Of a stretch of 46,275 bases of DNA, positions 1 through 46,275 are shown piece by piece. The stretch is from Nevskia sp. Its GTDB lineage: Bacteria; Pseudomonadota; Gammaproteobacteria; Nevskiales; Nevskiaceae. The number at the start of each line of letters is the position of its first letter. Position 1 is the first letter of the stretch. Made by a program: the position numbers and the translations under genes. The stretch is from contig JAUXYM010000062.1 in the NCBI GenBank assembly GCA_030694365.1, positions 1 through 46,275 on the forward strand, given 5' to 3'. The notes under the pieces were generated by a model. That model was given only the letters and a program-made list of their open reading frames with translations. It was not told where the DNA came from and did no database searches.

Positions 1-41
1 GCGTTTGATGCGAGCGCAACCGTCCAACGCCCCCATCCCGA

Positions 42-65
42 CCTTCCCCCGCCTGCGGGGGAAGG
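42..65. repeat. perfect GC-rich hairpin, 11-bp arms
   Basis: The arms CCTTCCCCCGC (42-52) and GCGGGGGAAGG (55-65) pair perfectly around a 2-base centre. The element lies upstream of the desaturase/creatininase gene. It has no T-tract, so it looks more like a short dispersed palindromic repeat than a terminator. No second copy was seen in this window. Confidence 0.6.
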
Positions 66-200
66 AGACCAGCGGCGAACCGGACTACGTTGCGCTCCAG
101 CCTCTTGATTGGCAGCGCACCGCCGCCGCCAATCGGCGCGCGGCACCGCGTTGCCGCCGCAGCATTGATAATCGAGCCTGATTTTCTCCCAGTGCGCCCG

Positions 201-1997
201 ATGTCCGTCAGCGAACTGCAACCCCAACTCGTCGAATGGCTGAACTTGTTCAGCAAGCCGTTCCTGCGGGCCTTGCTGTTCCTGTTCGACCAGCAGTCGC
301 CGCTTTATCTGCCGTACCTGGTCACCAGCCTGCTGTTCGGCTGGCTGGGCTGGCGCTACTTCGAGCGCGCCGCACCGGGCGCGATTCAGGAGTTCTTCGC
401 CAAGCACTTCAGCCGCGCCCAGTGGTGGCATGACTCGGCCCGCGCCGACTACCGCTACTACTGCGTCAACGCCGTGGTGTTCGCGGTGCTGATCGGGCCG
501 CTGCTACTGTCGGCCGCCTGGTGTGCGGATCGCGCCCGCGATCTGTTCCAGCTGGGTCTCGGTGCCGGCTCGGCCTGGACTTCGGGTCTCGGCTCGCGCA
601 TCGCCTACACCCTGCTGTTCTTCATTGCCTACGACCTCGGCCGCTGGATCGCCCACAGCCTGCTGCATGAATCGAAGCTGCTCTGGGAATTCCACAAGGT
701 GCACCACTCGGCCGAGGTGCTGACGCCGGTGACGGCGTTCCGCGTCCATCCGATCGATCTGCTGGTGACCTTGTCGGTGCCGGCGCTGACCACCGCGCCG
801 GTCACCGGCCTGTTCCTGTACCTGTACGCCGACGCGGTCAGCGCGTTCAACTTCCTGGGTCTGAATTTCATCATCGGCCTGTCCGGCCTGATCGCCAATC
901 TCAAGCACTGGCAGGTCTGGTTCCGCTACGGACCGCTCGACGGCTGGTGGATCAGCCCGGCGCATCACCAGATCCACCACTCGGCCGACCCGCGCCACTG
1001 GGGCAAGAATCGCGGCTTCGAACTCGGTTGCTGGGATCGCTGGTACGGCTCGCTGCATATCCCGGCCAAGCACAACGAAGTGACGGCGATGGGCTTCGGC
1101 GATGGCAGCGAGCCGCAATGGCATTCGGTGCGGCAGATGATGTTCCAGCCCTTCGTTGCCGCTTGGAAGCTGCTGAGCCGCCCCGCTCGAGCGACCGTCA
1201 CCAGCCTCGTGATCGCTGGCCTGCTGATGCTGGCGATACCGCGCGCCGACGCTGCCGAGGCCGCCGGCGTGCGCATCGAAGACATGACCTGGCCGGAGCT
1301 GGCCGCAAGAATCAAGGCCGGCGCGACGACGGTGCTGCTGCCGATCGGCGGCATCGAGCAGAACGGCCCGGCGATGGCCTTCGCCAAGCACAACCGCATC
1401 GTCGTCGCGGCGGCCGATGCGATCGCCATCGAAGCCGGCAACACCCTGGTCGCGCCGCTGGTGCCGTTCTCGCCGGCCGGCGGCTTCGCGCCGCGCAGCG
1501 GGCACATGCAGTGGCCAGGGACGATCAGCCTGCGCGAGTCGACCCTGAACGCGGTGCTCGAAGATGAGGTGTCCAGCCTCGCCCTCGCCGGCTTCACGCG
1601 CATCGCGCTGCTCGGCGATCACGGCGGCAGCCAGCTGGCGCAGGACGCGCTGGTCAAGCGACTCAACGCGACCCTCGCCTCGCGCGGCGTGCAGTTGATG
1701 AACCTCAATCGCTATTACGATCCCGGCTCGCTCACCGACCGGCTGAAAGCGCTCGGGGCCGATCCCGCCGATGCCGGCGATCACGCCGGGCTGGTCGATA
1801 CCTCGGAACTGCTGTCGGTAGCGCCAGGCTTGATCCGCAGCCAGTTGCTATCGCCTGAAAGCTGGGTGCCTTATCAGACGCCGCCGGGACCGGGCTCGTC
1901 CGGCCGGCCGGACAAGGCGAGTGCGGAACTGGGGCGTGGCCTGTTGAAGCAACGGATCGATGCGGCTGTCCAGCAGTTGCGTGCCACGGCGAAGTAG
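201..1997 (+). CDS. sterol desaturase-type hydroxylase fused to creatininase-type domain
   Basis: A 598-residue protein made of two normally separate families. Residues 1-320 are a multi-pass membrane fatty acid hydroxylase/sterol desaturase domain. It carries all three di-iron histidine boxes: HSLLH (152-156), HKVHH (165-169) and HHQIHH (255-260). Residues 331-352 form a hydrophobic stretch ending in ADAAE, which resembles a signal peptide with a cleavage site. Residues 355-598 are a creatininase-family amidohydrolase-like domain with EQNGP (386-390), GHMQWPGT (434-441) and GDHGGS (472-477). The classic EQHGPH is EQNGP here, so metal binding may differ from true creatininases. The internal hydrophobic segment should place the second domain in the periplasm. 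An upstream ATG at 90 would add 37 low-complexity residues with no family match, so the ATG at 201 was chosen. Both substrates are unknown. Confidence 0.85.
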   Translation: MSVSELQPQLVEWLNLFSKPFLRALLFLFDQQSPLYLPYLVTSLLFGWLGWRYFERAAPGAIQEFFAKHFSRAQWWHDSARADYRYYCVNAVVFAVLIGPLLLSAAWCADRARDLFQLGLGAGSAWTSGLGSRIAYTLLFFIAYDLGRWIAHSLLHESKLLWEFHKVHHSAEVLTPVTAFRVHPIDLLVTLSVPALTTAPVTGLFLYLYADAVSAFNFLGLNFIIGLSGLIANLKHWQVWFRYGPLDGWWISPAHHQIHHSADPRHWGKNRGFELGCWDRWYGSLHIPAKHNEVTAMGFGDGSEPQWHSVRQMMFQPFVAAWKLLSRPARATVTSLVIAGLLMLAIPRADAAEAAGVRIEDMTWPELAARIKAGATTVLLPIGGIEQNGPAMAFAKHNRIVVAAADAIAIEAGNTLVAPLVPFSPAGGFAPRSGHMQWPGTISLRESTLNAVLEDEVSSLALAGFTRIALLGDHGGSQLAQDALVKRLNATLASRGVQLMNLNRYYDPGSLTDRLKALGADPADAGDHAGLVDTSELLSVAPGLIRSQLLSPESWVPYQTPPGPGSSGRPDKASAELGRGLLKQRIDAAVQQLRATAK

Positions 1998-2000
1998 CCG

Positions 2001-2903
2001 CTACAACAGCATCGACGCCAGCGGCAAGGTGATCAGTGACAGCACCGTGCCGATGCCGATCACCAGATTGGCCAGGCTCGGATTGAGCTTGTACTGCTCG
2101 GCGAGGATGCCGGCGGTAACCATCGGCGGCATCGCACACTGCAGGATGCCGGCGACTGCGATCGGTCCATTGACGTCGAGGCCCAGCAACAGGGCCGCAG
2201 CCCAGATGATCAGCGGCGCGAACAGCATCTTCCAGCCGAGGCCGCCGAGCAGAGTCAGGCGGTGCTCGCCGATGCCGCGAAACTTCAGTTGCAGGCCGAC
2301 CGAGAACAGCGCCAGCGGCGTCAAGGTTTGCCCGATGCGGGTCAGCACCGTCTGCAGGATGTCCGGCAGACCGCCGAGCGGCCACAAAACAAGTGCTGCC
2401 AGCAGCGCCAGGAACGGCGGAAAGCTGAACAGGCGGCGAACGATCTGGGCGGCGGTCGGCTGGGCACCGGAGAACCAGGCCGCGACGATCACGCCGCCGA
2501 CCGACAGCATCATGAACGAGCCGAACTGATCGGCGATCACCGCCGCGCCCACCGACTCCGGCCCGCGCAGCGCCTCGATCATCGCCAGACCCATGTAGGC
2601 GGTATTGCCGAGGCCACAGGTCAGGATCATCGCGCCGGTGGTGCCCCGACTCCAGCCGCGGCGGCGGCCGGTGTAGCTGAACACCGCGATCGCGCCGAAG
2701 AACACGAACCAGGGTGCGAACGCCGGAAACAGCAGTTCACGCGTGAAGTGCAGCTTGGGAATCTCGACCAGGATCAGCGCTGGCAACGCGACGTTGACGA
2801 TCCAGAAATTCAGCGCCTGAGGCGCACCCGGCGGCAGGCGCTGATCGCGCGCCATCGCCAGACCGATCCCGAGACACAGGGCTAAAAGCAGGATTGCGCT
2901 CAT
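2001..2903 (-). CDS. AEC family transporter
   Basis: A 300-residue, very hydrophobic protein with about ten predicted membrane segments. It resembles the auxin efflux carrier (AEC) family of secondary transporters. Supporting features are the N-terminal hydrophobic helix, the segment NFWIVNVALPALILVEIP and the C-terminal NLVIGIGTVLSLITLP helix; the length is normal for the family. Bacterial members carry small carboxylates such as malate or malonate, but the substrate here cannot be read from sequence. It converges with the desaturase/creatininase gene, with only 3 bases between the stop codons. It lies downstream of tag on the same strand, separated by a repeat element, and is probably transcribed on its own. 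Confidence 0.85.
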   Translation of the reverse strand: MSAILLLALCLGIGLAMARDQRLPPGAPQALNFWIVNVALPALILVEIPKLHFTRELLFPAFAPWFVFFGAIAVFSYTGRRRGWSRGTTGAMILTCGLGNTAYMGLAMIEALRGPESVGAAVIADQFGSFMMLSVGGVIVAAWFSGAQPTAAQIVRRLFSFPPFLALLAALVLWPLGGLPDILQTVLTRIGQTLTPLALFSVGLQLKFRGIGEHRLTLLGGLGWKMLFAPLIIWAAALLLGLDVNGPIAVAGILQCAMPPMVTAGILAEQYKLNPSLANLVIGIGTVLSLITLPLASMLL

Positions 2904-2939
2904 TGGAGCGCTTCTAAATTAAATGAACACATAAAATTC

Positions 2940-3022
2940 CGTCATGCCCGCGCAGGCGGGCATCCAGTCTTCGCCGTAGTGCGCCGCATCAGAACTGGAT
3001 TCCCGCCTGCGCGGGAATGACG
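2940..3022. repeat. 83-bp dispersed inverted-repeat element, copy A
   Basis: Two 28-30-base arms, each itself a hairpin (CGTCATGCCCGC / GCGGGCAT and ATTCCCGC / GCGGGAATGACG), flank a central segment containing GCCGTAGTGCGCCGCATCAG. The whole element recurs at 30215-30297 with the same length and nearly the same core, and one arm recurs at 10166-10193. The 30 bases to the right (GTGTTT, then GAAGGAAAAAT) are also shared with the half copy. It sits between tag and the AEC transporter gene. Confidence 0.85.
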
Positions 3023-3053
3023 AGTGTTTGTAAGAATTAGAAGGAAAAATGCT

Positions 3054-3626
3054 CTAACTCGATTTCGACGGGCAGCCGACCAGATGATCGTCGACCACGC
3101 CCACTGCCTGCAGGTAGGCGTAGATGATCGTCGTGCCGACAAATTTGAAACCACGCTTGAGCAGCGCCTTGCTGATCGTGTCGCTCAGCTCGGTGCGCGC
3201 CGGCACCTGACGCATGTCGGTCCAGCGATTGACGATCGGCTGGCCATCAACCTGCTTCCACAGCCAGGCATCGAGGCTGCCGTGCTCCTCGCAGAGCTTG
3301 AGATAAGCCTGCGCGTTGCCGATGGTCGCGTTGATCTTGAGCTTGTTGCGGACGATGCCGGCGTCGGCCATCAAGCGCTCGCGATCGGCATCGGTATAGG
3401 CGGCGATCTTGTTCGCATCGAAGCCGTCGAAAGCGCGGCGATAACTGTCGCGCTTGGCGAGGATCGTCGACCAGCTCAGGCCGGCTTGCGCACCTTCGAG
3501 GATCAGGAATTCGAACAGCACACGGTCGTCATGGACGGCGCGGCCCCACTCCTTGTCGTGATAAGCACGCTCGCCTGCCGTCTTCATCGCCCACGCACAA
3601 GGCGTGGGCGGCAAGGCTGCAGTCAC
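3054..3626 (-). CDS. tag: DNA-3-methyladenine glycosylase I
   Basis: A 190-residue base-excision repair enzyme that removes 3-methyladenine from alkylated DNA. It matches Tag along its length: the N-terminal CAW and AYHDKEWG segment, GAQAGLSWSTIL, DAGIVRNKLKI, the C-terminal ALLKRGFKFVGTT, and DDHLVGCP. The two Cys and two His of the structural zinc site of E. coli Tag (near the N terminus and in DDHxVGC) appear retained. The chosen start is the GTG at 3626, which shares GTGA with the stop of the upstream dihydroorotase gene and suggests translational coupling. An internal ATG (AMKTAG) would cut off the zinc cysteine. It is the last gene of the minus-strand chain. Confidence 0.93.
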   Translation of the reverse strand: MTAALPPTPCAWAMKTAGERAYHDKEWGRAVHDDRVLFEFLILEGAQAGLSWSTILAKRDSYRRAFDGFDANKIAAYTDADRERLMADAGIVRNKLKINATIGNAQAYLKLCEEHGSLDAWLWKQVDGQPIVNRWTDMRQVPARTELSDTISKALLKRGFKFVGTTIIYAYLQAVGVVDDHLVGCPSKSS

Positions 3627-4945
3627 GCGAACTGCAGCCGTTGACCGAAGGCCTGCGGACGCAGCACACCATCGCGATAGACCAGCTTGCCGTTGACCCA
3701 GGTCGCGTCGATGCGCGCCTTGAAGCGATGGCCGTCGAACGGCGACCAGCCACATTTGTAGCGCAGGCTTTCCGGGGTAACGTCGGTGCCGCCGTTCGGA
3801 TCGACGACCACCAGATCGGCGTAAGCGCCTTCGCGCAGATAGCCGCGATCGACGACGCCGAAGCGTTCGGCCGGCGTGTGGCAGGCGCGCTGCACGACGG
3901 TTTCCAGCGGCAGCTCGCCACGCTCGACCAGCTCCATCAGCGCCAGCAGCGAGTGCTGCACCAGCGGCAGGCCGCTCGGCGCTTTGAAGTAGCTGTTGGC
4001 CTTTTCGGCAGCGGTGTGCGGCGCGTGGTCGGTGGCGATGATGTCGATGACGCCATCGCGCACGGCGGCGATCAGCGCTTCGCGATCGGCCGCCGATTTC
4101 ACTGCCGGATTGCACTTCAGCTTCGAGCCCAGCGTTGCGTACCAGGACTCGTCGAAATACAGGTGATGGACGCAGGCCTCGACGCTGATCCGCTTGGTCC
4201 GCGCATCGCCCGCCGCGAAGAAATGCAGCTCGCTGGCCGAGGTCATGTGCAGCACGTGCAGGCGGGTGCCGTGCTTGTTCGACAGCCCGACGGCCAGTTC
4301 GGTGGACTTGTGGCAGGCGGCCGCCGAGCGGATGTAGGGATGCTCGGAAAACGGCACGTCCTCGCCGTACTTCTCGCGCGCCGCGTCCTCGGCCACTTTA
4401 ATCATCGGCGTGTCTTCGCAATGGGTGACGATCATCACCGGTGCCCGCTGAAAGATCTTGTCGAGGGTGTCCGGGTTGTCGACCAGCATGTTGCCGGTGG
4501 AGGCCCCCATGAAGATCTTGATCGCGCAGGCCTCGCCTTTCGTAAGCCGCTCCAGCTCGCTGAGATTGTCGTTGGTGGTGCCCATGTAGAACGCGTGGTT
4601 CGCGAACGTGCGGCCGGCGGCGATGCGGTATTTGTCGGCCAGTGCGGCGCGAGTGATGGTCTGCGGATTGACGTTCGGCATGTCCATGAAGCTGGTCACG
4701 CCACCGGCGACGGCCGCCGCCGATTCACTGGCCAGATCGCCTTTCGCGGTCAGGCCCGGCTCGCGGAAATGGACCTGATCGTCGATCAGGCCGGGCAGCA
4801 GCAGGCGGCCTTTGGCATCGAACACTTCGACCCCGGCCGGGGCGCTGATTTTCGGCGCGATCTTTTCGATGCGCTCGCCGTGTATCAGCAGATCCGCCTG
4901 GTAGCGGCGGCCTTCGTTGATGAGGGTGGCGTTGGTGATCAGCAT
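3623..4945 (-). CDS. pyrC: dihydroorotase (class I)
   Basis: A 440-residue amidohydrolase that cyclises carbamoyl-aspartate to dihydroorotate in pyrimidine synthesis. It has the N-terminal metal motif DDQVHFREPG (about residues 55-64), the KIFMGAS lysine strand, THCED, the HVLHMTSA strand, and IATDHAPHT with the catalytic aspartate. The first histidine of the usual HxH is glutamine (QVH). This variant occurs in a known bacterial subgroup and does not by itself imply loss of activity. The start lies 3 bases after the hicA stop and has no obvious ribosome site, so translation probably depends on readthrough from hicA. The stop overlaps the tag start. The symbol pyrC is used for function; this is not the short E. 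coli PyrC type. Confidence 0.92.
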   Translation of the reverse strand: MLITNATLINEGRRYQADLLIHGERIEKIAPKISAPAGVEVFDAKGRLLLPGLIDDQVHFREPGLTAKGDLASESAAAVAGGVTSFMDMPNVNPQTITRAALADKYRIAAGRTFANHAFYMGTTNDNLSELERLTKGEACAIKIFMGASTGNMLVDNPDTLDKIFQRAPVMIVTHCEDTPMIKVAEDAAREKYGEDVPFSEHPYIRSAAACHKSTELAVGLSNKHGTRLHVLHMTSASELHFFAAGDARTKRISVEACVHHLYFDESWYATLGSKLKCNPAVKSAADREALIAAVRDGVIDIIATDHAPHTAAEKANSYFKAPSGLPLVQHSLLALMELVERGELPLETVVQRACHTPAERFGVVDRGYLREGAYADLVVVDPNGGTDVTPESLRYKCGWSPFDGHRFKARIDATWVNGKLVYRDGVLRPQAFGQRLQFA

Positions 4946-4948
4946 GGC

Positions 4949-5155
4949 TTAGAGGTCGTCGTCGGAAAGCTCAGCGAGCTTCATCAGGTGGCGTTGAAGC
5001 CCCAGCTTCAACGGAGTATTGCCATGAACCGGTAGTGAAATCCGTGCCGGCTGACCCGCTTTGGCGTAGATGTGATGGCTGCCGTTGACGCTCACCAGCA
5101 CCCAGCCCCGCCGCTCAAGCAAGCGCGCGAACTGCTTGCCGGAGATGGTCTTCAC
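4949..5155 (-). CDS. hicA: HicA family mRNA interferase toxin
   Basis: A 68-residue double-stranded-RNA-binding-fold toxin. It shows the family pattern: an N-terminal SGKQFARLLERRGW helix, the catalytic histidine region GSHHIYAK, and a strand-helix ending in PLKLGLQRHLMKLAEL. HicA cleaves mRNA when it is not bound by HicB. It starts 3 bases after the hicB stop and ends 3 bases before dihydroorotase, so the toxin is co-transcribed with essential pyrimidine synthesis. The order is antitoxin first. Confidence 0.93.
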   Translation of the reverse strand: MKTISGKQFARLLERRGWVLVSVNGSHHIYAKAGQPARISLPVHGNTPLKLGLQRHLMKLAELSDDDL

Positions 5156-5158
5156 TCC

Positions 5159-5362
5159 CTACACAGCGATTTCAAGAATCTGGTCGGTTTTCAGCAAGGA
5201 AACGTGATCGATATCAACTGCGAGGCAGCCTTCGACCGCTTCATGCAGGTTGACGATCAGCTCATCCATCGTCTCGCCCTGCGTTACACAGCCCGGAATG
5301 GTCGGCACTTCGGCCCAGAATCCACCTTCTTCCGCTTCGTGAACGATCGCCTTCAGTTTCAT
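5159..5362 (-). CDS. hicB: HicB family antitoxin
   Basis: A 67-residue partial RNase H-fold antitoxin with the typical core FWAEVPTIPGCVTQGET and an amphipathic NLHEAVEGCL helix. It neutralises HicA. The protein is short and ends after the HicB fold, with no visible C-terminal helix-turn-helix or ribbon-helix-helix domain, so it may not autoregulate by binding DNA. The ATG at 5362 (MKLKAIV) fits the family; an upstream ATG at 5380 would add six residues. It starts 36 bases after the rsmE stop. Confidence 0.9.
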   Translation of the reverse strand: MKLKAIVHEAEEGGFWAEVPTIPGCVTQGETMDELIVNLHEAVEGCLAVDIDHVSLLKTDQILEIAV

Positions 5363-5398
5363 GACTGCACCTCGGTTCAATGCCCTAATTATGCGCTT

Positions 5399-6121
5399 TC
5401 AACCCAGATCGCCCCACAACAATTGCAGCGCCGCAAGTGCTGCAACACCCGCCGTCTCGGTCCGCAACACCCGCGGTCCGAGGCCGATGCCGATGCAGCC
5501 GGCGCGGCGCGCGGCGGCGATCTCGTGGTCCGACAGCCCGCCTTCTGGACCGATCAGCAGCGCGATGTTCGTAGCTCCGGCCAAGCTGCGCAGCGATACC
5601 GATTCGGTCGGCGCCAGCACCAGGCGCAGTGCCTGATCGCTGCTCGCCAGCCAGGCGTCGAGCTTCTGCACGGCTGCCACTTCCGGCAGCCGGGTGCGGC
5701 CGCTCTGCTCGCAGGCCGAGGTCGCGATGCCGCGCCAATGCTCCAGCTTCTTGTCCCAGCGCTCGGCATCGAGCTTGACCACGCTGCGCTCGGACAGCAG
5801 CGGCAGGATGCGGGTGACGCCCAGCTCGACCGCCTTCTGCACCGTGTAGTCCATGCGCTCGCCTTTCGACACGCACTGCGCCAGGGTGATGGCTAGCCGC
5901 GATTCGCGATCGACCGGATCGAAGCGGTCGACGCTGACCGAAACATCACGCCGGCCGGTCGCCGTGATCGTCGCCGCGTATTCGCCGCCGTCGCCATTGA
6001 ACAGGGTCAGCGGCTCGCCGACCTTCATGCGCAACACCTGAGCGACGTGGCGCGCGGCATCGTCGGGCAGATCGAGACTGGTGCCGACAGTCAGCGGCAC
6101 GGGGATGTGGATGCGGGTCAT
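5399..6121 (-). CDS. rsmE: 16S rRNA (uracil1498-N3)-methyltransferase
   Basis: A 240-residue SPOUT-class methyltransferase that modifies U1498 of 16S rRNA. Visible features are the N-terminal PUA-like segment (HVAQVLRMKVGEPLTLFNG), CVSKGERMDYTVQKAVELGV, SERSVVKL, the SAM-binding knot strand IALLIGPEGGLSDHE, and the C-terminal LGPRVLRTETA, all diagnostic of RsmE. The length is normal. The start shares ATGA with the stop of the upstream aminopeptidase gene. The 36-base gap to hicB is the largest inside this minus-strand chain. Confidence 0.96.
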   Translation of the reverse strand: MTRIHIPVPLTVGTSLDLPDDAARHVAQVLRMKVGEPLTLFNGDGGEYAATITATGRRDVSVSVDRFDPVDRESRLAITLAQCVSKGERMDYTVQKAVELGVTRILPLLSERSVVKLDAERWDKKLEHWRGIATSACEQSGRTRLPEVAAVQKLDAWLASSDQALRLVLAPTESVSLRSLAGATNIALLIGPEGGLSDHEIAAARRAGCIGIGLGPRVLRTETAGVAALAALQLLWGDLG

Positions 6122-7206
6122 GGCGTCGCGGAGGGGTCGGGTATTTCGGGGTCAGGGACTTCGAGTGTGGCGGCTCGCTGCGCCGGCTCGCCATCGGCCA
6201 GCTTTTTCGCCGCCGCGTAGAAACGCGGCCAGTCACCGCCGGCTTCCTCGAACAGCTTCGCGAAGCCCGGCAGCCACTGATGGTAAAGCCCGAACGGCAG
6301 CAGCTTGGCGTTGTTCAGTTCGCCATCGATCCAGCCGTCGTAACCGGCATAGCCCTGCCATGGGCCATCGCGCAGTTGGCGGTAGTCGGCACGCAGACGC
6401 TCGAACTCGGCCTGCTTCGCGCTGCGCATCTCGGCTTCGGCGATACCGCTGGTATAGAGCTTCTGCAGACGCTCGCGGGTGGCGAGGATCAGGGCCGCGA
6501 ACTGATCGGCCCGCTCGCGGCGATCGCTGCTGTCAGCGGCTTGATGACGCGCCGCGCGCCACTGACGCAGCCCCTGCTGCTCGACGAAGCTGGCGAAGGA
6601 TTCATTGAAGCGGGTATCGCCCTGCAGGTAGAGCTGCTGGTGCGCCAGCTCGTGAAAAACGGTGCCGGCGAGATCGTCATCGTCCTTGCGGTCGTCTCGG
6701 GGCAGCATGGTGTTGAGCACCGGATCGTCGAACCAGCCAAGCGTGGAATAAGCCGGCACCTGGCCGATGTAGACCTCGTAGCCCTGAGCCTTCAGCCGCT
6801 CGGCTTCGGCTTTCAGACGAACCTCGTCGTAATAGCCGCGATAGGCGACGCAGCCGGCAATCGGGAAGCAGTGCTCGACCGCGTCCAGCGAAAACTCAGG
6901 CGTCGCGAACAGGTTCTGCAGCACCCAGGGGCGGCCGAGATCGGCGTAGCTCGTGTAGCTGCCATTGCGCGGCAGGCCGAGCGTATCGGAGGCAAACGCG
7001 CGTGCTTCCAGCGCCAGCTTGAGCTTGGCCTTGAGCTGGTCGTCGGTCGCCGGATCGGCGATCAATCTGGCGATCGGCTGCCGGCTACGCAGCAGCTCGA
7101 ACTGGCCTTTGGCCATGTGGGCGTAGTAGTCCAGCGTCGAGCAGGCCGACAGCAGCAGCGCGAAGCTGCCAAGCATGGCCGCGCGGAACAGCGGCCGCCT
7201 GCTCAA
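6118..7206 (-). CDS. putative lipoprotein aminopeptidase (zinc protease)
   Basis: A 362-residue predicted zinc metalloprotease of the proteobacterial aminopeptidase family (PF10023-like). The N terminus has a lipobox ending LLLSAC with Cys22 as the likely lipidated residue, so the mature protein is probably membrane-anchored in the periplasm. The central VFHELAHQQLY contains the HExxH zinc motif, followed by NESFASFVEQQG as the third-ligand helix. YIGQVPAYSTLGWFDDP and the C-terminal NNAKLLPFGLYHQWLP are also typical. The physiological substrate is unknown. It overlaps its upstream neighbour and rsmE by four bases each. Confidence 0.88.
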   Translation of the reverse strand: MSRRPLFRAAMLGSFALLLSACSTLDYYAHMAKGQFELLRSRQPIARLIADPATDDQLKAKLKLALEARAFASDTLGLPRNGSYTSYADLGRPWVLQNLFATPEFSLDAVEHCFPIAGCVAYRGYYDEVRLKAEAERLKAQGYEVYIGQVPAYSTLGWFDDPVLNTMLPRDDRKDDDDLAGTVFHELAHQQLYLQGDTRFNESFASFVEQQGLRQWRAARHQAADSSDRRERADQFAALILATRERLQKLYTSGIAEAEMRSAKQAEFERLRADYRQLRDGPWQGYAGYDGWIDGELNNAKLLPFGLYHQWLPGFAKLFEEAGGDWPRFYAAAKKLADGEPAQRAATLEVPDPEIPDPSATP

Positions 7207-9344
7207 GCGACCGTGCTGACCGTCACCGGCACGCCATTGAGGGCAGCGTTGCCGCAGACCGTATCGAGCCGCAGCTCATCGGTCAGATCGTTCGGGCTGA
7301 CGCCGGCATGGGCTTCGGCAATGCCGATGCGGGTGCCGCTGCGATCGTGGCCCCAGCCATGCGGCAGGCTGACCACGCCTTGCAGCATGGTGTCGCTGGC
7401 TTCGACGATCACGTCGACAGCGCCGACTCTCGACGCCACCCGCACCATCGCGCCATCGGCAAGGCCATGGGCGGCAAGATCGTCCGGGTGCATCAGCAGA
7501 TGATTGCGCACCGGCCCTTTCACCAGCCGCTGCGAGTTGTGCATCCACGAATTGTTGCTGCGCACGTGGCGACGGCCGATCAGCGACAGCGTGGCGGGCT
7601 GGGCGTCGTCCAGCTCGGAGGCAAACACTGCGAGTGCCGCGATCATCTCCTGCGGCGCGCACAGGATGAACTTGCCCGGGTTCGCCAGCCGCTCCGGCAG
7701 GCAGGGTTCCAGCGCGCCGAGATCAACGCCATGCGGTGCCGCTTTCAGGGCCGCCAGCGACAGGTTCAGCGGATGTTTCTTCATGCCGCCGTAGGGGCCG
7801 ATGCGCAGTCCCATGTCGATGACCTGATCGGGCCGTGGATGCGGCGCGCGCTTGGCTCCCAGCCGCTTGGCGATGCGATCACCGAGCGCTTCGAAGATCT
7901 CCCAATCGTGCCGCGCATCGGCCGGCCGCTCGAACAGCGCTTCGCTGTAGCGCGCGGTGTTGCGCACGGCGAACGTGTGGAAGATCAGATCGTAGTGATC
8001 GTGCTCCAGGGTGCAAGTCGGCGGCAGGATCACGTCGGCATGACGCGTGGTTTCGTTCAGATAGAAATCGACGGCAACCATGAACGCCAGCGAGTCCAGT
8101 GCGCGATCGAGCTGGGTGCCGTTCGGCGTCGACAGCACCGGGTTGCCAGCCACCGTGATCAGCGCGCGGACTTGCCCATCGCCAGGTGTCAGGATCTCTT
8201 CCGCGAGCGCCGCGACCGGCAACTCGCCTCCGAATTCCGGCAGGCCGCGCACGCGGCTTTTCCAGCGGCCGAAGCTGCCGGGCCGCGAGGTCGGGTTGTC
8301 GACCAGATCGACCGCCGGCCGCGTGAACATCGCCCCGCCCTCGCGGTCGAGATTGCCGGTGACGATGTTCAGCAACTGGATCAGCCATTGGCACAAGGTG
8401 CCGTGCTGCTGCGTCGACACCCCCATGCGGCCATAAGCAGCCGCGCGTGGCGCGGTGGCGAACTCGCGGGCGATGCGCTGGATGGTCTCGACCTTGATGC
8501 CGCAATGGGCGGCGAGCTTGTCCAGATCGAGCGCGCCGATATCGGCCAGCGCCACTTCCAGCCCGTCCTCCATCGCGGCCAGCCTGCCGGGATGGCCGAG
8601 ATTGTCGTTGTCGATGACTTTCAGCAGGCCGGCTAGGAACGCGGCGTCGGTGCCCGGGCGAATGAACAGATGCTCGTCGGCGACCTCGGCGGTTTCCGAG
8701 CGGCGCGGATCGAGCACCACCATGCGGCCGCCGCGCGCCTGCAGCGCCTTCAGGCGTTTCGGGAACGCCGGCACCGTCATCAGGCTGCCGTTGGAAGCCA
8801 TCGGATTGGCACCGAGCACCAACAGGTAATCGGTGCGATCGATGTCGGCGATCGGCACCAGCAACTGATGGCCGTACATCCAGTAGGCGAGCAGCTGGTG
8901 CGGCAACTGATCGACCGAAGTCGCCGAGAAACGGTTCCTGGTCTTGATCGTGCCGAGGAAGCGCGGGCCGTGGGTCAGGCCGCCGTAGTTGTGCACGGTC
9001 GGGTTGCCGAGATAGTTGGCGACCGCATCACCGCCGTGCTGCTCGACGATGCTGCACAGGCGCTCGGCGACCAGATCGTAGGCCTCGTCCCAGCCCATCT
9101 CGACCCAGCCTACAGGCGTGCGGCGGATCGGCCTGCGCAAGCGATCGGGATCCTCATGCAGATCCTTCAGCGCCACCGCTTTCGGGCAGATGTGACCCAG
9201 CGACAGCGGGTCGGCATCGTCGGCGCGGATCGACAGGATTTCGTCGCCGGCGACGCGGATCTCCAGCCCGCAGATCGCTTCGCAAAGATTGCAGGCGCGA
9301 TGGTGGACGCGGATATCGGCACTGGCTACGTCGGTGGTCATCAT
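7203..9344 (-). CDS. molybdopterin-dependent oxidoreductase, 4Fe-4S type
   Basis: A 713-residue DMSO-reductase-superfamily catalytic subunit. The N terminus carries a 4Fe-4S site, C18-x2-C21-x3-C25-x27-C53, followed by the molybdopterin domain (VLGANPMASNG, VVLDPRRSETA, FIRPGTDAAFLAGLL) and a C-terminal MopB-binding domain (RSNNSWMHNSQRLVKG, VSLPHGWGHD). No twin-arginine signal is present, so it is probably cytoplasmic. Electron-transfer partner genes are not adjacent, and the substrate cannot be assigned; formate, nitrate and other oxyanion enzymes share this plan. It is the first gene of the minus-strand chain. A second ATG lies one codon downstream. Confidence 0.88.
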   Translation of the reverse strand: MMTTDVASADIRVHHRACNLCEAICGLEIRVAGDEILSIRADDADPLSLGHICPKAVALKDLHEDPDRLRRPIRRTPVGWVEMGWDEAYDLVAERLCSIVEQHGGDAVANYLGNPTVHNYGGLTHGPRFLGTIKTRNRFSATSVDQLPHQLLAYWMYGHQLLVPIADIDRTDYLLVLGANPMASNGSLMTVPAFPKRLKALQARGGRMVVLDPRRSETAEVADEHLFIRPGTDAAFLAGLLKVIDNDNLGHPGRLAAMEDGLEVALADIGALDLDKLAAHCGIKVETIQRIAREFATAPRAAAYGRMGVSTQQHGTLCQWLIQLLNIVTGNLDREGGAMFTRPAVDLVDNPTSRPGSFGRWKSRVRGLPEFGGELPVAALAEEILTPGDGQVRALITVAGNPVLSTPNGTQLDRALDSLAFMVAVDFYLNETTRHADVILPPTCTLEHDHYDLIFHTFAVRNTARYSEALFERPADARHDWEIFEALGDRIAKRLGAKRAPHPRPDQVIDMGLRIGPYGGMKKHPLNLSLAALKAAPHGVDLGALEPCLPERLANPGKFILCAPQEMIAALAVFASELDDAQPATLSLIGRRHVRSNNSWMHNSQRLVKGPVRNHLLMHPDDLAAHGLADGAMVRVASRVGAVDVIVEASDTMLQGVVSLPHGWGHDRSGTRIGIAEAHAGVSPNDLTDELRLDTVCGNAALNGVPVTVSTVA

Positions 9345-9459
9345 CGCGCTCCCGGAAATCGATGCGGCCCTAACTTAGCGCAATTGGCTCAGCCTGCCAG
9401 CAAGGTCGGGGAGGGACCGGCCGATATACTGGACGCCGGTTTTCCTTGAGCCAGCACCC

Positions 9460-10149
9460 ATGTCGTTCCAGGCCCTGACGCTCGATCTCGACGACACGCT
9501 GTGGCCAATCGCGCCGACCATCCTGGCCGCCGAAGCGGCCGCCAACGCCTGGTTCGCCGAGCATGCGCCGGTGGTGCTCGAAGCGTGGAACGATGGCGGC
9601 CGGCTGCTGCTGCGCAACCGCGTTGTCGCCGCATTTCCCAATCGGCGGCACGACCTCGGCTTCCTGCGCCGCGAGATGTTCCGGCAGATGCTCGCCGACT
9701 GCGGCCTCGACGAACGTCGCGCGGCCGAGGTCTATGATGTGTTCATCGCCGAGCGCCAGCGCGTCAGCCTGTATCCGGGTGCGCTCGCGGCACTGGAAAA
9801 GCTGGCCGCGCGCTATCCGCTGGCCGCCGTTTCCAACGGCAATGCCGATCTGGCGCGGATCGGTCTGGACCGGCATTTCCGCTTCGCGCTATCGGCTGGC
9901 GAACACGGTGCGGCGAAGCCGGACCCGGGCATCTTCCTCGCCGCCTGCACGCGGCTGGGTGTCGATGCCGGCCAGGTGCTGCATGTCGGCGACGATCCGC
10001 ACAGCGATGTGCTCGGTGCCCGTCGTGCCGGGCTGCGCGCCGCCTGGATCAACGCCGCTGGCACGCCCTGGGTGCATGAGGAGCACGCACCCGAAATCGA
10101 AGCGGCGTCGTTCGCTGCGCTGGTCGAGCGACTACTTCAAGCAGGGTGA
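9460..10149 (+). CDS. HAD-superfamily phosphatase (HAD-IA, YigB-like)
   Basis: A 229-residue haloacid dehalogenase-fold hydrolase. Motif I is DLDDTLWP, with the nucleophile and acid aspartates. Motif II is the SNG in AAVSNGNADL, motif III is the lysine of GAAKPDPG, and motif IV is HVGDDPHSDV. A helical cap (about residues 20-90) makes it HAD-IA. It most resembles YigB-type phosphatases, which act on FMN or the riboflavin precursor 5-amino-6-(5-phosphoribitylamino)uracil, but the substrate is not fixed by sequence. It is divergent from the molybdopterin enzyme gene across 115 bases. A possible -10 box TATACT at 9425-9430 lacks a convincing -35. Confidence 0.88.
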   Translation: MSFQALTLDLDDTLWPIAPTILAAEAAANAWFAEHAPVVLEAWNDGGRLLLRNRVVAAFPNRRHDLGFLRREMFRQMLADCGLDERRAAEVYDVFIAERQRVSLYPGALAALEKLAARYPLAAVSNGNADLARIGLDRHFRFALSAGEHGAAKPDPGIFLAACTRLGVDAGQVLHVGDDPHSDVLGARRAGLRAAWINAAGTPWVHEEHAPEIEAASFAALVERLLQAG

Positions 10150-10165
10150 ACAGCCCCCTGAATAC

Positions 10166-10193
10166 CGTCATTCCCGCGTAGGCGGGAATGACG
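10166..10193. repeat. half copy of the dispersed repeat (hairpin)
   Basis: CGTCATTCCCGC and GCGGGAATGACG pair perfectly around GTAG. It equals one arm of the 83-bp element at 2940-3022 and shares the same right flank (GTGTTT, then GAAGGAAAAAT). It sits between two convergent genes and could help terminate transcription, but has no U-tract on the plus strand. Confidence 0.8.
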
Positions 10194-10236
10194 GGTGTTT
10201 TTGGGATTCGAAGGAAAAATCCACTGCCAGCGAAGC

Positions 10237-11208
10237 TCAGGCCGCCGGCTTGGCCTTCTGCTTGTCGAGCCAGACTTCCAGGCCCTGGGTGTTCAGCTCG
10301 ATATCGAAGGCCAGCCATACACGGGCCACCTCGTCGGTCACCGGCGAGGCATTCGCCGCCAGTTCTTCGAGCGAATAGAGCATCAGCGCTTCGTAGATGC
10401 GGGCATGACGATCCGGCGCATCGGCCAGATGCAGGGCGATGCTCTGGTACATCGCGATGCCGCCGCCGAGGTCCGCGGCTAGTTGTGCAACGTTGTCGAC
10501 GCGGCCGTAGTGAGTCAGGAACATGAACGCCGGATCGGCCGCGAGATAGCGGCTGAGGGTCGCAAGCCAGGCCTCCGGCTCGAACTGCACCGGCGTCGTC
10601 GTTGGCATCAGGTAAGGGCCATTCGGACCATCGAACAAGCGGTACGACAGGCCGAAAGTATCGCCGGTGAACCAGCCGCGGCTCTGGGCATCCCAGATCG
10701 AGAAATGATGGCGGGCATGGCCGGGCGAATCGATGAACTTCAGCGAGCGTCCGTTGAAATCGAGCAGGTAGTTGTCATCGGCAACGATCACCCGATCCTC
10801 GGCCACCGGCAGGATTTCGCCATACATCGCCGCCATGTTCTCGGGGCCGTAGACCGCCGTCGCGCCGGCGATCAAGGCCGAAGGATCGATCAGATGACGG
10901 GCACCGCGCGGATGCACCACCAGCTTGGCGTTCGGACAGTCGCGCAGCAGCATGCCGGCGCCACCGGCGTGGTCGAGATGCACATGGGTCGGGATCACAT
11001 AGGCGATTTGTTCGAGCCCGATGCCCCGCTCGGCAAGCACCGCTTTCAGGCCCGGCACCGACAACGAAGTGCCGCACTCGATGAACGCGTACTGGTCTCC
11101 TGCACGGACCAAGTAGCAGCAAGCGAGGCCGGTGCGCTGCTGCTCGGTATCGATGCAGCTGATGCTGTCGGGGTAGTCGACGACAGCCGGAAGCTTGGCG
11201 GGGAACAT
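10237..11208 (-). CDS. MBL-fold metallo-hydrolase
   Basis: A 323-residue metallo-beta-lactamase-fold hydrolase. The zinc motif is THVHLDHAGG, followed by further ligand strands at DSPGHARHH and WFTGDTFG and a late histidine in FLTHYGRVD. The C-terminal 80 residues form an additional helical region found in glyoxalase-II-like and lactonase-like members. Nothing identifies the substrate. A strong N-terminal signal peptide is not visible, so it is probably cytoplasmic. It converges with the HAD gene and lies 71 bases after the ABC permease gene on the same strand. Confidence 0.85.
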   Translation of the reverse strand: MFPAKLPAVVDYPDSISCIDTEQQRTGLACCYLVRAGDQYAFIECGTSLSVPGLKAVLAERGIGLEQIAYVIPTHVHLDHAGGAGMLLRDCPNAKLVVHPRGARHLIDPSALIAGATAVYGPENMAAMYGEILPVAEDRVIVADDNYLLDFNGRSLKFIDSPGHARHHFSIWDAQSRGWFTGDTFGLSYRLFDGPNGPYLMPTTTPVQFEPEAWLATLSRYLAADPAFMFLTHYGRVDNVAQLAADLGGGIAMYQSIALHLADAPDRHARIYEALMLYSLEELAANASPVTDEVARVWLAFDIELNTQGLEVWLDKQKAKPAA

Positions 11209-11279
11209 GGCGGAAAGGTCTGCGGGTTCGAAAGCGATTATAGAAATGCTGTGCGGCGATCGTTAGATGTGTTCGCCGT

Positions 11280-12311
11280 TCAGTCTTGCCGCCACTTGAA
11301 CAGCACAGCCCCAAGCCCGAGAAACACCACGCTCATCAAAGCCATCGCCCCCAGCGGATAACCGAGCTGCGCCAGCCCGGTGCCATCGAGCATGATTGCT
11401 CGCGCGGCGTTCAGCAGATGGGTCAGCGGGAAGAAATCGGCGGCGATCTGCAGGGCGCGCGGGGCGCCGTCCATCGAGAAGAACACACCGCAGACGACCA
11501 TCATCGGCGTCGAGATCACGTTGAGGATGCCGCCCGCCAGTTCCTCGCTGGCCAGCCGCGCCGAGACCACCAGGCCCATCGCGATCATCGAGAAGGCGCC
11601 GAGGGTGACCACCACCAGCAGGTCCAGATACGAGCCTTCCATGCGCAGGCCGAGCAGCAGCCGGCAGGCACCGAAGACCAGCACGTTGACGACCAGAATC
11701 AGCGCCAGTCGCGACAGCAGTTGCGCCAGCAAAAATTCGAAGGCGCGCAGCGGCGTGGCATTGAGCCGCTTCAGATAGCCGTTCTTGCGATAGCGGACGA
11801 TCACGTAGCCGATGCCGAACAGGCAGGCGAACATCATGTTCATGCCGAGCACGCCGGGCGCCACCCAGTCGACATAGCGGATCGACTTGCCGGTGGTCAC
11901 TAGACGTTGCAGCGTGTTACCACCGCTGCCAGCGATCAGGCGTTCCAGCAGCGCGCCTTTCGGTGACTGCTCGTTGACCCAGTAGGCCGGCGGCGTGGCA
12001 GTGAAATCGATCAGCAGATCGATGCGATGACGCTGCACTTTCGGCAGTGCGGCGTCACGGCTGTCCTCGCGATAGAACTGCACCTGCGGGGTGTCGAGGA
12101 ACGGGTGCAGGCTGGCATCGAGCTTGGCTTCGGCAGGGGCGATCACCGCGACCTTGAACAGCGGCTGGCCGGGCCCGGAGAACACGAAAGCCAGGCCGAT
12201 CACCATCAGGATCGGGAACACCAGGTTCCAGCCGAGCGAGGAACGGTCGCGGACGAATTCGAGGCTGCGTGCCCAAGCGGCGGCAGCGATACGGCGCAGT
12301 GAAGCCTTCAT
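11280..12311 (-). CDS. ABC-2 type transporter permease
   Basis: A 343-residue membrane protein with one N-terminal helix (LGWNLVFPILMVIGLAFVF), a roughly 120-residue soluble loop and five or six C-terminal helices. This is the layout of ABC-2 exporter permeases. YLKRLNATPLRAFEFLLAQLL and the GGILNVISTPMMVVCGVFF helix are typical. The start overlaps the stop of the ATPase gene by four bases, so the two form one exporter. Drug, lipid or polysaccharide export are all possible. Confidence 0.9.
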   Translation of the reverse strand: MKASLRRIAAAAWARSLEFVRDRSSLGWNLVFPILMVIGLAFVFSGPGQPLFKVAVIAPAEAKLDASLHPFLDTPQVQFYREDSRDAALPKVQRHRIDLLIDFTATPPAYWVNEQSPKGALLERLIAGSGGNTLQRLVTTGKSIRYVDWVAPGVLGMNMMFACLFGIGYVIVRYRKNGYLKRLNATPLRAFEFLLAQLLSRLALILVVNVLVFGACRLLLGLRMEGSYLDLLVVVTLGAFSMIAMGLVVSARLASEELAGGILNVISTPMMVVCGVFFSMDGAPRALQIAADFFPLTHLLNAARAIMLDGTGLAQLGYPLGAMALMSVVFLGLGAVLFKWRQD

Positions 12312-13195
12312 TCCCGCAGCCCCCGGCCGGTAAGTTCGATGAACAGGTCTTCCAGGGTTCGCGGCCGAATGCGCAACAGCGCCAGCGATACGCCGGCCGC
12401 GAGCAGTGCGGCGACGGCCGCGTTGACGTCCGGCGTCTGGATTTCCAGGGTGTCGCCCTTCGGCGTGCCGGCCAAGCTGCTGCCGGCCAGCTTCGGTGCT
12501 TCGGCGGCCGGCACTTCGAGCACCGAATCGTTGAAGTGCTCGGCGAGCAGCTGGCTCGGCACGCCGCGGGCGATGATCCGGCCGTTGTCGACGATGACGA
12601 TCTCGTCGCAGAGCAGATAGGCCTCTTCCATGTAGTGCGTGGTCAGCACGATGGTGCGACCGGCGGCCTTGATGTCGCGGACCAGATCCCAGAAATTGCG
12701 CCGTGCCTGCGGGTCCAGGCCGGTGGTCGGCTCATCGAGAAACAGCAGCTCCGGATCGTTGACCAGGGCGATCGCCAGCAGCAGGCGTTGGCGCTGGCCG
12801 CCGCTAAGCTTGCGGCTGTCGCGATCGAGAAAATCTTCGAGCCGGCACAGCGTGATCAGCTCATCGAGCGGGCGGCGCACCGGATACAGCCGGCCAAAGA
12901 AGCGCAGGTTCTCGATCACCGTCAGATGATCCTGCAGCGCGGTCGACTGGAACTGGATGCCGACCCGTTCGCGGTAGCGCGGCCCGAGCGGCTCGCCGCG
13001 ATAGCGGATGCTGCCGGAGGTAGGCGTCAGCAGGCCTTCGCACATCTCGATGGTCGTGCTCTTGCCGGCACCGTTCGGGCCGAGCAGGCCGAAGCAGGTG
13101 CCGGTCTTGACATCGAAGCTGAGGCCGTTGACGGCCTTGACCTGTTTGAAGTGCTTGACCAGTTCGCGCACTTCGAGCGCGGTTTCGGAGTTCAT
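12308..13195 (-). CDS. ABC transporter ATP-binding protein
   Basis: A 295-residue ATPase partner of the ABC-2 permease. It has Walker A GPNGAGKST, Q-loop FQSTALQDH, the signature LSGGQRQR, Walker B LLFLDEPTTGLDP, and the H-loop histidine in TTHYMEEA. The C-terminal 80 residues (after about 215) form the extra domain typical of NodI/CcmA-like export ATPases, ending in TLEDLFIELTGRGLRE. It is the first gene of the pair, 78 bases after the LuxR-type regulator, with an inverted repeat between them. Confidence 0.94.
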   Translation of the reverse strand: MNSETALEVRELVKHFKQVKAVNGLSFDVKTGTCFGLLGPNGAGKSTTIEMCEGLLTPTSGSIRYRGEPLGPRYRERVGIQFQSTALQDHLTVIENLRFFGRLYPVRRPLDELITLCRLEDFLDRDSRKLSGGQRQRLLLAIALVNDPELLFLDEPTTGLDPQARRNFWDLVRDIKAAGRTIVLTTHYMEEAYLLCDEIVIVDNGRIIARGVPSQLLAEHFNDSVLEVPAAEAPKLAGSSLAGTPKGDTLEIQTPDVNAAVAALLAAGVSLALLRIRPRTLEDLFIELTGRGLRE

Positions 13196-13202
13196 TGCAG
13201 AG

Positions 13203-13272
13203 GCAGTGGCTAGTGGCTTGTGGTCAGTGGTCTGTGCTTACTAGCCACTGGCCACTGGTCACTAGCCACTGC
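13203..13272. repeat. inverted repeat built from TGGCCACT-like words
   Basis: Perfect 13-bp arms GCAGTGGCTAGTG (13203-13215) and CACTAGCCACTGC (13260-13272) enclose further overlapping copies of AGTGGTCAGTGG and CCACTGGCCACTGG. It fills the whole gap between the regulator stop and the ABC ATPase start, so it could form a strong hairpin in the transcript. Confidence 0.75.
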
Positions 13273-13273
13273 G

Positions 13274-14173
13274 TCAAGGCTTGCTCGCCTTCATGCGGAT
13301 CAGGTCGATCAAATCCTCGCGGCGATAGATCGCCAGTTTCCGGTAGATGCGCGTCGTGTGGTTGGCGACTGTCGACACGGCGATGCCGTACTGGCGGGCG
13401 ATCGATTTCAAGGTCTTGCCATTGCCAAGCGCTCGGGCGATTTCCTGCTCGCGCGGCGACAGCATGTCCAGCGGCAGTGGCTTGCGGGCGTAGATCAGAT
13501 ACAACTGGCCGGAGCGGCGCACGCGGATGTGCAGCGGCGCGTGGATGAAGTCGCCACCTTCTTCGCCGAGTGTCGATTCCGGCAGTTCGAACGGCAGTTT
13601 CAGGATCGGCGCTGCCTGGTCTTCGCCGAGCATTTCGCGGAACCGTTCGCTGGCCGCGAAAACGCTGCCTTCGGCGTCGACCATCGCTGCCGAGCCGCGA
13701 TTGGCGCGGCCCATCGCCTGCAGCCAATCGTCGCGGCGGATGAACTGGCGCAGCGCCAGCGCGCCGGCTTCGACCATGTGGGCCAGCACCCGGCGTACCG
13801 CTTCGGCCGGCGGCAGCTTTCGGTCCGGCGAGAACTGCATCAGCACGGTGCTGATCACGCCGGAATCGCGGTGCCGGTACTGCACCGCCAGGCCGACCTG
13901 GCCGCGCAACGGCACTTCCACCGTCGCCTCGTTCTGACCATTCGAAAACGGTAGCGCCGCCATCAATTGCGGAGTGAACTGGGTCTGGCTCTGGCCGGGC
14001 GGATGCTGGGTCAGCTCGCCACCGCTGGTGCCGACGCCGCGCGACCACCAGGCCACGCGGCTGGCACCGAGGCGTTCACAAAGCCTGGCCAGTGCCCGGG
14101 GGCGGTAGTCCTGACATTCCTCCTCGATGGCCGAGCGGTACAGGGTGTTGATCAGTTCGTCAGTCGGTTCCAT
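13274..14173 (-). CDS. LuxR-family transcriptional regulator
   Basis: A 299-residue regulator. The C-terminal 60 residues are a LuxR/GerE helix-turn-helix: LSPREQEIARALGNGKTLKSI, YGIAVSTVANHTTRIYRKL, then EDLIDLI. The N-terminal region is a possible GAF/PAS-like sensor (residues 1-220) with no strong motif. It lacks the autoinducer-binding signature, so this is a LuxR-type DNA-binding domain and not necessarily a quorum sensor. The start is uncertain. The ATG at 14173 is preceded by AGGAG at about 12 bases; the frame stays open upstream to an ATG at 14281. It lies upstream of the ABC exporter on the same strand and may control it. Confidence 0.8.
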   Translation of the reverse strand: MEPTDELINTLYRSAIEEECQDYRPRALARLCERLGASRVAWWSRGVGTSGGELTQHPPGQSQTQFTPQLMAALPFSNGQNEATVEVPLRGQVGLAVQYRHRDSGVISTVLMQFSPDRKLPPAEAVRRVLAHMVEAGALALRQFIRRDDWLQAMGRANRGSAAMVDAEGSVFAASERFREMLGEDQAAPILKLPFELPESTLGEEGGDFIHAPLHIRVRRSGQLYLIYARKPLPLDMLSPREQEIARALGNGKTLKSIARQYGIAVSTVANHTTRIYRKLAIYRREDLIDLIRMKASKP

Positions 14174-14419
14174 CGTCGCTCTCATCTCCTGCCGCACTTT
14201 GCTCTGCACCGTCACGGCTGCAGCAATGGTTTGATTGCACATCATTCTTTTCCGAAGCATCGACGGGAATGGGGCGCTCATGCAAGTGCCGAGTGGGACC
14301 CTCTAGTCCGCGATCGCTACCGGCCGTCGGAATCAGCATTCTGGCTCTACAATCTGCCGCCCTTCGGTTGTCCGATTTTGCACTCCCGCCCGCTTGCTGC
14401 CGCCTTGCCCACCCCTTCG

Positions 14420-15073
14420 ATGACCCCGCTTTGTGACGCGCTTCTCGCTGCGCTGGCCGGATTGCCAGCGCTGCCGGCCACCCAGCATCCCTGGGCCGAG
14501 GCCAATGCCGACGATTCAGCCGACAACGGCCCGGCCCGGCGCATCGCCCATCTGCGCGCCCATGCGGCCCGGCCGGGCTTGCGGCTGGTGCTGATCGGCG
14601 AAGCAGCGGGTTATCAGGGCTGCCGGATCTCGGGCATTCCGTTCACCTCGGAAGCGTTGCTGATCGACGGCAGCATTCCCGGCATCGCGCCCTGCCCGCG
14701 CCTGTCGACTCGCGTCAAACCCTGGAGTGAACCCTCGGCCCGCGTGGTCTGGCGCACGCTGTACGAGCAGCAACTGGCCGACAGCACTTTCCTGTGGAAC
14801 GCCTTCCCGCTGCATCCGCATGCGCCGGGCAATCCGCACTCGAACCGGACGCCGACCCGCGCCGAACTGAGCGCCGGCGAAGGGGTGCTGAGGGCGTTGC
14901 GGACGGCGCTGCCGGATGCCGTGCTGGCGGCGGTCGGCAACAAGTCCTCGGAAGCGCTGACCCGTTTGGGCTATGCCCACGAAGCGCTGCGTCATCCGGC
15001 CTATGGTGGCGTGCGGGAGTTCGTTGCCGGGGTCGAGCGGCTGGCCAAACGGCTGCGCCAGACCGAAACCTAG
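14420..15073 (+). CDS. uracil-DNA glycosylase family protein
   Basis: A 217-residue protein resembling small uracil-DNA glycosylase-family enzymes. LVLIGEAAGYQGCRISGIPF corresponds to the GEAPG catalytic loop region, FLWNAFPLHPH to the central strand, and AAVGNKSSEAL plus LRHPAYGG to the C-terminal DNA-binding motif. The expected HPS motif is HPA here. A role in base-excision repair is inferred from family resemblance only. The ATG at 14420 gives a normal length; the frame is open upstream without family sequence. Its TAG stop shares the palindromic CTAG with the stop of the convergent DUF2474 gene. Confidence 0.75.
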   Translation: MTPLCDALLAALAGLPALPATQHPWAEANADDSADNGPARRIAHLRAHAARPGLRLVLIGEAAGYQGCRISGIPFTSEALLIDGSIPGIAPCPRLSTRVKPWSEPSARVVWRTLYEQQLADSTFLWNAFPLHPHAPGNPHSNRTPTRAELSAGEGVLRALRTALPDAVLAAVGNKSSEALTRLGYAHEALRHPAYGGVREFVAGVERLAKRLRQTET

Positions 15074-15183
15074 ACCCGCAGCATCCAGCGCAGGATCGTC
15101 GCGATTACCGCCAGCACCGCGACGCTGGCCAGCCAGATGCCGGCAAACCAGGCGAGGCGCTTGAGCAGCGAAGGCGAGCCCAT
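15070..15183 (-). CDS. DUF2474-type small membrane subunit of bd oxidase (CioX-like)
   Basis: A 37-residue single-pass membrane peptide. It has a short basic start (MGSPSLLKRLAW) and one hydrophobic helix rich in Ala/Val/Leu that ends RWMLRV. This matches the DUF2474 family, which lies directly after the second subunit gene of cyanide-insensitive-type bd quinol oxidases. Its ATG follows the stop of the bd-derived gene immediately (TAGATG), so it is almost certainly co-translated. It is intact although the upstream gene is rearranged. Confidence 0.7.
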   Translation of the reverse strand: MGSPSLLKRLAWFAGIWLASVAVLAVIATILRWMLRV

Positions 15184-16179
15184 CTAGTGATAGCCCGCTG
15201 AGCCGACCTTGCCGCGAAACACCCAGTACGAGTAGCCGGTGTAGATCAGGATCACCGGCAACAGCACGGCTGAACCAACCAGCAGGAACGACAGACTGTT
15301 GTCCGGTGCCGCCGCCTGCCAGATGGTCACTGATGACGGCACGATGTACGGGTAGAAGTTGACGCAGAGGCCGGCGAACGACAGCACGAACAGGCCGAGT
15401 GCGGCGAAAAACGGCTGCCGATCCAGACGCGCATCGAGCCCCTGCCACAAGGCCAGGATGCAGACGCCGAGCAGGGCCGGCACCGGTGCCGCGTAGAGCA
15501 ATTGCGGCCAGACCAACCAGCGCTGCCGGAACGCTTCGTTGAGGAACGGCGTCCACAGGCTGACGGTGCCGATCAGCACGACGGTCACGATCCCAGCGCG
15601 GCGGGCATAGCGGAACGCCGCTTTCTGCAGGCTGCCATCGGTCTTCCAGATCAGCCAGGTAGCGCCGAGCAGCGCATAGCCGACGACCAGCGACACGCCG
15701 GTCAGCAGGACGACGATGAAGGCCAGCAATGAAGCACCGACCGCGGGTGCCGCGATCGACGACGCCGATTGCGCCGTGGTCAGCAGGCCGTAGACGGTGT
15801 ACGGCTGGCGGCCGACTTCGGTGGTGATCCAGCCGGCGAGCACCGCAGCGAAGCCGGCCGGGCCCATGACCAGGGCCGCGCGATGCAGCCAGCGGTCCTC
15901 GTAGAGCTTGTTGCGCAGGCGGCTGAACAAGCTCCAGGTGCCGAACTGATAGCTCATCACCAGGCCTGACACCACGCCCATGCCGAAAGCAATCGCGAAG
16001 ATCTTCTTCCAGTACTGGAACAGGCTGAAGTAAACCTTGCGGCCAGTGGCCAGCCACAAGGCGTTGAGCACCGCGAGATAGCTGGCCAGGCCGATCGTGA
16101 ACGCCGGGAACACGATGTGGAAACTGATCGTGAACGCAAACTGCGCGCGGGCCAGACTCAGGGCGTCGAACGATTCCAT
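15184..16179 (-). CDS. chimeric cytochrome bd oxidase protein (CydA ends joined to CydB C-terminal part)
   Basis: A 331-residue membrane protein that reads as three joined pieces of a bd quinol oxidase. Residues 1-81 are the CydA/CioA N terminus, with AFTISFHIVFP (His21 aligns with the heme b595 ligand) and GMGVVSGLVMSYQFG. Residues 82-157 match the late part of CydA (MGPAGFAAVLAGWITTEVGR, then YTVYGLL). Residues 160-331 match the second half of CydB (GYALLGATWLIWKTDG, IVPSSVTIWQAAAP, YTGYSYWVFRGKVG, final AGYH). The CydA middle is missing, including the quinol loop, both heme b558 ligands and the conserved glutamates. The first half of CydB is also missing. Both joins keep the frame. Activity as a normal oxidase is unlikely. 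A good ribosome site (AGGAG) precedes the ATG. It could be a decayed fusion, an assembly error or a new variant. Confidence 0.85.
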   Translation of the reverse strand: MESFDALSLARAQFAFTISFHIVFPAFTIGLASYLAVLNALWLATGRKVYFSLFQYWKKIFAIAFGMGVVSGLVMSYQFGTWSLFSRLRNKLYEDRWLHRAALVMGPAGFAAVLAGWITTEVGRQPYTVYGLLTTAQSASSIAAPAVGASLLAFIVVLLTGVSLVVGYALLGATWLIWKTDGSLQKAAFRYARRAGIVTVVLIGTVSLWTPFLNEAFRQRWLVWPQLLYAAPVPALLGVCILALWQGLDARLDRQPFFAALGLFVLSFAGLCVNFYPYIVPSSVTIWQAAAPDNSLSFLLVGSAVLLPVILIYTGYSYWVFRGKVGSAGYH

Positions 16180-16197
16180 GCAGCGGTCTCCTGTACC

Positions 16198-16223
16198 GGT
16201 GGTCGTCCCGGAGGACGACCACC
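16198..16223 (-). promoter_or_regulatory. stem-loop between SRPBCC and bd-chimera genes
   Basis: Perfect 11-bp arms (GGTGGTCGTCC and GGACGACCACC) enclose a 4-base loop, TCCG on the coding strand. It ends about 10 bases before the AGGAG ribosome site of the bd-derived gene. There is no U-run, so it may be a transcript-stabilising or attenuating hairpin rather than a terminator. Confidence 0.5.
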
Positions 16224-16258
16224 CGCAGTATCCGCTCGCTTGCCCCGCGAATGGGGCT

Positions 16259-16672
16259 TCAGGCGATCTTCTTGAGCCCGCGCGAAATCGCCAGATTCAG
16301 CAACTGTTTGATCAGGAACGCCGAGCCCGGCAGCGCGCCATTGAATTCGATATGCCAGTTCACCTGTGAACGGCCACCCGGCAACGGCTTGAACACCAGC
16401 CGGCCGTAATGGTTTTTCAGCGGCCAGCCGCCGCGGGTGATCTTGTAGTCGATCGATTTGCCAACCACCGCGCCGACCACGGTTTCCTCGATCGCCAGCG
16501 GTGCCACGCCGATCCGGCGCACCGAGCCCACTCCGTTGACCGAGCTGTTGCCATCGCGCACTCGCACCACCGGTACGCCGAGCACCTTGCCGAGGCGGTT
16601 GTGATCGGCCAGCTCCTCGTAAACCTCGCCGACGGTGCGGGAGAATTCCTGAACGATTTCGACGGTCTGCAT
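16259..16672 (-). CDS. SRPBCC family protein
   Basis: A 137-residue protein with the START/Bet v1-like (SRPBCC) polyketide-cyclase pattern. The N-terminal strand VEIVQEFSRTVGEVYEELAD leads into a helix and NRLGKVLG, followed by several strands and a long C-terminal helix (GSAFLIKQLLNLAISRGLKKI). Such proteins bind small hydrophobic ligands; the ligand and role here are unknown. The ATG at 16672 starts the family-like region. The longer open frame upstream runs through a palindromic repeat and is not coding. Confidence 0.75.
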   Translation of the reverse strand: MQTVEIVQEFSRTVGEVYEELADHNRLGKVLGVPVVRVRDGNSSVNGVGSVRRIGVAPLAIEETVVGAVVGKSIDYKITRGGWPLKNHYGRLVFKPLPGGRSQVNWHIEFNGALPGSAFLIKQLLNLAISRGLKKIA

Positions 16673-17036
16673 GGTGGGTCTCGCGGTGGATGGAGCCTGC
16701 GAAGGGTAACAGCGGCGGCGCAACAATGGCGATTTCCGGTAGCGGCCAGCACATGGTCTGCAGTTTGAATTCCAGAAACGATTCAAGCCCGGGCCACAAA
16801 GGCACAAAGGTAAAAAGCAAGGACACGAAGAAAGGCTTTCCTTGGTGTCCTTGCTGTTGCTTCTCTCTGTGCCTTTGTGACCCGGAGCTTCTGTAGCTTT
16901 CCGATTTGAAACGGAGGCACCACGGCCCCGTATTGGGGGTCCTATAGGCAGTCTTGACTGGGGGTTGGTGAACAAGCGTTCAGATAAGGTTTCGACAACG
17001 CTGATCCGTCAACAATTCTTCCGCCAAGAAAACGCC
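16673..17036. other. 364-base gene-free region with a large palindrome
   Basis: No gene is seen. It contains the palindrome at 16791-16883 and an AT-richer stretch leading to the small orphan gene. TTGACT near 16953 could be a -35 box, but no well-spaced -10 box was found. Confidence 0.6.
16791..16883. repeat. 93-bp imperfect palindrome (ACAAAGGCACAAAGG type)
   Basis: The left arm starts GGGCCACAAAGGCACA and runs through AGCAAGGACAC. The right arm mirrors it with GTGTCCTTGCT and TGTGCCTTTGTGACCC, with few mismatches. It is non-coding, although its complement opens long frames with the spurious motif CPCFLPLCLCG. It resembles a small non-autonomous palindromic element. Confidence 0.7.
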
Positions 17037-17297
17037 ATGCGCAAGCTCTATTCCGGTCTCTCCATCCGCGACGCCAGCGTGCAGTTGCAGGCCTGGCTGG
17101 AACCGGAAGCCGAAGGTGCTGCGAAGGATCGGGCCCATGGCCGGGTGATCAGCCTCTGCGCATTCCGTGCCGAAACCGAGATTGCCAGCGAGCGTCACCG
17201 GCTGGCGCGCAGCGAAACCCGTGGCCTGTCCGAACTGGTGCCGGCGCTGCTCGCCGAACTCGACAGCCGCATCGGCAGCGGCCAGCGCCTGCACTGA
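17037..17297 (+). CDS. small protein of unknown function
   Basis: An 86-residue protein that I do not recognise. Codon use and GC at third positions match neighbouring genes. The N terminus ([17 protein letters not shown]) and the charged, helix-prone C-terminal half ([21 protein letters not shown]) suggest a small soluble helical protein. No signal peptide, membrane segment or metal motif is present. It lies between a palindromic repeat and dusC, 97 bases before dusC on the same strand. It could be a real lineage-specific gene or, less likely, a chance frame. Confidence 0.5.
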
Positions 17298-17394
17298 GTC
17301 GTCCACCGGCCGGTGCCAAGGCGCCGCAAACGCTGATCCCTCTGACGCTTCGCCTATCATCCGCGCGCCGCTTCAGCGTCAGATTTTCCCAACC

Positions 17395-18354
17395 ATGCAA
17401 CTCGCCCTCGCGCCGATGGAAGGGCTCGTCGACGACGGGCTGCGCGCGCTGCTGACCGGCATCGGTGGCATCGACTGGTGCGTGTCGGAGTTCGTGCGGG
17501 TCAACGACCGCCTGCTGCCAGCATCGAGCTTCCTGCGGCTGGCGCCGGAGCTGGCGCTAGGCTCGGTGACACCGAGCGGCACGCCGATGCGCGTGCAGCT
17601 GCTCGGCTCCGATCCGCACTGCGTCGCCGATAACGCCGCGTTCGCCGCAACGCTGGGCGCGCCGGTGATCGACCTGAATTTTGGCTGTCCGGCGAAGACC
17701 GTCAACAAGTCCAACGGCGGCGCCGTGCTGCTCAAGGAGCCGGAATTGCTGCACGCCATCGTCAGCGCCGTCCGCCGCGCGCTGCCGACCCACATTCCGG
17801 TCACCGCCAAGATGCGCCTGGGCTTCGATCACGCCGACGACGCCGAAACCTGCGCCCAGGCGCTCGCCGATGGTGGCGCGGCGGCGATCGTCGTCCACGC
17901 CCGCACCAAGGCTGACGGCTACAAGCCGCCGGCCTACTGGGAGCGGATCGGCAGCATCCGCGATGCGGTCAAGGTGCCGGTCTACGCCAACGGCGAAATC
18001 TGGACCGTCGACGACTGGCGCCGCTGCCGCGCCTTGAGCGGCGTCGACGACGTGATGCTCGGCCGCGGCCTGATCGCCCGGCCCGATCTGGCCCGGCAGA
18101 TCGCCGCCGTGCGCGATGGCCGGTCCATCGAGCCAATGCACTGGGTTGAACTGCTGCCGCTGGTCCTGGGCTACTGGCACCAAGTGCGAGCCAAGGTTTC
18201 GCACCCGAAGTACGCGCCAGGCGTGCTCAAGCAGTGGCTGGTCTGGCTGGCCCGCAGCTACCCGGAAGCCGAGCGCCTGTTCCTCGACATCCGCAGCCTC
18301 AGCGATGCCGAAGACGTCGAGCGGCGGTTGGCCGCTTCAGCAAACGCCTCGTGA
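17395..18354 (+). CDS. dusC: tRNA-dihydrouridine(16) synthase
   Basis: A 319-residue FMN-dependent TIM-barrel enzyme that reduces U16 of tRNA. DusC-type features are the opening [56 protein letters not shown] with the catalytic cysteine, [26 protein letters not shown], and [11 protein letters not shown]. The C-terminal helical domain ([19 protein letters not shown]) also fits DusC rather than DusA or DusB. The length is normal. It is probably transcribed alone, or with the small upstream gene. Confidence 0.95.
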
Positions 18355-18692
18355 AGGGCGAATAAGTTCACGGGCACAGCGGCTCGTAGACCCCTGAAAG
18401 CCGCCGAGTTGCAGCGATTCAACGAACTGCAACATTTCGTCAATATTCTGTCGGCCGAGCTGAACAAAACACCGGAATGAAAGCCTCGGGCAGTCCGAGC
18501 GCCTTTCGCGTCAGATCGGTCAACAGGCTTCGTGGCACGCCTGCTGGCGCCGGGACACCAAAAAACATTCGGGCATTTTCGGGCGTTTTCAGGGGCGGGG
18601 TGCGCGGTGCCTGACGGGATGACCCGTGCGGTGCCGGGTGCCGCTTAGCATCGCTGCAGTGCCGAAGCGGGAATCTATCAAGAGCGTTCAAC
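18355..18692. other. 338-base intergenic region before the polysaccharide locus
   Basis: No complete gene is seen. The stretch ending TGA at 18480 reads in frame as a coding-like tail (about LQRFNELQHFVNILSAEL) without a start codon, possibly a gene remnant. Further right are a tandem-like TTCGGGC/TTTTCGGGC/TTTTCAGGG run and a hairpin between direct repeats. This region should hold the promoter of the polysaccharide operon, but no confident -35/-10 or sigma-54 site was found. Confidence 0.5.
18604..18635. promoter_or_regulatory. hairpin flanked by GCGGTGCC direct repeats
   Basis: GCGGTGCC occurs at 18604-18611 and again at 18628-18635, exactly 24 bases apart. ACGGG-ATGA-CCCGT between them forms a small inverted repeat. 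It is 58 bases upstream of the Wza-like gene, so it is either a regulator site or a leader hairpin. Confidence 0.3.
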
Positions 18693-19973
18693 ATGCGAAG
18701 CGTCAGGTTTTCGGGGCTCATCATCGTCGGCGGCAGCTTGCTCAGCGGCTGCGCGCAACTGGTTCCAGGTTTGAACGTTCGCCAGGTCGAAGTCGGTGAG
18801 CACTCCTTGAGCGCTCCGGTCACGGTCAAGAGCGATCCGGACCAGAAATCAGAATGGCCGCCGTATGGCCCGACCCGCGTTCCGCCGCTGCCCGGTGCCG
18901 TGGTCGCCAAGCCGGACCCGGCAGCCGGTGCCGACACCGAAGTGCTGCAGAAGTACCGCGTAGTCAAAGTCACGCCGGATGTGGTCTCGAAGCTGCTCGA
19001 CGACAGCGGTGATGTCGATGCCGCAGAAACCGCGCAGCTGCCGACGGTGACGCCGTCCGACGTTCCACCGGAATATGTGATCGGCGCCGGCGACGTGCTG
19101 TTCATGACCATCTGGGAACATCGCGAGCTGACCGATTCGGTCGCTGGTGTTTCGCGTGATCCCACCGACGAAGGCCGCATCGTCGCCGCCGACGGCACCA
19201 CTTATTTCCCGTACATCGGCAGCTTCAAGGTGGCCGGCATGACCGTCGCCGAAGTGCGCACGTTCATGGCCGGCAAGCTCGGCAGCCTGATCGTCAACCC
19301 GAAGATCGACGTTCGCGTCATCGGCTACCGCGCCCATCGCATTCAGGTCACCGGCGAGATCAAGAAGCCGGGCACCCTGACTCTCGACGACACCCCGAAG
19401 GGCGTGCTGCAGGCGCTCGACGCCAGCGGCGGCCTCACCGATCTGGCCAGCACCCGCCGCGCCGTGCTGGTGCGCAACGGCGCGCCGTATCGCATCGATC
19501 TCGCCGCGCTGCTATCCGGCGAAGGGCCGGCGCGCAATCCGCGTCTCGAAGCCGGCGACGAACTGCACTTTCCGAACCGTGATGCCGACCGCGTCTACGT
19601 GCTCGGCGAAGTCGCCCGCCAGCGGCCGATCGAGATCAGCCGCGATCGTCTGCCGCTGATCGCAGCACTCACCGAAGCCGGCGGTCTCGACAAGCTCAGC
19701 GCCGACGATTCCGGCGTGCTGGTGTTCCGCCTCAACGAACCGGGCGCGGCCATGGCGGCGTCGATCTACGTGCTCGACCTGTCGTCGCCGGAAGGCCTGC
19801 TGATGGCCAGCCAGTTCCCGCTGCGGGTGCGCGACGTGGTCTACGTCCAGGCCACCGGCCTGTCGCAATACAACAACGTGGTGCAGCAAATCCTGCCGAC
19901 GGTGCAGACGCTGTTCAACGCAGCGCGCGTGGGCGAAATCGCCGCCGGCCGCCGCGTCATCCGCGAACGCTGA
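18693..19973 (+). CDS. polysaccharide export outer membrane lipoprotein (Wza-like)
   Basis: A 426-residue OPX-family protein expected to form the outer-membrane or periplasmic channel for a capsule or exopolysaccharide. The N terminus ends in the lipobox LLSGC with Cys20 as the lipid-bearing residue. The polysaccharide export domain begins at about residue 128 (PPEYVIGAGDVLFMTIWEH, then VAADGTTYFPYIGSFKVAG), followed by SLBB-type repeats (IQVTGEIKKPGTLTL and VYVLGEVARQRPIEI). The C terminus is amphipathic (NVVQQILPTVQTLFNAARVG), consistent with a Wza-type membrane helix. It is the first gene of the locus, 78 bases before the Wzc-like gene. Confidence 0.93.
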   Translation: MRSVRFSGLIIVGGSLLSGCAQLVPGLNVRQVEVGEHSLSAPVTVKSDPDQKSEWPPYGPTRVPPLPGAVVAKPDPAAGADTEVLQKYRVVKVTPDVVSKLLDDSGDVDAAETAQLPTVTPSDVPPEYVIGAGDVLFMTIWEHRELTDSVAGVSRDPTDEGRIVAADGTTYFPYIGSFKVAGMTVAEVRTFMAGKLGSLIVNPKIDVRVIGYRAHRIQVTGEIKKPGTLTLDDTPKGVLQALDASGGLTDLASTRRAVLVRNGAPYRIDLAALLSGEGPARNPRLEAGDELHFPNRDADRVYVLGEVARQRPIEISRDRLPLIAALTEAGGLDKLSADDSGVLVFRLNEPGAAMAASIYVLDLSSPEGLLMASQFPLRVRDVVYVQATGLSQYNNVVQQILPTVQTLFNAARVGEIAAGRRVIRER

Positions 19974-20051
19974 CCGGCTCCGCATCTCGCTTCGAATCCC
20001 GTTTCCTTTCGTGACGCCGCTTCCGGCGTGACGCACACCTAGGCAGCTCCA

Positions 20052-22358
20052 GTGACCCACGATAACGCCAGCCCCATCCATCAGTCGCGACGACCGCTGC
20101 CGGGCGACGAAGACATTCGTCCCCGCGACATCTACGAACTGCTGATCGCCGGCCGCTGGACCTTGCTCGGCGTCGCCGCCACGGTGTTCCTGCTGGCGCT
20201 GGCCTACTGCCTGCTGGTGCCGCCGACCTATCGGGCCAGCGCCCTTATCCAGGTCGTCGAGCCGACAAAATCCGGCGGCCCGGTCGACAACCGCTTCGGC
20301 CGCCTCGGCGCGCTGCTCAGCGGCACGCCGTCGCAGGCCTCCGCCGAAATCAGCCTGATGCAGAGCCGCCGGGTGATCGATCCGGTGATCGCTCAACTGC
20401 ATCTGGACATTGCCGCTGGCCCGCGCCATTTCCCGATCGTCGGCAGCGGCATCGCCCGCAACATCAACGGCAACGGCGAAGCGGCCAAGCCGGTCGAAGC
20501 CTGGTTCGGCTTTCGCCGCTGGGCCTGGGGCGGCGATCACATCAGCGTCGAAAAGCTCGAAGTGCCGGCGGAAGACAACGACGACACGCTGATCCTGGTC
20601 GCGCTCGAAGGCGGCACCTATCGCCTGCAGAGCTACTGGTTCGGCAGCGAAATCCTCACCGGCAAGGTCGGCAGCGAAGCCAGCAGTCGCGACGGCCGCT
20701 ACAAGATGCTGGTCAAGTCGCTGCAGGCGCTGCCGGGCACCGAGTTCTCGGTGGCCAAGCTGACCCCCGACGTGGCGGTGGCCAACCTGCTCGAAGGCCT
20801 GACGGTCGAAGAGACGGCGGTTTCGTCCGGCGTCATCGAAGTCGCCTACAAGGGCAGCGGCCGGGCGATGGTCGCCCACCTCGTCGATGCCCTGGTCGAA
20901 TCCCATCGCGCCGAGCACAGCGCCGCGCTGCGCGAAGACAGCGAGCGCTCGCTGGCCTTCCTCAACAAGCAGCTTCCGGCGATCGCCGAGCAGTTGCAGA
21001 CCGCGCAAGCCGCGCTGTCGAAATACCAGCAGCTCAATGGCGGCATGGCCGTCGATTTCGACGGCCAGTTGCTGCTCCGCAACGGCGTCGAACTGGAATC
21101 GAAGCGGCTGGAACTGCTGACCCAGATCGACAAGGAAAAGACCCGCTACACCAGCGAACATCCGACCGTCCAGGCGCTGGCCGCGCAGCTGGCAACGGTC
21201 GAGCGCGAGCAGCGCAACCTGAAAGGCCGCGTCGATCTGCTGCCGCAGACCAAGCAGGACGTGCTGACCCTGACTCGCGATGTCGAGGCGCACGAGAACC
21301 TCTATAAGTCGATCGTGGCGTCGATCCAGAGCTATGAACTGGCCAGCATCGGCGCGGTCGGCAATGTCCGCAGCATCGACGCTGCCAGCCTGCCGTTCCT
21401 GCCGGCGGCGCCGAAAACCCTGCTGATCCTGGTCATCGCGCTGGCCCTCGGCCTGCTGCTCGGCGTGGTCGCCGTATTCCTGCGCCGCTCGCTGACCCGC
21501 GGCCTCGAAAGCCCGGCGGAACTGGCGACCATCGGCCTGAGCGCACTGGCGCTGGTGCCGCTGTCGAAAGCCCAGCGGCAGCCTTTGCATGGTCTGCTGG
21601 CGCGGCTCGGAAAAACCAGGCCCGCTTCGAAACCCACGTCGAAGCACGGTGCCGTAGCGACCGGCCTGCTGGCCGATCGACTGCCGGAAGACGCCGCCGT
21701 CGAAGCGCTGCGCGCGCTGCGCACCTCGCTGCTCAACCGCGCGGCCGGCAAGACCGGCGTCGTGCTGCTGGTCTGCGGCCCGGTGGCCGGCACCGGTGCC
21801 AGCTTCGTCGCCGCCAATCTGGCGCTGCTGCTCGCCCAGGCCGGACGCAAAGTCGTCGCTGTCGATGCCGATCTGCGCGGCCAGAGCTTGAGCCGCAGCC
21901 TCGGCGACCCGACCAGCACCGGCAAGCTGGCCGGTGCCGGCATCGTCGAATACGTGCAGAGCGGCATCGCCCCGGAAGCACTGCTGCGGACCCGGCCGGC
22001 TACCCCCGGCAGCGTCGGCAATCTCGACTGGATCTCCGGCGGCGGTCCATCGCGAGTGCCGGCGGATACCCTGCTGCAACCGCGCTTCAGTGATCTGATC
22101 CGCCTGCTCGCCGACAACTACGACTTCGTCGTGCTCGATGCCGCCCCGGTGCTGCTGGCCGCCGATGCGGCGATCCTCGGCCGCCTCGCGGCAATGACCC
22201 TGCTGGTCCTGAAATCCGGCGAACACCGGGCTGACGAATTGGAAGTGGCACTCGGCCGTTTCGCCGATGCCGGCGTCAGCGTGCACGGCGCGGTGCTGAA
22301 CCAGGTCGGCGCGCGCGCCGGTGCCTACGGCCAGAGCTTGAAAGCCGCCTACGCCTGA
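20052..22358 (+). CDS. Wzc-like polysaccharide co-polymerase with degenerate kinase domain
   Basis: A 768-residue PCP-2a/BY-kinase-type protein in the inner membrane. The first membrane helix is at about 35-55, followed by a large periplasmic region with coiled coil (about 290-420) and a second helix at about 457-477. The cytoplasmic ATPase-like domain covers about 540-768. The Walker A position reads GPVAGTGAS (576-584): the invariant lysine is alanine (codon 583, GCC at 21798). Walker A' (VVAVDADLRG) is retained, and the Walker B-like segment is VVLDAAP instead of the usual DTPP type. The C-terminal tail has only two tyrosines (759, 767), whereas active kinases have a tyrosine cluster. Chain-length control by the periplasmic part may remain while autophosphorylation is probably lost. 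The start is GTG. Confidence 0.9.
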   Translation: MTHDNASPIHQSRRPLPGDEDIRPRDIYELLIAGRWTLLGVAATVFLLALAYCLLVPPTYRASALIQVVEPTKSGGPVDNRFGRLGALLSGTPSQASAEISLMQSRRVIDPVIAQLHLDIAAGPRHFPIVGSGIARNINGNGEAAKPVEAWFGFRRWAWGGDHISVEKLEVPAEDNDDTLILVALEGGTYRLQSYWFGSEILTGKVGSEASSRDGRYKMLVKSLQALPGTEFSVAKLTPDVAVANLLEGLTVEETAVSSGVIEVAYKGSGRAMVAHLVDALVESHRAEHSAALREDSERSLAFLNKQLPAIAEQLQTAQAALSKYQQLNGGMAVDFDGQLLLRNGVELESKRLELLTQIDKEKTRYTSEHPTVQALAAQLATVEREQRNLKGRVDLLPQTKQDVLTLTRDVEAHENLYKSIVASIQSYELASIGAVGNVRSIDAASLPFLPAAPKTLLILVIALALGLLLGVVAVFLRRSLTRGLESPAELATIGLSALALVPLSKAQRQPLHGLLARLGKTRPASKPTSKHGAVATGLLADRLPEDAAVEALRALRTSLLNRAAGKTGVVLLVCGPVAGTGASFVAANLALLLAQAGRKVVAVDADLRGQSLSRSLGDPTSTGKLAGAGIVEYVQSGIAPEALLRTRPATPGSVGNLDWISGGGPSRVPADTLLQPRFSDLIRLLADNYDFVVLDAAPVLLAADAAILGRLAAMTLLVLKSGEHRADELEVALGRFADAGVSVHGAVLNQVGARAGAYGQSLKAAYA

Positions 22359-22382
22359 AGCACGCCGGTCAGCCCAGTTCCC

Positions 22383-23249
22383 ATGGCCACGCTGCCCAAT
22401 TTTCTCTACATCGGCACTGGTCGGGCCGGCTCGACCTGGCTGTTCGAAGCGCTGCGCCAGCATCCGGAAGTGTTCGTCACCCCGGTCAAGGAAACCAATT
22501 ACTTCGATCTCAACCACGGGCGCGGGCTGGACTGGTACAGCGGCTTCTTTGCCGATGCCGGCGGCTGCCGCGCGGTCGGCGAGATCGCCCACCGCTACTG
22601 GCGGCGGCCGGCACTGGCCGCGCAGGTGCGCGCCGAACTGGGGCCGGTCAAGTTGCTGGTCTGCTATCGCCGGCCGGAAGACTTCGTGCTGTCGGCCTAT
22701 CTGTTCGCGCGCCGCAATGGCCGCTTCAAGGGCTCGCCGGCCGACTGGATGGCCAGCCGCTTCGAAGCCGAGGCGCTGGCCTATCACGCGCTGCTCAACC
22801 CCTGGCTCGATGCCTTCGGCCGTGAGGCGATCTTGATCGCCTGCTTCGACGATCTGAAGGCCGATCCGGCGGCGTTTTACGCGGCCGTCTGCCGCTTTCT
22901 CGAGGTCAGCGAACAGCCGCTGCCGGCCGGGCTGCAGGGCCAGGTCAACGCCGCCGCGCGGCCGCGTTCGGCGGGCCTGGCGCTGGCCGTCAACTGGCTG
23001 TCCAAGCGCTTCAAGCGGCGTGGTGGCCAGCGGCTGATCGCCTGGGTCAAGCGCCAGTCGCTGGTCCAGCGCCTGCTCTACAGCCCGCTCGCTGCCGGCA
23101 CCAAGCCGGCGCTGAGCGACGAGGCGCGGGCAACAATCCGGGCGATCGCCGAGCCCGAACTGGCGCAGCTCGATGCCTACTTCGGCACCCGCTTCCGGCC
23201 CCGCTGGTATGGCGCAGCCGACAGCGTTCCAGCGGCGAGAGCGGCATGA
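22383..23249 (+). CDS. sulfotransferase family protein (first of three)
   Basis: A 288-residue PAPS-dependent sulfotransferase-fold protein. The 5'-phosphosulfate loop is GTGRAGSTWL (11-20), followed by the helix FEALRQHPEVFVTPVKETNYF. The 3'-phosphate site is the strand LLVCYRRPEDFVLSAY (about 92-107). It probably adds sulfate to sugar residues of the locus polysaccharide. It is more divergent than the two following copies, which share GAPKSGT. It starts 24 bases after the Wzc-like gene, and its stop overlaps the next start by four bases. No signal peptide is present, so it should act in the cytoplasm on lipid-linked intermediates. Confidence 0.88.
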   Translation: MATLPNFLYIGTGRAGSTWLFEALRQHPEVFVTPVKETNYFDLNHGRGLDWYSGFFADAGGCRAVGEIAHRYWRRPALAAQVRAELGPVKLLVCYRRPEDFVLSAYLFARRNGRFKGSPADWMASRFEAEALAYHALLNPWLDAFGREAILIACFDDLKADPAAFYAAVCRFLEVSEQPLPAGLQGQVNAAARPRSAGLALAVNWLSKRFKRRGGQRLIAWVKRQSLVQRLLYSPLAAGTKPALSDEARATIRAIAEPELAQLDAYFGTRFRPRWYGAADSVPAARAA

Positions 23250-24214
23250 GCCGGCTGCCCGATACCTTCCTGATCGGCGCGCCGAAAAGCGGCACCACGG
23301 CACTGACCAACTGGCTGGCGGCGCATCCGCAGGTCTGCTTCAGCAGCCGCAAGGAACCCGGCTACTTCGCTCGGGACTTGCCGCCGCATATCGACGCCGC
23401 AGCGCACTTCGATCTCGACCGCTATCTGGCGCTGTTCGCCGCCACCGCCCAGCACCGGCTGCTGGCCGAAGGCTCGATCATCTACCTGCGCTCGACCGAC
23501 GCCGTGCCGGCCATCCTCGCTTTCAACCGGCAGGCGCGCTTCATCGTCAGCCTGCGCAATCCGCTGGAACTGGCCCCGGCCTGGCACATGGAACAGTGCT
23601 ACGCGCTCAACGAGGATCAGCCGGATTTCGCCGACGCCTGGCGTCTGCAGGCCGCGCGGGCTCGCGGCGAGCGGATTCCCGCCGCCTGTCGACGGCCGCA
23701 GTTCCTGCAGTACGGAGCGTTCGCGCAGCTCGGAGAGCAGGTTGAACGGCTGCTCGCCGTGGCACCGCGCGCGGCGATCCATTTCATCCGTTTCGAAGCG
23801 CTGCGCGCCGATCCCGGCGCGGTCTACCGGCAGACCTTGGCCTTCCTCGGTCTGGACGACGACGGCCGCCGCGTGTTTCCGGTGGTCAACGGCGCTCATC
23901 GCCGCCGCTATCCGGCGCTGGCACAGCTGCTGCTGAATCCGCCGGCGCCGCTCCGCCTGCCGCTGTGGCGGCTGCGCAAGACCTTGCGCAGCGCGCGGCT
24001 GCCGCTGGTCGAAGCGTTTCGCGAACGGCAACGCCAGGACTTGGTTCGCGCGCCGCTGTCGCCGGCCCTGCGCGCCGAACTGGCCAGTCATTTCGCTGAC
24101 GACATCCGGCTGCTGGAACGCCTGCTCGGCTGGGATCTGAGCGATTGGCTCAAGCCCGACGTGCCGCCAGCAGTGGCGCTCCCGCACACCATCGAACAAA
24201 GGCTGGGCGCATGA
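23246..24214 (+). CDS. sulfotransferase family protein (second of three)
   Basis: A 322-residue sulfotransferase. The PAPS 5'-loop is IGAPKSGTTAL (10-20), KEPGYFARD follows, and the 3'-phosphate strand-helix is FIVSLRNPLELAPAWHMEQ. It is clearly paralogous to the next gene: KEPGYFA/KEPAYFA, LRNPLELAPAWHMEQ/LRNPVEFAQAFHMEQ, FPVVNGAHRRR/FPVVNGSHRHR and LLGWDLSDWL/LLGWDLSAWL align throughout. Tandem duplication followed by divergence suggests sulfation at two different positions or sugars. Four-base overlaps on both sides place it in the operon. Confidence 0.92.
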   Translation: MSRLPDTFLIGAPKSGTTALTNWLAAHPQVCFSSRKEPGYFARDLPPHIDAAAHFDLDRYLALFAATAQHRLLAEGSIIYLRSTDAVPAILAFNRQARFIVSLRNPLELAPAWHMEQCYALNEDQPDFADAWRLQAARARGERIPAACRRPQFLQYGAFAQLGEQVERLLAVAPRAAIHFIRFEALRADPGAVYRQTLAFLGLDDDGRRVFPVVNGAHRRRYPALAQLLLNPPAPLRLPLWRLRKTLRSARLPLVEAFRERQRQDLVRAPLSPALRAELASHFADDIRLLERLLGWDLSDWLKPDVPPAVALPHTIEQRLGA

Positions 24215-25200
24215 GCCAGAACAGGACCGGGCCGATCCCGAACACCTTCATCCTCGGCGCGCCGAAGAGCGGCACCTCGGCGATGGCGCACTACCTGCGC
24301 GATCGTCGCGACGTGTTCTTCTGCGACCCCAAGGAACCGGCCTACTTCGCCAGCGACTATCCGGTGCTGGCCCGCCACCATTCGCTGCACACGCTCGACG
24401 ATTACCTGGCGCTGTTCGCCGGCGCCAACGACGCGCACCGGATCGTCGCCGAAGGTTCGACCACTTACCTGCACTCGCACTGCGCGGTCGCCAACATCCT
24501 GGCCTTCAATCCGCGCGCCCGCTTCGTGGTGATGCTGCGCAACCCGGTGGAGTTCGCGCAGGCCTTTCACATGGAACAGTCGTTCGTGCGCAACGAGGAC
24601 GAAGCCGATTTCGCCGTGGCCTGGCGTGCCCAGGAAGCGCGCGCGCGCGGCGAGCAATTGCCGCGCCGCTGCCGCGATCCGAACAAGCTGCAATACGGAA
24701 TGATCGGCCGCTACGGCGAGCAGGTGCGCCGGCTGCTGGCGACGGTGCCGCGCGAGGCCGTGCTGTTCATCCGCTATGAAGATTTCCGCCACGATGCCGG
24801 GGCCTGTTATCGCCGGCTGCTCGCCTTTCTCGATCTGCCCGACGACGCGCGCCGCGAGTTCCCGGTGGTCAACGGCTCGCACCGCCACCGCTCGCCGGCG
24901 GTGGCCACGCTGGTGCTAACGCCGCCGAAAGCGATCGAGCCGGTGATGATCAAGTTGCGCGCGTTCCTGCGTCGCAAGCGCTTTCCGGCAGTCGAAGCGC
25001 TGAAGCGGCGTCTGCGCGCCGATCACCGCCGCCAGCCGCTGACGGCCGAGCTGCGCCAGGAAATGGTCGCTTACTTCGCTGCCGATATTCGCGAGCTGGA
25101 AACGCTGCTTGGCTGGGACTTGAGCGCCTGGCTCGATAACGGGCTCGATGATGGCGTTGATGAGGGGCAGACCAGCCCCAGGCAAGCGGTCGCGGCATGA
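24211..25200 (+). CDS. sulfotransferase family protein (third of three)
   Basis: A 329-residue tandem paralogue of the preceding sulfotransferase. The PAPS 5'-loop is LGAPKSGTSAM (15-25), with KEPAYFASDYP and the 3'-phosphate site FVVMLRNPVEFAQAFHMEQ. The ATG at 24211 shares ATGA with the previous stop and gives an N terminus (MSQNRTGPIPNTF) matching the paralogue, so it is preferred over the upstream in-frame ATG at 24145. The C terminus has an extra acidic tail. The stop overlaps the start of the polymerase/ligase-like gene. Confidence 0.92.
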   Translation: MSQNRTGPIPNTFILGAPKSGTSAMAHYLRDRRDVFFCDPKEPAYFASDYPVLARHHSLHTLDDYLALFAGANDAHRIVAEGSTTYLHSHCAVANILAFNPRARFVVMLRNPVEFAQAFHMEQSFVRNEDEADFAVAWRAQEARARGEQLPRRCRDPNKLQYGMIGRYGEQVRRLLATVPREAVLFIRYEDFRHDAGACYRRLLAFLDLPDDARREFPVVNGSHRHRSPAVATLVLTPPKAIEPVMIKLRAFLRRKRFPAVEALKRRLRADHRRQPLTAELRQEMVAYFAADIRELETLLGWDLSAWLDNGLDDGVDEGQTSPRQAVAA

Positions 25201-26501
25201 GCGCGACCGGATTGGACATCGCCCTGCCCCGCCACGCGCGCAGCTTGCCGCGCTTCGACGCTTGGTCGGCGAGCAGCATCGTCTGCTTCTGCCTGGCGCT
25301 GATTCCGATCGTCGCCATTCCGCTGCCCGGTGCTTCCGCCGGCTTCGCGACCGGTGCCGATCACCTCAGCTTCGTCGATCTGTTCGGCCTGCCGCTGCTG
25401 CTGCTGCTGCTCTACCGGGCCCGGCTGCCGGACTCGATGAGCTTGCTGTTCGCGCTCAGCTTCCTGGCTTGCGCCTGGATCTCGATGGTCAATGTCGGTG
25501 ACCTCGGCCGCGCAACCTTGCGCGTGCTGCGGCTGTGTTTCATCTACTCGCCATTCCTGCTCGCCTTGAGTCTGCAATGGACGGTGCAGGGTGCCGAGCG
25601 TGCGCTGCGGGTGTTCTGGTGGAGCGGACTGATCGGCATCGTCATCGGCTTTTTGATCTACTGGTTCATCGGCGCGGTGCGCGAGCAGCAACAGGCGCTG
25701 TTCCTGAAGAACGGTCTTGGCTACGTGTTCCGTGCCGGCGGCCAGCTCGGCAATTCCGGTGGCTTTTCGCACCTGATCACCTCGTGGGCGATGATCGCGC
25801 TGTCGCTGTACTGGATCGGCCTGCGCCGACTGAGTGCTGCGCAGATCGCCGTGACCCTGGCGGTGCTGGTCTATGGCGTGGTCATCACCGCGTCGCGCAA
25901 TTCGCTGCTGCAGATTGGCCTGGCGCTGATGTTCACGACGCTGTTCGTCGCCCGCAGCCATCGGCGCAGCGCCGGCCAGATGCTGGTGACCGTGGCGCTG
26001 GTGATCAGCCTGGTGGCCTTGCTGCTGCCGCTGATCGCAGTGATCACCGATTCCGAAGTGCTGCGCGCAACCATGTCGCGCTTCGGCCTCGGCGACGATG
26101 ACCGTTCGATCGCCCATTCAATCCGCTTCCAGAACTGGGCCGGGCTGCTCGACCAGCTGGGCTGGAACCTGCTCGGCATCGGCTACAAGCAGACCCTGGC
26201 GCTGACCGGCCTGAATGTCGACAACGCCTATCTGCGCATTTTCCTGGAACTCGGCGTCGCCGGCCTCACCTTCTTCCTGCTGCTCTGGGGCTCGATCCAG
26301 CTGCAGCTGCTCGGCAGCCGCTCGCCCGATGCGATGGTCCGCCGCTACAAGGCGGCTGCCGCCGGCCTGGCGATGGGCGAACTGGGCCGCATGTTCTTTT
26401 CCGACACTTTCACCATGTATCTGAGCACGCCGAGCGTGATGGTGATGCTGGCGATCGCCCTGCGCCTGCGTTCCAGCGATACCGGCGACGTTCGCCGATG
26501 A
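25197..26501 (+). CDS. O-antigen ligase/Wzy polymerase-like membrane protein
   Basis: A 434-residue integral membrane protein with about ten to twelve helices. It carries features of the Wzy_C/WaaL group: TASRNSLLQIG in a central helix, a large periplasmic loop with FGLGDDDRSIAHSIRFQNW, and the late NVDNAYLRIFLELGVAGL motif. In a Wzx/Wzy-type locus the best guess is the polymerase that joins repeat units on the periplasmic side. A ligase that transfers the chain to a lipid acceptor cannot be excluded. It overlaps both neighbours by four bases. Confidence 0.85.
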   Translation: MSATGLDIALPRHARSLPRFDAWSASSIVCFCLALIPIVAIPLPGASAGFATGADHLSFVDLFGLPLLLLLLYRARLPDSMSLLFALSFLACAWISMVNVGDLGRATLRVLRLCFIYSPFLLALSLQWTVQGAERALRVFWWSGLIGIVIGFLIYWFIGAVREQQQALFLKNGLGYVFRAGGQLGNSGGFSHLITSWAMIALSLYWIGLRRLSAAQIAVTLAVLVYGVVITASRNSLLQIGLALMFTTLFVARSHRRSAGQMLVTVALVISLVALLLPLIAVITDSEVLRATMSRFGLGDDDRSIAHSIRFQNWAGLLDQLGWNLLGIGYKQTLALTGLNVDNAYLRIFLELGVAGLTFFLLLWGSIQLQLLGSRSPDAMVRRYKAAAAGLAMGELGRMFFSDTFTMYLSTPSVMVMLAIALRLRSSDTGDVRR

Positions 26502-27646
26502 GCCCTGCCGACGCACTGCCGCGCGTGTTGCTGATCACCGGCCGTGCCGATATCGGCGGTGGTCCGGAACACGTGCTGCAACTGGTCGATGGCCTGGCCG
26601 GGCGTTGCCAGTTGTTCGTCGCCTGCCCGCAGGAAGCCCCGTACTGGGATCGCTACCAGGCCCGGCTCGGCCCCGAGCGGATGCTGGCGATTCCGAAACG
26701 TCGGCTGACGCTGGCCGCGCTGTCGGCGGTGCGCCGCTTCGTCGCCGATCAGGGCATCGAGCTGCTGCATTCGCACGGCAGCGCGGCCAGCGTCTATTCG
26801 CGGCTGATCGGCGCGCTGAGCGGCGTGCCGGTGGCCCACACCCATCACGGCCTGTTCTTCGTGTCGCGGCCCGGCGGGCTGAAGCGGCGCTTGCGGCTGG
26901 CGATCGAACGGCTGATGGAGCAGGCGACGGCCTTGAGCATCTTCGTCTCCGAGGGCGACCAGGCGCTGGCCCGCAGCGCTGGTTTCGGCTACGACAAGAG
27001 CCGGGTGATCGGCAACGGCGTTGCCATTCCGGCGGCCGCGATGCCGTTGGCAAACCGCGCCGGCTGGCCGCTCAGGATCGCCACCGTCAACTACTACAAC
27101 GAGGCCAAGAATCCCGAGCTGCTGCTGGCGATCATCGCCGCACTGGCTGCCCGCGCCGGTGCGGTACCCGAAGCCCTGGTCGAGATTCACGTCTATGGCG
27201 ATGGCGATGGTCGCGCGGCCTTCGCGGCCCGCTTGCGCGCCGCCGGTCACCAGCGCTTCGTCCACCTGCATGGTGCCGTGCCCGACCTGCGCGAGCGCTT
27301 GCCCGCGCATGCGCTGTTCCTGTCCTGCTCGCGCTGGGAAGGACTGCCCTATGCGGTGATCGAAGCGATGGCCGCCGGGCTGCCGGCGGTGCTGAGCCGG
27401 GTGCCCGGCCACGACGAAATCCTCGCCCACGGCATCGACGATTGCGGCTATGCGCTGAGCGATCCTGCCGCCGCCGCCGACTGCCTGCTGAGCTTCCAGG
27501 CAACGGCACGGCGGCAGCCGGCCGGTGCCCGCGCGCAGGCCGTGGTGCGCCAGCACTTCGGCATCGGCGACATGCTCGACCGCACCTGGGCCGGCTATTG
27601 CGATGTGCTGGAAAACGCGCTCGCCGAGTGGCAGCCCGATGTCTGA
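26498..27646 (+). CDS. glycosyltransferase, GT4-type
   Basis: A 382-residue GT-B fold glycosyltransferase. The N-terminal domain opens VLLITGRADIGGGPEHVLQL and contains IELLHSHGSAASVYSRLIG and VAHTHHGLFF. The C-terminal nucleotide-sugar domain has IATVNYYNEAKNPELLL, VYGDGDGRA and the motif SRWEGLPYAVIEAMAAGLPAV, with the EGLP and glutamate signature of GT4. It should add one sugar of the repeat unit in the cytoplasm. It is the only glycosyltransferase on the plus strand of this operon. It overlaps the next gene by eight bases. Confidence 0.92.
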   Translation: MSPADALPRVLLITGRADIGGGPEHVLQLVDGLAGRCQLFVACPQEAPYWDRYQARLGPERMLAIPKRRLTLAALSAVRRFVADQGIELLHSHGSAASVYSRLIGALSGVPVAHTHHGLFFVSRPGGLKRRLRLAIERLMEQATALSIFVSEGDQALARSAGFGYDKSRVIGNGVAIPAAAMPLANRAGWPLRIATVNYYNEAKNPELLLAIIAALAARAGAVPEALVEIHVYGDGDGRAAFAARLRAAGHQRFVHLHGAVPDLRERLPAHALFLSCSRWEGLPYAVIEAMAAGLPAVLSRVPGHDEILAHGIDDCGYALSDPAAAADCLLSFQATARRQPAGARAQAVVRQHFGIGDMLDRTWAGYCDVLENALAEWQPDV

Positions 27647-28907
27647 CTCCCTGGTCTGGGATCGCCGCCACTTCCTGTTCGCCGCTGGCATGGCGGCACC
27701 TGCCCTGGCGCGCGCCGCCGGCAAGCGCGACCGCGCCGAGGCCGAAACGCCGGTCGACGAAGGCGATTCCGATAGCAGCGATGACGCCGAAACCAGCAGC
27801 GCGCTGCCGCAGAAATCGGTGCGCGGCTATGGCCTGTCGCTCGACGATTTCGCTGCCGATCCGACTGGCGTCAAGGATTCCACCGCCGCGCTGCAGACTG
27901 CCGTCGATCGCGCCGCCGGCGGCTGCCTGCTGATCCCGCGCGGCCGTTACCGGATCAGCCGGCCGATCGCGATCGAGAAATCGGGCTTGGGTATCGTTGG
28001 CGAAAGCGTGCGCGGCGAAGCGCTGCTCGGCAGCGTGCTGTTCAAGAGCGATGACTTCAAGGGCGATGCCCTGCTGCGCGCGGTGCGCAGCGACAAGGTT
28101 CGCGTCCACGGCCTGTCGATCTCCGGCATCACCGTCGATGGCCGCCGGCAGCCGGGCTCCGGCCTGCTGTTCGCCAATGTCGGCAATGTCGTGCTCGACA
28201 GCGTCGTGGTCAGCGGCTGCAGCGACTGGGGGGTGATCGTCGACGGCGGCTTCCTGTGCTCGCTGCGCGGTCTGGTGGCGATCAACAACGGAACCTTCGA
28301 CAACGGCCGTGCCAGCGGCGGCGGCGTGCTGCTGGCGGCGAACAGCCGCGCCTGCGCCGATACCAGGATCATCGACTGCTACTTCAACAAAAACCTCGGT
28401 GCCCAGTTACGGCTGGCCGGCCGGGTCGACGGCGTATCCAGCGGCCCGCGCGATCAGCGTCGGGTGGTCGGCCTGACCGTGCTCGGCTGTCAGTTCGAAA
28501 GGCCGGCGCATGATGATCTGCGGGTGCCGGTGGTTGCCATCGACGCCGCCGAGCGCTGCAGCTTCATCAGCTGCAATTTCGTCCAGCCGCGCGGCATGAA
28601 CCCGCCCTGCCTGGGCCTGGGCGGCGCTGGCGGCTGGCTCAACGACATCTCCTTCCTGTCCTGTTATTTCCAGTACAACGGCAAGCAGGGCGTGGCGATC
28701 CGGGGCGAGGCCGGCAGCCGCAACATCTCGTTCATCGACATCCGTCACGGTGGCCGTGGCCGCTGGTTCGACTTCGCGGCGACGCTCGATCCCGGCACCA
28801 TCTTCTTCAACCGCCCGCCGGACCTTGCGCGCGGCAACGGCCGGGCGGCGCTGAGCTTTCCGCTGATGGCCCCGATCTCGACCTCCGCCCCTGCTACCGG
28901 TGGCTGA
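27639..28907 (+). CDS. Tat-exported right-handed beta-helix (pectate lyase-like) protein
   Basis: A 422-residue protein with a twin-arginine-type signal (WDRRHFLFAAGMAAPALARA, residues 7-26), so it is probably exported folded. After an acidic linker (about 30-60) comes the pectate-lyase superfamily opening (DFAADPTGVKDSTAALQTAVD), then RGRYRISRPIAI and repeated beta-helix coils (VRVHGLSISGITVDGRR, VVLDSVVVSGCSDWGV, FISCNFVQ). It could be a lyase, hydrolase or C5-epimerase that trims or modifies the polysaccharide in the periplasm. No catalytic residues can be assigned with confidence. The ATG at 27639 overlaps the preceding gene by eight bases. Confidence 0.85.
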   Translation: MSDSLVWDRRHFLFAAGMAAPALARAAGKRDRAEAETPVDEGDSDSSDDAETSSALPQKSVRGYGLSLDDFAADPTGVKDSTAALQTAVDRAAGGCLLIPRGRYRISRPIAIEKSGLGIVGESVRGEALLGSVLFKSDDFKGDALLRAVRSDKVRVHGLSISGITVDGRRQPGSGLLFANVGNVVLDSVVVSGCSDWGVIVDGGFLCSLRGLVAINNGTFDNGRASGGGVLLAANSRACADTRIIDCYFNKNLGAQLRLAGRVDGVSSGPRDQRRVVGLTVLGCQFERPAHDDLRVPVVAIDAAERCSFISCNFVQPRGMNPPCLGLGGAGGWLNDISFLSCYFQYNGKQGVAIRGEAGSRNISFIDIRHGGRGRWFDFAATLDPGTIFFNRPPDLARGNGRAALSFPLMAPISTSAPATGG

Positions 28908-30210
28908 AGCCGCCGGCCAGGCCCAGCGGCAACTCGACCGCGCACTCGGCCATGCCGGCCTGGCGCGGATCGGCAGCGTCATCGCCGTGGCCGGTGCTCA
29001 TCTGCTTGCAGTGCGGGCTCTCGGGCCAGCGGTTTACGGCGATTTCGTGTTCGCCGAATCGCTGGTCTTCGCGCTGAACCTGCTGGCGATCTTCGGCAGC
29101 CATGTCTCGGTGTTCGCGATCGGCAGCCGCGAACAGCCGGCGACAGTCGGCACCCTGCTGACCGCAGCGGCCAGCCTGATCGGCGGGCTGCTGCTAGCGG
29201 AGGTACTGGTCCTCGGGCTGGTTCAGCAACTGTTTCCGGACAGCCGCTACGCCGACCCGGCCTGGCTCTGGCTGATCACGGCGGCGATCGCCGGCATGAG
29301 CCTGTACCGGGTGATCGCCGAGCTGATCCGCATCGAGATCGGCGTGGCCCTGGCCAATTACTTCAGCGGCCGTGGCAACGGCTTCGTCGCCAGTGTCTGG
29401 CTGCTGCCGCTGCTGGCACTGGCCCTGGCCACCGGGATGCAGCTCGATGCGCTGGATCTGCTCGCCGGCTTCGCGATCGCGCAATGGCTGGGTGTCGCCA
29501 TCGGCCTCGCCTTGCTGCTGCCGGCGCTGCGCCAGCCGCCGCCAGCGGAGGCGCTGGGACGCAAGCCGGTGATCACCGAAATGTGGCGTCGTGGCCGCAG
29601 CATCACGGTCACCCAGATCGCGCAGTTGACCGTGGTCAGCCTCGATGTCTGGCTGCTCGCGGTGCTGGCACCGGCTTACGCGCTCGGCGTCTACGGCCTG
29701 GCCAAACGCTTCGCGAGCTGGCTGATCGTGCCGGTCGGCTTGGTCGGCCAGTCGGCGCTGAAACGGGCGGTGGCCGAGTTCCGTGCGGCCGGTCGAGTCA
29801 GTGCCGAACTGGAAACAGCATTTCGGCGGTCAGTGCTGCGTTCCTGGTGGCTGGTGGCCTTGCTGGTGATGATCGCGGCGCTGCTGCCGGCTACATGGCT
29901 GCAGACGATCGCTGGCCCGACGGCGGTACTGGCGCGGCCGTTGTTCGTCGCGCTGGGGCTGGGCCAGTTGCTGCGGCTGGCATTCGGCAACGGCGGCGTG
30001 ATCCTCAGCGCCGCCGGCCTCGAAGCCGAGAATCTGCGTGCCTATCTCGTCGGCAATGTCGCCGCGCTGGTGGCAGCCCTGGCGATCATCCCGTTCGCTG
30101 GTGCCTGGGGCGCGATGGCCGCCTACTCCACCGGCACCGTGGTCGCTGCGGTGCTGGTGTCGCGGGCCTGTCAGAGGCGGATGGATTTTCGCTGCGATCT
30201 GCTCCGCTAA
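28900..30210 (+). CDS. oligosaccharide flippase (Wzx/MATE-like)
   Basis: A 436-residue membrane protein with about twelve to fourteen helices and the polysaccharide-synthesis/MOP-exporter layout. Supporting segments are ARIGSVIAVAGAHLLAVRAL and GDFVFAESLVFALNLLA near the N terminus, WRRGRSITVTQIAQLTVVSLD at mid-protein, and YGLAKRFASWLIVPVGLVG. It should move lipid-linked repeat units to the periplasmic face. The GTG start overlaps the beta-helix gene by eight bases. It is the last gene of the operon and is followed by an 83-bp dispersed repeat. Confidence 0.87.
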   Translation: MAEAAGQAQRQLDRALGHAGLARIGSVIAVAGAHLLAVRALGPAVYGDFVFAESLVFALNLLAIFGSHVSVFAIGSREQPATVGTLLTAAASLIGGLLLAEVLVLGLVQQLFPDSRYADPAWLWLITAAIAGMSLYRVIAELIRIEIGVALANYFSGRGNGFVASVWLLPLLALALATGMQLDALDLLAGFAIAQWLGVAIGLALLLPALRQPPPAEALGRKPVITEMWRRGRSITVTQIAQLTVVSLDVWLLAVLAPAYALGVYGLAKRFASWLIVPVGLVGQSALKRAVAEFRAAGRVSAELETAFRRSVLRSWWLVALLVMIAALLPATWLQTIAGPTAVLARPLFVALGLGQLLRLAFGNGGVILSAAGLEAENLRAYLVGNVAALVAALAIIPFAGAWGAMAAYSTGTVVAAVLVSRACQRRMDFRCDLLR

Positions 30211-30214
30211 GTAT

Positions 30215-30297
30215 CGTCATTCCCGCGCAGGCGGGAATCCAGTTTCGGCCGTAGCGCACCGCATCAGAACTGGATGCCCGCCTGCGCGGGCATGACG
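30215..30297. repeat. 83-bp dispersed inverted-repeat element, copy B
   Basis: It has the same length and arrangement as copy A at 2940-3022. CGTCATTCCCGC/GCGGGAAT and ATGCCCGC/GCGGGCATGACG hairpins flank a core with GCCGTAGCGCACCGCATCAG. The T/G-type arms are swapped relative to copy A (TTCCC on the left and GCCC on the right), so the two copies are inverted with respect to arm type. It lies between two convergent genes. Confidence 0.85.
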
Positions 30298-30307
30298 GCC
30301 TTCAGCT

Positions 30308-31504
30308 TCAGCCCTGCCGCTCCCAGCGCAGCACCCGTCCGGCAACCCGCTCGGCAGGTCTGGCCAGAGGCTGATCGAGCAGTTGCACGACGGCCGCGTA
30401 GACCCGGCCGACGCCGATGCGGCTCATGCAGTCCGGCGGTTGGGCGGGATGCTCGAAACCGAGGTTCAGGTAGCCGCAGTCGCTGCCGATCGCGTCGATG
30501 CTGAACACCTGTGGCCCGATGCCGCCCCAGCGCAGCGAGGAACTGGGGCCGTGCAGGCCAACCACCGGCACGCCGACCGCAGCGGCAAGATGCAGAACCC
30601 CGGTATCGACACTGACCACGACGGCAGCGCGCTTCAGCAGCGACACCGTCTGCGCCAGCGCGCAGACCCCGGCGCGATTGTCGACCGGTACGCCGCCAGC
30701 GCGAATCGCTGCCGCCAGCATCGCGGTGTCCTCGACATCGGCATCGGCACCGGTCAGCACGATGCTGATACCGAGCGCGTGCACTCGCTGCGCCAGTGCC
30801 ACCCAGCGCAGCACCGGCCACTGCTTCAGCTCGGCCTTGTAGCCGCCCGGCCAGGCGTGGAACACGGCGTAAGGGCGCGGTGCCACCAGCGCCGACACCA
30901 CTTCATCGAACACCACCGCTGGTGGATGCCCGGACGGCACGCCGAATGGCTGCAGCAAAGCGCCGTAATTGACCAGTTGATGGCAGTCGTAGCGCAGCGC
31001 CACGACGTGGTCGTAGACGTAGTGCCGATACTGGCCCGGCGTCTTGAAGCCGATGGTGGCCGTGCTGCGCGACAGGCCACTGAGCAGGGCGTTGATCCGC
31101 GGCCAGGGGCCGATGTCGATCAGCCAGTCCAGCGGCTGGCGGCGCAGGGTCGCCAGCGCTTTCCAGGGCCGCAGGATGCACAGTTGCACGTGGTCGTCGA
31201 TCGCCGGAATCAGGCTGGCCACCGGCGCGGTGGCGGCGGTGGTGAACATGACGATGCGGGCGGCCGGCCAGGCGGCTCGCAGGTCGCGGATGATGCCGCT
31301 GGCGATCACCGTGTCGCCGATCGCGCAGGTCGCCAAGATGCCGATGGTGGGGCCGCTCCCGAGGCCACGAGAATCGACAACCGTTGCCGGGCGTGGCCGG
31401 AACCAGCGGCGCAGCGCCAGCAGCACGCCGAGCAAGGCAACCAGCGGAATACCGATGTAACGGTCCAGCAGTTTCAGCCGCCGTCTGCCGCGCTCTTGAT
31501 TCAT
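30308..31504 (-). CDS. glycosyltransferase family 9 (heptosyltransferase-like)
   Basis: A 398-residue GT9 protein. A hydrophobic N-terminal segment (IGIPLVALLGVLLALRRWF) may anchor it to the membrane. The heptosyltransferase-type strands follow: GPTIGILATCAIGDTVIASG, AARIVMFTTAATAPVASL, PLDWLIDIGPWPR, VLTGADADVEDTAML and the late DTGVLHLAAAVGVPVVGLHG, which is the donor-binding signature. It may add a sugar to LPS core or to the locus polysaccharide; the donor is not certain. The ATG at 31504 was chosen; the open frame continues 50 codons upstream without family-like sequence. It converges on the polysaccharide operon. Confidence 0.88.
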   Translation of the reverse strand: MNQERGRRRLKLLDRYIGIPLVALLGVLLALRRWFRPRPATVVDSRGLGSGPTIGILATCAIGDTVIASGIIRDLRAAWPAARIVMFTTAATAPVASLIPAIDDHVQLCILRPWKALATLRRQPLDWLIDIGPWPRINALLSGLSRSTATIGFKTPGQYRHYVYDHVVALRYDCHQLVNYGALLQPFGVPSGHPPAVVFDEVVSALVAPRPYAVFHAWPGGYKAELKQWPVLRWVALAQRVHALGISIVLTGADADVEDTAMLAAAIRAGGVPVDNRAGVCALAQTVSLLKRAAVVVSVDTGVLHLAAAVGVPVVGLHGPSSSLRWGGIGPQVFSIDAIGSDCGYLNLGFEHPAQPPDCMSRIGVGRVYAAVVQLLDQPLARPAERVAGRVLRWERQG

Positions 31505-32018
31505 GTCCGCCCGAAGTCCCCAAATTGCCTTGTCGCCGCGCCGGAACCTTGCCGGTGTCTCAAGCGCGTCACGTCCCTGTGGTCCAACCTTCCGCTCCCG
31601 CTTTCCGGGCTCGCGGCCGAGCAGCGGCGGCGCCGACCCACCTGTAAAGATCACGTCAAAAATTTGATCTACGTCACGGTAGCGTCGTCATATGACGCGG
31701 CGATGGCGAATAGAAGACGGCAGCCCGATCAATACCTTCTGCTGACGCCGACTTCACGAATCTGCAACGTTGGTCGGCAACACTGCGTCGCTCAAAACTG
31801 GGATGCTCGGCGCTGGACGGTGCCGAAGTGGTCATTGCGCCTCGACGGAGTCGAGCGTTCGCCGGGGCGCGGATGCTGGCGGCGGCATGAAGCGCAGCGC
31901 GCTGCCGTGCCGGGACAGCCAGTTCTCCGCCTGTTTCCAGCCAATTCTTGGGCTGCCCGTTCAGCCTGGCTCGCTGGCACCCGTTTGCCGGCTTTCGTTT
32001 GTAAGGGGATTTCGTTCG
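31505..32018. other. 514-base gene-free region between divergent GT9 and tpsB
   Basis: No gene is seen; the open frames here lack family signal and natural starts. It must contain promoters for both directions. The most structured part is 31653-31697. Confidence 0.6.
31653..31697. promoter_or_regulatory. cluster of ACGTCA words and a CGTCATATGACG palindrome
   Basis: ACGTCA occurs at 31653-31658 and 31671-31676 (18 bases apart), followed by a perfect 12-bp palindrome CGTCATATGACG at 31686-31697. TTGATC at 31665 and TCATAT near 31688 have roughly sigma-70-like spacing. This could be an operator-promoter of the divergent GT9 gene or of the tps locus. Confidence 0.35.
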
Positions 32019-33668
32019 TTGAACCTGACGCTTTCAACCATGCTGAGGCTTTCAACCGTGCTGGGTTCGGCAACGCTGAGCGCGTGGGCGCTGCTGCCGT
32101 CGGCGGCCCGCGCCGCAGACGCGCCGTCGCCTCCTGTGCCATCCGTCACCGCACCAGTCAGCGCGCCGCCGGCGCTTGATATCTGGGAGTTCGCGGTCGA
32201 CGGCAACAGCGTGTTGAGCGCTGCCGAGATCATCAAGGCGCTGGAGCCGTTCCTCGGCCTTGATCGCACGCCGGACGATGTCGATCGCGCCCGCGCCGCG
32301 CTGGAACGCCATTACCGCGATCGCGGCTACAAGACGGTGTCGGTGGCGATTCCCAAGCAGACCGTGCGCGACGGCGTGGTGGTGCTGGAAGTCACCGAAA
32401 GCCGGGTCGGCCGGCTCAATGTCGTCGGCTCGGAATACCACTCGCTGGACCAGATCAAGGCTGAAGCGCCGGCGCTGGCCGAAGGCACGGTGCCGGATTT
32501 CAACAAGGTCAGCAGCGATATCGCGGCCCTCAATCAGCAGGCCGATCGCCGGGTCACGCCATCGCTGAAGGCCGGTGCCACGCCGAACACCGTCGATGTC
32601 GATCTGGTCGTCGATGACGATCTGCCGCTGCACGGCTCGCTGGAACTGAACAACCGCCGCAGCCAGGACACCAGCAATCTGCGCGCGGTCGCCAGCCTGT
32701 CCTACGACAACCTGTTCCAGCGCGGCCATTCGGTCAGCGCTTCGGTGCAGACCGCCCCGGAAAACACCGACGACGCCAAGGTCTTCTTCGGCTCCTACCT
32801 GGCGCGCTTCGGGGCCAGCCGGTTCAACCTGCTGGTCAACGGCCTGGTGTCGGATTCCAACATCGCCACGGTCGGCGGCATCAACGTGCTCGGCCGCGGC
32901 CAGACGCTCGGCGTGCGCGGCATCTGGACCTTGCCGGGTACCGAAGAGCTGTATCAGTCGCTATCGGTCGGCCTCGACTACAAGCACTTCAAGAACACCA
33001 CGGTGCTCGGCGGCAGCGAGATTCCGACGCCGATCACCTACTACCCGCTGAGCGCGGCGTACAGCTCGATCCTGCGCCAGAACGAATACCTCGCCCAGCT
33101 CGATCTGTCCTTGAGCTTCAACTCCGGCCAGTTCGGCAGCCGCAGCGACGAATTCGATGTCAATCGCTTCGGTGCCCGCGGCCAGCAGTTCTGGTTGCGT
33201 GGCAGCTTTGCCCAGACCTTCGGGCTGCCGCTGGCGCTGCAGGGCTACATCAAGCTCGGCGGCCAGTTGACCGACCAGCCGCTGATCTCCAACGAGCAGA
33301 TTTCCGCCGGCGGTGCCGACACCGTGCGCGGCTACCTCGAAGCCTCGGCGATCGGCGACTACGGCATCACCAGCACGATGGAACTGCGCAGCCCGCCGCT
33401 GGCCGGCTATCTCGATATCAGTGACAGCTTCCGGCCGGTGGAAACCTTGCGCGCCTACGCCTTCGCCGACAGCGCGGTGCTGCGCGTGCGCCGGCCGCTG
33501 CCGGACATGCCGGCCGATCTGCGCCTGGCCAGCTTCGGCTTCGGCTTCGATTTCAAGCTGCTGAGCCATCTCAGCGGCAGCCTCGACTGGGCCAATCCGA
33601 TCACCAGCAGGCCAACCACCCGCGCCGGCAACAGCCGCCTGCTGTTCCGGGTACTCGGTTCGTTCTGA
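32019..33668 (+). CDS. two-partner secretion outer membrane transporter (TpsB/FhaC/ShlB family)
   Basis: A 549-residue Omp85-superfamily transporter that should secrete the large exoprotein encoded at the end of the locus. A signal peptide (about residues 8-35, ending SAARA) is followed by POTRA regions (WEFAVDGNSVLSAAEI; YRDRGYKTVSVAIP) and a 16-strand barrel from about residue 200 (LHGSLELNNRRSQDTSNLRA onward). It has the conserved VRGY loop motif (DTVRGYLEAS) and ends in phenylalanine. The TTG at 32019 has AAGGGGA nine bases upstream. The ATG at 32040 would remove seven residues and is an alternative. The stop overlaps an ATG of the next frame. Confidence 0.92.
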   Translation: MNLTLSTMLRLSTVLGSATLSAWALLPSAARAADAPSPPVPSVTAPVSAPPALDIWEFAVDGNSVLSAAEIIKALEPFLGLDRTPDDVDRARAALERHYRDRGYKTVSVAIPKQTVRDGVVVLEVTESRVGRLNVVGSEYHSLDQIKAEAPALAEGTVPDFNKVSSDIAALNQQADRRVTPSLKAGATPNTVDVDLVVDDDLPLHGSLELNNRRSQDTSNLRAVASLSYDNLFQRGHSVSASVQTAPENTDDAKVFFGSYLARFGASRFNLLVNGLVSDSNIATVGGINVLGRGQTLGVRGIWTLPGTEELYQSLSVGLDYKHFKNTTVLGGSEIPTPITYYPLSAAYSSILRQNEYLAQLDLSLSFNSGQFGSRSDEFDVNRFGARGQQFWLRGSFAQTFGLPLALQGYIKLGGQLTDQPLISNEQISAGGADTVRGYLEASAIGDYGITSTMELRSPPLAGYLDISDSFRPVETLRAYAFADSAVLRVRRPLPDMPADLRLASFGFGFDFKLLSHLSGSLDWANPITSRPTTRAGNSRLLFRVLGSF

Positions 33669-33721
33669 TGCCCGCCCTCAACCCTCTTTTCATTTTCAGT
33701 CAGCGTCCATCCGGAAAACCC

Positions 33722-35566
33722 ATGAGCCTGCCGTCGATACTCCGCACCGCTACCGTCACCGCGTTGCTGTGCCTGCTGATGCCGCTCAGCGCGTCCGCCT
33801 GGTGGAACCAGGAATGGTCGTTCCGCAAGCCGATCACTGCCGATGCGGCGGCGGCCGGCGTCAGCGGTGAAGTCGGCGATACCGTGGTGCTGGTGCGTCT
33901 GCACGAAGGCGTCATGAAGTTCGGCGATGCCAATGCCGATGGCGGCGATCTGCGCTTCATCGCCGAGGACGATGCCACGCCGCTGAAGTTCCACGTCGAG
34001 AAGTTCGACCCGGTGTTCAACCTCGGCTTCGTCTGGGTCCATCTGCCGGCGGTGAAGGCCGGCGCACCGGTGAAGTTCTGGCTCTATTACGGCAACGCCA
34101 AGGCGGCGAAGGAAGGCGATACCAGCCTGAGCTACGACGACAGCCAGGCGCTGGTCTGGCATTTCTCGCCGGCTGAAGGCCAGGCTGGACAGCCGCCGAT
34201 CGACGCCAGCCGTTCGCGCAACAACGGCCTGAGCGCAGCGGTGATCACCGACAGCGGCCTGATCGGCGGCTCGGCCAAGTTCGACGGCGCGCGGGCCATC
34301 ACCGCAGCATCGTCGACGACGCTGAACGTCGCCGCCGGTGCCGCGCTGACCTGGTCGGCCTGGATCAACCCGGAGACCGCCGACCAGACCGCTGTGCTGT
34401 ACGCCCAGCGCGACGGCAGCAATGCGCTGGTCATCGGCCTCGATCGCGGCACGCCGTATGTCGAGATCAACGACGCCGCCGGCAGCCGCCGCTCGACGCC
34501 AGCCACCGCGATCGCCGCCGCGAGCTGGCATCACCTGGCCGTGGTGTTCGGCGGCACTGGTGCTCCCGGCGGTGCCCTCTACGTCGACGGCCAATCGGCC
34601 GCGACGATCTCCGGCCCGCTGCCGGCGCTGACCACCGCAATCAGCCTCGGCGCCAGCGCCGGACCGGGCACGGCCGATCCGGTCACCGCCGGCTACACCG
34701 GCGAGATCGACGAACTGCAGATTGCCCACAGCGCGCGCAGCCCCGGCTGGCTGCTGCTGGCGGCGAACAATCAGGGCATCGAAGACAAGCTGCTGCAGTT
34801 CGGTGCCGACGAAGGCCTGTCCGGTTTCTCGACTGGCTACATCGGCATCATCATGCAGTCGGTCACCGTCGATGCTTGGGTGATCATCGGCGTCCTGGCG
34901 CTGATCGCGCTGGCCTCGTACGCGGTGATGTATACCAAGGGCGGCTACTGCGGCCGTACCAATCGCGCCAACGAACTGTTCTCCCGGCAGTTCGAGACCC
35001 TGCGCAGCGATCTGACCAATCTGGAAAGCGTGCAGCCGCTGAGCGAGGACGACCGCGACCAGCTCGAGGATTCCTCGCTGTACCGGATGTACAAATCCGG
35101 GGTTCGCGAAATCCTTCACCGCTTCGAGATCGCGGGTCGTCCGGGCGCGCTGTCGGCGGAATCGATCGAGTCGATCCGCGCTTCGGTGGACGCCACTTCG
35201 GTGCGCGAGAACCAGCGCTTGTCGAAAGGCATGGTGGTGCTGACCATCGCCATTTCCGGCGGCCCCTTCATCGGCCTGCTCGGCACCGTGGTCGGCGTGA
35301 TGATCACCTTCGCCTCGATCGCCGCCGCCGGCGAAGTCAATGTCAACGCCATTGCGCCGGGCATTTCGGCAGCACTCCTGGCCACCGTCGCCGGCATGGC
35401 GGTGGCGATTCCGGCGCTGTTTGCCTACAACTTCCTGCTCGGCCGGATCAAGGACATCCAGGCCAACATGGCCGTTTTCGTCGACGAATTCGTCACCCGC
35501 ATGGCCGAGATGTATCCGGCCGGCAACGACGGTCACAACGTCCGCGCGGCCGTCGGCCACCGCTGA
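33722..35566 (+). CDS. ExbB/TolQ-type proton channel with periplasmic DUF2341-LamG domain
   Basis: A 614-residue fusion. The signal peptide is residues 1-26 (ending SASA). Residues 27-150 match DUF2341 (WWNQEWSFRKPI, FVWVHLPAVKAGAPVKFWLYYG). Residues 155-350 look like a LamG/concanavalin-like fold (AGAALTWSAWINPE, ASWHHLAVVFGG, ALYVDGQSAA, GEIDELQIAHSARS). Residues 380-600 are a MotA/TolQ/ExbB channel: helix 1 at about 384-405, helix 2 at about 503-530 (GGPFIGLLGTVVGVM) and helix 3 at about 548-575 (LLATVAGMAVAIPALFAYN). Ordinary ExbB is near 240 residues, so about 370 are extra and lie in the periplasm, where they could contact TpsB, the exoprotein or glycans. The ATG at 33722 begins the signal peptide; the ATG at 33668, overlapping tpsB, is an alternative. 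Confidence 0.9.
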   Translation: MSLPSILRTATVTALLCLLMPLSASAWWNQEWSFRKPITADAAAAGVSGEVGDTVVLVRLHEGVMKFGDANADGGDLRFIAEDDATPLKFHVEKFDPVFNLGFVWVHLPAVKAGAPVKFWLYYGNAKAAKEGDTSLSYDDSQALVWHFSPAEGQAGQPPIDASRSRNNGLSAAVITDSGLIGGSAKFDGARAITAASSTTLNVAAGAALTWSAWINPETADQTAVLYAQRDGSNALVIGLDRGTPYVEINDAAGSRRSTPATAIAAASWHHLAVVFGGTGAPGGALYVDGQSAATISGPLPALTTAISLGASAGPGTADPVTAGYTGEIDELQIAHSARSPGWLLLAANNQGIEDKLLQFGADEGLSGFSTGYIGIIMQSVTVDAWVIIGVLALIALASYAVMYTKGGYCGRTNRANELFSRQFETLRSDLTNLESVQPLSEDDRDQLEDSSLYRMYKSGVREILHRFEIAGRPGALSAESIESIRASVDATSVRENQRLSKGMVVLTIAISGGPFIGLLGTVVGVMITFASIAAAGEVNVNAIAPGISAALLATVAGMAVAIPALFAYNFLLGRIKDIQANMAVFVDEFVTRMAEMYPAGNDGHNVRAAVGHR

Positions 35567-35598
35567 TCCGCCCTTAAAACGTACGGCGGAGACCAGCC

Positions 35599-36003
35599 AT
35601 GCAAGCCTCGAGCGAAGACAAGCCTTACGACGAAATCAACATCACGCCGATGCTCGATCTCGCCTACGTGCTGCTGGTGATCTTCATCATCATGACCACG
35701 GCCGCCGTGCAGGGCATCAAGGTCAACCTGCCTCAGGCGTCCAGCCAGGCGTCGCTGGCGAAGTCGAAAACCGTGGCGATCACCATCACCAACGACGGCA
35801 AGATCTTCATGGACGCGGTGCCGGTGACCCTGGCCGAACTGGAAGACAAGCTGCGCCAGAAGAAGGCGCAGATTCCCGATCTGCCGGTGATCGTCCGCGG
35901 CGACGGCGAGACCCAGTACAAGAACGTCATCGACGTGCTGGCACTGCTCGGTCAGCTCGACATCACCCAGCTCGGTCTGGTCACCCAGCGGCTGGTGCAG
36001 TGA
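35599..36003 (+). CDS. exbD: ExbD/TolR family energy-coupling protein
   Basis: A 134-residue single-pass protein. NITPMLDLAYVLLVIFIIMT contains the transmembrane helix with the essential aspartate of the proton path. The periplasmic domain includes VAITITNDGKIFMD and LPVIVRGDGETQYKNVIDVL, as expected for ExbD. It works with the ExbB-type channel encoded 32 bases upstream and TonB encoded 7 bases downstream. GGAG precedes the start. The length is normal. Confidence 0.94.
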   Translation: MQASSEDKPYDEINITPMLDLAYVLLVIFIIMTTAAVQGIKVNLPQASSQASLAKSKTVAITITNDGKIFMDAVPVTLAELEDKLRQKKAQIPDLPVIVRGDGETQYKNVIDVLALLGQLDITQLGLVTQRLVQ

Positions 36004-36010
36004 TCCTGAC

Positions 36011-36697
36011 ATGACCCTGAGCAGACGCCAGCAGGCCCAGCGCAAGCGCAAGCAGCGGCTGACTATCGCCGCCGCGCTGGCCGCTGCCGTGCTGCTCTAC
36101 GGCCTGGTGACGATGCTCGGCGGTGATGGCAGCAAGGCGCGCAAGCCGGTCAATGAAGTGGTGCAGCTGAAGCTGATCAAGCCGCCACCACCGCCGCCGC
36201 CTCCCCCGCCGCCGAAACCGAAGATCGAGCCGCCGAAGCAGAACGTGCCGGAATTCAAGCCGGCAACACCAACGCCGGAGCCGCCCAAGGAAGCACCGCC
36301 GCCCGGCCCGCCGGCACTCGATGCCAAGGGCACTGGCGCCGGCGATGCCTTCGGCCTGCAGGGCAAGGAAGGCGGCGCCGATTACCGAGTCGGTGGCGGA
36401 GGCGAGGGAGGCGGCGGCACCGGCAACCGCCTCGGCTGGTACACGACCCTGCTGCAGCAACGCGCCCAGGGCGCCGTGCAGCGCCAGCGCCGGCTGCTGG
36501 AAGCGCGCTTCGCGATCACCGTGCAGATCTGGCTGGCCGCGGACGGCAGCACCGAACGAGTCGAACTGCTGCGCTCCACCGGCCGGCCGGAGCTGGACCG
36601 CCTGCTCAAAGACACCTTGAAGAACATGCCGAAGCTCAGCGAGCCGCCGCCGAAGGATCTGCCGCAGCCAGCCGTGATCCGGGTGACGACGACATGA
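36011..36697 (+). CDS. tonB: TonB family protein
   Basis: A 228-residue protein with a basic cytoplasmic start, one membrane helix (about 18-37), a proline-rich spacer with eleven consecutive prolines (about 58-68), then PKPKIEPPKQ. A glycine-rich stretch (GGGGEGGGGTGN) leads to a TonB C-terminal domain (ARFAITVQIWLAADGSTERVE, STGRPELDRLLKDTL). It should transmit energy from the ExbB-ExbD complex to an outer-membrane partner. No TonB-dependent receptor gene is visible in the window; candidate partners in the locus are TpsB and the large putative porin. Confidence 0.92.
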   Translation: MTLSRRQQAQRKRKQRLTIAAALAAAVLLYGLVTMLGGDGSKARKPVNEVVQLKLIKPPPPPPPPPPPKPKIEPPKQNVPEFKPATPTPEPPKEAPPPGPPALDAKGTGAGDAFGLQGKEGGADYRVGGGGEGGGGTGNRLGWYTTLLQQRAQGAVQRQRRLLEARFAITVQIWLAADGSTERVELLRSTGRPELDRLLKDTLKNMPKLSEPPPKDLPQPAVIRVTTT

Positions 36698-36728
36698 ACC
36701 CGCAGCATTCCCAACCTGTATCCCCGCC

Positions 36729-38528
36729 ATGAAGCCGATCCGGCCCCTGCTGCATACGACGTCCCGCCTGCCCGCTCCGAGGCCGGTCGCCGTCGCGATG
36801 AAAACCGCGATCGCGGCCTTGTTTGTGGCCGCTGCCGGCTACGCCAGCGCGGCCGATGAAACGCCAGCCGCCCAGGTCGCCGCCAAGCCTGCGGCGGCGG
36901 AGACGGTCACCGAAGAACTGATCCGCCTGCTGTCCGATCGCAATGCGCTGAGCAAGGACGATGCGGCGCGGCTGATCCGCCGACTGCAGACCGAGAAGCC
37001 GGTGCAGGCTGTCGAGACCGCTGCGCCGGCCGGCACCGCAGCGCCTGCAACGGCGACTGCCGCCGGTGAAACCAAGCCAGCCGATCCCAAAGACCCGAAG
37101 AACCGGGTCCGCGTGATCTATCTGCCGGACTCGGAAAAGCAGCGCATCCGCGAAGAGCTCAAGGACGAAGTGCTGGCCACCGCCCGCGCCGAGAACTGGG
37201 CGCAGCCATCGGCGCTGCCGGAGTGGATCAAGAACCTCAAGCTCGATGGCGATCTGCGCCTGCGCGAAGACTTGATCTTCCTCGACCAGGCCAACGACCC
37301 GTTCCAGATCAACTACCAGGCGATCAACAGCGGCAGCCCGTTCAATGTCAGTTCGAGCGCGGTCAACCAGCCGCTGCCGCCGCTGCTGAACACCACCGAA
37401 GACCGTCAGGCAACCCGCTTCCGTCTGCGCCTCGGCCTGCTCGCCAATGTCGCCGATGATCTGTCGGCCTCGGTGCGGCTGACCACCGGCAACAACGTCA
37501 ATCCGCTGTCGCCGAACCAGACCGTCGGCAATGCCTACAACAAGTTCACGTTGCTGATCGATCGCGCGTTCCTGAACTACCACCCGCTGACCGGCCTGAA
37601 CGTCTACGGCGGGCGCATTCCCAACCCCTGGCTGTCGACCAATCTGGTCTGGGACGAGAACCTCGGCTTCGATGGCCTGGCGACGCGCTACAGCCATGGC
37701 ATCGGCGAGAGCGTGACGGCTTACGGCACCTTCGGCGCCTTCGTGGTCGAGAACACCGCCTTCGATTTCCCGTCGACCAGCGCGGTCAAGGCCAACAGCC
37801 GCGATGCCTCGATGTTCGGCTTCCAGACCGGGGTCGACTGGAAGGTCGATGACGGCCTCACCGCCAAGGCCGCGGTGGCCTTCTACGACTACGAGAACCT
37901 CGACGGCGAACTGTCGTCGCCCTGCGTGGCACCGACCAATGCCTTCTCCTGCGATAGCGACGAAAGCCGGCCGACCTACCTGCAGAAGGGCAACTCGCTG
38001 TTCGCGCTGCGCAACCTGCAGCTGCAGACCTCCACCGATCCGCAGTTCCAGTATTTCGGCCTGGCATCGGAGTTTCGGATTCTCGACGTCAACGGCGAGC
38101 TGGACTACAAGATCGGCGGGCCACTGCACGCCACCTTCACCGGCGATGTCGCCTGGAACACCGCGTACAGCGCCCGCAAGGTTCGCGCGCTCAGCCCGGT
38201 CAACAACTTCGACTCCGGCGACAACTACAGCGGCGGCAATCTCGCCTATCTGGCGCGCTTCAAGGTCGGCTATCCGGACATCAACGAACGCAACCAGTGG
38301 AACGTTCTGGTCGGCTACCGGCGGCTGGAAACCGACTCGGTGGTCGATGCCTTCACCGATGCCGATTTCCATCTCGGCGGCACCAACTCCAAGGGCTATT
38401 ACGTCTTCGGCAACTGGGGCTTCTCGCACCACGCCTGGCTGACCCTGAAGTGGTTCAGCACCACCGAAGCGAGCGGCGCGCCCTACGCCGCCGATCTGCT
38501 GCAGCTCGATATCAATGCGCGCTTCTGA
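36729..38528 (+). CDS. putative outer membrane porin
   Basis: A 599-residue exported protein. The signal helix is MKTAIAALFVAAAGYASA, starting at the second ATG (36798). The chosen first ATG adds 23 residues; neither start has a clear ribosome site. Residues 45-150 form a charged, partly coiled linker (EELIRLLSDRNALSKDDAARL, DSEKQRIREELKDEVLATA). From about 170 the protein is a beta-barrel of the putative porin group (LDGDLRLREDLIFLD, RFRLRLGLLANVADDLSASV, YGGRIPNPWLST, LLQLDINARF), ending in phenylalanine. The linker could reach into the periplasm toward TonB or the coiled-coil protein encoded next. The substrate is unknown. Confidence 0.85.
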   Translation: MKPIRPLLHTTSRLPAPRPVAVAMKTAIAALFVAAAGYASAADETPAAQVAAKPAAAETVTEELIRLLSDRNALSKDDAARLIRRLQTEKPVQAVETAAPAGTAAPATATAAGETKPADPKDPKNRVRVIYLPDSEKQRIREELKDEVLATARAENWAQPSALPEWIKNLKLDGDLRLREDLIFLDQANDPFQINYQAINSGSPFNVSSSAVNQPLPPLLNTTEDRQATRFRLRLGLLANVADDLSASVRLTTGNNVNPLSPNQTVGNAYNKFTLLIDRAFLNYHPLTGLNVYGGRIPNPWLSTNLVWDENLGFDGLATRYSHGIGESVTAYGTFGAFVVENTAFDFPSTSAVKANSRDASMFGFQTGVDWKVDDGLTAKAAVAFYDYENLDGELSSPCVAPTNAFSCDSDESRPTYLQKGNSLFALRNLQLQTSTDPQFQYFGLASEFRILDVNGELDYKIGGPLHATFTGDVAWNTAYSARKVRALSPVNNFDSGDNYSGGNLAYLARFKVGYPDINERNQWNVLVGYRRLETDSVVDAFTDADFHLGGTNSKGYYVFGNWGFSHHAWLTLKWFSTTEASGAPYAADLLQLDINARF

Positions 38529-38538
38529 GGCCGGAACG

Positions 38539-39201
38539 ATGCGTTCAGCGATCCCCAAGCGCACTGGCTTGCGCTATGCCTTGGCCGTGCTGCTGCTGAG
38601 CGCAGCGCCGGCGGTGCTGGCCCAGGCGACCCTGGAATCGAAGCTGCGCGATCAGCTGCGTCAGACCACCTTGGCGCTGCGTGAAGCCCAGGCGCTGAAC
38701 GCCGAGCTGAAGCAGAAGGCCGACACCGCCACTGCCGAAGCGGCGGCGGCGAAAGCCGCACCGGCGCCGGTCGCAGCCGATCCCGAACTGACCGCCAGCC
38801 GCAGCGCGCTGCGCAGCGAACAGGCGCGCGCTGTTGCCTTGCAGAGCCAGCTCGACGAAGCGAAGAAACAACTCGCCGCTGTGCAGACACAGAGCGCCGC
38901 CAGCGCTGCGCTGATCAAGCAGCGCGAAGCCGAACTGCAGCAGCGCAGCGCCGAGCTGAAGGATGCCGCCAGCCGCAATGAACTGCTCGATAGCCGCAAT
39001 GCGGCACTGGTCGACATCGGCAGCGAACTGGTCGAGCGCTACCGGCGCAAGACCGTCTGGGACGCGATCCAGGATCGCGAGCCGCTGACCGGCCTGCACC
39101 GCGTGCAGTTCGAGACGCTGGTGCAGGACTACCGCAACCGCGTGCTCGATGCCGCCGCTTCCAACCCTTGTCCCGTTCCTGCTACTGCGCCTGCGCCATG
39201 A
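38539..39201 (+). CDS. exported coiled-coil protein of unknown function
   Basis: A 220-residue protein with a signal peptide (about 1-28, ending AVLAQ). A long alpha-helical coiled coil rich in Ala, Gln, Glu and Leu follows (about 30-165; LRDQLRQTTLALREAQAL, ARAVALQSQLDEAKKQLAAV). A conserved-looking C-terminal helix (LVERYRRKTVWDAIQDREPL, RVQFETLVQDYRNRVLDA) closes the protein. No enzyme motif is seen. It is presumably a periplasmic spacer or scaffold of the secretion locus. The ATG at 38539 has GAGG eight bases upstream and is preferred over the ATG at 38515. Its stop overlaps the next start (ATGA). Confidence 0.75.
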   Translation: MRSAIPKRTGLRYALAVLLLSAAPAVLAQATLESKLRDQLRQTTLALREAQALNAELKQKADTATAEAAAAKAAPAPVAADPELTASRSALRSEQARAVALQSQLDEAKKQLAAVQTQSAASAALIKQREAELQQRSAELKDAASRNELLDSRNAALVDIGSELVERYRRKTVWDAIQDREPLTGLHRVQFETLVQDYRNRVLDAAASNPCPVPATAPAP

Positions 39202-39710
39202 CCGATCTGATCCGTACCAGTGTTTCGCCCGAAGACCTTGCCGAAGTGCTGCGCAAGACCGGCTACCGCGCTGCCGTGGTCGAGCCACAAGTCGGCGGCC
39301 AGACCGGGCCGATCGGACCTCAAGTGCAGAGCGCTGCCCAGGGGCTGGGCTTCTTCATCGGCTTCGGCAATCCGCTGCCGGCCGTCGACGCAGCGCTCGG
39401 CGGCTCGCGTCACTACGTCGATTTCGCCTTCCACTGCTGGCTGAACATCGAAGGCGAACTGAGGCCCGATCTGGTCGACAGCTGGAACCGCAGCAAGCGC
39501 TTCGCGCGGCTGTTCCGTCAGGCACCGCTGCTGGTGCTGTCGATGGACGTGGTCGTCGCCGGCGGCGTCAGCGAGAGCTTTCTGATCGCCCATTGCGAAC
39601 TCTGGGATCGCGTACTGCAGGATTTCATCGCTCATCTGCGGCTGCCCGCTTCGAACACTGCTTCGAGCACCGCTTCGAGCGCTGGGGCAGCCACTGCAGC
39701 GACGGGTTGA
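39198..39710 (+). CDS. YbjN domain-containing protein
   Basis: A 170-residue cytoplasmic protein whose core resembles the YbjN family. A first half ends in FAFHCWLNIEG, then DSWNRSKRFARLF carries the family WNxxKRFA signature, followed by LLVLSMDVVVAGGVSESFL and the helix ELWDRVLQDFIAHL. YbjN-like folds are related to type III secretion chaperones, so a role in holding the exoprotein before export is conceivable but unproven. The tail (TASSTASSAGAATAAT) is low complexity. It overlaps the coiled-coil gene by four bases and ends 68 bases before tpsA. Confidence 0.75.
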   Translation: MTDLIRTSVSPEDLAEVLRKTGYRAAVVEPQVGGQTGPIGPQVQSAAQGLGFFIGFGNPLPAVDAALGGSRHYVDFAFHCWLNIEGELRPDLVDSWNRSKRFARLFRQAPLLVLSMDVVVAGGVSESFLIAHCELWDRVLQDFIAHLRLPASNTASSTASSAGAATAATG

Positions 39711-39719
39711 ACCCGGAAC

Positions 39720-39740
39720 CGTTGCCGTGTCACGGCAACG
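39720..39740. promoter_or_regulatory. perfect 21-bp palindrome upstream of tpsA
   Basis: Ten-base arms CGTTGCCGTG and CACGGCAACG surround a single central T. It begins ten bases after the YbjN stop and ends 38 bases before the tpsA start. The one-base centre argues for a protein-binding operator over an RNA terminator, and there is no U-run downstream. Confidence 0.5.
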
Positions 39741-39778
39741 TCAAATGAATGTCGTGTTGACCGTCTAACAATACAAAA

Positions 39779-42700
39779 GTGAAAAATCGTCTGAAGCCCG
39801 CTACCCCCTTGGCCGTGCAGCGCCTGTCGACACGCGGCTGGCTGCAGCGTTGCGCCTGGGCCAGCGGCATGGGCTTCAGTCTGGTTGCCGGCTCGGCGAC
39901 GGCAGCACCGTTCGGCAGCGCCCAGTATTTCCAGAGTCGCGGCGTCAGTGCCGCCAATCCCGGTGCGCCGCTGCCCAGCGCGCCGCTCGACCCGGCTACC
40001 GGCAGCACCGTGGTGCTGCCGCAGCAGGCCTTGATCCGCGCCAACCGCTCGATCGCCAACCTGAGCCGCGCCGCCGAAGCGCTGGCCAGCGCCCAGGCAG
40101 CGCAGAGCGCGGCACGGCAACTGGCGCTGATCGCGCCGAGCGAGGTGCCCAATGGCCTGGCACCCGGCGGCCTGCAGGTTGCGGCGTCGGCGCTCAACCA
40201 GTTATCGACCTGCGCGGCAACCAATACCTGCGCCTGGCAGAACGCCAATCTGCCGGTGCAGAGCAGCGTCGGCGCGCAGACCACGGTCACCGTCCAGCAG
40301 ACCGCGAAGAAAGCCATCCTGAGCTGGGATTCGTTCAACATCGGCCGTGAAACGACGCTGAATTTCGATCAGCGCGCCGGCACCCAGGCCGATGGCAGCA
40401 ATGATTGGGTGGCCCTCAATCGGGTCGGCGCCAATGCCTCGCCGAGCCGCATCCTCGGCCAGATCAAGGCCGATGGCTCGGTCTATCTGATCAACCCGAA
40501 CGGTGTCATCTTCGGCGGCAGCGCCCTGGTCAACGTCCATTCGCTGCTGGTGTCGAGCCTGCCGCTGTACCTGACCACCGCACAGACCACGCTGCGACCG
40601 GGCGACGATGCGGTCTATCTGGCCGAATCGAATCGCCGGTTCCTGGAAACCGGCCTGACCGCCAGCGGCACCGGCAGTGCCGGTGGCAACATCCTGGGCC
40701 TGAACTCAGGCTCAGCGGCACTGCAGCTGAGCGCGGCCAACAGCTTGCCCGGCGATATCAGCATCGAGGCCGGTGCCAGCATTGCCACCGATGCCCTCGG
40801 CTATACGCTGATCGCGGCGCCGAACGTCAGCAACGCCGGCAGCATTTCCGCCGTCGAGGGGCAGGTGATCCTGGCCGGTGGTGTCGGCGTGGCGCTGCGC
40901 AGTGCCGACAACGGCACCCTGCTGTTGAGTCCGTTGCTGACCGGTCGAGTGGTAGACGCCGACAACGTCGACATCCGCGGCAAAGTGACCAACAGCGGCC
41001 TGGTGCAATCGCGGCGGGGTGATATCACCGTGCTGGCACGCAACATCGACCAGCAGGGCGTGCTGGTATCGACCACCAGCGTCACCCGCGCCGGCTCTTT
41101 AAGCCTCAACGCGCTCGATCAGCAGGACCTTGCCGATGCCGGCATCCAGCGCACCGGCACCCTGCGCTTGGCGGGCACCTCGGTGACGGCGCTGCTACCC
41201 GATACCAACGGCGAAACGACCACCTCCAGTGCGGCAGCCGATCGGGTCTTCCCGATCGGCACCGCCAGCCTGCGTGGCGGTGCGATCACGCTGGATCGTG
41301 GCGCGCTGATCGAAGCGCCCGGCCAGAACGTCCGGCTGGCGGCGCTGGTCGGTGCCCTGGAAGATGGTTCGGTATCCGGCCGCATCTATCTCGAAGACGG
41401 CTCGACGATCGACGTCTCCGGCCTCGCCGACGTGCAACTGGCGATCGCCAGCAACCTGGTCAGCATCAATCGCCTCGGCCTCAACGAACTGGCCGACTCG
41501 CCGCTGCAGCGTCTCGGCGTGCTGTTCGGCGCGCCGATCACCGTCGACAGCCGGGTCACTGGCACTCGGGACGATGGCAGCAGCTATATCGGCACGCCGG
41601 TCGCCAATGTCGGCGGCTTCGTCGACGCCCGGCCACGTGGTATTTCGGAACTGCTGCAGAACGGCGGCACCTTGACCCTGGCCGGCGCCGAAGTAGTCAC
41701 CCGAGCCGGCTCGTCGCAGAACCTCGACGGCGGCTACCTGCACTACCTCGGCGGCATCATCGAGACCACCCGCCTGCTGGCTGCCAACGGCGCGGTGATC
41801 GACATCGCCGACGCCGATCCGGACCTCGAATACCTCGGCATCGCCGGCCGCTTCGACGACCAGCATCCGCGCTGGAGCGTCACCAACACCTATACCAACC
41901 CGCTGATCGCCGGCACCGGTGCGCGCTACGAGAGCGACTATCTCAAAGGCGGCAACGCCGGCACCTTGAACGTCTTCGCCAGCGTTGCTGCGGTGCTCGA
42001 CGGCGACCTCTCGGCCCAGGCCTACGCCGGCCGTCGCCAGGTCGCCAATGCCAAGATGCCGAGCGGCGGCCACTTCAGCGCCGGTGCCGGGGCCGGCAAT
42101 GCCCTGCTGCCCGACAGCCCCACCTCCGGACGCAGCTACGTCATCACCGATACGCTGCCGGACCTCGACACCCTGCTGCCCGGCTTCGATGCCGGCACGG
42201 CGCTGCCAGTCTCGCCGTCCGCCGCCAGCGACACCGGCAACCTGCAGAACTGGATCGCGATTCCCGCCGCCGAGCTTGCGGCAGCCGGTTTCGGTAGCGT
42301 CAACATTGCCGCCGATACACCTGCGGGTCAGGGGTTCGGCGGCGAGATCGTTGTCGCCGATGCGCTGCGTGTGCAGCCCGGCGGCAGCATCAGCCTGACC
42401 GGTTCGCGGGTCACCGTGCTCGCCGACCTGACCGCGACCGCCGGCAGCATCAGCGTTACCGCGACCGGCAATACCGATATCGCCGGCAGCAGCCTGCGGC
42501 TGGTTGCAGGACCACTGTTGGCCGGCATCAATGGTGATGTCGTGATCGGCGACGGCGTCACCCTGTCGACCCGCGGCCAGTGGATCAACGACGCGCTGAA
42601 AGACGAGGACGGCATCAACGGCAGCAGCTTCGTCAACGGCGGCAGCATCAGCCTTGGCAGCTTGCAGTCCTCGCTAAAACAAGACTCTGGCAGTGTCGCC

Positions 42701-45700
42701 TGCCCGGATACCACCTGCTTCGTCGACAACACCGGCTCGATCCTGCTCGGTGCCAGCAGCCTGCTCGATGTTTCCAGCGGCGGCCGGGTGCTGCCTTCGG
42801 GCGCGCTGGCCAAGAGCAAGGGCGTCGTCCAGGGCCGCAGCGGCAGCATCGCACTGGAAACCTACCGGCTATCCGGCAACGAGCAGTTCGGCACCACCAA
42901 CGGGCTGGAGCTGCCGACCACGGCAGCGCTGCCAAGCGCAGGCCGCATCGTCTTCGGCGGCGAACTGCTGGCCTACGGCTTCTCCGGCGGCGGTACGCTG
43001 AGCCTGCGAGCGCTCGGCTTTCATATCGGCGACTCTTCGCAGACCCCGGCCAATGCCTGGGATACCGTGTTGCCGGCTGATTTCTTCACCGGCCAGGGCT
43101 TCGGCAGCTACCAGCTGTTCGCCGAGTACGACGCGACGATCACCGCCGGCTCGGTGCTCCGGCCGCAGCAGTTCAATTTCATTCCCAACGAAGCGGCGCT
43201 GCTGGCGGCGCAGACCGGCATCGATCTCTACGATCCGGCCTACACCCGGATCGGCGCGCTCGACGACTTCCATCGCCAGGCGACCAGCTTCGAGCTCTAC
43301 ACCGGCGATTACCTGAACTGGCGCGGACTGGTCGCCGGCGTCGGTGCCCTGCCCGACTACTCGGCAGCCGGCATCACCGGCACCGTGCTGCTCGACCGCG
43401 ATGCCGCGATCCTCGCCGATACGCGCGCCACCGTGACCCTGGGCTCGAACCGCCAGGTCACCGTGCTCGGCAGCATCGTTGCCCACGGCGGCGCGATCAC
43501 CCTGACCGCCGATACCGCGCGCGGCGGCTACGCCCAGGTGCCGGGCCGCATCGATTCGCCGTACATCGACGGCAGCAAATCGGTGTTCCTCGGCACCGAC
43601 AGCCTGCTCGACGCCGCCGGCACCGTGCTGCTCGATCCGTTCGAGCTGGCGATCGAAGGGCCTGAAGGCCGGTTGACGACCCCGCGTACCGGCCAGGTGC
43701 TGGCCGGCGGCACGGTGACCCTGAGCAACGACACCGGCTACGTGATCGCCCTCGGCTGTGCCGATGGCGAAGGCTGCGGGCCAGGCGGCGTCGCCGGTGC
43801 GCGCATCGACGTGTCCGGCACCGCCGCCGTGCTCGATCTGCGCGCCGATGCCAGCGGCACCGGTTATCTCGCGACCACCGTCGCCAGCGATGCCGGCAGC
43901 ATCCGTCTCGGTGCCGGTGCCGGCCTGTTCTTCAACGGCAATCTGCTGGCACAACCGGGCAGCAGCACCGCGCGCGGCGGCAGCCTGAATGTGGCAACGC
44001 TGCTTCCGACCACCCCGGTCACCGTTCTGACCACCGCCGGCCAAGGCTATACCGGCGCCACGCGGCTGGTGCTGCGCCAAAAACCGATCGCGCTGCCGGC
44101 CGGTGCGCTGACGCCGGGCATGACCGTCGAAGCCGATCTGCCAGCACCGTCCGGCGTGCTCTATTTCGCCGCCGACCGCCTCGACGGCTCCGGCATCGAC
44201 TCGCTGCTGCTCGGCGTTGACCCGACGCTGAACAATGTCAGCACGCCGCGCAGCATCGTCTTCGGCAACGATCTGACTTTGAATCTGGGCCGCTCGATCA
44301 TCGCCAACGCCTCGAACTTCGTCGGCCAGTCCGGCGGCGATGGGCAGTCTTCGGTGAGCTTGAACGCACCCTATGTCGCGCTGCACGGCTATGTCAGTTC
44401 CGGCGACTACGGCAACACGCCATCGCTGCCGACACCGGCGCCGGGCGTCCAGCTGACCATCAACGCCACCAACATCGACCTCGGCGGCCAGTTCAACCTG
44501 CGCAATTTTGGCGCGGCGCGCTTCAACGCCAGCGGCGACATCCGCCTGCTGACGCCGGCGCAATTCGATTTCTATCGCAACGTCACCGCCAACCCCGGTG
44601 CTGCGACCTCGGTGCCGGGTGCGCTATTCACCTCCGGCGACCTGAGCTTCCAGGCCGCGCAGCTTTATCCGGCGACCGGCAACCGCTTCATCATCAGCGC
44701 CGTCAGTCCGGAAGGCTTCACCCCCGACGGGATATCGACCGGCCGCGCCGACACCACGATCCGCTTCCTCGGCAACGACGCTTCCGCGACGGTCGCCGCG
44801 CCGTTGTCGGCCGGCGGCAGCCTGCTGGTCAATGCCACGGTCATCGACCAGGCCGGCAGCTTGCGTGCCCCCGGCGGCCTGATCCAGCTCGGCGTTGCCG
44901 ATCCGCTCGACCCGGCCGCGCAGGCGCTGTTCGGCTTCCCGGCCAACAATAGCAACCCCAACAGCCCCACCCAGATCGTTGCCCGGGTGCCCCTGGTGGC
45001 GACCCGGTCGGTACGGCTCGGCACCGGCAGCATGACTTCGGTATCGCTGGAGGGCCTGATCGTGCCCTACGGCCGCACTGTCGATGGCCTGAACTACAGC
45101 TACAACGGTGCCGCCAACACCTTCTTCGCCGATCAGCTGGTCGCACCGCTGCTGTCGGCACCGCCGGAAAAACGGCTGGCGATCAGCGCCGCAGCGGTGA
45201 CGCTGGAAGCGGGTGCCACAGTCAATCTGGCCGGTGGCGGCGATCTGCAGGCGGCGGAGTTCGTTGCCGGTACCGGCGGCTCGCGCGACGTGCTGTCGCG
45301 GTTCAACACCAGCTTCGCCAGCGGTGCCGCCGTGCAGGTGCCGCTGTATGCCGATGGCCGGGCGATCTACGCGATCATCCCCGGCTATACAGGTGTAGCC
45401 GCCTACGATCCGGCGCTGGTCGCCGGCAATCCGCTGATCGGCCAGCAAGTTTATCTAAGCGGTATCGACGGCCTCGCCGCCGGCGTCTACACCCTGCTGC
45501 CGGGCCAGTACGCGGCCGTGCCCGGAGCTTTCCGGGTGGTCCAGGACAGCCGCGCGCTCGACGTGCAGGCCAGCCAGAACGCCCGTCTGGCCGATGGCAC
45601 CCTGCTGGTCGCCGGCCGCTTTGTCGACCAATACAGCGGCGCCCAGGACAGCCGCAACACGGCGTTCTTCGTGCAGAGCGAGGACAGCTGGCGGCAGTAC

Positions 45701-46204
45701 TCCGAATACAGCTTCACCAGCGCCAACCAGTTCTTCACCGACGACGCCAAGCGCGACGGCCGGGCAACGCCGCGACGGCCGGTCGATGCCGGCCAGCTAG
45801 TGCTGGCGGCGACCCAGACCCTGAGCCTCGGCGCGACCCTGAGCACCGCTGCCGGCATCGGCGCCGATGGCCTCAGCGGTGCCGGCGGACTGGTCGACAT
45901 CGCTTCGCAGCGGCTGCAGGTCAGCGCCGCTGGTGGCGTCGCGCTCGATGGCTATGTGCAACTGATCGCCGGCGATCTGAGCGCGCTCGGCGCATCGAGC
46001 CTGCTGATCGGCGGCAGCCGCAGCCGCACCGACGAGGGCGACCGCATCGCCGTGCTGGCCGACAGCGTCATCATCGACAACGGTGCCGAAGCGCTCAGCG
46101 CGCCGGAGATTGTCGTCGTCGCCAGCGCCGCCAACACGGATACCAGCATCGCCAGCGGCATCGTCGTCGCCGACGGCGCGAGCTTGCGCGTGGAGCCGGC
46201 TTAA
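39779..46204 (+). CDS. filamentous haemagglutinin-type TpsA exoprotein
   Basis: A 2141-residue secreted protein. The extended signal peptide (residues 1-43, ending ATAA) is typical of TpsA. The haemagglutination-activity (TPS) domain spans about 145-330, with SWDSFNIGRETTLNF (182-196) and YLINPNGVIFGGSALV (236-251). The NPNG motif is the hallmark needed for recognition by the transporter. The rest is beta-helix repeats rich in Gly, Asn, Ser and Thr (GGTLTLAGAEVVTR, GAGAGLFFNGNLLAQPG). No protease, toxin, RGD or C-terminal release domain was recognised. The start is GTG without a clear ribosome site, though downstream of a palindrome. It ends 71 bases from the window edge, and relatives are often longer, so C-terminal truncation is possible. 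Confidence 0.92.
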   Translation: MKNRLKPATPLAVQRLSTRGWLQRCAWASGMGFSLVAGSATAAPFGSAQYFQSRGVSAANPGAPLPSAPLDPATGSTVVLPQQALIRANRSIANLSRAAEALASAQAAQSAARQLALIAPSEVPNGLAPGGLQVAASALNQLSTCAATNTCAWQNANLPVQSSVGAQTTVTVQQTAKKAILSWDSFNIGRETTLNFDQRAGTQADGSNDWVALNRVGANASPSRILGQIKADGSVYLINPNGVIFGGSALVNVHSLLVSSLPLYLTTAQTTLRPGDDAVYLAESNRRFLETGLTASGTGSAGGNILGLNSGSAALQLSAANSLPGDISIEAGASIATDALGYTLIAAPNVSNAGSISAVEGQVILAGGVGVALRSADNGTLLLSPLLTGRVVDADNVDIRGKVTNSGLVQSRRGDITVLARNIDQQGVLVSTTSVTRAGSLSLNALDQQDLADAGIQRTGTLRLAGTSVTALLPDTNGETTTSSAAADRVFPIGTASLRGGAITLDRGALIEAPGQNVRLAALVGALEDGSVSGRIYLEDGSTIDVSGLADVQLAIASNLVSINRLGLNELADSPLQRLGVLFGAPITVDSRVTGTRDDGSSYIGTPVANVGGFVDARPRGISELLQNGGTLTLAGAEVVTRAGSSQNLDGGYLHYLGGIIETTRLLAANGAVIDIADADPDLEYLGIAGRFDDQHPRWSVTNTYTNPLIAGTGARYESDYLKGGNAGTLNVFASVAAVLDGDLSAQAYAGRRQVANAKMPSGGHFSAGAGAGNALLPDSPTSGRSYVITDTLPDLDTLLPGFDAGTALPVSPSAASDTGNLQNWIAIPAAELAAAGFGSVNIAADTPAGQGFGGEIVVADALRVQPGGSISLTGSRVTVLADLTATAGSISVTATGNTDIAGSSLRLVAGPLLAGINGDVVIGDGVTLSTRGQWINDALKDEDGINGSSFVNGGSISLGSLQSSLKQDSGSVACPDTTCFVDNTGSILLGASSLLDVSSGGRVLPSGALAKSKGVVQGRSGSIALETYRLSGNEQFGTTNGLELPTTAALPSAGRIVFGGELLAYGFSGGGTLSLRALGFHIGDSSQTPANAWDTVLPADFFTGQGFGSYQLFAEYDATITAGSVLRPQQFNFIPNEAALLAAQTGIDLYDPAYTRIGALDDFHRQATSFELYTGDYLNWRGLVAGVGALPDYSAAGITGTVLLDRDAAILADTRATVTLGSNRQVTVLGSIVAHGGAITLTADTARGGYAQVPGRIDSPYIDGSKSVFLGTDSLLDAAGTVLLDPFELAIEGPEGRLTTPRTGQVLAGGTVTLSNDTGYVIALGCADGEGCGPGGVAGARIDVSGTAAVLDLRADASGTGYLATTVASDAGSIRLGAGAGLFFNGNLLAQPGSSTARGGSLNVATLLPTTPVTVLTTAGQGYTGATRLVLRQKPIALPAGALTPGMTVEADLPAPSGVLYFAADRLDGSGIDSLLLGVDPTLNNVSTPRSIVFGNDLTLNLGRSIIANASNFVGQSGGDGQSSVSLNAPYVALHGYVSSGDYGNTPSLPTPAPGVQLTINATNIDLGGQFNLRNFGAARFNASGDIRLLTPAQFDFYRNVTANPGAATSVPGALFTSGDLSFQAAQLYPATGNRFIISAVSPEGFTPDGISTGRADTTIRFLGNDASATVAAPLSAGGSLLVNATVIDQAGSLRAPGGLIQLGVADPLDPAAQALFGFPANNSNPNSPTQIVARVPLVATRSVRLGTGSMTSVSLEGLIVPYGRTVDGLNYSYNGAANTFFADQLVAPLLSAPPEKRLAISAAAVTLEAGATVNLAGGGDLQAAEFVAGTGGSRDVLSRFNTSFASGAAVQVPLYADGRAIYAIIPGYTGVAAYDPALVAGNPLIGQQVYLSGIDGLAAGVYTLLPGQYAAVPGAFRVVQDSRALDVQASQNARLADGTLLVAGRFVDQYSGAQDSRNTAFFVQSEDSWRQYSEYSFTSANQFFTDDAKRDGRATPRRPVDAGQLVLAATQTLSLGATLSTAAGIGADGLSGAGGLVDIASQRLQVSAAGGVALDGYVQLIAGDLSALGASSLLIGGSRSRTDEGDRIAVLADSVIIDNGAEALSAPEIVVVASAANTDTSIASGIVVADGASLRVEPA

Positions 46205-46275
46205 CGTTCGAGCCGGACTATTTTGCTTTGTTAGCTTTGCTCCATTTGTCCGCGAAGCGATGAAGCGGCATGAAC

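Follow-up and report, generated by a model that had tools for sequence, protein, structure and literature searches.

What drives type V protein export is an open question, and the usual view in the available text of PMC5422565 is that nothing external does: type Vb export is stated to run without an external energy source, and two-partner secretion (TPS) translocation without such a source has been reconstituted in vitro. The window analyzed here, a stretch of 46,275 nucleotides from Nevskia sp., holds a TPS locus with its own ExbB, ExbD and TonB genes. The reading preferred here is a conserved Ton-coupled TPS module in which the C-terminal tail of the exoprotein is the most likely handle for TonB4; it is drawn from sequence comparison, is offered tentatively and is given a little less than an even chance.

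Organization of the locus

The eight genes all lie on the + strand, spaced by no more than 68 nt or joined by short overlaps, in the order that a sequence-only reading of the window had described.

tpsB, 32019..33668, + strand: outer-membrane transporter of 549 aa, TTG start at 32019, with POTRA_2 and ShlB barrel
exbB-like gene, 33668..35566, + strand: 632 aa, with signal peptide, DUF2341 (about 33938-34129, periplasmic), Laminin_G_3/ConA-like domain (34319-34744) and MotA/TolQ/ExbB domain (35093-35470)
exbD (ExbD2 subfamily), 35599..36003, + strand: 134 aa, Pfam ExbD at 1.8e-31
tonB (TonB4-like), 36011..36697, + strand: membrane anchor, Pro-rich spacer and TonB_2 C-terminal domain (36437-36679, Pfam 3.5e-6)
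Porin_5 gene, 36729..38528, + strand: outer-membrane porin (Pfam 1.8e-169) with conserved N-terminal helix, Ala/Pro linker and strand motif
porin strand motif, 37107-37130: VRVIYLPD in the window, consensus VRVpYVPE
coiled-coil gene, 38515..39201, + strand: secreted protein of 228 aa at the PA0697 position, a member of the usual set
YbjN-like gene, 39168..39710, + strand: at the PA0698 position, accessory, found at 19 of 84 distinct loci
tpsA, 39779..46204, + strand: large exoprotein, incomplete, TPS domain at 40271-40561 (PF05860, 2.4e-19)
contig end, 46190..46275, no strand: unrelated to the congener's exoprotein; an assembly end or a real break

Six of the eight proteins have Pfam matches above cut-off (TpsB, ExbB, ExbD, TonB, Porin_5 and TpsA), the YbjN-like protein falls marginally below it (21.9 bits against 22), and the 228-aa coiled-coil protein matched no family in the Pfam scan of the locus proteins. 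The window genes at 3641-5032 and 5072-5893 likewise matched no Pfam family. TpsB carries PF03865 (ShlB, 4.7e-19) and PF08479 (POTRA_2, 1e-13), and about 20 Pro/Ala-rich residues separate its signal peptide from the first POTRA domain. With this transporter and a TpsA bearing an N-terminal TPS domain, the locus resembles type Vb systems of the FHA/FhaC type, from which it differs in its private ExbB-ExbD-TonB-porin genes.

The same order is known from Pseudomonas aeruginosa. The available text of PMC7035377 gives pdtB-exbB2-exbD2-tonB4-PA0696-PA0697-PA0698 and calls the Ton part "still uncharacterized"; that of PMC4971064 describes pdtA-phdA-pdtB-exbB2-exbD2-tonB4-PA0696-PA0697-PA0698 as co-transcribed from PphdA within the PUMA3 regulon. 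The link of pdtA/pdtB with exbB2/exbD2 named in the sequence-only reading is thus correct and agrees with the published order. The window shares the order tpsB-exbB-exbD-tonB-porin-PA0697-YbjN, the coiled-coil gene corresponding to PA0697 by position only. Compared by published gene order, it differs from the pdt operon in that its tpsA lies directly downstream of the set, and it differs further in that no ECF and FecR genes of a vreA-vreI-vreR type neighborhood were detected within 9 kb of exbD.

The motor proteins

ExbB, ExbD and TonB homologs are all together in the locus, as in a Ton system. The earlier label of ExbB-like stands for the MotA_ExbB domain (5.5e-28) but had missed DUF2341 (2.4e-12) and Laminin_G_3 (1.4e-17) N-terminal to it, and this ectodomain sets the protein apart from the ExbB of Ton systems. 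DUF2341 on stator-like A subunits is mentioned in the available literature. An AF2 model of the protein (pLDDT 91) gives TolQ/ExbB and ConA-like structural matches, with TolQ as the best PDB matches. Asp20, in the membrane helix of ExbD, is invariant across nine aligned subfamily members. Also unlike a Ton system, the locus encodes no plug-barrel receptor; the claim that no TonB-dependent receptor is present holds for the locus proteins scanned with Pfam, but ten are encoded elsewhere in the same genome.

The pair also recalls Tol-Pal. Among NCBIfam models, ExbB and ExbD score best against TolQ and TolR, above the ExbB and ExbD models, but with every score below its cut-off (TolQ 128.7 against 221; TolR 95.7 against 127.3); in contrast to Tol-Pal, the third partner is of the TonB_2 type and no TolA, TolB or Pal family occurs in the locus.

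Recurrence of the gene set

The set of lamG-ExbB, ExbD, TonB, Porin_5 and coiled-coil genes occurs at 84 distinct loci in Alpha-, Beta- and Gammaproteobacteria and Verrucomicrobiota; this recurrence is new here, whereas the gene order itself was already known from P. aeruginosa. The complete core (exbD, tonB, ExbB, LamG, Porin_5 and coiled coil) is present at 67 of the 84. By part, exbD and tonB are found at all 84, the ExbB domain at 82, the LamG region at 80, Porin_5 at 78 and the coiled coil at 73, and many of the missing parts fall at contig ends.

A TPS gene lies within the locus in 72 of 84 cases. The exoprotein C-terminus is immediately upstream of exbB at 31 loci, with one gene intervening at six of them, and at another 38 tpsB abuts exbB. 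Taken from 10-kb flanks, this count of 38 had suggested that the module is TPS-independent in half of the loci, an idea dropped when longer flanks placed tpsB past the giant tpsA: the order tpsB-tpsA-exbB-exbD-tonB-porin was read directly in 17 of 25 genomes examined, the 17 having been chosen because the positions of their tpsB matches predicted a tpsB-tpsA-exbB layout. That layout is absent from the other eight (L063, L068, L071, L089, L095, L099, L113 and L126), although L095, L099 and L113 nonetheless have an exoprotein end upstream of exbB. The conserved TPS-Ton linkage suspected earlier was therefore found far beyond P. aeruginosa by the neighborhood survey, and not the lack of conserved linkage that had been named as the contrary outcome.

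The exoprotein gene in the window is incomplete

The window's exoprotein had been described as having 2141 residues. The gene is incomplete: similarity to a congener's exoprotein ends at about 46189, and the last 85 or so bases of the contig, which ends at 46275, are unrelated to it. The missing C-terminal part was not found elsewhere in the MAG (89%-complete), and a search for the contig-end sequence as a repeat gave no second copy there. All five congener exoproteins that were scanned continue into a DUF3739 domain, and it is this region and the tail behind it that the window tpsA lacks. A fold search with the DUF3739 end domain returned no PDB match at E<1, and a literature search on DUF3739 found no paper.

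Co-occurrence with DUF3739 exoproteins

In a sample of 299 Pseudomonadota genomes, the same nine and no others hold a member of the ExbD subfamily (148 bits or more, next match at 112.7 bits) and a full-length Porin_5. DUF3739 exoproteins occur in eight of these nine and in no other of the 299; the ninth is the window's own genome, with its cut tpsA. An iterated DUF3739 profile drifted into beta-helix repeats and was excluded from these counts. TpsB itself is present in 127 of the 299, and 119 of the 127 lack the module; ordinary TPS, and TpsB in itself, can therefore work without it. One genome (G349) has the module and no TpsB match, its exbD match starting at base 920 of a contig.

These distributions bear on whether the motor has a direct TPS role at all. 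It could instead be a Tol/Ton-like device for the envelope or for exopolysaccharide, regulated and inherited together with TPS since each of the two shapes the surface. The lectin-like domain of ExbB and nearby polysaccharide export genes fit such a device, as do the higher TolQ/TolR scores noted above, and polysaccharide genes adjoin many loci, including that of the window; across loci, however, they are a variable neighbor. Five of the 84 loci (L063, L071, L089, L111 and L126) have no TPS gene within 6-10 kb on each side, and at L068 the sole TPS-domain frame is on the opposite strand. Yet where the module locus lacks a TPS gene on its own strand or is cut off too early, a DUF3739 exoprotein is encoded elsewhere in 9 of the 12 genomes tested, and the phylogenetic match of the module, in eight of nine genomes, is with DUF3739 exoproteins. 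A motor without a direct TPS role is thus considered improbable. A biofilm proteomics paper, in the parts available, has nothing on the module.

Candidate targets of TonB4

One target proposed earlier was TpsB, with TonB4 acting on its POTRA domains and thereby gating or driving export. In its favor, tpsB belongs to the operon, and a crude screen found a plug-helix-like segment in 2 of 52 module TpsBs versus 20 of 38 other TpsBs, so gating may differ. The N-terminal H1 plug helix of FhaC is common in type Vb systems and not strictly defining for them; an H1-type helix was not seen in the window TpsB, and module TpsBs differ from type Vb in mostly lacking one. A missing helix was nevertheless ruled out as a hallmark of the module, because other TpsBs lack it too. 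Moreover, no conserved strand motif precedes POTRA1, exoprotein genes stand apart from the motor genes in some genomes, and there are the 119 TpsB-bearing genomes without the module. TpsB is accordingly regarded as a very improbable target.

A live rival target is the porin with its conserved N-terminal strand motif. TonB4 would here act on Porin_5 as an energized outer-membrane channel serving TPS indirectly, passing for example a ligand, an ion or a released fragment, with the VRVpYVPE strand as TonB box. Porin_5 follows tonB and is found at nearly all loci (78 of 84, as given above), its strand motif is conserved and sits behind an Ala/Pro linker, and the full-length module porins match the N-terminal part of the profile (positions 1-153), whereas the three distant homologs from module-less genomes do not. 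In G333, tpsA has tpsB, the porin gene and the coiled-coil gene grouped next to it, with exbD on a different contig. However, the motif could merely be the start of the porin barrel, and the plug domain of TonB-dependent receptors was not found by Pfam in the locus proteins. Four loci (L062, L068, L089 and L111) have no Porin_5 match though sequence continues past tonB, and the genomes of the last three keep a DUF3739 exoprotein; in G349, no porin appears in the sequence read around tpsA genes that VreA-like TonB-type domains accompany. The porin as target is judged unlikely, if still to be reckoned with.

The third candidate is the exoprotein's own tail. Unlike those of type Vb generally, the exoproteins of the window's relatives have a DUF3739 end domain and, behind a flexible linker, a tail with a specific TonB-box-like motif (e.g., LTVEVLGFG). 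The strict form, [LI][TS]V[ED]V[LI]G[FL]G, occurs in 34 of 49 exoprotein C-termini and in 18 of 23 clusters at 60% identity; 15 of the 49 miss it and 13 miss the relaxed motif, several of them keeping an alternating hydrophobic strand. Nine additional DUF3739 exoproteins were drawn from genomes in which none adjoins the module locus or the locus is cut off too early; they gave three strict and eight relaxed matches. Because many exoproteins of unrelated TPS systems end in toxin domains, other open frames of at least 300 aa from the module loci served as background; they gave 5 strict matches among 2110, and all five are apparently the ends of further exoproteins where a locus stops. The tail is predicted to be disordered from the one exoprotein tail modeled (mean pLDDT of the tail block 32-47).

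For comparison, the TonB box of the SusC-type transporter Bt1763 is VDEVVV in the available text of PMC7782687. Both it and the tail motif are short hydrophobic strands close to a flexible end of the chain; in contrast, the putative box of the exoprotein is at the C-terminus of a secreted protein. Such a resemblance is weak by nature, since any exposed strand can pair with TonB, and TonB pulls inward, so the benefit of a tail handle for export is not obvious. The motif is conserved and lies in a predicted flexible end in the relatives, from which it is known, the window gene being without the tail. On balance, the exoprotein's tail fits the sequence evidence better than TpsB does as the target of the motor, and we infer that TonB4, and perhaps VreA, may act on the tail rather than on TpsB.

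Proposed mechanism

In the tail-handle reading, TpsB would export the giant exoprotein, and a dedicated motor of lamG-ExbB, ExbD and TonB4, fed by the proton motive force, would span the periplasm. While the exoprotein's C-terminus is still periplasmic, TonB4 would pull on its tail, as TonB does on the plug of TonB-dependent receptors, and this pulling may hold, remodel or release the exoprotein. In genomes with PUMA3-type regulators, VreA would read the same tail through its own TonB-type domain, which is related to that of TonB4, and would signal to the FecR-like anti-sigma and ECF sigma factors controlling the tps genes. Binding of TonB4 or VreA to the tail, the periplasmic location of the tail, and the use of energy and its purpose are all inferred here.

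A further step would make the secreted exoprotein itself, adhesin-like and of some 3400-5000 residues, the TonB-dependent substrate: its tail would be the TonB box, TonB4 pulling would control anchoring, DUF3739 unfolding and release from TpsB, and VreA would tune expression. This version is possible but doubtful; if true, it would define a mechanically energized class of two-partner secretion. The export-energy question would become directly testable in a widespread subclass that has a proton-powered motor of its own and cargo with a motor-like docking motif. The module also suggests what lectin-like domains on ExbB may be used for, and the exoprotein tail becomes a candidate ligand for VreA.

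VreA-like proteins and regulators

The inducing signal of the VreA pathway is described as unknown in the available literature. In P. aeruginosa, accounts available in part report that deletion of vreA left regulon expression unchanged in low phosphate, and that an insertion mutant of PA0695 (tonB4), like tpsA and tpsB mutants, retained VreI-induced virulence in zebrafish. VreA-like signaling proteins, encoded beside some tpsA genes, share the C-terminal domain of TonB4. Iterated-profile E-values were dropped as proof of this common domain, as iteration could have drawn VreA in. An HMM trained on 83 motor-operon TonBs alone, without VreA, matched eight STN-bearing proteins at 1e-13 to 1e-19, whereas frames adjoining ordinary ExbB genes reached 2.8e-6 at best. 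A search of the window within 9 kb of exbD found no ECF/FecR cassette, and the orphan tpsA of G195 has no CTD, ECF or FecR match in the 4.8 kb upstream. ECF and FecR clusters were found at 18 loci, and in G265 and G349 a CTD protein-ECF-FecR cassette precedes each of four tpsA genes.

Organization of the locus

The window is one complete contig from the 124 that make up a gammaproteobacterial, Nevskia-like MAG (89% complete). Its relevant features are as follows:

32019-46204, one strand: tpsB, exbB-like, exbD, tonB, porin, coiled-coil, ybjN-like and tpsA genes; neighbours overlap slightly or are no more than 68 nt apart
ExbB-like protein of this locus (Pfam): signal peptide, then DUF2341 and Laminin_G_3, then the ExbB domain
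18693-31654: Poly_export/SLBB, Wzc-like kinase, three consecutive sulfotransferases, Wzy-like ligase, glycosyltransferases and beta-helix protein

The eight-gene, same-strand locus of the sequence-only reading is borne out by gene order and, for six of the eight proteins, by Pfam families; YbjN falls slightly below the cut-off, and the Pfam scan returned no family match for the coiled-coil protein. The earlier description of ExbB was incomplete, omitting DUF2341 and Laminin_G_3, and the exoprotein is a cut gene. An AlphaFold2 model of the ExbB-like protein (mean pLDDT 91) finds its best PDB matches in TolQ/ExbB for the membrane part and in ConA-like folds for the ectodomain. The likeness of tpsA to the exoprotein of a congener genome (G002) ends at about base 46189. 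The final ~85 bases are unrelated to that exoprotein and occur only once in the MAG, and the missing 3' part is not on any other contig of the MAG. All five congener exoproteins scanned terminate in DUF3739.

The module ExbB has the consensus PGIAAAL (window 35093-35470 and ExbB alignment); its E. coli ExbB/TolQ counterpart is PGIAEAL, with a glutamate. Two membrane-helix threonines of ExbB and Asp20 of ExbD are invariant across the aligned sequences. The cluster immediately upstream of the locus (18693-31654) is an exopolysaccharide cluster, whose content suggests that the surface polymer is sulfated. Many other module loci likewise have genes for polysaccharide export beside them. At 90-1994, a single open frame has fatty-acid hydroxylase and creatininase domain matches, an unusual pairing.

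Conservation of the module

The operon has been seen before, so the grouping of these genes is not in itself a new finding. The adjacency of pdt genes and exbB2-exbD2 in P. aeruginosa agrees with the published gene order, which is the same as in the window (pdtB-exbB2-exbD2-tonB4-PA0696, a putative porin,-PA0697-PA0698, YbjN); its Ton part is termed 'still uncharacterized' (PMC7035377). A single promoter drives phdA, pdtB, exbB2D2, tonB4 and PA0696-PA0701 (PMC4971064). Homologues of TPS, exbBD and PA0696 were reported together in six more genomes, along with PUMA3 clusters that are repeated in R. palustris and Janthinobacterium and, in three of four cases, have tpsA after them (Llamas et al., 2009; PMC2729926).

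Searching genome contigs for the ExbD subfamily yielded at least 80 loci; with eight congener regions and the window the set came to 89, and removal of duplicates (L049, L050, L051, L052, L056) left 84 distinct loci. Among the matches listed, profile searches found exbD and tonB in all 84, the ExbB domain in 82, a LamG region in 80, Porin_5 in 78, the coiled coil in 73, tpsB in 38, the tpsA N-terminus in 27 and ybjN in 19, with the core set complete in 67. Eleven of the 17 incomplete loci are on short contigs or have a contig end near the missing gene. Despite continuing sequence, the profile search found no coiled coil in L061 and L048 and no Porin_5 match in L062, L068, L089 and L111.

In 38 of the 84 loci (among the matches listed) tpsB immediately precedes exbB. 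An exoprotein C-terminus lies just upstream of exbB in 31 of the remaining 46, with one extra gene between in six (L074, L098, L099, L109, L113, L121). A TpsB search of 25 of those 46 genomes was positive in all 25, and in 17 the match lies 11-17 kb upstream of exbD on the same strand. The 17 stretches read all have the order tpsB, tpsA, lamG-exbB (one gene), exbD, tonB, porin, with tpsA of 3359-3920 aa and one broken at 1661. With L118 (one of the 17, broken tpsA upstream) and L058 and L081 (tpsA downstream), a TPS gene is present in 72 of the 84 loci among the matches listed (38 + 31 + 1 + 2). Six loci end too soon to judge (L062, L065, L091, L104, L114, L125), five have no TPS gene within 6-10 kb per side (L063, L071, L089, L111, L126), and the sole sign in L068 is an opposite-strand TPS-domain frame near 10 kb. 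Nine of these last twelve genomes encode a DUF3739 exoprotein elsewhere; the genome search found none for L071, L062 and L091. The conserved linkage of tpsAB with exbBD-tonB is thus upheld; the original observation holds, and its generality goes beyond what the sequence-only reading could know.

Several loci depart from this pattern. In the variants L062, L068 and L089 the coiled-coil gene comes after tonB, and the interval between the two has no Porin_5 match; for L068 and L089, a DUF3739 exoprotein is encoded elsewhere in the genome. Four records labelled Verrucomicrobiota (L066, L076, L105, L108) carry the module with ExbD 68-71% identical, a pattern suggestive of either inter-phylum transfer or contig misbinning. 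A PpiC-type peptidyl-prolyl isomerase (PA0699-like) lies 3' of the coiled-coil gene in 19 loci (e.g., L107:7644-8738), the window not among them; 18 of these have tpsB beside exbB.

Co-occurrence was scored in an evenly drawn sample of 299 Pseudomonadota genomes. Eight of them have DUF3739; the ExbD subfamily is present (at least 148 bits; next match 112.7 bits) in nine, and full-length Porin_5 (at least 392 bits) occurs in the same nine, three others giving partial or weak matches only. The nine module genomes, spanning nine genera and seven families, are the eight DUF3739 genomes plus the window's own, whose exoprotein is cut. DUF3739 and ExbD lie within ~40 kb on one contig in G084, G159, G320, G265 and G220 (twice) and on different contigs in G195, G333 and G349. 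TpsB occurs in 127 genomes, of which only eight are module genomes; therefore 119 TpsB-bearing genomes are without the module. TpsB was not detected in the module genome G349.

A TonB-box-like motif in the exoprotein tail

Fifty exoprotein C-termini were gathered and one duplicate dropped. Of the 49, 41 align on the motif [LI][TS]V[ED]V[LI]G[FL]G, with motif columns at 1.9-3.8 bits, a range inflated by the pattern-anchored alignment, and 0.3-1.7 bits in the Ala/Ser-rich linker (-30 to -5). A stricter written pattern matches 34 of 49 C-termini (18 of 23 clusters at 60% identity) and five of 2110 other stop-to-stop frames of at least 300 aa from the fetched loci, overlapping and non-coding frames included. 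Those five (L077, L100, L101, L123, L127) are read as exoprotein ends because they have the same kind of tail and lie at locus edges, as other exoprotein ends do. A relaxed pattern matches 36 of 49 C-termini versus two of 2105 other frames (one sequence counted twice). Among nine exoproteins outside motif discovery, the strict pattern matches three and the relaxed pattern eight, counted by eye with a pattern written after seeing them. In an AlphaFold2 model of the L116 C-terminus (28 rows), the last 66 residues, motif included, have pLDDT block means of 32-47. The motif may be compared with known TonB boxes, for instance the VDEVVV of a SusC (PMC7782687).

VreA-like proteins and the TonB4 domain

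ECF sigma and FecR-like genes lie near 18 loci (one representative of each scanned), several of which also encode a secreted VreA-like protein. P. aeruginosa VreA combines STN with a TolA/TonB-type domain (PMC2729926). Five VreA-like proteins scanned all match STN (three below the curated cut-off) and two match TonB_2 (one below). When 83 motor-operon TonBs alone were used to build a profile for the C-terminal domain of TonB4, eight STN-pattern proteins scored between 1e-13 and 1e-19, versus a best of 2.8e-6 for frames beside ordinary ExbB genes.

In G265, tpsA1 and tpsA2 each directly follow a VreA-like protein, ECF and FecR; the contig also carries the motor operon, upstream of them. G349 has two tpsA on contigs other than that of exbD, with the same cassette; one VreA-like protein of these two genomes is without the simple STN pattern. 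No cassette was found in the 4.8 kb upstream of the orphan tpsA of G195, or beside tpsB-tpsA in G084. In the G349 stretch read, a TonB-type domain accompanies tpsA, with no tpsB, exbBD or porin present, and this arrangement of genes suggests that the common ligand is the exoprotein. Near tpsA or the motor operon there are also small, probably secreted proteins whose sole domain is a C-terminal one of TonB4-like type:

L250:899-1483
L250:15232-15828
L077:15385-15951
L124:312-929
L084:16093-16605

Candidate targets of TonB4

The module is best read as two-partner secretion in a new form, equipped with its own Ton motor. The search of the open literature, outside which the main PdtA paper lay, found no paper on its mechanism; the tail motif, VreA domain link, LamG-ExbB and co-occurrence are not described together, as far as literature searches show. 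During TpsB export the N-terminus of the exoprotein leads. DUF3739 and the tail, which come last, could remain periplasmic, where TonB4, powered by ExbBD, could strand-pair with the tail and exert a pull like that of TonB on the plugs of its receptors. Such a pull could keep the exoprotein attached to the cell surface, allow its release through unfolding of the end domain, or draw it back, and ExbB could use its LamG domains as sensors of polysaccharide or of the exoprotein.

The sequence-only reading proposed that TonB may act on TpsB or the porin. Of the three candidates, the exoprotein tail has the best support and the porin ranks second, with TpsB last. However, an inward force is no obvious aid to export, a conserved strand motif is present in the porin as well, and 13-15 of 49 tails (relaxed/strict) deviate from the tail motif. 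In P. aeruginosa, a tonB4 insertion mutant, like tpsA and tpsB mutants, is reported to have retained VreI-induced zebrafish virulence (PMC2729926), and vreA is described as dispensable for regulon expression in low phosphate (PMC4971064).

Tandem exoproteins occur in G265, where contig C105 (L250-L252) carries two tpsA, each with its own cassette, and contig C124 a third exoprotein. All three share the tail motif, and it seems that a single motor operon works for more than one giant exoprotein.
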